Shown here piece by piece: positions 1-34,586 of a stretch of 34,586 nucleotides of DNA (its first letter is position 1; each line of letters begins with the position of its first letter). The position numbers and the translations under genes were made by a program. The DNA comes from a virus: positions 1 to 34,586 of IMG/VR virus record IMGVR_UViG_3300042507_002537; one strand, 5' to 3'. The notes beneath the pieces were generated by a model. The model had not been told where the DNA came from, ran no database searches, and saw only the letters and a list, made by a program, of their open reading frames with translations.

Positions 1-22
1 CTGAGATTTTGTCGCTTCTATA
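1..22 (+). CDS. 3' end of the GSL-repeat virion protein (partial)
   Basis: The last codons before the TAA at 20-22 read EILSLL, identical to the end of the 249-residue virion gene at 32870-33619. This is the same gene cut by the window edge. It is too short to say more. Confidence 0.8.
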
Positions 23-32
23 AAGGTAGGTT

Positions 33-302
33 ATGACTTTTCAAACAGCGCAATTCACAGTTGGCACAGCAGCCGTTCAAATCATTGCTCCTCAAACTAA
101 TCCAACTCAAATAATTTTGCATAATGCTCAGAAGCAATCAAATAACTATATTTGGTTTGGTGGTTCAAGTGCAGTCACCACTTCTAATGGAATACATTTA
201 GACAATGCTGACGATTATCAATTGGTTTTGCAACCAGGTAATTCTTTATGGGCAATTTCTGATTCAAACCATTCTTTACACGTTTCTTGGCAGGTTCTCT
301 GA
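33..302 (+). CDS. Small beta-rich virion protein (copy 1)
   Basis: An 89-residue protein of unknown function. It starts at ATG 33 behind AAAGGTAGG and its TGA overlaps the ATG of the next gene (TGATG). It has no Cys, signal peptide or membrane segment. The alternating polar/hydrophobic pattern, with IQIIL-like strands and a final HVSWQVL strand, suggests a small beta sandwich. It lies between a repeat-bearing virion protein and the prohead protease, so a head decoration or minor head protein is a reasonable inference. A near-identical copy is at 33629-33898. The differences include S to A and L to M, which argues that it is a real conserved protein. Confidence 0.7.
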   Translation: MTFQTAQFTVGTAAVQIIAPQTNPTQIILHNAQKQSNNYIWFGGSSAVTTSNGIHLDNADDYQLVLQPGNSLWAISDSNHSLHVSWQVL

Positions 303-2104
303 TGCCTTATTTCATAACTGATTCATCACCTGATTGTTCAGGTTGGGCAACTGTTAAAGAAGATGGCGAAGTTATTGGTTGCCACACAACTAAACAAGAT
401 GCTATTGATCAGATGGTTGCTGTTTCTATTGCTGAAGAAATTGAACCAGGTGGAGAAAGATTGAAGAAGAAAAACAAAATAAAAAAAACTGATTATCGTG
501 TTTTGCCTGATAATTACAGACCATCTTTATCAGATGATGTTCCAGAGGGCAGGGCTTGTGGTAATTGCGTTTTTTACATTGAATCAGATGTTAAAGAATT
601 TACTGGTGGTGAACTTCGTGCTTGGTGTGAGAAGTGGGATGATTATGTTAATGGTGCATATTATTGCAACGCTTGGCAACCAGCATTGGAAGATAGAGCA
701 GAACCTAATTCATTGAATGTTAATGATTTTGTTTCTTGGAACTCATCTGGTGGTAGAGCACGTGGTCGTATTGAAAGAATAGTTAATGATGGAACTATCA
801 ATGTTCCTGGTTCATCATTTTCTGTCACAGGCACTCCTGATGATCCTGCTGCTTTGATAAGAATTTACAGACCAGAGGGTAATGGTTGGGATGAAACCGA
901 TACTCTTGTTGGTCACAAGTTTTCGACTTTAACTAAGATTGATGATTTACCTGAAGATACTTTGGATGAAGATGATAATGAGGAACGTCAAGTTAATTTG
1001 ACTCCACCTGCTTATATGCGTGCCGCTGCTCGTAGAGGCCTTGAACTCAATCGTCAAGGTTTCGGTGGAGATGGTTTAACTGATAAAACTAAACAAGAGG
1101 CAAGAGATATGGCTGATGGTCGTGTGTCTGAGGATAAGTGGCGCAGGATTGCTCCTTGGATTGCTCGTCATCTTGTTGATTTAGATGCACCTAAGAATAA
1201 CAATCCTGATGATTCTGGTTATCCTGGTGCTGGACTTGTTGCTCATTTGCTTTGGGGAAGTGGACCAAGTAAGCGTGCTGCTCAAAGAACTTTAGATTAT
1301 GCCCAAGGTGTCATTGATAGATTAGATGCTGAACAAAATCAGTCTCGTTGGTCATCAATCAATGTAAACTTAAACAAAGAAGAAAAGGAAAACCAAGTGA
1401 ATAAAGTTGAACGTAGAGTTAAAACTGATGTTGATTTCGAATTAAGAGTTGAAGCCGCAGAAGCAGATGGAATGCGTTTCACAGGTTACGCAGCAGTTTT
1501 CAACAGCAACTCAGAACCACTTCCTTTCATTGAAAGAATTATGCCTGGTGCTTTCAAGCGATCATTGAAATCACGTAACGAAGTTAAATTATTTAAGAAT
1601 CATAATATGGATGAAGTTTTGGCTTCTACTCGTTCAAAGACTTTAAGACTCTCAGAAGATTCAAAAGGTTTACTTGCTGAAGCAACCTTGCCTGACACAA
1701 CTGCTGGCCGAGATTTGGCTGTGCTTATGAAACGTGGAGATGTTCACGCAATGTCTTTTGGATTCTCAGTTCCATCCAGAGGAGACTCTTGGTCTGATGA
1801 TGGGATGACAAGAGAATTAAAAGAAATTCGTTTACACGAAGTTTCTATTGTTACAGGTTTCCCAGCCTACGAAGCAACTACTGCATCAGTTAGATCATTA
1901 GATATTTTGGCTACTAGGACAAATGTTGATGTTGATGCTTTAGCAGATGCTTTAACCAAACTTGAATCAGGTGAGAAACTTCCTGATAGCCAAGCAGACT
2001 TATTACAAGAAGTCGTAACTAAGTTGAGAGAGAACACTCCATCTGCTGACGAGTTACTTGAAATCAAACGTAAACAAATCGACCTACTATATAAGGCTGT
2101 ATAA
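302..2104 (+). CDS. Multidomain HK97-type prohead protease fusion
   Basis: A 600-residue protein starting at ATG 302, coupled to the upstream stop. The C-terminal third is a phage prohead protease (peptidase family S78/U35): GYAAVFNS, the catalytic-type His in KNHN (H434) and Ser in MSFGF (S485). It would cleave capsid scaffold/delta domains during head maturation. Usual members have about 200 residues, so some 365 extra residues precede it: an N-terminal module (1-50); a four-Cys module (C86, C89, C109, C122, with WCEKW and YYCNAW) resembling a small Fe-S or zinc site; a Tudor-like beta module (about 138-215); and an Ala/Arg-rich module with GPWIARHL-type and GAGLVAHLLWG motifs often fused to phage head proteins. 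An in-frame GTG at 1397 with AAGGA upstream could release a free protease. Confidence 0.88.
   Translation: MPYFITDSSPDCSGWATVKEDGEVIGCHTTKQDAIDQMVAVSIAEEIEPGGERLKKKNKIKKTDYRVLPDNYRPSLSDDVPEGRACGNCVFYIESDVKEFTGGELRAWCEKWDDYVNGAYYCNAWQPALEDRAEPNSLNVNDFVSWNSSGGRARGRIERIVNDGTINVPGSSFSVTGTPDDPAALIRIYRPEGNGWDETDTLVGHKFSTLTKIDDLPEDTLDEDDNEERQVNLTPPAYMRAAARRGLELNRQGFGGDGLTDKTKQEARDMADGRVSEDKWRRIAPWIARHLVDLDAPKNNNPDDSGYPGAGLVAHLLWGSGPSKRAAQRTLDYAQGVIDRLDAEQNQSRWSSINVNLNKEEKENQVNKVERRVKTDVDFELRVEAAEADGMRFTGYAAVFNSNSEPLPFIERIMPGAFKRSLKSRNEVKLFKNHNMDEVLASTRSKTLRLSEDSKGLLAEATLPDTTAGRDLAVLMKRGDVHAMSFGFSVPSRGDSWSDDGMTRELKEIRLHEVSIVTGFPAYEATTASVRSLDILATRTNVDVDALADALTKLESGEKLPDSQADLLQEVVTKLRENTPSADELLEIKRKQIDLLYKAV
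1397..2104 (+). CDS. Possible internal-start form of the prohead protease
   Basis: The GTG at 1397 is in frame (codon 366) with the larger fusion. It follows AGAAAAGGA with a 7-base spacer, and the protein from here (VNKVERRVKT...) begins exactly where the conserved S78-type protease domain begins. A product of 235 residues would match the usual length of stand-alone prohead proteases. The site is visible in the sequence; use of the start is inference. Confidence 0.4.
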   Translation: MNKVERRVKTDVDFELRVEAAEADGMRFTGYAAVFNSNSEPLPFIERIMPGAFKRSLKSRNEVKLFKNHNMDEVLASTRSKTLRLSEDSKGLLAEATLPDTTAGRDLAVLMKRGDVHAMSFGFSVPSRGDSWSDDGMTRELKEIRLHEVSIVTGFPAYEATTASVRSLDILATRTNVDVDALADALTKLESGEKLPDSQADLLQEVVTKLRENTPSADELLEIKRKQIDLLYKAV

Positions 2105-2106
2105 CA

Positions 2107-2289
2107 ATGGATAAATCAAAAGTAAAAGACGCAATTCTTAAAGCAGCAGGTTATCCTGAATCTGGTGTTATCGCTGAACTAGCAGATGCTATGGCTGAAG
2201 CAGTTATCAACATTGATAAACCAGTTGAAATTAAAAAATTTGAACCTGTTAAAGAAACAAGAATTCAAGAAGTAAAAGAGACACGTTAA
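2107..2289 (+). CDS. Small head-module protein, 60 aa
   Basis: Begins at ATG 2107, two bases after the protease stop. It is a short, charged, mostly helical protein: an N-terminal helix region (DAILKAAGYPESGVIAELADAMAEAV) followed by a Lys/Glu-rich tail in which KPVEIKKFEPVKETR and IQEVKETR look like imperfect repeats. No family recognised. It sits between prohead protease and major capsid protein and is followed at once by a terminator-like hairpin. A scaffold-related or small head role is possible but unproven. Confidence 0.65.
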   Translation: MDKSKVKDAILKAAGYPESGVIAELADAMAEAVINIDKPVEIKKFEPVKETRIQEVKETR

Positions 2290-2304
2290 AAGTTTGTTAG
2301 ACTA

Positions 2305-2336
2305 ATGGTGGTTGCGTGGATGCCACCACCATTTTT
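2305..2336 (+). terminator. Intrinsic terminator/attenuator ahead of the capsid gene
   Basis: A perfect 8-bp stem, ATGGTGGT (2305-2312) with ACCACCAT (2325-2332), encloses a 12-base loop and runs into TTTTT (2332-2336). It separates the protease operon from the major capsid gene. It would limit read-through so that capsid mRNA could be set independently, but no clear separate capsid promoter was found between it and the capsid start. Confidence 0.65.
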
Positions 2337-2397
2337 ACTGTCGAGTGAGCCTCGCAGATTGCATAAACACAAATCCATCCTATAAGGAGATTCAGTA

Positions 2398-3582
2398 ATG
2401 TCTGAATACATTAAACAACAGCACGAAGCACGTCAAAAGTCTTGGGCAGAAGCCAAAGAACTTCTTGATGTAGCAGCAGCAGAAAAGCGCGATTTAACTG
2501 CTGAGGAAAATGCAAAATACGAACGTATTTCTGCTGACCTAGATTCACGCGCAAAGGTAATCGAAACCTTAAAAGCAGATGCAGATCGCGAACTTCGCGC
2601 TGCTGAAGCAATGAGAGGCGCAGAAAACCAAGCACGTCCAGTTGCAGAAGTACGCAACGAAAAAGATGACGCAGAAGCAATCCGTGCTATGGCACGTGGT
2701 GAAATCCGCTCATACGATTTCGAAAAACGTGATGTAACTAAGGGTTCAACTGGTTCACCAGTTCCAACTTCTTTCTACGATCAAGTTATCTTGCTTGCTA
2801 GAACAGTTGGCCCAATGCTAGAAACCTCAACCATCTTGAACACAGCAGGTGGCGAAAACCTACAAATTCCATCATTGAGTGCATACTCAACTGGAACTGT
2901 AACTTCAGAGGGCAACGCAATCGGAGAATCTGACCCAACATTCAACTCTTTCGTAACTCTTGGTGCATTCAAGTACTCATTCTTGACCCAAGTTTCACGT
3001 GAATTGATTGAAGATGCTGGTGTGGATATTCTTGGATTCCTTGCTGCACAAACAGGTAACGCAATGGGTTACGCAGTAAACGAAGCCTTAACAGTAGGCA
3101 CAGGAACAGTACAACCAAACGGAATTGTAAACCGTGCAGGTTCTGCTGTAACTGGAACTGCATTAAATCCAACTGCTGATAACTTGATTGATCTTGTTTA
3201 CAGCATTGACACAATGGGTCGTAGACTTCCTGGAACTGGTTTCCAAATGAACTCTGCATCTATTGCTAACGTGCGTAAGTTGAAAGATAATGCTGGACAA
3301 TACTTGTTCACACCATCTCTTTCAGCAGATGCTCGCGACTTACTACTTGGTTATCCAATATTCGAAAACCCAGCAATGGCTTCAGCAGCATCAGCAGCCA
3401 AGCCTGTGATTTTCGGTAACTTGCCAAGTTACTACGTTCGCCAAGTTGGTGGATTGAAATTAGATCGTTCAGATGATTTTGCTTTCTCATCTGATTTGGT
3501 AACTTTCCGTGCAACATTCCGTGTTGATGGAAACCTAATTCAAACAAGCCACGTTAAATACTTCAAATCAAGCAACTCCTAA
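2398..3582 (+). CDS. Major capsid protein, HK97 fold
   Basis: A 394-residue protein with a strong ribosome-binding site (ATAAGGAGATTCAGTA before ATG 2398). Residues 1 to about 110 are a charged Ala/Glu/Lys-rich coiled coil (QQHEARQKSWAEAKELLDVAAAE), the HK97-type delta/scaffold domain expected to be removed by the protease upstream. The rest matches the phage_capsid family: VPTSFYDQVILLART, LQIPSLSAYS, FKYSFLTQVSRELIED near the E-loop/spine helix region, and a C-terminal DDFAFSSDLVTFRATFRVDG strand. Codon choice is richer in C-ending codons (AAC, TTC, CGC) than in its neighbours, which fits very high expression. Confidence 0.95.
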   Translation: MSEYIKQQHEARQKSWAEAKELLDVAAAEKRDLTAEENAKYERISADLDSRAKVIETLKADADRELRAAEAMRGAENQARPVAEVRNEKDDAEAIRAMARGEIRSYDFEKRDVTKGSTGSPVPTSFYDQVILLARTVGPMLETSTILNTAGGENLQIPSLSAYSTGTVTSEGNAIGESDPTFNSFVTLGAFKYSFLTQVSRELIEDAGVDILGFLAAQTGNAMGYAVNEALTVGTGTVQPNGIVNRAGSAVTGTALNPTADNLIDLVYSIDTMGRRLPGTGFQMNSASIANVRKLKDNAGQYLFTPSLSADARDLLLGYPIFENPAMASAASAAKPVIFGNLPSYYVRQVGGLKLDRSDDFAFSSDLVTFRATFRVDGNLIQTSHVKYFKSSNS

Positions 3583-3604
3583 TCCGAGTCTGATTTGAAC
3601 AATC

Positions 3605-3638
3605 GTCTGGGACACGGAGCGCAGGCCGTGTCTCAGAC
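3605..3638 (+). other. Strong hairpin 1 after the capsid gene
   Basis: GTCTGGGACACGG (3605-3617) pairs with CCGTGTCTCAGAC (3626-3638): 13 bp with one G-T pair and an 8-base loop. No T tract follows, so it is not a classical intrinsic terminator. It could protect the 3' end of capsid mRNA, act as a processing site, or work as a factor-dependent terminator. Confidence 0.7.
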
Positions 3639-3645
3639 ATAAATC

Positions 3646-3673
3646 GTCTCCCATCTGTAATAAGGTGGGAGAC
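3646..3673 (+). other. Strong hairpin 2 after the capsid gene
   Basis: GTCTCCCATCT (3646-3656) pairs with AGGTGGGAGAC (3663-3673): 11 bp with one T-G pair and a 6-base loop GTAATA. It lies seven bases after hairpin 1 and about 25 bases before the glycosyltransferase start. The pair likely separates high capsid expression from low expression of the glycan cassette (inference). Confidence 0.7.
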
Positions 3674-3698
3674 ACCTGCGTACATATGGAGTCTCTGC

Positions 3699-4970
3699 GT
3701 GAATCGTGAACAAAGACGTTCTTTAGAAAAACAAATTAAAAAAGTACAAAATGTTGTACAACACCCAAGACGAATTCTTTGGGTATCTAATGCACCTTGG
3801 GCTGCAACTGGTTATGGTCAGCAAACTGCTCAAGCAATTACAAGACTTAAAGCAGATGGCAATGATGTTGCTGTTGCATCAAATTATGGTTTAGAAGCAT
3901 CTGCAACTATTTGGAATTCTCCTGCTGGAACTATTCCTGTTTACCCACGTGGAATGGATATGTGGTCAAATGATGTTATTCCTGCACATATGCACGACTG
4001 GTCAAGACGTGATTTAGATGCAGAACATTTGTTGATGACTTTGTTTGATGTTTGGGTTTTCAAAGGTGAGAAGTGGGCTGAATGGCCTGTTGCTTCTTGG
4101 ACTCCTATTGATCACGTTCCTGCACCACCTGAAGTTGCTTCTTGGTCTCGTTTACCATTTGTTTATCCAATTGCTATGAGCAAGTTCGGTAAAGATATGT
4201 TAGAAAATGTTGGAATTGAATCTTGGTATGTTCCTCACGCAATAGAAAAAGTTTTCAAACCAACTAAAAGTTTTACAACACCAAATGGTGATGTAATTAC
4301 TGGTCGCGAGTTTATGAAGATTAGTGAAGATAAATTTGTTGTTGGTATGAACGCAGCGAACAAAGGTGTCACACCTATTCGTAAAGCCTTTGGTGAAAAT
4401 CTTTTAGCGTTCTCAATGTTTGCTAAAAAATATGATGATGCTGTTTTGTATATACATACTGATCCATCTGGTTCTATGGGTGGTATCAGAATGAATGATT
4501 TGATTTTGTCTTGTGGTATTCCACCTGAGAAAGTTATTTTCCCTGATCCTTATTTATTGCGTTCAGGAATCAATCAAGAAATTCTTGCATCAATATATTC
4601 TGGAATGGATGTTTTGTTATCGACAAGTATGGGTGAGGGATTTGGTATTCCAACAGTTGAAGCGCAAGCGTGTGGTGTTCCTGTTATTGTTTCTAATTTT
4701 GCTGCTTCTACTGAACTTTGTGGTGATGGTTGGAAAATCGGTGGGCAACCTTATTGGGATGCGCCGCAGAAGTCTTGGTTTCATATTCCATCTGTTCCAG
4801 AAATAGTTGATGCCTTAGTTCAGTCGTATAACAAAGGTCGCGGAGTTTCAGAAAAGGCTATCGAATTCGCTAAGCAATATGATGCCGATTTTGTGTTTGA
4901 AACTCAATGGAAACCTACTTTGGACAGCATATTTGCAAGAGTGGCTTCTGATAGGCCTAAAACAGCCTAA
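3699..4970 (+). CDS. Glycosyltransferase, family GT4-like (GT-B fold)
   Basis: A 423-residue protein from GTG 3699, preceded by GGAG. After a basic N-terminal helix, RRILWVSNAPWAATGYGQQ is the Gly-rich start of a GT-B N-terminal domain. The C-terminal half carries the retaining-transferase signature GEGFGIPTVEAQACGVPVI (about residues 311-330), with the E-x7-E type pair that binds the nucleotide-sugar donor. It would transfer a sugar to a glycan, protein or lipid acceptor in the cytoplasm. It is the first gene of a cassette with GT2, radical SAM and cytidylyltransferase genes directly after the capsid gene. Virion or host-surface glycan modification is inferred; donor and acceptor cannot be told from the sequence. 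Confidence 0.88.
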   Translation: MNREQRRSLEKQIKKVQNVVQHPRRILWVSNAPWAATGYGQQTAQAITRLKADGNDVAVASNYGLEASATIWNSPAGTIPVYPRGMDMWSNDVIPAHMHDWSRRDLDAEHLLMTLFDVWVFKGEKWAEWPVASWTPIDHVPAPPEVASWSRLPFVYPIAMSKFGKDMLENVGIESWYVPHAIEKVFKPTKSFTTPNGDVITGREFMKISEDKFVVGMNAANKGVTPIRKAFGENLLAFSMFAKKYDDAVLYIHTDPSGSMGGIRMNDLILSCGIPPEKVIFPDPYLLRSGINQEILASIYSGMDVLLSTSMGEGFGIPTVEAQACGVPVIVSNFAASTELCGDGWKIGGQPYWDAPQKSWFHIPSVPEIVDALVQSYNKGRGVSEKAIEFAKQYDADFVFETQWKPTLDSIFARVASDRPKTA

Positions 4971-5011
4971 AAGGGCAAAATTAGCGAAGTTAGTGATTGG
5001 GGATAAGTAAG

Positions 5012-5662
5012 TTGATACCTGCAATGATTGTGCCTGTTTTAACACGCTATGACCTCTTAGACAGAATGATTGGGTCAATTAACTACGCAGTTAAAGATTT
5101 AGTCATCATTGACAATGGGGCAAAGCAATCTGATTGGTCACCAACTTGGAATCAATGGGTGTCAAAGATTTGGCATCTGAAGTTTCCTAGCAATCTTGGT
5201 GTTCCTGTTTCTTGGAATCTTGGAATCAAATCACTTCCACAATCTGATTACTGGTTGATTGCTAACTTTGATATTGAATGGAATGGAGATTCGTTAAAAC
5301 TGTTCGCTGAACAATCAAATCCTGACACTTTACTTCTTTCAAATGGAAGCCCAGAATGGTGTGCTTTTTCTTTAGGATCAAAAATTGTAGAAAAAGTTGG
5401 TTTATTTGATGAATCTTTTGTTCCAGCCTATTTTGAGGACACAGACTACGAACGTAGAGCAGAATTTAATGGTTGCAAAATTGTTCATTCATTCATTCCT
5501 GTCGCTCACGAAAATTCATCTACACTAAAAGCAGGTTTTCAAAAAGAAAACGATTTAAGTTTTTCAGCAAACGAACAATATTTTTCTCAAAAAAGACAAA
5601 ATCAAGATTTTTCTGAGGGAAAATGGGACATTAAACGTAGGAGAAGATTAAGTTGGGATTAA
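5012..5662 (+). CDS. Glycosyltransferase, family GT2-like (GT-A fold)
   Basis: About 216 residues. I place the start at TTG 5012, behind GGGGA (4999-5003); TTG 4997 and ATG 5024 are alternatives. GT2 features are visible in order: the N-terminal strand IVPVLTRYDLLDRMIGSI, LVIIDNGA, NLGVPVSWNLGIK, the metal-binding-type IANFDIEW, and the late acidic motif YFEDTDYERRAEFNG typical of the base region in rhamnosyl/galactosyl-type transferases. It is compact compared with most GT2 enzymes. It overlaps the next gene by 10 bases, so it is translated with the radical SAM gene. Substrates unknown. Confidence 0.85.
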   Translation: MIPAMIVPVLTRYDLLDRMIGSINYAVKDLVIIDNGAKQSDWSPTWNQWVSKIWHLKFPSNLGVPVSWNLGIKSLPQSDYWLIANFDIEWNGDSLKLFAEQSNPDTLLLSNGSPEWCAFSLGSKIVEKVGLFDESFVPAYFEDTDYERRAEFNGCKIVHSFIPVAHENSSTLKAGFQKENDLSFSANEQYFSQKRQNQDFSEGKWDIKRRRRLSWD

Positions 5663-6594
5663 ATTCAGTTTTTATTCACGAATCAGCAATAAAACGCAGA
5701 TCATCTTTTGATTATGAACAAGTTGATGCAAAATTTACACCTAATTGGAACGAAAAACGTAATTCTGCTGATGGAATCTTAAAATCTTTTGAGGATGTTC
5801 TTTTAAGACTTGAATCAACTAATCATTGCAACTTCGCTTGTACTTTTTGCCCTCATCCAACAATGGAACGTGATAAAGGTTTTATGGATGAAACTCTCAT
5901 CAAGAAACTTCTTGATGATGCCGCAGAACTAGGTTTCAAAATGCTTGATTTGCGTAATTTTGGTGAACCAATTATGGATAAGCGTCTTGCAAGTTTTGCT
6001 AAGTATGCAAGAAGTGTTGGTTTTACAAAAATTTATATTCACACTAACGGTTGGCCTTTAACAGCGAAACGTTTAGATGAATGGGGTGAAGCAGGAATCA
6101 CGGATGTAAACCTCAGCCTTTCACCTAAGAGAGAGTTCAGCGAAACAAGACCTGGTATTCCTGTTGAAAAGTATTTTGCCAACATTGAAAAACTTATTGC
6201 AGATAAACCTCAATACTTAAATGTTTTAAGCGTTGATTACATTCGAACAGGTTTATCAAATGAAATAGAAGAAAAAGAATTCAAGGACTGGTTGGCTTCA
6301 CTAAATATCCCTAAACGTATTGATATTGAATTACATAACTGGGCTGTTGGTGAAGATTCTTCTCATTATCGTTGTCACAGGCTTTGGTCAAGTGTGACTG
6401 TTCTTTGGGATGGAACTGTTGCTTTATGTTGTTTAGATTATGAGGGTGATTACAACCTTGGTGATGTTAAATCTTTAAGTTTGAAAGACCTTGTTAATAG
6501 TCCTCTTTATGTTGAGATAAGAAAGAACCATTCTGAGGGCAAGTTTCTTTCTAAGTGTGCTTCTTGCGATATGCCTAAACAAAAGGATTTGTAA
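5653..6594 (+). CDS. Radical SAM/SPASM-type enzyme
   Basis: A 313-residue protein, TTG start at 5653 with AGGAGA upstream. The radical SAM cluster motif is C59-x3-C63-x2-C66 (HCNFACTFC), which would hold the [4Fe-4S] cluster that cleaves S-adenosylmethionine. NFGEPIM resembles the GGEP SAM-binding motif with N in place of the first G. The C-terminal region (CHRLW, WDGTVALCCLDYEGDYNLGDV, SKCASCDM) is SPASM-like and may bind auxiliary clusters. SPASM enzymes modify peptides or sugars. Within a glycosyltransferase cassette, a sugar- or virion-protein-modifying role is inferred. Substrate unknown. Confidence 0.88.
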   Translation: MGLNSVFIHESAIKRRSSFDYEQVDAKFTPNWNEKRNSADGILKSFEDVLLRLESTNHCNFACTFCPHPTMERDKGFMDETLIKKLLDDAAELGFKMLDLRNFGEPIMDKRLASFAKYARSVGFTKIYIHTNGWPLTAKRLDEWGEAGITDVNLSLSPKREFSETRPGIPVEKYFANIEKLIADKPQYLNVLSVDYIRTGLSNEIEEKEFKDWLASLNIPKRIDIELHNWAVGEDSSHYRCHRLWSSVTVLWDGTVALCCLDYEGDYNLGDVKSLSLKDLVNSPLYVEIRKNHSEGKFLSKCASCDMPKQKDL

Positions 6595-7019
6595 TGGCTT
6601 TACGTGTTTATACTGGCGGAACTTTTGATCTATTTCACGCAGGTCATATTAACTTTTTGAAACGCTGTGCTGAGATTGCAGGTATCGGTGGAACTGTAAC
6701 TGTGTCCTTGAATACAGATGAATTCATTTTTGAATACAAAAAAACAACACCTATTTTGAATTATCAAGAACGCTTTGTTGTTTTGGATGCTTGCAAGTTT
6801 GTAAATTTTGTTGTTCCTAATATTGGTGGTGCTGATTCAAAACCTGCGATTGAGGATTGCAAACCTGATGTGATTGCTATTGGTTCTGATTGGGCTAGAA
6901 AAAATTATTACAAGCAGATGCAATTTGATCAAGATTGGTTGGATGAAAGAAATATTAGTTTAATTTACATTCCTTACACTAAAGGGATTTCTAGTACGTT
7001 AATTAAACAAAAAATATGA
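6594..7019 (+). CDS. Cytidylyltransferase-like nucleotidyltransferase (TagD/GCT family)
   Basis: A 141-residue protein that starts on the last base of the upstream stop (TAATG). It has YTGGTFDLFHAGHINFLKR, with the nucleotidyltransferase HxGH motif (H15-H18), and the C-terminal GISSTLIKQ, equivalent to the ISSTxIR motif. Family members activate glycerol-3-phosphate, ribitol/erythritol phosphate or heptose phosphates as CDP/ADP derivatives. The length is typical of glycerol-3-phosphate cytidylyltransferases. In this cassette it probably supplies an activated polyol or sugar to the glycosyltransferases. Confidence 0.87.
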   Translation: MALRVYTGGTFDLFHAGHINFLKRCAEIAGIGGTVTVSLNTDEFIFEYKKTTPILNYQERFVVLDACKFVNFVVPNIGGADSKPAIEDCKPDVIAIGSDWARKNYYKQMQFDQDWLDERNISLIYIPYTKGISSTLIKQKI

Positions 7020-7528
7020 TTGTTGTTGGAACAACGCCAGGTCGAGAGAATTGGTTGGCACAATGTTTGGCTTCTATTAAAAGACCAGTTCTAGTCTTAT
7101 CTGATTTTACTTTTGAGTTAGGTAAGTTTAATTGGATTATGCAAAACACAAAAATTGAGCGTTTTATGTATTTAGCCGATTCAGTTGTGGTTAAAGATGA
7201 CCGACTTTTTGAGATGCTAGATGAACAAGGTTCTATTGCTTTTAGTAGTGACCCTGGTATTTATGGAATGTATTTAGGTATTTATGAACGCAAGGTTTTA
7301 GAACAGATTGATATTCCTTACCCTAAAGATAAAAAAGAGGTTATTGAATTTGAATTGTCTTGGACTCAAAAGTATGCTCAGGTTGCAAAGAATGTGCGTA
7401 TTGCTTTTGATAACTTGACTGATGCCAAGTCTAAAAGGAAAGAAGTATTATTTGGACGTAATAACCTTGTTTTGGAGAATGATTTTCTCATCAAATATAA
7501 AGGGCATTGGGGTCAGCAAGTAGTCTAA
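7016..7528 (+). CDS. Compact GT-A glycosyltransferase-like protein
   Basis: A 170-residue protein in ATGA overlap with the cytidylyltransferase. The N-terminus (VVGTTPGRENWLAQCLASI) and the segment FMYLADSVVVKDDRLFEML resemble the first strand/helix and the donor-site region of GT2-like enzymes, but no clear DxD or ED catalytic motif is present. It may be a truncated transferase, a partner subunit or a divergent enzyme. Assignment to the glycan cassette rests mainly on tight coupling to the upstream genes. Confidence 0.5.
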   Translation: MIVVGTTPGRENWLAQCLASIKRPVLVLSDFTFELGKFNWIMQNTKIERFMYLADSVVVKDDRLFEMLDEQGSIAFSSDPGIYGMYLGIYERKVLEQIDIPYPKDKKEVIEFELSWTQKYAQVAKNVRIAFDNLTDAKSKRKEVLFGRNNLVLENDFLIKYKGHWGQQVV

Positions 7529-7554
7529 ACTAGGACTAAGACTTAGGAGTTATT

Positions 7555-8160
7555 TTGGCTATCACAAACGGCTATGCCTCACTCAACGAAGTGAAAGCGG
7601 CCTTACGGATAACAGACTCGATTGACGATTCTCTTTTGGAGATGGCAATTGAATCTGCATCAAGACTTATAGACGGTTATGCCGCACGCCAATTTTATTC
7701 ATCTGGAACTGCTACAAGATACTTTGTTGCTCAAGATGATTTCGTTGTTGAAGTAGACGATCTTGCAAACGGAACTGTAACTATTACAACAGCGCAAGAT
7801 GCTGATGGTGTTTTTGATACAACTTGGGGAACTGACGATTACCAACTTGAGCCGCTGAATGGTGTTCTTGATGGCATTCCTTGGCCTTATACAACTATCC
7901 GTGCTGTTGGTGATTACTTGTGGCCTATTGAGGGCGGAGAAGCGTTAATCAAAGTTCAAGGAACTTATGGTTGGCCATCTGTACCTATTGCAATTAAACA
8001 GGCTTGCGTTATTCAGTCATCAAGAATTTACAAACGTTTAGACAGCCCTCTTGGTGTCGCTGGATTCGGTGACCTAGGTGCAATTAGAGTTTCATCACAA
8101 CTTGATCCTGATGTTGCACAACTTGTTATGCCTTACAGAAGATTAAGAAACTTCATTTAA
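7555..8160 (+). CDS. Head-tail connector (adaptor), HK97 gp6-like
   Basis: A 201-residue protein from TTG 7555 with TTAGGAG upstream. The N-terminal helices (LNEVKAALRITDSIDDSLLEMAIESASRLIDGYAARQF) match the phage_connect/gp6-like adaptor family, which forms the ring below the portal. The central part is beta-rich and ends in an Arg-rich helix (LVMPYRRLRNFI). This is the first gene after the glycan cassette and resumes the normal head-to-tail gene order, so the cassette looks inserted between capsid and connector genes. Confidence 0.78.
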   Translation: MAITNGYASLNEVKAALRITDSIDDSLLEMAIESASRLIDGYAARQFYSSGTATRYFVAQDDFVVEVDDLANGTVTITTAQDADGVFDTTWGTDDYQLEPLNGVLDGIPWPYTTIRAVGDYLWPIEGGEALIKVQGTYGWPSVPIAIKQACVIQSSRIYKRLDSPLGVAGFGDLGAIRVSSQLDPDVAQLVMPYRRLRNFI

Positions 8161-8567
8161 TGGCATCCGTATCCTCAATTAGAACTGGTCTTGCAACAAG
8201 ACTTGGAACTATCACAGGTTTAAGAACTTCAGCATTTATGCCTGACAATCCAAATCCACCTATCGCTGTTGTTATGCCATCAAGTGTTTCCTATGATGAT
8301 GTTTTCAAAAGAGGTATGCAAACTTACGTTTTCAATGTCCTTGTCATTGTTGGCAGGGTAGATGAAAGAACTGCGCAATCAAATCTTGATGCCTATGTTT
8401 CAAGCACAGGCAACTCAAGCATCAAAAGAGCAATTGAGGGTGACAAAACTCTTGGCGGAGTTGTGTTCGATACAAGAGTGACTGAGATGAGAAACTACGG
8501 CCAATTGATAGTTTCTGAGGTAACATATCTAACAGCAGAGTTTACAGTTCTTTGCTACGCAGACTAG
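8160..8567 (+). CDS. Putative tail terminator/neck protein
   Basis: A 135-residue protein starting on the TAATGG overlap. The pattern (short N-terminal helix SSIRTGLATRLGTI, beta strands PPIAVVMPSSVSY and TYVFNVLVIVGRVDER, a helix with RAIEGD, then a long strand toward the C-terminus) fits tail terminator proteins (gpU/gp10-type) that cap the tail tube. Its position just before the tail tube gene supports this. Sequence evidence alone is weak. Confidence 0.6.
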   Translation: MASVSSIRTGLATRLGTITGLRTSAFMPDNPNPPIAVVMPSSVSYDDVFKRGMQTYVFNVLVIVGRVDERTAQSNLDAYVSSTGNSSIKRAIEGDKTLGGVVFDTRVTEMRNYGQLIVSEVTYLTAEFTVLCYAD

Positions 8568-8580
8568 GAGTAATAACACA

Positions 8581-8991
8581 ATGCCAAAATTCGCTGCAAC
8601 CGACTATGATGTCAAAATCAATGGTTCAGATTTTTCAACAACTCTGAATTCAGTTGAATTGTCACAAGAGGCTGACGATTTAGAAACAACCGCTTTCGGT
8701 TCTTCTTGGAGAACTAGAATCGGTGGATTAAAACAAGCATCATTAACACTTAACTTTATGCAAGATTTTGCAGCAGGTTCAGTTGATGCAACACTTAACC
8801 CATTATTAGGATCGATTGCAACAGTTGTAATCAAACCTACAAGTGGAACAGTAACTGCAACAAACCCAACTTACACAATGACAGCATTGGTAACCCAATA
8901 CTCACCATTCGCATCAAGCGTTGGCGATATTGCTACACTTTCTGTTACTTGGCCTGTATCTGGCTCAGTAGTTCGTGGAACTGCTGCGTAA
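8581..8991 (+). CDS. Major tail (tube) protein
   Basis: A 136-residue protein with an AGGAG site 10 bases before ATG 8581. It is beta-rich and opens with YDVKINGSDFSTTLNSVELSQEADDLETTAFG, the typical start of short actinophage/HK97-like tail tube subunits, where the ETTAFG turn recurs. It also has WRTRIGGLKQASLTLNFMQDF and ends in a TLSVTWPVSG strand. It is followed directly by tail assembly chaperones and the tape measure, the expected order. It would stack as hexamers to form the tail tube. Confidence 0.82.
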   Translation: MPKFAATDYDVKINGSDFSTTLNSVELSQEADDLETTAFGSSWRTRIGGLKQASLTLNFMQDFAAGSVDATLNPLLGSIATVVIKPTSGTVTATNPTYTMTALVTQYSPFASSVGDIATLSVTWPVSGSVVRGTAA

Positions 8992-9007
8992 TTAAAAAAG
9001 GAAACAA

Positions 9008-9259
9008 ATGAAAATCAACCTGCGCGTGAATTACAATGATGGTAATTCTAAAGAAATAGTTTGTTCAGCAAGAGACTTAGTTGCGTTTGAAGAAAAGTAC
9101 AGCAGGTCAGTAGCAAAACTCGAATCAGAGTTCAAACTTACTGATCTGCTTTTTCTTGCTTGGCATTCTGAGAAAAGAACCAATGCAACTAAAAAAGAAT
9201 TTGATAATTGGTTAGATGAAGTTGATGAAATTGGTGTTAGCGACTCAGACCCAAAATAA
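9008..9259 (+). CDS. Tail assembly chaperone, short form (gpG-like)
   Basis: An 83-residue protein with an AAGGAAAC site before ATG 9008. It is acidic/helical in the second half (LTDLLFLAWHSEKRTNATKKEFDNWLDEVDEI), as in gpG-like chaperones that coat the tape measure during tail assembly. It stops at TAA 9257-9259 immediately after a CCCAAAA heptamer, so it is also the 5' part of a frameshifted product. Confidence 0.85.
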   Translation: MKINLRVNYNDGNSKEIVCSARDLVAFEEKYSRSVAKLESEFKLTDLLFLAWHSEKRTNATKKEFDNWLDEVDEIGVSDSDPK

Positions 9260-9414
9260 AGCCGCTCGGAGAAAACTCTGAGCATTGGTATATTGCTTAT
9301 TTGGCTTGTGAGACTGGGATTGCTCCCTCTTTGCTTTTACAAGAGTCTGACCGTATGCTTTTCACATTAGGAATGTACTTGCGTTGGAAAGCATCCGAAC
9401 AAAATAAGAGGTAA
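9008..9414 (+). CDS. Tail assembly chaperone, frameshifted long form (gpGT-like)
   Basis: A -1 slip on CCCAAAA (9250-9256) lets translation bypass the TAA at 9257 and continue in the -1 frame (ATA at 9256-9258, AAG, CCG...) for 52 codons to TAA 9412-9414. The product is about 135 residues. The added part, containing HWYIAYLACETGIAP and MLFTLGMYLRWKASEQNKR, is the typical T domain of actinophage chaperones and has no start codon context of its own. The G:GT ratio controls tail assembly in known siphophages. Confidence 0.88.
9250..9256 (+). promoter_or_regulatory. -1 ribosomal frameshift site CCCAAAA
   Basis: A canonical X-XXY-YYZ slippery heptamer, read C CCA AAA in the zero frame, directly abuts the TAA stop of the gpG-like gene. 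The -1 frame continues open into the conserved T domain. Whether a downstream structure stimulates slipping was not established; the following bases contain only short self-complementary stretches. Confidence 0.88.
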
Positions 9415-9416
9415 TT

Positions 9417-9977
9417 GTGGCTATTGGACTTTCAACTGAAGTTCGTGGTTTACGTGAAACTCTAATAGAAATTAAAGCATTAGATAAAACTTTATATGAT
9501 CAGTTAAATTCTGATATCAAAAATGCTTCTTTACCTTTCGCTAAAGGCATTGAGAATGCTTTACCTAAATCTGTTCCTCTAACTGGTTTTACCCATAGTG
9601 GCGCTACTGCTTTCAAATCATCTGATAATAAAACTGAAGTTAAAACTGGTAGAAAAAAACCCAGAGGCAATACACCAACAGCATTATTGAAAGTTGTTGT
9701 TAAAGGTCGTGGGTTGGCTATTGTTGATATGGCTGGTCGTAAGAAAACTACTGGTCGTTCATCTGGTCGTTCTAAACCATCTGGTCGTAGGCCAACTGGT
9801 TACAGATTGAATGGTCAAGGCACAGCATTGATTCGTAATTTGAATAACATTCACAAAGCATCTCGCTTTGTTTGGCCTGCCGCTTTGAAAAATCAGAATT
9901 TGATTGATAATAGTATTGAACGTTCTTTACAAGAAGCATCAGCGAAAGTAAACAGAAACTTATTGGTGGTTAAATAG
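9417..9977 (+). CDS. Basic tail-completion-like protein
   Basis: A 186-residue protein from GTG 9417, two bases after the frameshifted chaperone stop. The N-terminus (RGLRETLIEIKALDKTLYDQLNSDIKNASLPFAKGIENALP) and the C-terminal SRFVWPAALKNQNLIDNSIERSLQEA resemble HK97 gp10-like minor tail/tail-completion proteins. The middle is very basic, with a Gly/Arg/Ser run (GRKKTTGRSSGRSKPSGRR). In most HK97-like phages such a gene precedes the tail tube; here it lies between chaperones and tape measure. Function inferred. Confidence 0.5.
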   Translation: MAIGLSTEVRGLRETLIEIKALDKTLYDQLNSDIKNASLPFAKGIENALPKSVPLTGFTHSGATAFKSSDNKTEVKTGRKKPRGNTPTALLKVVVKGRGLAIVDMAGRKKTTGRSSGRSKPSGRRPTGYRLNGQGTALIRNLNNIHKASRFVWPAALKNQNLIDNSIERSLQEASAKVNRNLLVVK

Positions 9978-12304
9978 TGGCAATTATTGTCCCGATTCTC
10001 ACGCAATTTGATGACAAAGGAATCAAGTCTGCTGTTAGAGAGTTTGAGAGAGCCAAAACTACTTTAGGTAAATTTGGTGCTATTGGTGATGGTTTCAAAG
10101 CAATTGGAACAAGCCTCACAAAAAATGTGACAGTTCCGCTGGCTGTTGCAAGTGCTGGTATTTACAAACTTGTTCAAGCAGGATCAACACTTCAAGAATC
10201 TATGTCCAAAACCAATGCTGTTTTTGGTGCTAACGCGCAAGCAGTTCAAAATTGGTCTAAAACTACAAGCACAGCATTTGGTGTTTCACAACAGCAAGCA
10301 CTTGAGGCCGCTGGAACTTACGGAAACCTTTTCAGAGCATTCGGTCTTGGTTCTAAGCAAGCACAAGATATGTCTACAAGACTTGTTGAACTTGCAGCAG
10401 ATATGGCTTCTTTCAACAACGTTCCAATTGATGACGCATTGGTTGCTTTACGTTCAGGTCTTTCAGGTGAAACTGAACCATTAAAACGTTTTGGCGTTGC
10501 CCTTAATGAAGTAAGACTTAAAGAGGAAGCGTTAAGACTTGGTTTAATTACAACCACTTCTGGAACATTACCAATTGCAATTAAAACGCAAGCGGCCTAT
10601 TCGTTAATCCTTAAAGACACAGCATTACAGCAAGGAGACGTTGCAAGAACTTCTGGTGGGTTTGCTAACCAAATGAAGTTTTTACAAGCAGAAGTTTCTA
10701 ACGTTAAAGCACAAATTGGAACTGCTTTACTCCCAGTTGTACTTCAATTTGTTGATGTTTTAAGAAAAGATGTTATTCCTTTAGTTCAACGTTTTGCTGA
10801 TTTTATGACAAGTTTGAGTCCTAAAGTTATTGAAGTCGGTCTTAAAATTGGTTTATTTGTTGCAGCAGTCGGACCTTTATTATTTATCTTTGGAAGTTTA
10901 ATTGGTTCGATAAAAACATTTATTGAAGTTTTCAAAATACTTAATCTAACCTTTTTATTGAGTCCAGTTGGTTTAGTGATCGCAGGTCTTGTTGCCTTAT
11001 CAATAGTTGTTATCAGGGCTTGGAAAACTTCTGACACATTCCGTCAAGGAATAGCAAAACTAGGAAACGCATTTATTGGATTCGTTGAGGGCGCAATAAA
11101 CTATGCAATCAAAGGTTTGAACTTCTTTATTCAAACTATCAATAAAGTGATCAGAGGCTTGAAGTTCTTTGGTGTAGATATTGAAGAAATCGGTGAAATT
11201 TCAGAAGTTGCTTTTGGTCGCTTATCTTTCAGCGCAGTTGAAGCCAAAAACTCTATGGGTGCTTTAGCAGCACAAACAGACACTTTAGGTATGAATGTTG
11301 CTGATCAAGTTGTTCCTGCTATTGATGATATGAACCAAGGATTAAACGAATCTTCTACTGCTATGGGTAAGGCTAAAGATGCTGCAAAGAGTGCGGCTCA
11401 AGCAATTGTTGATAATCTTGAAGATTCTTTACGTAAAGCAGAATCAGCCCTTGAAGATATAAAAGGTAAATTTAATGATTTCAAAGGTGCAATCGGAAAT
11501 ACAATTACAGGAATTTTAGATTTTGGCAAAGCAGCAGAATCTGAAGATTTCTTAAAAGGTTTAGCAGATCAAGCAACTAAAGCAACTTTGTTTGCTGACA
11601 AAGTTAAACAACTTGTTGTTCTTGGTTTGAATGAACGCGCTATTCGTCAAGTTTTGGATGCAGGTTTTGATGCTGGTTCAAAGATTGCTGACAGCATTAT
11701 TATTGGTGGTTCAACTGTTGTTGAGCAAATAAATACTCTTGTTGATTCTGTGTTTACCGTTGCTGACCAAGTTGGTGAATTCGGTGCTGTCGCTTTTTAT
11801 GATGCTGGTGTTAAGCAAGCAGAGGCAATGGTTGCTGGCATTAAAGCCGCTTTAGATTCAGCACGCGCTGAACTTAAATCTTTAGTCGATACTTTGCCTA
11901 CTGGTCCATCTGCTCCATCTGGCCCTGCTGTTCCTGGAACACCAAATGTTGAGAAACCACCTGTAACACGTAAACCTTTATTGACAGTTAATCAAATTGC
12001 AACTATTGGAAAACTTCCTGATCCAGCGTCACGTCATTACACAGCCTTAGCAACAGCGTTACAAAATAAAACTATTCGTATGGCAAAGGGTGGAATTGTT
12101 ACAGGCCCAACTAATGCTCTTATTGGTGAAGCAGGACCTGAAGCAGTTATTCCTTTGAGTGGTAAAAATGCTGGAATGGGAAGCACCTACAACATAACCG
12201 TTAATGCTGGTATCGGAACAAACGGTGCGCAAGTAGGTAGAGACATTGTTGAAGCAATCAGAAAATATGAACGCACCTCTGGTCAAGTGTTTGTGAGAGT
12301 CTAA
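9977..12304 (+). CDS. Tape measure protein
   Basis: A 775-residue protein, GTG start overlapping the upstream TAG. It begins with IVPILTQFDDKGIKSAVREFERAKTTLGKFG, common in actinophage tape measures, then a long helical region. Hydrophobic membrane-type segments lie around residues 285-350 (KIGLFVAAVGPLLFIFGSL, LSPVGLVIAGLVALSIVVI). It ends with the familiar KGGIVTGPTNALIGEAGPEAVIPLSG module. By the usual 0.15 nm per residue the tail would be roughly 115 nm (inference). It sets tail length and probably helps genome entry. Confidence 0.93.
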   Translation: MAIIVPILTQFDDKGIKSAVREFERAKTTLGKFGAIGDGFKAIGTSLTKNVTVPLAVASAGIYKLVQAGSTLQESMSKTNAVFGANAQAVQNWSKTTSTAFGVSQQQALEAAGTYGNLFRAFGLGSKQAQDMSTRLVELAADMASFNNVPIDDALVALRSGLSGETEPLKRFGVALNEVRLKEEALRLGLITTTSGTLPIAIKTQAAYSLILKDTALQQGDVARTSGGFANQMKFLQAEVSNVKAQIGTALLPVVLQFVDVLRKDVIPLVQRFADFMTSLSPKVIEVGLKIGLFVAAVGPLLFIFGSLIGSIKTFIEVFKILNLTFLLSPVGLVIAGLVALSIVVIRAWKTSDTFRQGIAKLGNAFIGFVEGAINYAIKGLNFFIQTINKVIRGLKFFGVDIEEIGEISEVAFGRLSFSAVEAKNSMGALAAQTDTLGMNVADQVVPAIDDMNQGLNESSTAMGKAKDAAKSAAQAIVDNLEDSLRKAESALEDIKGKFNDFKGAIGNTITGILDFGKAAESEDFLKGLADQATKATLFADKVKQLVVLGLNERAIRQVLDAGFDAGSKIADSIIIGGSTVVEQINTLVDSVFTVADQVGEFGAVAFYDAGVKQAEAMVAGIKAALDSARAELKSLVDTLPTGPSAPSGPAVPGTPNVEKPPVTRKPLLTVNQIATIGKLPDPASRHYTALATALQNKTIRMAKGGIVTGPTNALIGEAGPEAVIPLSGKNAGMGSTYNITVNAGIGTNGAQVGRDIVEAIRKYERTSGQVFVRV

Positions 12305-13531
12305 ATGGCCTTACCAACAAAAACAGTTGAAATAGGTTTTGATTTAACTTCTCAAGGTGGACCATTTTTCACTCTTGATGATGAAGTTCAAGGTGTTTTA
12401 GATAACACAGAGTTTACTCTTGGTGGAACACTTTTTTATGATGTAACAGATTATGTGATTTCAATAAATACTGATCGTGGTAAAAGTCGTGAACTCGATA
12501 GATATGATTCAGGTAACCTAGAAGTTATTTTTGATAACACAACACGTGTTTTTGATCCCCTTTATACTTCAAGTCCTTATTTCGGTCAGATTGTTCCTCA
12601 CCGTGAAATAAGAATTAAATCTAATGGTTCAGCAGTTTTTTATGGTTTGATTGATGATTGGAATTTGTTGTATCAACCATCTGGTGATAATCAGGCTGTT
12701 GCTTTGGCTTCTGATGGTTTTACTTTGTTAGCCACACAAGCCTTAGCCGCTCATACTGCTATTCCTCAATTGACTGGTGAAAGAATTAACGCTGTTTTGG
12801 ATAGACCTGAAGTTAATTGGCCTTTGGCAAATAGAAATATTGATGTTGGAACAATAAATTTGCAGGGTGATGAAGTTTCTGATGGTACTGGCGCTTTGAC
12901 CTATTTACAACTTGTTGAGCAAACTGAGGGTGGATCGTTTTTTATTGATAATTCTGGTAACGCAACTTTTCAAGATACTTTGGCTGGTCCAAGTTCTACT
13001 GGTTTAGTTGTTTTGACTGATGATGGTACTGGTATTCCTTTTTCTAATGTTGCAGTTGTTTATGGTTCAGAATTTTTATATAACCGTGTAGTTGTAACTA
13101 GGGCTGGGGGTAATCCCCAAACTGTTGATGATTTTGGTTCGCAATCTGCTTATGGTATTTCTTCATACAATTTGGATGGTTTGTTATTTAATTCTGATGT
13201 TGATGCTTTGGCTTTGGCTGATTCTCTATTGGGCGAATATTCTGAACCTGAATATCGTTTCGATTCGATTACTGTTCAAATGTCGGAACTGACAATAGAA
13301 CAACAAAACAATTTATTGGCTTTAGATTTAACTGATCAAATTGAAGTTAAATTTACTCCTAATAACATTGGTTCTCAGATTGTCAAATATGGAGAAATTA
13401 TTGGTATTGCACACAATATTGGTATATTTGTTCACGAACTAACATTCAAGTTAAGTACCCTTGATTTCGCTGAATTTGTGCTTGATGATGCCGTATTTGG
13501 TCTACTCGACACAGGTCGATTAGGCAATTAG
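12305..13531 (+). CDS. Minor tail protein (baseplate/distal tail)
   Basis: A 408-residue protein, ATG directly after the tape measure stop. Beta-rich sequence with DVTDYVISINTDRGKSRELDRYDSGNLEVIFDNTTRVFDP is characteristic of actinophage minor tail proteins encoded right after the tape measure and thought to form the tail tip hub. QIVPHREIRIKSNG and YGLIDDWNL follow the same family pattern. No enzymatic domain was recognised. Confidence 0.8.
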   Translation: MALPTKTVEIGFDLTSQGGPFFTLDDEVQGVLDNTEFTLGGTLFYDVTDYVISINTDRGKSRELDRYDSGNLEVIFDNTTRVFDPLYTSSPYFGQIVPHREIRIKSNGSAVFYGLIDDWNLLYQPSGDNQAVALASDGFTLLATQALAAHTAIPQLTGERINAVLDRPEVNWPLANRNIDVGTINLQGDEVSDGTGALTYLQLVEQTEGGSFFIDNSGNATFQDTLAGPSSTGLVVLTDDGTGIPFSNVAVVYGSEFLYNRVVVTRAGGNPQTVDDFGSQSAYGISSYNLDGLLFNSDVDALALADSLLGEYSEPEYRFDSITVQMSELTIEQQNNLLALDLTDQIEVKFTPNNIGSQIVKYGEIIGIAHNIGIFVHELTFKLSTLDFAEFVLDDAVFGLLDTGRLGN

Positions 13532-13556
13532 AATAACCCTAAAGAAAGGTAGTTAA

Positions 13557-13820
13557 ATGGCAGGTGCAGGTTTTAGAACGTTTACTGCTGGTGATGTTTT
13601 AACAGCAGCCCAAGTAAACACTTTTTTGATGCAACAATCTTTAATGGTTTTTGCTGGAACTGCTGCACGTGGTAGTGCGATTGCTTCACCTAGTGAGGGA
13701 ATGTTCACTTATTTAACTGATACCAATGCTTTAGAATATTATGATGGTGCAGCGTGGCAAGCCTTTACTTCAGGTGGCGGCGGAGCAACATTAAACGAAT
13801 TTTTATTGATGGGCGCATAA
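13557..13820 (+). CDS. Small minor tail protein, 87 aa
   Basis: Starts at ATG 13557 behind AGAAAGG. GFRTFTAGDVLTAAQVNTFLMQQSLMVF and the later GMFTYLTDTNALEYYDGAAW are motifs seen repeatedly in actinophage tail proteins; the second part is a short fibre-attachment-like beta motif. A Gly-rich linker (SGGGGA) precedes the C-terminus. It probably connects the tip to the adhesins downstream. Confidence 0.72.
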   Translation: MAGAGFRTFTAGDVLTAAQVNTFLMQQSLMVFAGTAARGSAIASPSEGMFTYLTDTNALEYYDGAAWQAFTSGGGGATLNEFLLMGA

Positions 13821-13830
13821 GGAGAAAATA

Positions 13831-14160
13831 ATGGCAACAAATTACAAAGTATTAGCGCAAACTAATCCAAGCGCAACAACAGCAGCGGATGCTTACACAG
13901 TACCAAGTGCTACTCAAGCAGTTATCTCAACAATTGTTATTGCAAACGTTGGAACAGTAGATGCGTCTTACAGACTTTCAATCAGACCAAATGGTACAGC
14001 CCAAGAAAACAAACATTACATTGCTTACAACACCCCAATACCTGCAACAGATTCAATCGCCTTAACTTTAGGTGTGACAATGGATGCTGCTGATGTTGTG
14101 ACTGTTTACGCATCTAATGCAAATTTAAGTTTTAATATATTTGGCGCAGAAATAGTCTAA
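13831..14160 (+). CDS. Beta-sandwich virion protein, 109 aa
   Basis: Starts at ATG 13831 with AAGGAGA eight bases upstream. The pattern (KVLAQTNPSATTAADAYTVP, QAVISTIVIANVGTVDASYRLSI, ADVVTVYASNANLSFNIFGAEI) is that of a small tail/head decoration beta sandwich found in many environmental phages. The genes on either side encode tail tip and adhesin proteins, so a tail-tip location is inferred. Confidence 0.7.
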   Translation: MATNYKVLAQTNPSATTAADAYTVPSATQAVISTIVIANVGTVDASYRLSIRPNGTAQENKHYIAYNTPIPATDSIALTLGVTMDAADVVTVYASNANLSFNIFGAEIV

Positions 14161-14985
14161 ATGTCTGCAATCAGATTAGGTAACACTAAAAATGGTGTAC
14201 CAAAATATTCTAATTTTGCAACCAACGGCAGTCTTACTATTGCTATGGATTATGTTGTAGTCGCTGGTGGTGGTGGCGCTGCATTTACAGGTATTACTGG
14301 TTCGCGTGGTGGTTCAGGTGCAGGTGCTGGTGGTTATTTAGCAGGTACTGCTACTGCTTTTCCACGCAAGTTTTCAATTACTGTTGGCGCTGGTGGTGGA
14401 AATAAAGTCGCTGGTTCTAATTCGGTTTGTAGCACTTTTACTGCTGTCGGTGGTGGTGCAGGTGTAGAACAAGCAAATGCTGGAAATGCTGGTGGTTCTG
14501 GTTCAGGTGCAGGTGATTCATCTGGTGCATTATCAGGTGGTGCAGGAACTTCTGGTCAAGGTAACGCTGGTGGAAGTATCCCAGGTTCAAGTTCAAATGG
14601 TGGTTCTGGTGGCGGTGGTGGTGGCGCTGGTGGCGCTGGTGCTGTTGGAGTTACAAATGGTGGTTCAGCCCGACCTGCTGGTGGTACTGGTGTAAGTAAT
14701 TCAATTACTGGAACTTCTGTAACTTACGCTGTTGGTGGATCAGGTGGTTCACAAAACGCTGGTGCTGCTGCTCCAGCAACAAATGCTGCAAAAGGTTCTG
14801 GTGGAAATGGACCTGATGGTAATAGTGGTACAGGTACAGCAGGTAGAGAGGGAATTGTAATTCTTAAATATCCTAGTACTTACACATTTACAGCAGGCGC
14901 TGGTTTAACTTTCACTTCTGCTACTGCTGCAGGTTTTACTGTGACACAATTTACTGCTGGAAGCGATACTGTGGAGTTTATCTAA
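14161..14985 (+). CDS. Glycine-rich adhesin 1 (putative receptor-binding protein)
   Basis: A 274-residue protein starting right after the upstream TAA. The N-terminus, RLGNTKNGVPKYSNFATNG, leads to a very Gly-rich core (about 50-220) of GG/GGG clusters separated by short Ala/Ser/Asn segments, ending GTAGREGIVILKYPS. A C-terminal beta module carries FTVTQFTAGSDTVEFI. Gly-rich cores like this form polyglycine-II sandwiches in known phage adhesins, with variable loops binding the receptor. The core glycines are mostly GGT. The next gene is a paralogue, so this is likely part of host recognition. Confidence 0.78.
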   Translation: MSAIRLGNTKNGVPKYSNFATNGSLTIAMDYVVVAGGGGAAFTGITGSRGGSGAGAGGYLAGTATAFPRKFSITVGAGGGNKVAGSNSVCSTFTAVGGGAGVEQANAGNAGGSGSGAGDSSGALSGGAGTSGQGNAGGSIPGSSSNGGSGGGGGGAGGAGAVGVTNGGSARPAGGTGVSNSITGTSVTYAVGGSGGSQNAGAAAPATNAAKGSGGNGPDGNSGTGTAGREGIVILKYPSTYTFTAGAGLTFTSATAAGFTVTQFTAGSDTVEFI

Positions 14986-15797
14986 TGGGTGTCATTAGAT
15001 TAAGTGAAGTAAATCAAAAAGTTAAATACACAAATTTTGCAGCAAACTTTCCTTTTATTCGTCTTGTTGAAGTTTTAGTTGTTGGTGGTGGTGGTGGTAC
15101 ACAAAACGCTGTTGCTGGTGCTCGAGGCGAAGGTGGCGCTGGTGGTGGTGGCGTAATTAGTGGTAACGCATTTCTTCCAAAAAGATTTTTGGTAACTGTT
15201 GGCGCTGGTGGTACTGGTGGTGCTTCATCTACTAATGGTTCTAATTCTGTTTGTAATACTCTTACTGCTTTTGGTGGTGGAAGAAGTATCACAACTTCAT
15301 CTGGAGCAAATGGTGGTTGTGGCGCTGGAGCAAGTGATGCTAGTGCTATGAATTTTGGTGGTAACAGCACCTCAAGTCAAGGTAACGCAGGTGGAAGTAA
15401 AACAACAAGTGGTAATGATGGTGGCGCTGGCGCAGGTGGTGGTGGTGGTGGTGGTGCTGGACAATCCGTTATTACAACAAGTGCAACAGGTGGCTTAGGT
15501 GGCACACCTTTTATGAGTTCAATTACAGGTTCACCTGTTAATTATTCAAAAGGTGGAAATGGTGGCAATGCTACTGGTGGGGGAACAACCTCAGTAGATA
15601 CAATTCTTGGTTCAGGTGCTAATGGGCCAAATGGTTCAGGAACTGGAACAGCAGGTCGTGTAGGTGTTGTAATTCTTAAATACCCAGTAAGGTTTGCTTT
15701 ATCTGTTGGTGCTGGTTTAACTTCATCCACCACAACTTCAGGTGATTTCAAAGTAACACAATTCACAGCAGGTTCAGATTTTGTGGAGTTTATATAA
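14985..15797 (+). CDS. Glycine-rich adhesin 2 (paralogue)
   Basis: A 270-residue protein in TAATGG overlap with adhesin 1 and of the same architecture: RLSEVNQKVKYTNFAAN at the N-terminus, a Gly-rich core, GTAGRVGVVILKYPV, and a C-terminal module ending FKVTQFTAGSDFVEFI. The ends match adhesin 1 closely while core segments differ in length and sequence, consistent with tandem duplication followed by divergence of the receptor-binding loops. Whether both are on one virion or used alternatively is unknown. Confidence 0.78.
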   Translation: MGVIRLSEVNQKVKYTNFAANFPFIRLVEVLVVGGGGGTQNAVAGARGEGGAGGGGVISGNAFLPKRFLVTVGAGGTGGASSTNGSNSVCNTLTAFGGGRSITTSSGANGGCGAGASDASAMNFGGNSTSSQGNAGGSKTTSGNDGGAGAGGGGGGGAGQSVITTSATGGLGGTPFMSSITGSPVNYSKGGNGGNATGGGTTSVDTILGSGANGPNGSGTGTAGRVGVVILKYPVRFALSVGAGLTSSTTTSGDFKVTQFTAGSDFVEFI

Positions 15798-16195
15798 TGG
15801 ATTGCTACGCACTTTTAGATGAAAACAATATTGTTGTTAATGTTATTACTGGCAAAAATCATAACGAAATAACTGACGAAATTCCTAATTGGGAAGAATA
15901 TTATGCAAACTTTCACAATTTAGATTGTAAAAGAACTTGCCAAAACACTCAGGCTGGTGTTTTTATTGACGAAATAACAAAAGAAGAATCTGTTGAGAAA
16001 GCGTTTAGGAAAAATTATGCTGGTGTTGGATTTTCTTATGATGAAGAATTAGATGCTTTTATCCCACCACAACCATATCAATCTTGGACTTTAGATTTAG
16101 AAACTTGTAATTGGAATCCACCTGTTCCTTACCCAATTGACGATAAATTTTATGAATGGAACGAATCAAGTCAAGAATGGATGGAAATAGAATAA
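15797..16195 (+). CDS. Adhesin-associated tail protein (cyanophage-like module)
   Basis: A 132-residue protein, again in TAATGG overlap. ALLDENNIVVNVITG at the start and the C-terminal AFIPPQPYQSWTLDLETCNWNPPVPYP...YEWNESSQEWME are a module I recognise from tail-fibre-associated proteins of marine cyanophages and pelagic phages. It contains several Trp/Tyr and a Cys-x-Trp. The role is probably structural, or as a chaperone/cap of the adhesin; exact function is unknown. Confidence 0.7.
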   Translation: MDCYALLDENNIVVNVITGKNHNEITDEIPNWEEYYANFHNLDCKRTCQNTQAGVFIDEITKEESVEKAFRKNYAGVGFSYDEELDAFIPPQPYQSWTLDLETCNWNPPVPYPIDDKFYEWNESSQEWMEIE

Positions 16196-16449
16196 TGAAA
16201 CCAGCAATTATTAAAGATGTAATTTTTAGATCAATTGCACTATTTTTAGTTACAGCACTTCCAGCAATTGGTGCTGGTGCTTTTATTGGTGTTGAACCAG
16301 TAAATTCTGCAGTAATCGCTGGCGCACTTGCTGTGTCAAAAATTGCAACCGATTTAGCCAAAGCATTCTTGGATGACGGAAAACTCACTCAAGAAGAAGT
16401 TGATGCCATATTTAAGAAAGCCAACAAAAAGGCTGAGGGTGGCAAATAA
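16195..16449 (+). CDS. Holin-like membrane protein, 84 aa
   Basis: I place the start at ATG 16195, overlapping the upstream TAA, rather than at an in-frame ATG 39 bases upstream. Two hydrophobic segments are visible (FRSIALFLVTALPAIGAGAFIG and SAVIAGALAVSKIATDLAKAF), followed by a charged tail DDGKLTQEEVDAIFKKANKK that recurs in actinophage holins. It precedes the M23 endolysin with a 1-base overlap. Most likely the holin controlling endolysin release, though three other small membrane proteins are nearby. Confidence 0.68.
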   Translation: MKPAIIKDVIFRSIALFLVTALPAIGAGAFIGVEPVNSAVIAGALAVSKIATDLAKAFLDDGKLTQEEVDAIFKKANKKAEGGK

Positions 16450-16844
16450 TGGCGTTACCAATTAAAGACGGCAAAATCACAACACCTTTTGGTAAAAAAG
16501 GCAAAATGTGGTCGTCAGGAATGCACACAGGGGTAGACTTCGCAATTCCATCTGGTACTGACATTTTGGCTGTTGCTGACGGAAAAGTTGCAAATGCTAA
16601 TTGGGGTAAATCCTATGGTATTCAAATTGTTCAAAAACTTGATGGTCAAGATACTTGGGTTATTTATGCGCATCTTTCTAAATCACTTGTTAAACCTGGT
16701 GATGAAATTAAAAAAGGTCAGCACATAGGAGAATCAGGTAATACTGGTAATTCTTCTGGCCCACATTTACATTTTGAAGCAAGAAACAATGTGCGCTGGT
16801 CTGCTGGTAAACCTGTTGATCCAAAAGGAATCTTGGAAGCATAA
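16449..16844 (+). CDS. M23 (LytM-type) peptidase endolysin
   Basis: A 131-residue single-domain protein. Metal ligands of peptidase family M23 are in place: H26 and D30 (MHTGVDF), H75 (YAHL) and H106/H108 (PHLHFE). The N-terminal PIKDGKITTPFGKKG and GNTGNSSGPHLHFEARNN are typical. It would cut peptide cross-links of host peptidoglycan. There is no signal peptide, so a holin is required. No separate wall-binding domain is present. Confidence 0.93.
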   Translation: MALPIKDGKITTPFGKKGKMWSSGMHTGVDFAIPSGTDILAVADGKVANANWGKSYGIQIVQKLDGQDTWVIYAHLSKSLVKPGDEIKKGQHIGESGNTGNSSGPHLHFEARNNVRWSAGKPVDPKGILEA

Positions 16845-17831
16845 TTGAATAGGCGCACCAAACTGCGCTTAATCTTGTCTTTACTCTTACTGGGTTTTGT
16901 TATGTCTCCAGCCTTTGCTGATGAAACAACAATTGTTTTAGATCAACAAACACCTTATGTTGATGTGCCTGTTGAGGCTACTGAGCCAACAACTTTAACT
17001 GTTCAAACAATTACTGGTACACCTCAAAGTAATCCTGGTTTTATTGATTCGTGGATTGAACTTTGGCAAGGCACAACTAAACTTTTTGCTAATGATGATG
17101 GTGCGCATTCTGCAACAAATGTTTTAGCATCAATTATTACTGCACCTATTGATTCAGGTATTTATTTTATTCGTGCTACTTCTTTTGCTTATATGTGTTG
17201 TAATCAGTCACCTAATGGAACTTATCTTTTAACTTGGTCTGGTGTTACAACCATTCCAACAGCCACGCCAACACCAACAACAACCCCACAGCCGACAGCA
17301 GAGCCGACTCCCACAAGTGAGCCAACTCCCAGCGCAACACCCGAACCAACACCGACAGAAGTTTCACCTACACCAACCCCGACACAAGAACCAACGATAG
17401 AACCAACCCAAGAACCAGTAACAGATAACTCAAGTGACGAAACTCAGGTAATTTTAATCCCAGAACCAAGCCCAGAGCCGATACAGATAGAAGAGCCAGA
17501 ATTAGAGATAGTTGAGCAAATAGTTGAACCAGAAACAATTGAAACTCCAATCGCAGAACCTGAATTAAGTGTAGAGCAAGAACAAGAAATTATTGATCAA
17601 CTTTACATTGCAGAAAATACAATAGAATTACAATTACCAACTGCGCTTGCAGATATACCAGGTGCTGCACAAATTTTTGCAGCAACAGAAGCGATTTTGA
17701 ATGTTGGTTCAGATATGACTCAAGAACAACGCGAGGAATCACAGTCTGTTGTTGTGGGCGCAATTATTGTTACACAAATTGCTTCTATGGCATCTGTTTC
17801 TGTATCACAAAGTCAAAGGAATAGAAAATAA
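16845..17831 (+). CDS. Secreted Pro/Thr/Glu-rich stalk protein with C-terminal membrane segment
   Basis: A 328-residue protein from TTG 16845, directly after the endolysin stop. It has a clear signal peptide (basic NRRTKLR, then LILSLLLLGFVM, AFA before DE), and a beta-rich domain (about 27-132) whose spacing resembles pre-peptidase C-terminal (PPC) domains. A Pro/Thr/Glu stalk (about 135-245) is made of repeats such as TPTPT and PEPTPTE. A folded acidic region and a final hydrophobic segment (VVVGAIIVTQIASMASVSV) with basic RNRK end follow. The order implies export and anchoring with a wall-spanning stalk. A role in lysis or superinfection exclusion is inferred from position. Confidence 0.75.
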   Translation: MNRRTKLRLILSLLLLGFVMSPAFADETTIVLDQQTPYVDVPVEATEPTTLTVQTITGTPQSNPGFIDSWIELWQGTTKLFANDDGAHSATNVLASIITAPIDSGIYFIRATSFAYMCCNQSPNGTYLLTWSGVTTIPTATPTPTTTPQPTAEPTPTSEPTPSATPEPTPTEVSPTPTPTQEPTIEPTQEPVTDNSSDETQVILIPEPSPEPIQIEEPELEIVEQIVEPETIETPIAEPELSVEQEQEIIDQLYIAENTIELQLPTALADIPGAAQIFAATEAILNVGSDMTQEQREESQSVVVGAIIVTQIASMASVSVSQSQRNRK

Positions 17832-18011
17832 ATGTTGAGTTGGGTTAAAAAATATGCTGTTGCTATTACAGGTGATACTTGGACTTATGTGGGTTTGCTT
17901 ATTGCTTATTTCACTTTGGATGGGTCAGCGAAGCAAGTAACTGGTGTTCTTATTCTTGGTGGTCTTGTAATATGGCTTGTAACGTTGCCTATTAGGGAAT
18001 CTGATGACTAA
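17832..18011 (+). CDS. Small two-TM membrane protein (holin candidate), 59 aa
   Basis: Begins with ATG 17832 (MLSWVKKYAVAITGD) behind AGGAATAGAAAATA and ends at TAA 18009-18011, overlapping the next gene by 8 bases. Two hydrophobic stretches (WTYVGLLIAYFTL and VTGVLILGGLVIWLVTLPI) with a short polar turn (DGSAKQ) give a helical hairpin. It resembles small actinophage membrane proteins encoded next to lysis genes. Probable holin or antiholin. Confidence 0.68.
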   Translation: MLSWVKKYAVAITGDTWTYVGLLIAYFTLDGSAKQVTGVLILGGLVIWLVTLPIRESDD

Positions 18012-18270
18012 CGCAATTATTATGGCTGGCCAGATTGCTGGTGCTTTGTCGGCTATTGGCGCTGTTGTTTTTGTAATTGTTAAATATGTGGTTGTTAAAC
18101 CGATTCAAAATTATATTGATAAGGCCACTTACCCTATTTCCCCTACCAGTAACGGCGGAAAATCGTTGCCAGATGCTATTCGTGGGATTAAAAGAATTGA
18201 ATCTAAGTTAGAGAAAATGGATCAAAGAGTCCAAGTCCTTGAGGACACGCTGAAAGTCCCCTCTATCTAA
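18004..18270 (+). CDS. Single-TM protein with C-terminal coiled coil, 88 aa
   Basis: ATG 18004 lies inside the end of the upstream small membrane gene. One long membrane segment (IAGALSAIGAVVFVIVKYVVV) is followed by a linker and a charged helix (IKRIESKLEKMDQRVQVLEDTL) predicted to coil. The layout fits class II/III holins or accessory lysis proteins of Gram-positive phages. With the neighbouring two-TM gene it may form a holin pair. Confidence 0.65.
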   Translation: MTNAIIMAGQIAGALSAIGAVVFVIVKYVVVKPIQNYIDKATYPISPTSNGGKSLPDAIRGIKRIESKLEKMDQRVQVLEDTLKVPSI

Positions 18271-18299
18271 CTTTTGTCAGACCGACCCTTTATATTGTG

Positions 18300-18305
18300 T
18301 ATAAC
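18300..18305 (+). promoter_or_regulatory. Possible -10 element TATAAC opening the right arm
   Basis: GTGTATAACA resembles an extended -10 and matches the TATAAC at 21316 and 23447. A TTGTCA hexamer occurs at 18274-18279, but the 20-base spacer is longer than usual. The position between lysis and recombination genes makes a promoter sensible. Low confidence. Confidence 0.3.
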
Positions 18306-18321
18306 AGGGAAAGGACAAGAA

Positions 18322-18465
18322 TTGCCTAATATTACAGACCCAGAAATCTGGGACAAATTATCTATTCAAGCCAAAACTAAGTGGCTTGCTATCCAAGCCG
18401 ATTTGGCTGATGCCAGATGCGGGACTTGTTATCAAATGGTTTGCACCTGCGGAGAGGATTACTGA
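18322..18465 (+). CDS. Small Cys-rich protein, 47 aa
   Basis: I choose TTG 18322, which follows GGGAAAGGA with a six-base spacer; the frame is open further upstream to TTG 18274 but without a good site. The C-terminus has C-G-T-C and C-T-C pairs (RCGTCYQMVCTCGEDY), likely a zinc knuckle. TGA overlaps the ATG of the next gene. A TATAAC element at 18300-18305 lies just upstream, so this may open the right-arm transcript. No family recognised. Confidence 0.6.
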   Translation: MPNITDPEIWDKLSIQAKTKWLAIQADLADARCGTCYQMVCTCGEDY

Positions 18466-19112
18466 TGGGTTTTGATTTAAGTTCGTATGCCACAGTTCAG
18501 GAAAGAATTGCCGAGTTTTGGTCGTTGTACCCAAATGGTCGTTTAGAAACAGAACTTGTTTACCATTCTGATACTTCGTACATTGTGAAAGCATCAGCGT
18601 ACAAAAATATTACTGATCAAGTTCCTAGTGCAACAGATTATGCTCAAGAAACTGTTGGTGCATCAATGACTACAAAGAACTTTCCGCTGGAAACTTGTTC
18701 TACTTCTGCGATTGGTAGATGTATTGCAACTCTTGGTCTTTCAACTCGTAAGAATGAGCCAAGACCATCACGCGAAGAAATGGAACGTGTGGTTGCTAAA
18801 GAATCTAAGCCAATGAATGTTGCAGATGGCCCTATGGGTCGTGCTAAAGCAACAGAAAAACAAATAGGTTTTGCAATCTCTATGTTGAAAGAAATCGCAC
18901 AACGATTGGAATTCAGCAACGAGGATGTAATGAAGTGGGCGTGTGAGGAATACAAGTGCAAAACACTTGAAGATTTCTCTATGAAACAAATTTCACATTT
19001 CATTGCAGATTTGCAAAAAACAAAACAACAAGGTGAATCTTCTGTGTTCTATAACTTGGTGAGAGCCAAAAAAGGCGCAAATTATGACCCTTGGGAAACG
19101 CCATCCAACTAG
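18465..19112 (+). CDS. ERF/Rad52-like ssDNA-annealing protein (putative)
   Basis: A 215-residue protein from ATG 18465, coupled to the upstream stop. The N-terminal two thirds (YATVQERIAEFWSLYPNG, YIVKASAYKNITDQ, NFPLETCSTSAIGRCIATLG) follow a pattern common to actinophage proteins related to ERF-type single-strand annealing proteins: strands, then a helix with xSAIGRxLxxLG. The C-terminal region (KATEKQIGFAISMLKEIAQRL) may be a winged or helical DNA-contact segment. It would anneal ssDNA during recombination-dependent replication. SSB and a resolvase in this arm support that. The family call is moderate. Confidence 0.5.
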   Translation: MGFDLSSYATVQERIAEFWSLYPNGRLETELVYHSDTSYIVKASAYKNITDQVPSATDYAQETVGASMTTKNFPLETCSTSAIGRCIATLGLSTRKNEPRPSREEMERVVAKESKPMNVADGPMGRAKATEKQIGFAISMLKEIAQRLEFSNEDVMKWACEEYKCKTLEDFSMKQISHFIADLQKTKQQGESSVFYNLVRAKKGANYDPWETPSN

Positions 19113-19124
19113 GTTAGGAATCTA

Positions 19125-19490
19125 TTGCTAGAAAAACTACTCCTATTACTTGCGCCAACTTATGTTGATCAAGATGAGAAAGTAGCAATAACAGCAGTTA
19201 GACAGTATGTGCGCGAGCAATACTCTGCAACACAATGGAAATGTATTGACGAATTGTGGCAAAGAGAAAGTTCGTGGCAGACAAAAAAGAAGCCCTGGAG
19301 AGCCAGAAATGCATCAAGTGGTGCTTACGGAATACCGCAAGCATTACCCGCTGCAAAAATGGTTTCTCACGGAGTTGATTTCGCAACAAATCCTTACACC
19401 CAAGTCAATTGGGGGATGAGTTACATTTCTAAAAGATTTGGAACTCCTTGTAAGGCTTTAGCGTTTCACAACAGAAAAGGCTGGTACTAA
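19125..19490 (+). CDS. Lysozyme/lytic-transglycosylase-like protein
   Basis: A 121-residue protein, TTG 19125 after TTAGGAA. RESSW carries the likely catalytic Glu (E48), followed by RNASSGAYGIPQALPAAKM, the SLT-fold AYGIxQ motif, then NPYTQVNWGMSYISKRFGTPC and a final GWY. These are typical of actinobacterial transglycosylase-like domains that cleave peptidoglycan glycan strands. It is a second muralytic enzyme, separate from the M23 endolysin and away from the lysis block. It may act in lysis or, if packaged, in entry. No clear signal peptide. Confidence 0.82.
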   Translation: MLEKLLLLLAPTYVDQDEKVAITAVRQYVREQYSATQWKCIDELWQRESSWQTKKKPWRARNASSGAYGIPQALPAAKMVSHGVDFATNPYTQVNWGMSYISKRFGTPCKALAFHNRKGWY

Positions 19491-19493
19491 AAG

Positions 19494-19613
19494 GTGAATC
19501 CTGCGCTCATCTTTCAAGGAATTCTTTTAATTATTCTTGGAATCGCTGGTTTCATTACCGTTTTATATAACTTCAAACGATATTGTGATCTCACCGAGAA
19601 AGAGGACAAATGA
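19494..19613 (+). CDS. Tiny single-TM protein, 39 aa
   Basis: GTG 19494 opens VNPALIFQGILLIILGIAGFITVLYNF, one membrane segment with a charged cytoplasmic tail (KRYCDLTEKEDK). The ribosome-binding site is poor. The stop TGA is in ATGA overlap with the next gene, which is good evidence that the frame is used. Function unknown; it may accompany the lysozyme-like gene. Confidence 0.5.
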   Translation: MNPALIFQGILLIILGIAGFITVLYNFKRYCDLTEKEDK

Positions 19614-20968
19614 AAGAAGTAAGACCTTATGGCACAGTTGAGAAACGTGCAAATAATAGATACAGAGTAAGAATTGGTAAGAAGCACGGCCATACAACTC
19701 TTGGAACTTTTGATTCAAAGATTGAAGCCGAAGAAGCATTAAAAACATTTATTAGAGAAGAACAAATACAGGAAGAAAGATACAAAAATCTTCCAACTAA
19801 CACAGCCACAAAACCTTATGCTGAAATTGGACCTGATGGTGGAGAACTAGCGACTGGAGTTTTAACTGAACCTATCGGGGATGACTGGTCTGTGATTCTT
19901 AAATCTTTCGGTCTTGATCCTAATGTTTTTGAAGTTGTTGGTGACAAAGTTCGAATGTCGAAGTGGCAACAATCAGCGCGTTCGTCAAATGGCCATAGAG
20001 ATATGGTGTGGTTGTACTCATATAGAGCCACTTTTGCTCGCAAAAAAACACCAACCATAGATGATAGTGACATAAATCAAATTCGTGCCAATATTAGGGC
20101 TTTTAAGCCGTCTAAACAGGCTTCTAAGGCTGTTTCACAAGAACCATCAACCTTTGTGTTTTTGGCCTCTGATTGGCAGTTAGGTAAGTCTGCTTCTGGT
20201 GGTCCAGCGGCAACTACTAAACGTGTTTTGAATTCTTTTGAAAAAACTGTTAAAAGGATTGAAGAATTGCAAAAGACTGGTCGCAATATTGAGCAAATTG
20301 CTTTTGTAAATATGGGCGATCCTGTCGAGGGATGTAGTAACGAATTTTATCCAAGCCAACTTTTCAGCGTGCAATTAACACAAAGAGAACAATTGCTGTT
20401 GGCTTTAGATTTGTGGACATTAGGTGTTTCAATGTTTGCAGGTTTAGCACCAAAAATGAAATTTATCTCTACTCTGTCTAATCACGGAGAATGGAACAGG
20501 CGTAACGGAAAAAGCCAAAGCACAGATAGCGATTCCGCTGACGGATTCTTATCAGAAACTTTGAAACGAATCCTTGATGATAAAAAACTTGTTGATGAAT
20601 GGGTTATTCCACACGATCAAATGTCTGTGACAAGTAATTTATCTGGAATGGAATGTGCGTTCACTCACGGACATAAAATTGCAAGAAACGAATTTGAATG
20701 GTTACGTGGACAATCTTTAAGACTGCTCAGAGATAATGGGCAAGAACCTAAGATTTGGTTTACTGGTCACCGTCATCACATTAAGATTGATGACTTTGGT
20801 GTGTTCACTCGTTTTCAATGCCCGAGCCAAGAATCAGATGGTTTATCAAGTAGTTCAGGATCAAAATATTACACAGATTCCAGCGGTAAATGGAGTTCTC
20901 CTGGTTCTATGACTTTGCTTGTTGGTAAACACGATTTGCGTGGCTGGTCAGACTTGGCTGTGTTATGA
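19610..20968 (+). CDS. Metallophosphoesterase with N-terminal AP2-like DNA-binding domain
   Basis: A 452-residue protein. Residues 10-50 (RYRVRIGKKHGHTTLGTFDSKIEAEEAL) look like the AP2/integrase-type three-strand DNA-binding domain. After a linker region, calcineurin-like metal motifs appear in order: ASDWQLGK, NMGDPVEG, LSNHGEWN, FTHGHK and FTGHRHH. This is the Mre11/SbcD-type catalytic core; actinophages often carry such a protein in the recombination block. It probably acts as a nuclease or phosphodiesterase on DNA. ATGA links at both ends tie it to its neighbours. Confidence 0.83.
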   Translation: MKEVRPYGTVEKRANNRYRVRIGKKHGHTTLGTFDSKIEAEEALKTFIREEQIQEERYKNLPTNTATKPYAEIGPDGGELATGVLTEPIGDDWSVILKSFGLDPNVFEVVGDKVRMSKWQQSARSSNGHRDMVWLYSYRATFARKKTPTIDDSDINQIRANIRAFKPSKQASKAVSQEPSTFVFLASDWQLGKSASGGPAATTKRVLNSFEKTVKRIEELQKTGRNIEQIAFVNMGDPVEGCSNEFYPSQLFSVQLTQREQLLLALDLWTLGVSMFAGLAPKMKFISTLSNHGEWNRRNGKSQSTDSDSADGFLSETLKRILDDKKLVDEWVIPHDQMSVTSNLSGMECAFTHGHKIARNEFEWLRGQSLRLLRDNGQEPKIWFTGHRHHIKIDDFGVFTRFQCPSQESDGLSSSSGSKYYTDSSGKWSSPGSMTLLVGKHDLRGWSDLAVL

Positions 20969-21201
20969 CAAGTGAGCAACTAGCGAAAGCAATCAGTCAC
21001 GCAATCTCTAATGTGGAGAAAAGAATTCTTAACATTGGTGCTTCTCAATACGATTCGGGACAGAAACAAAAGATTGAGGACAAGACACCAGCAGAAGTTT
21101 TAGATGACGCTCTTGAGGAACTTGATGATTGTTTAGCCTATGTGGCTTGGACTAGAATCAGAATCCAAAAGATACGCGCGAATCTAAAAGATGTCATCTG
21201 A
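20965..21201 (+). CDS. Helical protein, 78 aa (weak MazG-like resemblance)
   Basis: ATGA overlap with the phosphoesterase gene. The sequence IGASQYDSGQKQKIEDKTPAEVLDDALEELDDCLAYVAWTRIRIQKI is all helical with an acidic EVLDDALEELDD face. This recalls the EExxD-type metal site of MazG-like NTP pyrophosphohydrolases but is too short and divergent to assign. Known as an unnamed family in actinophages. The stop lies in the first arm of a hairpin. Confidence 0.6.
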   Translation: MTSEQLAKAISHAISNVEKRILNIGASQYDSGQKQKIEDKTPAEVLDDALEELDDCLAYVAWTRIRIQKIRANLKDVI

Positions 21202-21298
21202 GTCATTCCCTAGTGGCTCAGATGTTCAACGAGACACCCTGGCGGGGTCTCTTGTGTCGGGTTGGCACTTGTGTCCCCTTTCCGCTGACCCGACACAA
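21195..21298 (+). promoter_or_regulatory. Cluster of three inverted repeats upstream of the RHH gene
   Basis: Three stems in 104 bases: CATCTGAG/CTCAGATG (21195-21202 and 21217-21224, 8 bp); GAGAC-CCC/GGG-GTCTC (21231-21251, one bulged A, loop TGGC); and TTGTGTCGGGT/ACCCGACACAA (21252-21262 and 21288-21298, 11 bp perfect, 25-base loop). CTTGTGTC is repeated at 21251 and 21268. The first may end the upstream transcript. The last ends 17 bases before TATAAC (21316), so it would overlap a -35 region and is a good operator candidate. Confidence 0.6.
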
Positions 21299-21315
21299 TC
21301 TCGTAAACCAGTTCG

Positions 21316-21321
21316 TATAAC
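21316..21321 (+). promoter_or_regulatory. Possible -10 element TATAAC for the RHH-methyltransferase operon
   Basis: TCGTATAACATT sits 28 bases before the RHH gene start and matches the hexamer at 23447. The -35 position (ACACAA, 21293-21298) is a poor match and falls within the right arm of the 11-bp inverted repeat. A repressed or activator-dependent promoter would explain this. Confidence 0.4.
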
Positions 21322-21348
21322 ATTAGACCTAACTGCGAAAGGAAAATA

Positions 21349-21504
21349 ATGTCTGACAAATTAAGCAAAGATAATTTGATTGCTTTGCGTTTGAACAATA
21401 CACAAATGCGTGCATTAAAAGTATTTGCAAAACAACACAACGCATCAATATCAGAAGTAATTCGTATTTCAATTGAGATGATGATTCCAGAGGCGAAAAG
21501 ATGA
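21349..21504 (+). CDS. Ribbon-helix-helix (CopG/Arc-like) regulator, 51 aa
   Basis: ATG 21349 follows GCGAAAGGAAAATA. The protein has an N-terminal strand (NLIALRLNNTQ), then helix A (MRALKVFAKQHN), the turn ASI, and helix B (SEVIRISIEMMI), the layout of dimeric RHH DNA-binding proteins. It is the first gene after the inverted-repeat cluster, so autoregulation at those repeats is likely (inference). Ends in ATGA overlap with the next gene. Confidence 0.72.
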   Translation: MSDKLSKDNLIALRLNNTQMRALKVFAKQHNASISEVIRISIEMMIPEAKR

Positions 21505-21794
21505 ATAGATCAAAAGTTGCATCAAATCTTGTTAAGATGACTTGGTTACGTGACCATCCAGCGTTAGCAACAACTGATTTAGATATTAACCAAATCGATT
21601 GGAAAACAATTGACAAGTTTGAATGGAATCGCACTCAACTTGTTTTAATTGAGATTCTTCGTTTCATTAACTGTGGTGAATCATTGATGCGTTTATCTGA
21701 AATCAATCTTTTGTCACCAGATGAAAAGCGCATTGTGGCTTTATCAATCAATATGTTGTATAACGATTTAGGTTTGGAAGAAAACCTTGTCTAA
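21501..21794 (+). CDS. Unknown helical protein, 97 aa
   Basis: ATG 21501 overlaps the RHH stop. The protein contains TWLRDHPALATTDLDINQIDWKTIDKFEWNRTQLVLIEILRFINCGESLMRLSEI and a helical C-terminus (SPDEKRIVALSINMLYNDLGL). No motif recognised. Its end overlaps the methyltransferase start by 8 bases, making one operon of RHH, this gene and the methyltransferase. Confidence 0.65.
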   Translation: MNRSKVASNLVKMTWLRDHPALATTDLDINQIDWKTIDKFEWNRTQLVLIEILRFINCGESLMRLSEINLLSPDEKRIVALSINMLYNDLGLEENLV

Positions 21795-23053
21795 TTTAAC
21801 TGCTGTCAGCCTATTCGCTGGTGTGGGTGGATTTGATTTGGCTCTTACAAGAGCAGGTGTCAAAGTCGTTGCAGCAGTTGAGATTGACAAAAAATGCCGA
21901 GAAGTTTTGGCGTTGCAGTTTCCAGAAACAAAACTATTTGATGATGTTAAAGGAGTAACAGGTGAACAACTTAGAGCAGCAGGATTTGTTCCAGAACGAG
22001 GAATTATCACAGCAGGATTCCCTTGCCAAGACCTCAGCATTGCAGGACTTCGTAAAGGATTGGCTGGATCGCGAAGTGGATTATTCTGGGAAATTATCAG
22101 AATCATTGATGAAACACACGCAGAGCAAATTATCCTCGAAAATGTTGCTGGCCTCTTGTCATCTCAATCAGGACAAGATATGGGAATCATCATCACAGCG
22201 TTGGTCGAACGCGGGTATGGCGTTTGCTGGAGAGTGTTGGACTCTCAAAACTTCGGAGTCCCACAGCGGCGCAGACGAGTGTTCATTGTCGCAAGTCGTG
22301 GAGACCACAGGAGACCTGTCGAAATATTATTTGAGCCCGATAGCAGCAGCAGGTATCTTGAGGAGAGCGGGAAAAAGAGGGAAAGAGTTGCCGCTGAAAC
22401 TGAAAGAAGCCTTAATGAAAATTGCGGAGAACTAATCATTCCAATTCACGATAAAGCAACAAGATTTAATGGTAAACGTGGAGATAAAAATGATGGGTCT
22501 GGAAATGGATTAGGGATTGGAAAATTAGGTGATCCTATGAATACTCTTACTACTAATGATAGACATTCAGTTTTCATTGAAACCGCAACTTTGCTTCGTA
22601 TGCGTGGTGGCAAAGATGGGGGGGGGGAAAGGTGCTCTAGTGTCTGAAGATAAATCTCTAACTATTGCAACTGGGAATGATCAAACTTTATTTTTGTTCC
22701 AATGCAATCGAAAAGATGATACAAGAATTCATAACGAAGTTTCACCAACTTTAGGTTGTTATGTTGGTAGTATTCCGCTGGCATTTGCACAAAAACAATC
22801 TCATTCACAATACAAACTTGACGATAAAAGTTCGACATTAACTCAGCGGGATTACAAATCTTTTGCAGATATTGTTATCGAACCAGTTGTTAGACGTTTA
22901 ACACCAAAAGAATATGAAAGATTACAAGGGTTTCCTGATGATTGGACTGCTTCTCAGCCAAATTCATCAAGATACAAAATGATGGGTAACGCTGTTTCAG
23001 TACCTGTTGTTGAGTGGATTATTAAACGTATGGTAAAACTTATATCTGAGTGA
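21787..23053 (+). CDS. DNA (cytosine-5) methyltransferase, frameshifted at a G10 tract
   Basis: TTG 21787 begins SNLTAVSLFAGVGGFDLAL (motif I). GFPCQDLSIAG (motif IV, catalytic Cys), ENVAGLL (VI) and QRRRRVFIVA (VIII) follow. The zero frame then stops at 22645-22647, but motifs IX-X (RRLTPKEYERLQGFPDDW, YKMMGNAVSVPVVEWI) continue in the +1 frame to TGA 23051-23053. The frames meet at ten Gs (22618-22627). Nine Gs would restore one 421-residue enzyme, ...GGKDGGGKGALVSEDK.... The break is in the target-recognition region, so as written the protein lacks motifs IX-X and should be inactive. It methylates cytosine in a specific site, probably against host restriction. Confidence 0.88.
21962..22435 (+). 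CDS. Overlapping gene nested in the methyltransferase, +1 frame, 157 aa
   Basis: GTG 21962 follows AAAGGAG with a short, near-ideal spacer. The frame (+1 to the methyltransferase) stays open for 157 codons and ends at TAA 22433-22435. The C-terminus, CWTLKTSES...CSLSQVV followed by YYLSPIAAAGILRRAGKRG and KELPLKLKEALMKIAE, matches a recurring pattern I know from phage proteins annotated beside or within C5 methyltransferase genes: (F/Y)LSxxAxxGILRRAxKRGxxLPxxL. Function unknown. It is either a true dual-coded protein or an echo of conserved methyltransferase coding. The RBS and pattern favour translation. Confidence 0.55.
   Translation: MNNLEQQDLFQNEELSQQDSLAKTSALQDFVKDWLDREVDYSGKLSESLMKHTQSKLSSKMLLASCHLNQDKIWESSSQRWSNAGMAFAGECWTLKTSESHSGADECSLSQVVETTGDLSKYYLSPIAAAGILRRAGKRGKELPLKLKEALMKIAEN
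22618..22627 (+). repeat. G10 homopolymer in the methyltransferase
   Basis: Ten consecutive Gs in an A+T-rich genome, exactly where the methyltransferase frame breaks. A tract of nine would join the two frames. Either a slipped-strand ON/OFF switch or a sequencing/assembly length error. Confidence 0.9.
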
Positions 23054-23357
23054 CAGAGGCTCTGCTGCAAAATCTCTGGACCTGCTAATCCCGGGTTAAA
23101 TCTGCGTTTGAGGCAGATATTTTATCTTGCAAGAAAATAATCAAGCGAGCACAAGATCGATAATGTGCGAATGACTGAAATGGCTGCAAAACGGATTGCC
23201 TGTTGTCGGCTAGGGAATTTCTTTCATATGTGGCGCAATCGTGGTTGAAAGACCACCCATCCGACTCCTCAGATTCCATACTGGGCGTAGATTTGGATGG
23301 TTTGTTCTTAAGCCATCCTCTGCCTAGTTTTTCCACCTGAACGTAAAATTCGAACAA
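23054..23357 (+). other. Gene-free, G+C-richer region with hairpins (candidate structured RNA)
   Basis: No convincing gene in about 300 bases whose base composition is visibly richer in G+C than the flanks. Elements: palindrome CAGAGGCTCTG (23054-23064); stem ATCTGC/GCAGAT (23100-23118) followed by ATTTTA; GTGGTT-GAAA-GACCAC (23241-23256), a stem capped by a GNRA-type loop; and GGATGG (23295-23300), which can pair with CCATCC either at 23257-23262 or at 23313-23318, so two alternative folds exist. T5 follows at 23328. This looks like a structured RNA or long leader rather than coding DNA. No known class recognised. Confidence 0.35.
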
Positions 23358-23391
23358 GTGTTCTAGTAAAAATCAGACATTTAAGACTTTC

Positions 23392-23424
23392 GTTATGTAA
23401 TTGTTATCAAATTGTTATGTGTTT
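23392..23424 (+). repeat. Three 11-bp iterons GTTATnnnnTT
   Basis: GTTATGTAATT (23392), GTTATCAAATT (23403) and GTTATGTGTTT (23414) follow one another with exact 11-base period, about one helical turn. A further GTTATGTAA occurs at 23468. They lie directly against the -35 element, the place for phased activator or repressor binding; an origin iteron role is also possible. Confidence 0.65.
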
Positions 23425-23457
23425 TGATCAAATAATCTTGCTTTTGTATAACAAAAG
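23424..23457 (+). promoter_or_regulatory. Promoter with palindromic operator over the -10
   Basis: TTGATC (23424-23429), 17-base spacer, TATAAC (23447-23452): a good sigma70-type promoter. The -10 is embedded in the 17-bp palindrome CTTTTGT-ATA-ACAAAAG (23441-23457), and the -35 lies in TTTGATCAAA (23422-23431), a second palindrome. It should drive the small-gene operon starting at 23504. The layout implies repression by a dimeric regulator, perhaps the RHH protein (inference). Confidence 0.65.
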
Positions 23458-23503
23458 AGTAATATTAGTTATGTAAGCACAAGACCTTAGGAAAGGGGTC
23501 AGA

Positions 23504-23695
23504 ATGAAAACTCATTCAACAGATTTACTAAGTAAGCACTTTGATTTGTTTAGCGCAATTATGGATTTTAATGAAAGTAATCAAGATGTTGTTATTTGTC
23601 CATCTTGTGATTTCAAACTTTCATACAAAAATCATCCAGTTTCATTTGAAACTACTGTTAATAAAACTATTGTTCATATGTTAGAAACACACTAA
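23504..23695 (+). CDS. Small protein with CPSC motif, 63 aa
   Basis: ATG 23504 behind GGAAAGGGGT, the first gene after the promoter at 23424. It has an acidic N-terminal helix (LLSKHFDLFSAIMDFNESNQ), then VVICPSCDFKLSYKNHPVSF, with a CxxC and later His (HMLETH) that could hold zinc. Likely an early small regulator or host-interaction protein; no family recognised. Confidence 0.65.
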   Translation: MKTHSTDLLSKHFDLFSAIMDFNESNQDVVICPSCDFKLSYKNHPVSFETTVNKTIVHMLETH

Positions 23696-23705
23696 GGGGA
23701 TAGTA

Positions 23706-23876
23706 ATGATAACTGATAAAGATAAAACAGGTCAGATTACTGAATTTAGAATCACCTATAAAACTTGGGTTGTTGCTAATGAGATGTTCAAAGCCAAGAA
23801 GCATTTTGGTTACAAGAATGTTTCTTTAACAGAACGCAATAATGGTCAATGGTCAGTTAATTGGGATGCAAAATGA
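23706..23876 (+). CDS. Small unknown protein, 56 aa
   Basis: ATG 23706 behind AAGGGGATAGTA. The protein (MITDKDKTGQITEFRITYKTWVV...) has strand-helix-strand character with a basic middle (MFKAKKHFGYKN) and ends QWSVNWDAK. Overlaps the next gene by 4 bases (ATGA). Unknown early-type protein. Confidence 0.6.
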   Translation: MITDKDKTGQITEFRITYKTWVVANEMFKAKKHFGYKNVSLTERNNGQWSVNWDAK

Positions 23877-24046
23877 TTACTAAAACTGATGTTAGGAAAG
23901 ATTTTGGTTATATAAGAATGCTTTTGCAACAAGCAAATCATCAATTGAGTGGCAATAATTTTAATGAGGTTGAGGCTTCTGAGATTGCTAATGAATTGAT
24001 TGCCGCTGCAACAGTTTTCTCTGAATGGGTTGAACAACAAAAATAA
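23873..24046 (+). CDS. Small helical protein, 57 aa
   Basis: I place the start at ATG 23873 in ATGA overlap with the gene before, not at the in-frame ATG 12 bases upstream. The whole product is helical (YIRMLLQQANHQLSGNNFNEVEASEIANELIAAATVFSEWVEQQ). It is followed at once by a strong hairpin. No function recognised. Confidence 0.6.
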   Translation: MITKTDVRKDFGYIRMLLQQANHQLSGNNFNEVEASEIANELIAAATVFSEWVEQQK

Positions 24047-24048
24047 TC

Positions 24049-24086
24049 TTCTGTTGGTGGGCTTCCTGCGTTGTTCACCAACAGAA
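24049..24086. other. Perfect 11-bp stem-loop
   Basis: TTCTGTTGGTG (24049-24059) pairs with CACCAACAGAA (24076-24086) around a 16-base loop. No T tract follows on the + strand; the complementary strand would read into GATTATTTTT, so it is a better terminator for leftward transcription, or an mRNA-stability/processing element in the rightward operon. Confidence 0.65.
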
Positions 24087-24107
24087 CCTAAAAGGAAAGA
24101 GGGACAA

Positions 24108-24284
24108 ATGAAATACAAGATAGAAATATCGTTTGATGCTTCTAAGGAGTTATCGAATGAGGAATTGTCGTGGCTTGAGGATAGTTTGGTTTTACAAGTC
24201 CTTGAACCTGTTGATGGGGATGGTAATGATTGTGAATGGGATGGGTCAAATGTTCGAATCGATATACAGAAAGAGGGCAAATAA
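24108..24284 (+). CDS. Small acidic protein, 58 aa
   Basis: The start ATG 24108 is fixed by AAAGGAAAGAGGGACAA; the frame is open further upstream through the hairpin but that would add an implausible N-terminus. Strand-helix-strand pattern (YKIEISFDASKELSNEELSWLEDSLVLQV, then DCEWDGSNVRIDI). Probably a compact alpha/beta fold. Unknown function. Confidence 0.62.
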   Translation: MKYKIEISFDASKELSNEELSWLEDSLVLQVLEPVDGDGNDCEWDGSNVRIDIQKEGK

Positions 24285-24686
24285 ATGAAACAAGTAACTA
24301 GAGATGATCAACATATTATTGTAAAAATTCCACAGGCTGATTTGGATTCTATGGTCAGATGGATTGCTCATAATGTTGTGAATAAGACTGATCGTATTAA
24401 AGATTTATCTAACAAGATTGTTGATGGAGATTTATCTTTACAAGACCTTTATGCACAGTCTTTACTTGAAACACTTGGTATTGATGATTGGGCTTTAGTT
24501 TTAGATGGCCCTGAAGCGTTGTCTTTGTGTGATGAGTTGGCTGATGTTATTTATGATGACAAACCAGAGGGCTTTGGTCCTGTCATAAAAACTGCTGAGA
24601 AACCAACACTTCGTTTGGTGAAGATTTGTGTTGAATGCCAAAAGGGTTATGTTAAAGGCGATTCACACGATTGCGTGGTCAGATAA
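24285..24686 (+). CDS. Unknown protein with C-terminal zinc-knuckle-like motif, 133 aa
   Basis: ATG directly after the upstream TAA. Mostly helical and acidic (DLDSMVRWIAHNVVNKTDRIKDLSNKIVDGDLSLQDLYAQSLLETLGIDDWALVLDGPE), ending in CVECQKGYVKGDSHDC, four potential zinc ligands. Overlaps the next small gene by one base. No family recognised. Confidence 0.62.
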   Translation: MKQVTRDDQHIIVKIPQADLDSMVRWIAHNVVNKTDRIKDLSNKIVDGDLSLQDLYAQSLLETLGIDDWALVLDGPEALSLCDELADVIYDDKPEGFGPVIKTAEKPTLRLVKICVECQKGYVKGDSHDCVVR

Positions 24687-24778
24687 TGAGTCTTTACGAT
24701 TACATTGTTTACGCTACTTGGTTGTTTCTTTTAACACTTCCTTGGACTATTCATAAACTTCCAGGCAAGAACAAATGA
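24686..24778 (+). CDS. Tiny membrane protein, 30 aa
   Basis: TAATG overlap start. One membrane segment (YIVYATWLFLLTLPW) and a basic tail (HKLPGKNK). It ends in ATGA overlap with the next frame. Coupling at both ends supports translation; function unknown. Confidence 0.5.
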   Translation: MSLYDYIVYATWLFLLTLPWTIHKLPGKNK

Positions 24779-24918
24779 TCACAAGAAACAATGATGATGG
24801 TTCTGTGACTTTTATTTTTGAGTCTTGGGATGAGTTAGTTAAGTCTGAACCTAAGTGGCAACCTGATGCTGATTTGGCTGCTAAGGATCGTGCTGATGAA
24901 AGAATCTGGGATTACTGA
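24775..24918 (+). CDS. Small acidic protein, 47 aa
   Basis: ATG 24775 overlaps the stop before it. It reads MITRNNDDGSVTFIFESWDELVK and then KWQPDADLAAKDRADERIWDY: a short strand followed by an acidic helix. Stop overlaps the next start (TGATG). No family recognised. Confidence 0.5.
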   Translation: MITRNNDDGSVTFIFESWDELVKSEPKWQPDADLAAKDRADERIWDY

Positions 24919-24986
24919 TGGAAGCAATCATTGTTTTAACTCAGTTCGTCATTATGTATTTACTTGTGAAATTGTTGGCTAAATGA
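24918..24986 (+). CDS. Tiny membrane peptide, 22 aa
   Basis: ATG 24918 on the TGATG overlap. The product is almost only a membrane helix (AIIVLTQFVIMYLLVKLLAK) and ends in ATGA overlap with the nuclease gene. Small size makes the call uncertain, but the chain of stop-start overlaps supports it. Confidence 0.4.
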   Translation: MEAIIVLTQFVIMYLLVKLLAK

Positions 24987-25348
24987 GTAAATCAAAGCAG
25001 AAAGGAACATTGGCTGAAACCGCTGTTGCTGATTATTTGAAGCAAACTTTCCCAGCGGTGGAAAGAAGAACTTTGTCAGGTAAAAACGACAAGGGTGATA
25101 TTGCTGGTGTTCCTGGCTGTGTTGTTGAGGTTAAGAATCAAAGGTCTTACAAGATTCACGAATGGATGAAAGAGACTGAGACTGAACGCTTAAATGCTGA
25201 TTCTGATTTAGGAATTTTAGTTATTAAACCCAATGGTGTGGGAGTGTCAAAGGTTTCTCAATGGTGGGCTGTTGTAAGTTTGGAAACCATTACCAGACTG
25301 ATTGAGGAACTTGAGAGTGCTAAAAGATTGCAGTCATCCCGTGATTGA
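24983..25348 (+). CDS. Holliday-junction-resolvase-like nuclease
   Basis: A 121-residue protein. KQKGTLAETAVADYL holds E12, followed by ERRTLSGKNDKGDIAGVPGCVVEVKNQ with D39 and E49-x-K51: the PD-(D/E)XK arrangement of Hjc-like resolvases that actinophages carry. It would resolve branched DNA before packaging. The last 32 bases overlap the WhiB gene, whose ribosome-binding site lies inside this gene. Confidence 0.8.
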   Translation: MSKSKQKGTLAETAVADYLKQTFPAVERRTLSGKNDKGDIAGVPGCVVEVKNQRSYKIHEWMKETETERLNADSDLGILVIKPNGVGVSKVSQWWAVVSLETITRLIEELESAKRLQSSRD

Positions 25349-25658
25349 GGGAACAAAGATTTGCTCTGAGGGTTGCCCTAATCCAGACGATTGGCAAAAT
25401 TCTGCTGCTTGTTTAGACAAGAATCCTGAAATGTTTTTTTGTGAAGCAGATGACGTTCCTGCAATCAAGGCCGCTATAAGAGTTTGTTTATCTTGTGATG
25501 TCAGAGGCTTCTGCTTAACTGATGGTTGGGATAATAAACACGGAATTTGGGGAAGTTTTACTGCTGATGAGCGACAGAGATTAAGGAAAGCGTTTCCTAT
25601 GCCTAATGATCCTAAACATAAAAGAAAAGTTATTAGAGTGATTGCGCACCGTTTATGA
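25317..25658 (+). CDS. WhiB-like Fe-S transcription factor
   Basis: I choose GTG 25317, placed 7 bases after GAGGAA, giving 113 residues; TTG 25302 is possible. The [4Fe-4S] ligands fit the family: C32, C57-x2-C60-x5-C66 (AACLDKNPEMFF, VCLSCDVRGFC). The following DGWDNKHGIWGSFTADERQRLRK is the WhiB G[VI]WGG turn with S for G, and a basic tail. WhiB proteins are confined to Actinobacteria and their phages, so this is the best host marker here. It may bind the host principal sigma factor and alter transcription. Confidence 0.9.
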   Translation: MLKDCSHPVIEGTKICSEGCPNPDDWQNSAACLDKNPEMFFCEADDVPAIKAAIRVCLSCDVRGFCLTDGWDNKHGIWGSFTADERQRLRKAFPMPNDPKHKRKVIRVIAHRL

Positions 25659-26059
25659 ACGAAAAAGAACTATTTAACAAACTTAAAGAGTTTTATATGC
25701 CAGATTTAATGCAATCATCAGGTGTTTACGATTCCTATGATTGCTTCTCAAATGCAAGACAACTGTTCATAGAACTTAAATGCCGTAACTCTCATTACGA
25801 GAATCTGATGATTGAACAATCAAAATATGCTCGCTTAAAATATGAAGCCGCTGAAAGAGGGATGATTCCCACTTACATTTGTTCAACTCCTCAAGGTGTT
25901 TGGGCTTTTGATCTACGTTTATTTGAACCTGAATGGAAAGATCAAACAGATTTACCAACAACAACAAAGTTCGAAAACAAAAGCAAAAGAACTAAGTCCG
26001 TTGGTTTCTTTCCTATAACTCAGGGAAGTCGTCTATCAAAGATAAAAGGAGAACAGTAA
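25655..26059 (+). CDS. PD-(D/E)XK-like nuclease-fold protein
   Basis: A 134-residue protein in ATGA overlap with WhiB. DCFSNARQLFIELKCRNSHYENLMIEQSKYARL has the acidic/E40-L-K42 arrangement of restriction-like nucleases, followed by an helix and YICSTPQGVWAFDLR. Actinophages carry similar proteins near SSB. Likely a DNA nuclease or remnant. The C-terminus is basic (SKRTKSVGFFP). Confidence 0.6.
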   Translation: MNEKELFNKLKEFYMPDLMQSSGVYDSYDCFSNARQLFIELKCRNSHYENLMIEQSKYARLKYEAAERGMIPTYICSTPQGVWAFDLRLFEPEWKDQTDLPTTTKFENKSKRTKSVGFFPITQGSRLSKIKGEQ

Positions 26060-26479
26060 ATGCCGTTACCAACAATAATTATCGTAGGTAATTTAACGCA
26101 AGACCCAGAACTACGTTTCACAACAACAGGTAAAGCAGTTGCTTCACTTCGTGTTGCTTGTTCTGAAAGAAAGAAAGACCCAGCAGGTCAATGGGTTGAT
26201 GGGGACAAAGTATTTTTGAACGTCAATGTTTGGAATGACACAGCAGAGAACACAACTAAAACAGTTGTTAAGGGTGACACAGTTGTCATCACAGGTAAGT
26301 TCAAACAACGCTCATACACAGCCAAAGATGGCACAGAGAAAACAGTTTTTGAAGTTGAAGCAGACTCTGTTGGCGCTGAACTAAGACGTAAAGCATTTGC
26401 ACCACAAGCAGAAATTATGAGGGATAAACCTCACGCCACACAGTCAGACAATAATCCTTGGGTATCAGATACCTTTTAG
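26060..26479 (+). CDS. ssb: Single-stranded DNA-binding protein
   Basis: A 139-residue protein behind AAAAGGAGAACAGTA. TIIIVGNLTQDPELRFTTTGKAVASLRVACSER is the OB-fold start of bacterial-type SSB, and FLNVNVWNDTAENTTKTVVKGDTVVITGKFKQRSY follows as expected. The tail ends DNNPWVSDTF, a shortened version of the acidic SSB tip that recruits partners. It coats ssDNA in replication and recombination with the ERF-like protein and resolvase. Confidence 0.95.
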   Translation: MPLPTIIIVGNLTQDPELRFTTTGKAVASLRVACSERKKDPAGQWVDGDKVFLNVNVWNDTAENTTKTVVKGDTVVITGKFKQRSYTAKDGTEKTVFEVEADSVGAELRRKAFAPQAEIMRDKPHATQSDNNPWVSDTF

Positions 26480-26488
26480 GATTAACTT

Positions 26489-26770
26489 ATGAACAGGAAA
26501 CCTATTAGACCACGATCAGCGAAAATGGAAAGCCTTTACGCAACTAAGCGTAGAAACCTTGTTCGCAAGATGTTGGCTGATAGACCTGTTTGTCAAAGAT
26601 GTTTATCCGATAGAAGTCAAGACATTCACGAAATCAAATCACGTGCTAGAGGTGGTTCTATTACTGATGAGGAAAACTTAGTTGCCCTCTGTCGTAAGTG
26701 CCACAACTGGGTGACTTGCAATCCAGAAGAAGCGTATCAACAAGGGTGGTTGAAGCATTCGTGGGAGTAG
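26489..26770 (+). CDS. HNH endonuclease 1
   Basis: A 93-residue protein. Zinc pairs C35/C38 (PVCQRC) and C68/C71 surround an HNH core: H47 in DIHEIKSRARGGS, N63 in EENLVAL, and H72 in CRKCHNWV. The short, stand-alone form is common in actinophages near the genome's right part. It may be free-standing homing-type or assist DNA processing. Its end overlaps the next gene. Confidence 0.88.
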   Translation: MNRKPIRPRSAKMESLYATKRRNLVRKMLADRPVCQRCLSDRSQDIHEIKSRARGGSITDEENLVALCRKCHNWVTCNPEEAYQQGWLKHSWE

Positions 26771-27063
26771 AAATATTTGATGATCCTGTTGGACAGAGGA
26801 TTAAAGCGCTGTTAATGAATTATGCTTTGGAGCATTACGACAGCACACCAGAGAAACTTGAGCCAGGTATTAACCAGACTCATCTGATTGTTGGTTTCAC
26901 ACGTCAAGCGGTTATTGATTCTTTGATGGCTGAGGTTGAGGTTATGACTTTTCGTAATGTCAATTCAAGTGATCATCAGATACCAACTTTGTTTATTGCT
27001 GGTGTTCTGCACGCCGCTGATGTGGCTGCTGGTAAAGGTTCAGTTATTGGAAAGGGTGAGTGA
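26761..27063 (+). CDS. Unknown helical protein, 100 aa
   Basis: Start uncertain: the frame is open from GTG 26698, but GTG 26761 (downstream of AAGGGTGG) gives VGVEIFDDPVGQRIKALLMNYALEHYDS, a sensible N-terminus with less overlap with the HNH gene. The rest is helical (VIDSLMAEVEVMTFRNVNSSD, FIAGVLHAADVAAGKG). No family recognised. Ends next to a TGATG start. Confidence 0.55.
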   Translation: MGVEIFDDPVGQRIKALLMNYALEHYDSTPEKLEPGINQTHLIVGFTRQAVIDSLMAEVEVMTFRNVNSSDHQIPTLFIAGVLHAADVAAGKGSVIGKGE

Positions 27064-27254
27064 TGGCTAAAGGTCGTGGTAAGTCTGGTGGTACTCGTAA
27101 TGACAATCGTAAATGTGGTAAAGCGTTTAAGAAGAAACCACGTAAACAACGTAAGACTGGCAGAACCATTGGTGGTTATTCGCCAGCGAAGTTAAAGATA
27201 CGTGAACAGAAAAGACTTCAACCTTATGTTCCACCAAAGGAAGATAATGAGTAA
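27063..27254 (+). CDS. Very basic small protein, 63 aa
   Basis: ATG 27063 sits on the TGATG junction. MAKGRGKSGGTRNDNRKCGKAFKKKPRKQRKTGR is highly basic, followed by a short GGYSPAKLKIREQKRLQ helix. A nucleic-acid-binding or virion DNA-associated role is plausible from charge alone. Confidence 0.6.
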   Translation: MAKGRGKSGGTRNDNRKCGKAFKKKPRKQRKTGRTIGGYSPAKLKIREQKRLQPYVPPKEDNE

Positions 27255-27354
27255 CTGTCGTTCAGGTTGCGAAACACAAGACCATAACACTTATGCCGAA
27301 TGTTTACAGGCTGCAAACATATCTATTGACCGAGAGAGCCTGAAAGTTAAATGA
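27247..27354 (+). CDS. Small Cys-motif protein, 35 aa
   Basis: ATG 27247 behind AAAGGAAGATA. MSNCRSGCETQDHNTYAECLQAANISID has the CxxxCxTQDHxxYxECLxAANI pattern that I recognise at the start of many actinophage proteins. Here it is a free peptide. It ends in ATGA overlap with the HslV-like gene, and in related phages the segment is often fused to another protein. Confidence 0.62.
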   Translation: MSNCRSGCETQDHNTYAECLQAANISIDRESLKVK

Positions 27355-28040
27355 CAACAATAGGGATTGCATCAACAAATAAACAATGCGTGATGATGTC
27401 TGAATCAGGAATAACTGATGAGGCTTATCACACAGCACCACCAATGAACAAAATCATTCGTCAGGGTGAATGGTTGATTGCAGCGGCAGGTGCTGACCGT
27501 GTTTGTGATGTGCTGCAATATCTAGTGAAGTATCCAGCAGTTCCACCACAACTAAAAAAGAAAGAGGACATAATGAGTTGGTATCAATGGGTAGCAAAAA
27601 GAATCATTCCTTTAATTAGAAAGGTTGCACAAGAACAACTAACACTAGATGTCAAAGATGGTGTAGCCGAACTACCAGAATCAGAACTACTACTCGTAAC
27701 ACACGGTAAAGCATTCAGCATAAGTAACACACTTGGCATATCAAGATGCACACCATATTGGGCAATAGGTTCAGGTGGATCACTAGCACTCGGATCATTA
27801 GCAACAGCATTCAGAACAACAAAGGACTGGGACACCAACCACACTAAATATTTATATGACGCAATCGAAACAGCAATAACCCACGACTCATTCTCCCACC
27901 CACCAATCTACGGATGGGTATCCCAAACCAATGGGACAATTAAACAATGGGATTCAAAAGACCTTGCCTCACCTGTGGCACACTCGTTGAGAAAGGAAAT
28001 CGCTGCTCTAAACACCAGAGCGAATACATTGCAAAGTTAG
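27351..28040 (+). CDS. HslV/proteasome-like Ntn hydrolase
   Basis: A 229-residue protein. After removal of Met it begins TTIGIASTNKQ, like HslV TTI...; counted this way T1 (nucleophile), E17 in place of D17, and K33 (PPMNKI) line up with the HslV catalytic set. LIAAAGADRV matches the IAGFAGG strand, and AIGSGGSLALGSLATAF (from residue 138) matches the AIGSGGPYAQ helix start. It is longer than HslV (about 175). No HslU/ClpX-like ATPase is present, so it would use a host unfoldase or act alone. The coding strand becomes markedly A/C-rich in its second half. Ends under a 94-base overlap with the HNH 2 gene. Confidence 0.72.
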   Translation: MTTIGIASTNKQCVMMSESGITDEAYHTAPPMNKIIRQGEWLIAAAGADRVCDVLQYLVKYPAVPPQLKKKEDIMSWYQWVAKRIIPLIRKVAQEQLTLDVKDGVAELPESELLLVTHGKAFSISNTLGISRCTPYWAIGSGGSLALGSLATAFRTTKDWDTNHTKYLYDAIETAITHDSFSHPPIYGWVSQTNGTIKQWDSKDLASPVAHSLRKEIAALNTRANTLQS

Positions 28041-28264
28041 ACGAAAGACGTAAACCAAACAGAACACACTATTCAGGCGATTATCGCAAAAGAGCAAAAC
28101 AAGTAAGAGAAACAGCCACAATATGTTGGCTATGTAAACAACCATTCACAGATCAAAAACAAATCACAGCAGACCACTACTACCCTGGTGTCCCACAATC
28201 ACCACTTTTACCTGCACATAAATCCTGTAACTCATCAAGAGGCAACAACCCCCCTACGGCATAA
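27947..28264 (+). CDS. HNH endonuclease 2 (packaging-associated)
   Basis: A 105-residue protein from ATG 27947, overlapping the protease gene by 94 bases in another frame. An N-terminal zinc ribbon (C7, C10, C20, H23), then C60/C63 (CWLC), the catalytic DH pair D76-H77, H91, and KSCNSSRGN. This is the usual actinophage HNH encoded next to cos and terminase, where HNH proteins are needed with the terminase to cut cos in several HK97-like phages. The overlap is real on both sides because the zinc ribbon lies inside it. Confidence 0.85.
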   Translation: MGFKRPCLTCGTLVEKGNRCSKHQSEYIAKLDERRKPNRTHYSGDYRKRAKQVRETATICWLCKQPFTDQKQITADHYYPGVPQSPLLPAHKSCNSSRGNNPPTA

Positions 28265-28294
28265 CTACGGAATGGGTAAAAATCTCATTTCCCT

Positions 28295-28328
28295 CACGAA
28301 CGCGACACCCCGCGCCCAGCCTTTCGTG
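28295..28328. other. Candidate cos (packaging) site
   Basis: CACGAA (28295-28300) and TTCGTG (28323-28328) form a dyad around a 22-base core in which 18 bases are G or C, very unusual in this A+T-rich genome; CGCG occurs twice in the core. It lies in the gene-free gap between the HNH gene and the terminase block, the standard place for cos in HNH-terminase phages. Cut positions cannot be seen. Confidence 0.45.
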
Positions 28329-28347
28329 CATCTCCGAAGTTGGGATG

Positions 28348-28364
28348 TTTTTGTAAAACAAAAA
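28348..28364. promoter_or_regulatory. Palindrome TTTTTGT-AAA-ACAAAAA, possible operator
   Basis: A 17-bp palindrome identical at 14 of 17 positions to the operator at 23441-23457. It sits 24 bases before the ParB-like gene that opens the packaging/head operon. No matching -35 was found, so its role as a promoter is uncertain; simple A/T-rich chance is possible. Confidence 0.35.
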
Positions 28365-28387
28365 AAAGAATCAAGTAGGATGGTTTT

Positions 28388-28882
28388 ATGAATGACCTGC
28401 GAATTGTAAAAGTTAAAATAAGCCAATTGCAATCTGATCCTGATAATGCGCGTAAACATAGCGATAAGAACATTGATGCAATCGTTGGTTCTTTGAAAAG
28501 GTTTGGTCAAAGGAAACCAATTGTGGTTACTGGTGCAAACATTGTGATTGCTGGTAATGGAACTTTGACTGCTGCTAAGAAACTTGGTTGGTCTGAGATT
28601 GTTGTTGCTTACACTCCGAGTGATTGGACCTTTGAGCACGCACGCGCTTATGCTTTGGTTGATAATAGAACTGCTGAACTTGCTGAGTGGGATAACGACA
28701 AACTTGCTATGCAACTGATTGAATTAGATTCTGTTGGTTGGGAATTAGATGATGTTGGGTTTGAGAAACTTGAACCACCAATGGAAGAATTGAAAGACAA
28801 GAAATCCGCTTGGGTTGATTGTGATGATTGTGGGCGAAAGGTTTTGAATAAAGACAATGAGCAATCCACCGAAACCGATTGA
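28388..28882 (+). CDS. ParB/sulfiredoxin-like domain protein
   Basis: A 164-residue protein behind AGTAGGATGGTTTT. VKISQLQSDPDNARKHSDKNIDAIVGSLKRFGQRKPIVV and IVIAGNGTLTAAKKLGWSEIVVAY make up the ParB N-terminal nuclease/CTPase-like fold (GNGTLTAAKKLG for the GERRxxA motif). VDNRTAELAEWD follows as in phage forms. The C-terminus has a CDDCGRKV knuckle. In actinophages this gene precedes the terminase and may act in packaging or DNA modification. Overlaps the next gene by 26 bases. Confidence 0.85.
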   Translation: MNDLRIVKVKISQLQSDPDNARKHSDKNIDAIVGSLKRFGQRKPIVVTGANIVIAGNGTLTAAKKLGWSEIVVAYTPSDWTFEHARAYALVDNRTAELAEWDNDKLAMQLIELDSVGWELDDVGFEKLEPPMEELKDKKSAWVDCDDCGRKVLNKDNEQSTETD

Positions 28883-29303
28883 GTTAAAAAGAAAACTTGG
28901 TAATCCTGGTAAGCAGGCTTTGCCTAAAGAGAATGATGTCATTTTGATTCCTGCGATTGTTGATATTCCTGAACCTCATAGACAATTGTTTGATGCTGGT
29001 TTGGAATTGTGGAATCGTACTTGGAAGATGGGGCAACTTTGGATTTCTCCTAATACTGATATTGAACTTTTGTTGATGACTTGTGAGATGTTGGATGAGC
29101 GTGTGAGGTTGCGTGCTTTTGTTTGGAATAACCCAGAGGCTTGGCGTGAACGTAAAGCGTTAAGAGAATTGGAAAAGAACATTACGAATAGTTTGTCGCT
29201 TCTTGGTTTCACACCTACTGATCGTTCAAGGCTTGGTGTTGCTGAGGTTAAGGCGAAATCGAAGTTAGAGGAGTTACGTGCCAGACGTGATAACAGAGAC
29301 TAA
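28857..29303 (+). CDS. Terminase small subunit, P27-type
   Basis: A 148-residue protein. ELKRKLGNPGKQALP is the P27 family signature (LxGNPGKR). The body is helical, with RTWKMGQLWISPNTDIELLLMTCEMLDERVRLR and LGFTPTDRSRLGVAEVKAKSKLEELRARR as usual. It binds the packaging site and recruits the large subunit. The 26-base overlaps on both ends link it to the ParB-like and large terminase genes. Confidence 0.88.
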   Translation: MSNPPKPIELKRKLGNPGKQALPKENDVILIPAIVDIPEPHRQLFDAGLELWNRTWKMGQLWISPNTDIELLLMTCEMLDERVRLRAFVWNNPEAWRERKALRELEKNITNSLSLLGFTPTDRSRLGVAEVKAKSKLEELRARRDNRD

Positions 29304-30804
29304 CTCTTGGCCGCCTAGATGGCTGACTTCTGTTGATGATGCCGAGTTGGTTGCTTCGCGTGGTTGGGAAGTTTCAGATTTTATTAACTCTATGTGTATA
29401 CAAACTAAGGACACGGTTGCTGGTCGTTCTGGTCAGCAGATTGTTTTACGTGATTGGCAAACAAAACTTTTAGATAACATTTTTGCTGTTCGTGATGATG
29501 GCCGTTTTAAGAACCGTACAGCGTTTGTTGGTATGCCTCGTAAGAATGGTAAGTCTGCTTTGTCATCTGGTATTGCTCTTTGGGGTTTGTTTATGGGTGA
29601 GCAGGGTGGTGAGATTTATTCTTGTGCTGCTGATAGAGATCAGGCTCGTATTGTTTTTGGTGATGCTAAGAAAATGATTGAGGCTGAACCTGAGTTGTTA
29701 GCGCAGTCAAAGTTGTATCGTGATGCGATTGAGATTCCGTCTACTGGTTCTGTTTATCGTGTGCTTTCTTCTGAGGCTTACACGAAAGAGGGTTTGTCTC
29801 CAACGCTTGTCATTATGGATGAGTTGCACGCTTTGCCTAATCGTGAATTGTTTGACGTTATGCAACTTGGTATGGGTGCTAGACGTGAACCGTTGTTGTT
29901 GGCGATTACTACTGCTGGTGTTAAAGCAGATGCAACAGGCCAAGATTCAATTGCTTATTCGTTGTATCAGTATGGTCAAAAAGTTATTCGTGGTGAATAT
30001 GATGATCCATCTTTTTTTATGGCTTGGTGGGAAGCATCTATTGAATCAGATCATAGAGACCCTGAGACTTGGAAACTTGCTAATCCTGCTTATGGTGATT
30101 TGAATTCGATTGAGGATTTTGAGTCTGCTGTTAAGAGAACACCTGAAGCAGAGTTTCGTACTAAGAGAACTAATGCTTGGGTTTCATCTCAAACAGCGTG
30201 GTTGCCTAATGGTGCTTGGGAAGCACGTGAAAGTAAACGTGAAGTTGATAAAGATGTTGCAGTTATTTTAGGTTTTGACGGTTCGTTTTCTGGTGACGCT
30301 TCTGTAATTATGGGTGTGACTGTTGAAGAAGAACCTCACGTGTTTCTTGTTGAGGCTTGGGAAAAACAACCAACTGATTCTGATGAATGGCGAGTTGATT
30401 CATTAGAAGTTGAGAACGCAATCATAGAAGCCTGTAAAAGATATAACGTGAAAGAGATTGCTTGTGATCCTTTTCGCTGGCAACGAAGTATGCAAGTTTT
30501 GCAAGATGCTGGTTTACCTGTTGTTGAATGGCCATCAACTTCTGCTGCTCGAATGATTCCTGCTTGTGCAAAGTTTTATGATGCTGTTGTTGGTGAGAAA
30601 ATTACACAAGATGGTTCACCTCTTTTGACAAGACATATCTCTAATGCTGTTGTGAAAATAGATAGACTTGGGCCAAGGATTGTTAAGGAACACAGAGGCT
30701 CACCTAGAAAGATAGATGCCGCAGTTGCTAGTATCATTGCTTTTGATAGGGCAACAGTTTCACGCAATGATTCTGAACCTCTAGTTCCAGAGTTTTTCTT
30801 TTAG
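29278..30804 (+). CDS. Terminase large subunit
   Basis: A 508-residue protein from GTG 29278 with AGAGGAGTTAC upstream. Walker A GMPRKNGKS (about residues 85-93), Walker B LVIMDELH (about 177-184) and ITTAG motif III form the packaging ATPase. The RNase H-like nuclease has GFDGSFSGD, ACDPFRW and KIDAAVASI. HK97-type (Terminase_1) order. It packages DNA into proheads and cuts it, with the HNH protein next to it across cos. Confidence 0.95.
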   Translation: MPDVITETNSWPPRWLTSVDDAELVASRGWEVSDFINSMCIQTKDTVAGRSGQQIVLRDWQTKLLDNIFAVRDDGRFKNRTAFVGMPRKNGKSALSSGIALWGLFMGEQGGEIYSCAADRDQARIVFGDAKKMIEAEPELLAQSKLYRDAIEIPSTGSVYRVLSSEAYTKEGLSPTLVIMDELHALPNRELFDVMQLGMGARREPLLLAITTAGVKADATGQDSIAYSLYQYGQKVIRGEYDDPSFFMAWWEASIESDHRDPETWKLANPAYGDLNSIEDFESAVKRTPEAEFRTKRTNAWVSSQTAWLPNGAWEARESKREVDKDVAVILGFDGSFSGDASVIMGVTVEEEPHVFLVEAWEKQPTDSDEWRVDSLEVENAIIEACKRYNVKEIACDPFRWQRSMQVLQDAGLPVVEWPSTSAARMIPACAKFYDAVVGEKITQDGSPLLTRHISNAVVKIDRLGPRIVKEHRGSPRKIDAAVASIIAFDRATVSRNDSEPLVPEFFF

Positions 30805-30812
30805 GAGATTTT

Positions 30813-30950
30813 TTGATTTCATCAATCATCCAAGCAATAGGACTTCTAGTGGTTTCCATTGGTATTGGATTTATGTATGTTCCAGCAGGTATAACAGTAT
30901 TAGGTGTTTCAGCAGTTTTAATTGGTCTTGCGCTTGAGAGAGGTAAATAA
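30813..30950 (+). CDS. Small two-segment membrane protein, 45 aa
   Basis: TTG 30813 follows TTAGGAGAT. It reads MISSIIQAIGLLVVSIGIGFMYVPAGITVLGVSAVLIGLALERGK: two hydrophobic helices and a charged end. Small membrane proteins between terminase and portal are common in actinophages. It ends in TAATG overlap with the portal gene. Function unknown. Confidence 0.65.
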   Translation: MISSIIQAIGLLVVSIGIGFMYVPAGITVLGVSAVLIGLALERGK

Positions 30951-32485
30951 TGTTAGGTAACCTTTTCGGTCAAAACGAAAATCGCGCAATATCATTTCAA
31001 TCTATTTGGGGTGCAGGCGATACTTTTGCTTACACAACAGAATCAGGCGCAAACATAGACGAATCAACGTCTATGACTATTGGTGCTTTCTATGCTTGTG
31101 TTCTTTTAATCTCTGACACAATCTCAACACTTCCAGTTGATGCTTTCATTCGTAGAGATGGTAGCCGTGTTCCTTACAGACCTAGACCTGAATGGGTTCT
31201 TAAACCAGATGTAACTTTATTAAGAAGCGAACATTATCAACAAGTCCTTATTTCACTTTTACTTGATGGTAACTCTTTCACAAGAGTTTTCCGTGATGGT
31301 CGTGGAGACGTTGCAAACCTTGTTTGTCTTGATCCTTTAAGAGTACAAGTTCAACGTAATCCAAAGAATCGTGAAATCGAATACTTAATTGATAACGGCG
31401 AAGCAGGTGTTGTTCCTGCAAGAGATATGTTGCACATTACAGAAATCCGTAAACCTGGTGCGCTGCGTGGTACTTCAAGAGTTAATGAATTAAAAGAAAA
31501 CCTAGGACTTGCTTCAGCGTTGCAATCTTTCGCCGCACGCTTCTTCGGTCAAGGCGCAACCTCACAAGGCATCATTGAATTCCCTGGTGCTTTAACAAGA
31601 GAACAAGCAAAAGATTTACAAGCAGGATTTGATAACGCACACAAAGGTTACAAGAAAGCACACAAGACTGGTGTTCTTTCCGCTGGTGCAAAATATGTTA
31701 AAACTGGCGTAAACCCTGATGAAGCACAAATGCTTGATTCACAAAAGTTCCAAGTTGAATCAATTGCAAGAATGTTCCGTGTGCCACCTCATATGATCGG
31801 TGTAACAACACCAGGCGCACAATCTTATGCTTCAGTTGAACAAAACAATATTCAATTCGTTGTTCATACTTTAAGACCGTACATTGAAAAGATTGAATAC
31901 GCTTACTCAACACTTCTACCAACTGAGGCTTTCTTAAAGTTCAACGTTGATGGATTACTTCGTGGTGATTACACAACAAGAATTCAAGGTTACTCAATTG
32001 GTTTACAAGCAGGTTTTTATTCTGTGAATGATGTTCGCAGATTTGAGGACTTGAGACCTGTTGATGCAGGTGACCAGTTCCGTGTTCCTTTGGCAAATAT
32101 TAACTTGGCTGAGGCAGATGTTATTGAACAAGACAAACGTGTTCAAATGGCAACAAGACTTGTTCAAACAGGTTTTGATCCAGCGAGTGTTCTTTCTGCT
32201 CTTGGACTTCCAGCAATTACTCACACAGGAGTTCCGTCTACACAATTGCAACAGGTTGCACAGATTGATGCACAAGACCCAGCAAGCGTTTATGACGTTA
32301 CTCGTTCAAGTGAAATCAATATTCAGATTCCTGAAACTGTGGTCAATATTCCTCAAACAAAGATAAATGTTGAACCACCTATTGTTAATATCAATTCACC
32401 TCAACAGAAGCCTTTAATTAGAACTGTTGAACGTGATGAGAACAATCACATTGTTAGAATTATAGAAACTTCTGGAGATAACTAA
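30950..32485 (+). CDS. Portal protein, HK97 family
   Basis: A 511-residue protein. MTIGAFYACVLLISDTISTLPVDAFIRRDGS, RSEHYQQVLISLLLDGNSFTRVFRD, MLHITEIRKPGALRGTSRVNE and the signature KFQVESIARMFRVPPHMIGV mark the phage_portal (HK97 gp3) family. The C-terminal extension after about residue 430 has beta-like repeats (EINIQIPETVVNIPQTKINVEPPIVNINSP). It forms the dodecameric DNA gate of the head. Confidence 0.94.
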   Translation: MLGNLFGQNENRAISFQSIWGAGDTFAYTTESGANIDESTSMTIGAFYACVLLISDTISTLPVDAFIRRDGSRVPYRPRPEWVLKPDVTLLRSEHYQQVLISLLLDGNSFTRVFRDGRGDVANLVCLDPLRVQVQRNPKNREIEYLIDNGEAGVVPARDMLHITEIRKPGALRGTSRVNELKENLGLASALQSFAARFFGQGATSQGIIEFPGALTREQAKDLQAGFDNAHKGYKKAHKTGVLSAGAKYVKTGVNPDEAQMLDSQKFQVESIARMFRVPPHMIGVTTPGAQSYASVEQNNIQFVVHTLRPYIEKIEYAYSTLLPTEAFLKFNVDGLLRGDYTTRIQGYSIGLQAGFYSVNDVRRFEDLRPVDAGDQFRVPLANINLAEADVIEQDKRVQMATRLVQTGFDPASVLSALGLPAITHTGVPSTQLQQVAQIDAQDPASVYDVTRSSEINIQIPETVVNIPQTKINVEPPIVNINSPQQKPLIRTVERDENNHIVRIIETSGDN

Positions 32486-32868
32486 TGGCAACTGGTTTAA
32501 GTTCATATTTAGCAACAGCCTTAATGGATGCAGTCGGTAACGCAACTGCTTATTCAGCCACTTCTGTTTACATTAAGTTACACATTGGAGACCCAGGTGC
32601 TAGTGGCACAAGTAATCCAGCAACTGAAACAACACGCAAAGCAGCATCTTTTGGACCTGCAAGTGCAGGGGTTTTAACTTCAGATGCAGATATTACTTGG
32701 GTAAATATTTCAGGTTCACAGGATGCAACATTTTTTACCGCTTGGGATAATCTTTCTGCTGGTAACTTTTTGTTCTCAGGAACTATTACTGGTAATCCTT
32801 ATACTGCTGGTGATACCTATACGTTGGCTTCTGGTTCTTTAACAGCATCTCTAACTATCGCAAGTTAA
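32485..32868 (+). CDS. Virion beta-protein with LHIGDPG motif, 127 aa
   Basis: TAATGG overlap with the portal gene. LSSYLATALMDAVGNATAYSATSVYIKLHIGDPGASGTSNPATETTRK is a recognisable start of small phage virion/tail proteins, and WVNISGSQDATFFTAWDNLSAGNFLFSG follows in the same families. Location between portal and protease suggests a head-associated decoration or fibre base. Exact role unknown. Confidence 0.72.
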   Translation: MATGLSSYLATALMDAVGNATAYSATSVYIKLHIGDPGASGTSNPATETTRKAASFGPASAGVLTSDADITWVNISGSQDATFFTAWDNLSAGNFLFSGTITGNPYTAGDTYTLASGSLTASLTIAS

Positions 32869-32869
32869 A

Positions 32870-33619
32870 ATGACTCAGAAGTTAGTCCTTGATACAGGGC
32901 AACTAGATTCAGATTTTGTTTACGCTACTTTCGGTGTAATTCTTGATGATCCTCTAAGAAGTAAATTAGATGAATCAGCGTTAAATCCTCAATCAAGTTT
33001 TAACTATGGTTCTGCTGCTTTAGGTGATTTGGTTTCGACTGGTCAATCAAGCAGAGAAATTGAAGTTACTGGTGAAAGTAATTTTGGTGCTATCACTTCG
33101 ATAGCCCAAGCAGGTGTCACACATTTTGTTTCTGGTGTTACAAGTTTTGGAAGCCTAGAGGCGACAGCAAACACAACACCAATAATCTTGCCAACATTTG
33201 ATGCACAACTAGGTTCACTTGTTGCTTCAGTTAATGCTGTAACAACTATTACTGCTCAGGCTGTTTCAACATTAGGTTCTTTAACTGCTTCATCTAGTGC
33301 AACTCCTCAAGTGGATGTGACTGCTGTTGCTGTTCTTGGCTCTTTGATTGCTTCTGCAACAACAAGCCAACCTGAACCACCAACCCCAGGTGTTTATGGT
33401 TCTAACGGTTATGTTCCTATCAAGAAAAAGGAAGTTAAAAAAGAACCAGTTTTTGTTCCTGAGATTCCTGAGATTATTGATACACCAGAATTAGAGCCTT
33501 TGATTAAATCTGTTTTCGCTAAAGGATCATCTGATTTGTTTGGGCTTTATGCTCAGTCTGGAAATCGTATAGACTTTTCTATATTGGCTGATGAGGCTGA
33601 GATTTTGTCGCTTCTATAA
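32870..33619 (+). CDS. Repeat-containing virion protein (GSL repeats), 249 aa
   Basis: ATG 32870, one base after the upstream stop. Residues 45-165 consist of about six units of roughly 22-24 residues centred on LGDLVSTG, FGAITSIA, FGSLEATA, LGSLVASV, LGSLTASS and LGSLIASA, probably a repeated beta structure. A Pro-rich hinge and GVYGSNGYVPIKKKEVKKEP follow, then an acidic helical C-terminus. Likely a head fibre or decoration protein. Its last codons are repeated at bases 1-22. Confidence 0.72.
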   Translation: MTQKLVLDTGQLDSDFVYATFGVILDDPLRSKLDESALNPQSSFNYGSAALGDLVSTGQSSREIEVTGESNFGAITSIAQAGVTHFVSGVTSFGSLEATANTTPIILPTFDAQLGSLVASVNAVTTITAQAVSTLGSLTASSSATPQVDVTAVAVLGSLIASATTSQPEPPTPGVYGSNGYVPIKKKEVKKEPVFVPEIPEIIDTPELEPLIKSVFAKGSSDLFGLYAQSGNRIDFSILADEAEILSLL

Positions 33620-33628
33620 AGGTAGGTT

Positions 33629-33898
33629 ATGACTTTTCAAACAGCGCAATTCACAGTTGGCACAGCAGCCGTTCAAATCATTGCTCCTCAAACTAATCCA
33701 ACTCAAATAATTTTGCATAATGCACAAAAGCAAGCAAATAACTATATTTGGTTTGGTGGTTCAAGTGCAGTCACTACTTCTAATGGAATACATTTAGATA
33801 ATGCTGACGATTACCAAATGGTTTTACAACCAGGTAATTCCTTATGGGCAATTTCTGATTCAAACCATTCATTACACGTTTCTTGGCAGGTTCTCTAA
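33629..33898 (+). CDS. Small beta-rich virion protein (copy 2)
   Basis: Same gene as at 33-302, with about ten base changes, two of them altering residues (S to A, L to M), and TAA instead of TGA as stop. The stop still overlaps the next ATG. This is the copy in its natural context, directly after the GSL-repeat virion gene and its AAAGGTAGG site. Confidence 0.72.
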   Translation: MTFQTAQFTVGTAAVQIIAPQTNPTQIILHNAQKQANNYIWFGGSSAVTTSNGIHLDNADDYQMVLQPGNSLWAISDSNHSLHVSWQVL

Positions 33899-34586
33899 TG
33901 CCTTATTACATAACTGATAACGCTGCTGACTGCTCAGGTTGGGCAACTGTCAAAGAAGATGGCGAAGTTATTGGTTGCCACACAACTAAACAAGAAGCTA
34001 TTGACCAGATGGTTGCTGTGTCTATTGCTGAAGAAATTGAACCAGGTGGGGAAAGATTGAAGAAGAAAAACAAAATGAAAAAAACTGATTATCGTGTTTT
34101 GCCTGATAATTACAGACCATCTTTATCAGAGGATGTTCCAGAGGGCAGGGCTTGTGGTAATTGCGTTTTCTACATTGAATCAGATGTTAAAGAATTTGCT
34201 GGTGGTGAACTTCGTGCTTGGTGTGAGAAGTGGGATGATTATGTCAATGGTGCATATTATTGCAACGCTTGGCAACCAGCATTGGAAGATAGAGCAGAAC
34301 CTAATTCATTAAACGTTAATGATTTTGTTTCTTGGAACTCATCTGGCGGTAGAGCACGTGGGCGTATTGAAAGAATAGTTAACGATGGAACTATCAATGT
34401 TCCAGATTCATCATTTTCTATCACAGGCACTCCTGATGATCCTGCCGCTTTAATCAGAATTTACAGACCAGATGGTAATGGCTGGGATGAAACCGACACT
34501 CTTGTTGGTCACAAGTTTTCTACTTTAACTAAGATTGATGATTTACCTGAAAATACTTTAGACGAAGATGATGATGAGGAACGTCA
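33898..34586 (+). CDS. Prohead protease fusion, 5' part (copy 2, partial)
   Basis: Open to the end of the window (about 229 codons). It matches residues 1-229 of the fusion at 302-2104, keeping the four Cys and the Tudor-like segment. The first 15 residues differ most (MPYYITDNAADCS here, MPYFITDSSPDCS there). The protease domain lies beyond the edge. Most other changes are synonymous, which shows purifying selection on the N-terminal extension. Confidence 0.85.
   Translation, partial: MPYYITDNAADCSGWATVKEDGEVIGCHTTKQEAIDQMVAVSIAEEIEPGGERLKKKNKMKKTDYRVLPDNYRPSLSEDVPEGRACGNCVFYIESDVKEFAGGELRAWCEKWDDYVNGAYYCNAWQPALEDRAEPNSLNVNDFVSWNSSGGRARGRIERIVNDGTINVPDSSFSITGTPDDPAALIRIYRPDGNGWDETDTLVGHKFSTLTKIDDLPENTLDEDDDEER

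Follow-up and report, generated by a model that had tools for sequence, protein, structure and literature searches.

Why should genes for glycan enzymes lie between the major capsid gene and the head-tail connector gene of a phage, and what might set their expression? We addressed this using the window, meaning the whole 34,586-nucleotide stretch of viral DNA that was analysed. The best explanation of our results, which we consider probable, is a joint one: the genes form a modular glycan locus and their expression involves RNA pairing.

Five linked genes between capsid and connector

The genes of the locus, referred to below as the island, and its flanks are as follows.

2398..3582, + strand: major capsid protein (HK97 fold); borders the island on its 5' side and supplies the 3'-UTR hairpin described below (PF05065, 5.8e-55; phrog_10)
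3699..4970, + strand: GT4-family (GT-B) glycosyltransferase, first island gene (PF00534, phrog_2170)
5012..5662 (longest ORF from 4997), + strand: GT2-like GT-A glycosyltransferase, island core gene (phrog_29879; alignment)
5653..6594, + strand: radical SAM enzyme, Twitch-type, single auxiliary cluster (PF04055, PF13186)
6594..7019, + strand: HxGH nucleotidyltransferase, cytidylyltransferase-like (CyT), motif IPYTKGISST (CTP_transf_like PF01467)
7016..7528, + strand: GTx, compact 170-aa glycosyltransferase of GT-A fold (predicted fold; co-occurrence with CyT)
7555..8160, + strand: head-tail connector, bordering the island on its 3' side (PF05135, phrog_442)

All five island reading frames are present at these coordinates, with intact catalytic motifs. 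The genes are co-directional, within the late structural operon, and closely packed. Between GT4 and GT2 there is a gap of 26-41 nt, the GT2 and radical SAM genes overlap by 10 nt, the radical SAM and CyT genes have one base in common (TAATG), and the CyT/GTx overlap is 4 nt. A sequence-only reading of this DNA had proposed a cassette of five translationally linked glycan genes flanked by capsid and connector. The coordinates, domains or folds, and overlaps bear out the first part, and the PF05065 and PF05135 matches the second. Consensus scans of the region for promoters and terminators gave scores below chance, and no closely similar phage DNA was found in GenBank.

GT4 exceeds the Pfam cut-offs (37.3 bits against 26.4 for PF00534, 37.9 against 27 for PF13692) and has the E-x7-E motif, as EGFGIPTVE, of the GT4 (GT-B) family to which it belongs. 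The GT2-like protein had no match in a Pfam search and matches phrog_29879 at 6e-42. Across 26 homologues, D92, D148 and H171 are invariant (metal-binding D, catalytic (E/D)D and C-terminal H, respectively), and these residues place gene 5012-5662 among GT2/GT-A enzymes. The likelier start is the TTG at 5012, which follows GGGGATAAG, rather than that of the longest ORF at 4997. Loss of catalytic residues, which the earlier reading held would count against it, was looked for in alignments; the residues are conserved.

The radical SAM protein scores 44.5 bits against a PF04055 cut-off of 29.5, and its CxxxCxxC cysteines (C59/C63/C66) are invariant in 12 sequences; it is a member of the superfamily. 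Although PF13186 is matched over the whole profile length, the seven-cysteine motif of SPASM proper, which has two auxiliary clusters (CX9-15GX4C-CX2CX5CX3C-C), is absent. Only C241-x12-G-x4-C259 (CX12GX4C) and C302-x2-C305 (CX2C) are present. Hence, the enzyme is of the Twitch type, with a single auxiliary cluster, as defined in PMC6231123. It has CxxxCxxC, CX12GX4C and CX2C in common with Twitch-domain enzymes (BtrN, AbmM, DesII and BlsE), without the further SPASM cysteines. The closest solved sequence relatives are AbmM and BtrN, a cyclitol (2-deoxy-scyllo-inosamine) dehydrogenase. BtrN is both the best PDB sequence match and the tied-best fold (Z 15.3, 209 residues aligned), with only 22% identity over the aligned core and a model of moderate quality (pLDDT 68.7). 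These relatives agree with the earlier suggestion of a chemical modification and point to predicted action on a sugar or polyol. Patterns derived from the alignment found no homologue in 84,980 bacterial and archaeal species genomes, so there is no host context for the substrate.

CyT shares the HxGH fold family with glycerol-3-phosphate, phosphoethanolamine and Fom1-type cytidylyltransferases (E 5e-24 to TagD, 2e-19 to the Fom1 domain). The label 'TagD-like', given to it earlier, is too specific. Identity as a glycerol-3-phosphate cytidylyltransferase (TagD/TarD) was rejected, with 77.4 bits against the curated TIGR01518 equivalog cut-off of 165.4 and no RTEGIST motif, RTEG being replaced by YTKG. 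Conversely, the IPYTxGISST motif agrees with the phosphonate-type enzyme Fom1. Both nucleotide and substrate are thus predictions only, and the product is possibly an activated polyol. GTx had no match in a family search, and its profile found nothing among PDB sequences up to E = 1. Its AlphaFold model (pLDDT 89.7) is closest to TarP (Z 10.3) and 6p61 (Z 10.0); the top structural neighbours are GT-A enzymes, and GTx has this fold. Among the complete islands examined, GTx was seen only with CyT.

One allele of a modular locus

Scans with the capsid and connector, each taking the nearest 80 relatives, yielded 65 distinct complete islands. GT4 lies directly after the capsid gene in 65/65 and the radical SAM gene occurs in 2/65, counts that describe close kin, not phages at large. 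The expectation that a radical SAM enzyme would be uncommon in such a set therefore held. The idea that the cassette interrupts the usual capsid-to-connector order did not, since GT4 follows the capsid gene in every island and also in Pontimonas phage phiPsal1. The same count rules out recent insertion of the cassette. Close relatives surveyed at the locus, as the sequence-only reading had advised, keep the genes in the same place and order.

GT2 is found in 52 of the 65 complete islands. Downstream of GT4, the interchangeable modules are GT2s, methyltransferases, SDR epimerases, GT17, DUF115/MptE-like proteins and CyT with GTx, in 15+ combinations. Modules are swapped even between phages with capsid and connector 95-100% identical. 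Where the radical SAM gene occurs, it enters the island at a 10-nt seam that is conserved.

5653..5662, + strand: seam TTGGGATTAA, the last codons of GT2 and the start codon of the next gene, retained whichever module comes next

The cultured-host actinophage phiPsal1 (MG835450) has a similar island: capsid (47% identity), GT4 (44%), methyltransferase, GT2 and neck. It carries another module and lacks CyT, GTx and the radical SAM gene. We conclude that these five genes represent a single allele of a modular glycan locus, situated between capsid and connector in small aquatic actinophages of one large family. GT4 and GT2 are the core, with the swapped downstream modules probably varying the sugar. 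In the window's allele, CyT may activate a small alcohol or polyol that carries phosphate, GTx would probably transfer or extend this activated product, and the radical SAM enzyme could oxidise, epimerise or otherwise alter the sugar or polyol.

A hairpin behind the capsid gene and its predicted pairing with the GT4 start

The interval between the capsid stop and GT4 contains the following features.

3605..3638, + strand: RNA hairpin 1, just downstream of the capsid stop codon, with a stem of 13 bp and AGCGCAGG (3618-3625) as its loop (MFE, stem covariation)
3646..3673, + strand: RNA hairpin 2, loop GUAAUA (only in the window's freshwater clade)
3675..3680, + strand: CCTGCG, complementary to the loop of hairpin 1 and located 24 nt upstream of the GT4 start codon
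3688..3699, + strand: ribosome-binding site GGAG (3688-3691), then CTGCG (3695-3699), a second complement of the loop that reaches the GTG start codon of GT4

The MFE z for 3583-3712 is -3.66. The hairpin stems covary, with 14 double-changed cells (0/500 shuffles); for hairpin 2, both sides have changed in 5/10 pairs. Hairpin 1 occurs in relatives with a variable loop (AGCGCAGG, GCGTAGG, TGTAGGTT or TCTAGGTT). The complement at the GT4 start changes along with the loop; at least five loop types show this, with 12 to about 550 nt between the two, and the same heptamer falls in different reading frames of GT4. In the window, no more than 6-7 nt match, and 5/95 islands do not fit the pairing (L161, L205, L215, L221 and L228). 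A U-tract after the hairpin is absent in the window's clade, and release of a free 3'-end RNA cannot be taken for granted there. phiPsal1 has a terminator hairpin at the same place, and no loop-to-start complement was found there. The hairpin region had no Rfam 15 match at the gathering threshold or at E up to 5, and the literature searched described no phage RNA of this kind.

The same loop covaries with a second gene

A further complement lies 5.4 kb from the capsid hairpin.

9008..9259, + strand: 83-aa gene 9008, second predicted loop target (loop covariation)
9019..9025, + strand: heptamer CCTGCGC, complementary to the loop of hairpin 1 and lying within codons 4-6 of gene 9008 (covariation)

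Gene 9008 is placed between the tail tube and tape measure genes, the position of a tail-assembly chaperone. Its codons 4-6 pair with the loop at 6-7 of 7 positions in 26 of 29 distinct combinations; three genes at this position do not fit (L158, L160 and L224). Both sides have changed in 5/7 pairs, and covariation is 0.360 against 0.229 when shuffled (0/500). Synonymous changes follow the loop. A loop with C goes with a Leu codon of gene 9008 that ends in G, and a loop with U goes with CTA; note that CTG makes up only 4% of Leu codons in genomes whose loop has C. Among 21 genes, with shared ancestry partly corrected, only GT4 (z 8.4) and 9008 (z 8.8) stand above permuted partners. The loop complement showed no excess beyond |z| of about 3 at the 19 other gene starts, and the values for GT2 (z 2.4) and portal (z 3.0) do not suffice to name either gene as a target. 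Start regions, 5% of the sequence, hold 43% of CCTGCG sites (foreign k-mers, 0-9%). The hairpin thus has the properties of a base-pairing 3'-UTR RNA: a conserved seed complementary to target starts, with compensatory changes.

Could the matching letters instead be a DNA motif bound by a protein at several sites, with specificity drifting between clades? Mycobacteriophage stoperators are such motifs. A motif without symmetry, if placed in both orientations, would produce the same pattern of letters, and the window has slightly more copies of CCTGCG than expected (14 against 5.3). We nevertheless think this very unlikely. The motif coincides precisely with the unpaired loop of a hairpin with covarying stems, its partner is at the start regions of only two genes (inside codons 4-6 in gene 9008), and compensation from GC to GU, seen in 10 cells at gene 9008, is predicted by RNA pairing and not by DNA binding. 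A pseudoknot acting only in cis, to attenuate or couple the translation of GT4 or to protect the message from nucleases, would fit the distance of up to 60 nt between hairpin and GT4 start in most genomes, and the stacking of hairpin 2 between them in the window's clade. The match at gene 9008 would then need a separate cause. This we consider unlikely, since pairing persists at about 150-550 nt (L157, L197, L206, L210, L217 and L222), and gene 9008, far away, covaries as strongly as GT4.

We therefore return to RNA pairing at both genes. The loop at the capsid 3' end would base-pair with the starts of GT4 and gene 9008, most likely keeping their translation low during bulk capsid synthesis, that is, repressing rather than activating. 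On balance, judging from the comparisons of loop and targets, the hairpin may act in trans, the amount of capsid message may set virion decoration and tail assembly, and loop and targets may have co-evolved through several specificity switches. Bacterial base-pairing small RNAs derived from 3' UTRs, such as SdhX, also have a loop that ends an abundant mRNA and targets translation starts, and the phiKZ 3'-UTR ncRNA (PMC8545117) resembles the hairpin in the same respects. What differs here is that the hairpin would connect the capsid message of a phage with that phage's glycan cassette and one of its tail genes, with covariation across many phages.

The likeliest target of the glycan

The virion, and probably the capsid, would be the likeliest recipient of the glycan. 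In mycobacteriophages Che8 and Rita, virion glycosylation has been described (Freeman et al. 2023, via PMC11256854 and PMC12619734). These are also actinophage siphoviruses with their own glycosyltransferases, and the passages concerned report glycans on capsid and tail-tube subunits. They place the glycosyltransferase genes near the genome 3' end (PMC11256854), whereas those of the window are locked between capsid and connector; the same passages describe no set of radical SAM enzyme and cytidylyltransferase and no capsid-linked RNA control. For the window's phage, a virion glycan is predicted.

Glycosyltransferases of aquatic phages are usually assigned another role (PMC7029224, PMC10202952), alteration of the host cell surface during infection, which would mask receptors or exclude superinfecting phages, and the best structural neighbours of GTx include the wall-teichoic-acid transferases TarP, TarS and RmlT. 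This is possible but doubtful here. Matches at Z about 10 show the GT-A fold only, the genes come immediately after the capsid gene within the late structural operon, and no flippase, polymerase or other membrane exporter was recognised among the island families examined. Lysogenic conversion is unlikely because a search of the whole viral record found no integrase or resolvase families. In other phages, glycosyltransferases glycosylate DNA. Such a role, suggested for Nanopelagicales phages (PMC10202952), is extremely improbable for this cassette: the record has no thymidylate synthase or hydroxymethylase homologue, the genes are in the virion operon, apart from DNA metabolism, and the folds match sugar or polyol-phosphate glycosyltransferases.

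Implications for phage biology

Promoters, terminators and ribosome-binding strength largely explain the proportions of capsid, tail and accessory enzymes made from late operons. If the pairing described above is real, control of two other late genes by a co-evolving RNA loop of the capsid message would add a new regulatory layer, for which the phage family supplies several loop specificity types. A polymorphic glycan locus, with interchangeable enzyme modules entering at one conserved seam, is apparently a phage counterpart of serotype loci. It offers a library of predicted chemistries for modifying virions, among them a rare radical SAM step.

Setting and enzymes of the five-gene set

The late genes in the window (34,586 bases) are co-directional, and the five genes under study lie between those for the capsid and connector. 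Start positions, or spans, are as follows.

Late genes and hairpins in the window
287, protease
2398, capsid
3605-3638, hairpin 1, after the capsid stop (loop 3618-3625)
3646-3673, hairpin 2
3699-4970, GT4 glycosyltransferase
5012-5662, GT2-like glycosyltransferase
5653-6594, radical SAM protein
6594-7019, cytidylyltransferase-like protein (CyT)
7016-7528, small GT-A-fold protein (GTx)
7555, connector, after the five genes
8160, tail terminator
8581, tail tube (assigned by position)
9008, gene 9008, between tail tube and tape measure
9977, tape measure
29278, terminase
30950, portal

The WhiB gene, at 25392-25583, fits expectation for an actinophage. Elsewhere, neighbouring genes of 274 and 270 amino acids (14161-15797) both match phrog_2295, so a stretch of the tail region has probably been duplicated in tandem. 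Separately, a phrog_116 DNA methyltransferase is split across two overlapping frames (21787-22647 and 22556-23053), which may be a frameshift, a split gene or an assembly error.

Pfam, PHROGs and a GT-A model bore out the five genes as the sequence-only reading had described them. GT4 and the radical SAM protein score above Pfam cut-offs, and the third enzyme is CTP_transf_like. GT2 is recognised by PHROGs only; GTx has no family match, but gives a confident GT-A model. Judged by retained motifs, the enzymes look active. E-x7-E is retained in GT4; GT2 and its 26 homologues share D, (E/D)D and H; CyT has HxGH and ISST-x-(I/L)-K conserved (21 homologues); and the radical SAM protein has CxxxCxxC, C-x12-G-x4-C and C-x2-C conserved (12 homologues). 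The cysteines of the latter form the four-cysteine Twitch arrangement, as in BtrN, and not the seven-cysteine arrangement of SPASM (defined in PMC6231123). BtrN is also its top PDB sequence match and ties for top fold match, although the structure model is of only moderate quality (pLDDT 68.7). The label 'TagD-like', previously given to CyT, was dropped because the C-terminal motif IPYTxGISST is nearer to the Fom1 domain and the score is under the TIGR01518 cut-off.

Island content and module exchange

Four scans of IMG/VR, with capsid, connector, CyT and radical SAM queries, recovered 136 loci with both flanks (window counted), 95 of them with distinct islands, meaning the genes between capsid and connector. 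Among the 65 islands from the capsid or connector scans, GT4 is directly behind the capsid gene in all 65; 52 of these islands carry GT2, 23 carry CyT, 20 carry GTx and 2 carry the radical SAM gene. Alternatives include GT2b, a second GT-A, methyltransferases, SDR epimerases, GT17 and a DUF115/MptE-like protein. In the islands recovered, GTx is always accompanied by CyT, counting four islands where the ORF caller missed CyT and tblastn supplied it. Modules differ even between phages whose capsid and connector match those of the window at 95-100% identity.

Module exchange takes place at a seam, the 10-nt overlap (5653-5662) between GT2 and the next gene. Here, the final codons of GT2, which follow a purine-rich stretch and read (T/A/G)TGGGA(T/C)TAA or TGA, provide the ribosome-binding site and start codon for CyT, the radical SAM gene, a methyltransferase or GT2b. 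The radical SAM gene was inserted at this seam, between GT2 and CyT. Its relatives are known from two settings beyond islands of the window type. In one, the order GT4-GT2-rSAM-CyT-GTx recurs with GT17 and no adjoining capsid gene (L008 1-3750, L009 1322-5823, L010 382-4834); the set therefore travels as a block. These blocks lack the hairpin, and a C5 DNA methylase adjoins that of L009. In the other, homologues 69-72% identical (L011 1125-2709, L012 3233-4784, L013 8192-9743, L014 4785-6432) overlap the 3' end of the preceding gene, a 2OG-Fe(II) oxygenase in L012. This oxygenase-linked setting has an endolysin-like gene nearby, with tetrapyrrole-methylase-like, SDR, GT2 and NTP-transferase genes.

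A capsid hairpin loop that covaries with two gene starts

The 116-nt gap between capsid and GT4 folds much better than shuffled sequences (z -3.66) and forms two hairpins with covarying stems (8 double-changed pairs, 14 cells; 0/500 shuffles). Among near relatives, the hairpin 1 loop, AGCGCAGG, is unchanged. Its complement, CCTGCG, lies just 5' of the GT4 ribosome-binding site, with CTGCG again at the GTG start. In distant relatives loop and partner are both altered: GCGTAGG occurs with CCTACG, TGTAGGTT with AACCTAC(A), TCTAGGTT with AACCTAG, and TTGCAGGTT with AACCTGCAA. For these loop types the partner is at or near the GT4 start, 12 to about 550 nt from the hairpin. The longest loop-GT4 complement averages 6.09 nt; shuffling the targets brings this down to 3.92, and permuting the partners gives 5.06 (maximum 5.32). 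Note that one heptamer is read in differing frames of GT4 (L196, L198, L232); hence, the constraint acts on RNA.

Scanning other gene starts for complements of the loop brought up gene 9008 (83 amino acids). Codons 4-6 are AACCTGCGC, AACCTACGC, AACCTACAA or AACCTAGTA, tracking the capsid loop type of the same phage. Pairing is at least 6/7, G-U allowed, for 26 of the 29 distinct combinations of loop and site; one or two fall short of this at the edge. Five of the seven pairs are changed on both sides, and the covariation score is 0.360, against 0.229 in shuffles (0/500), collapsing in slid registers. Of the 21 genes compared, GT4 (z 8.4) and gene 9008 (z 8.8) alone score higher than permuted partners. 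L189 has its own loop variant, GCGTAGA in place of GCGTAGG, and its gene 9008 homologue has the corresponding AATCTACGC, a further compensatory step.

Two other sites in the window are leads only, as candidate loop targets. An unlisted 39-residue ORF (GTG, 19495-19613), holin-like with one hydrophobic stretch, carries CCTGCGCT at codons 3-5, complementary to all 8 nt of the loop. A ParB-like gene starting with ATG at 28388 (site 28388-28401) has the loop complement GACCTGCGA at codons 3-5, where relatives retain xTG CG (class A homologues only).

Discussion

Codon choice at Leu-5 counts decisively against selection on the protein as the cause of the match at gene 9008. The synonymous position tracks the loop base: CTG or TTG occurs with loop C and CTA with loop U. 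Yet in genomes of the loop-C group CTG accounts for only 4% of Leu codons. A pseudoknot acting only in cis would explain pairing between the loop and GT4, but leaves the gene 9008 match unexplained. That the shared sequence is a DNA-binding motif is disfavoured by its placement in a hairpin loop, by the covarying stems and by tolerance of G-U pairs.

We favour decoration of the virion by the cassette. This is because of its position in the structural operon and its place behind the capsid gene, kept even in phiPsal1 and in Mae-JY09 (L234, PP395641), a GC-rich Microcystis phage. The latter, whose capsid is unrelated, has a GT4-GT2-SDR cassette (7998-10719) between capsid and head-tail adaptor and is an independent instance at the same position. 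The family search of the window found no integrase or resolvase; absence of an integrase also favours the virion, as do reported glycans of mycobacteriophage capsids and tail tubes (Freeman et al. 2023, as cited in PMC11256854 and PMC12619734). Modification of the host surface instead is a serious rival.

Phage glycosyltransferases and hypervariable glycan genes are already known, and pelagimyophages have radical SAM cassettes within a host-recognition cluster (PMC7029224). Phage 3'-UTR RNAs (PMC8545117) and small RNAs (reviewed in PMC12197685) have also been described. We found no report in which a loop in the capsid 3' UTR co-evolves with other late-gene starts; because subscription journals were mostly outside our search, priority is not proven.

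In several clades, a U-rich tract resembling an intrinsic terminator follows hairpin 1. Hence, the abundant capsid message would terminate in the hairpin 1 loop. Pairing inside the ribosome footprint normally blocks initiation. We infer that the effect is repression, not activation, and that the loop acts in trans. Repression of GT4, and of the coupled cassette with it, could be exerted in cis or in trans; that of gene 9008 would be in trans. GT4 and gene 9008 directly follow the capsid and tail-tube genes, and far less of their products than of those two proteins would be needed.
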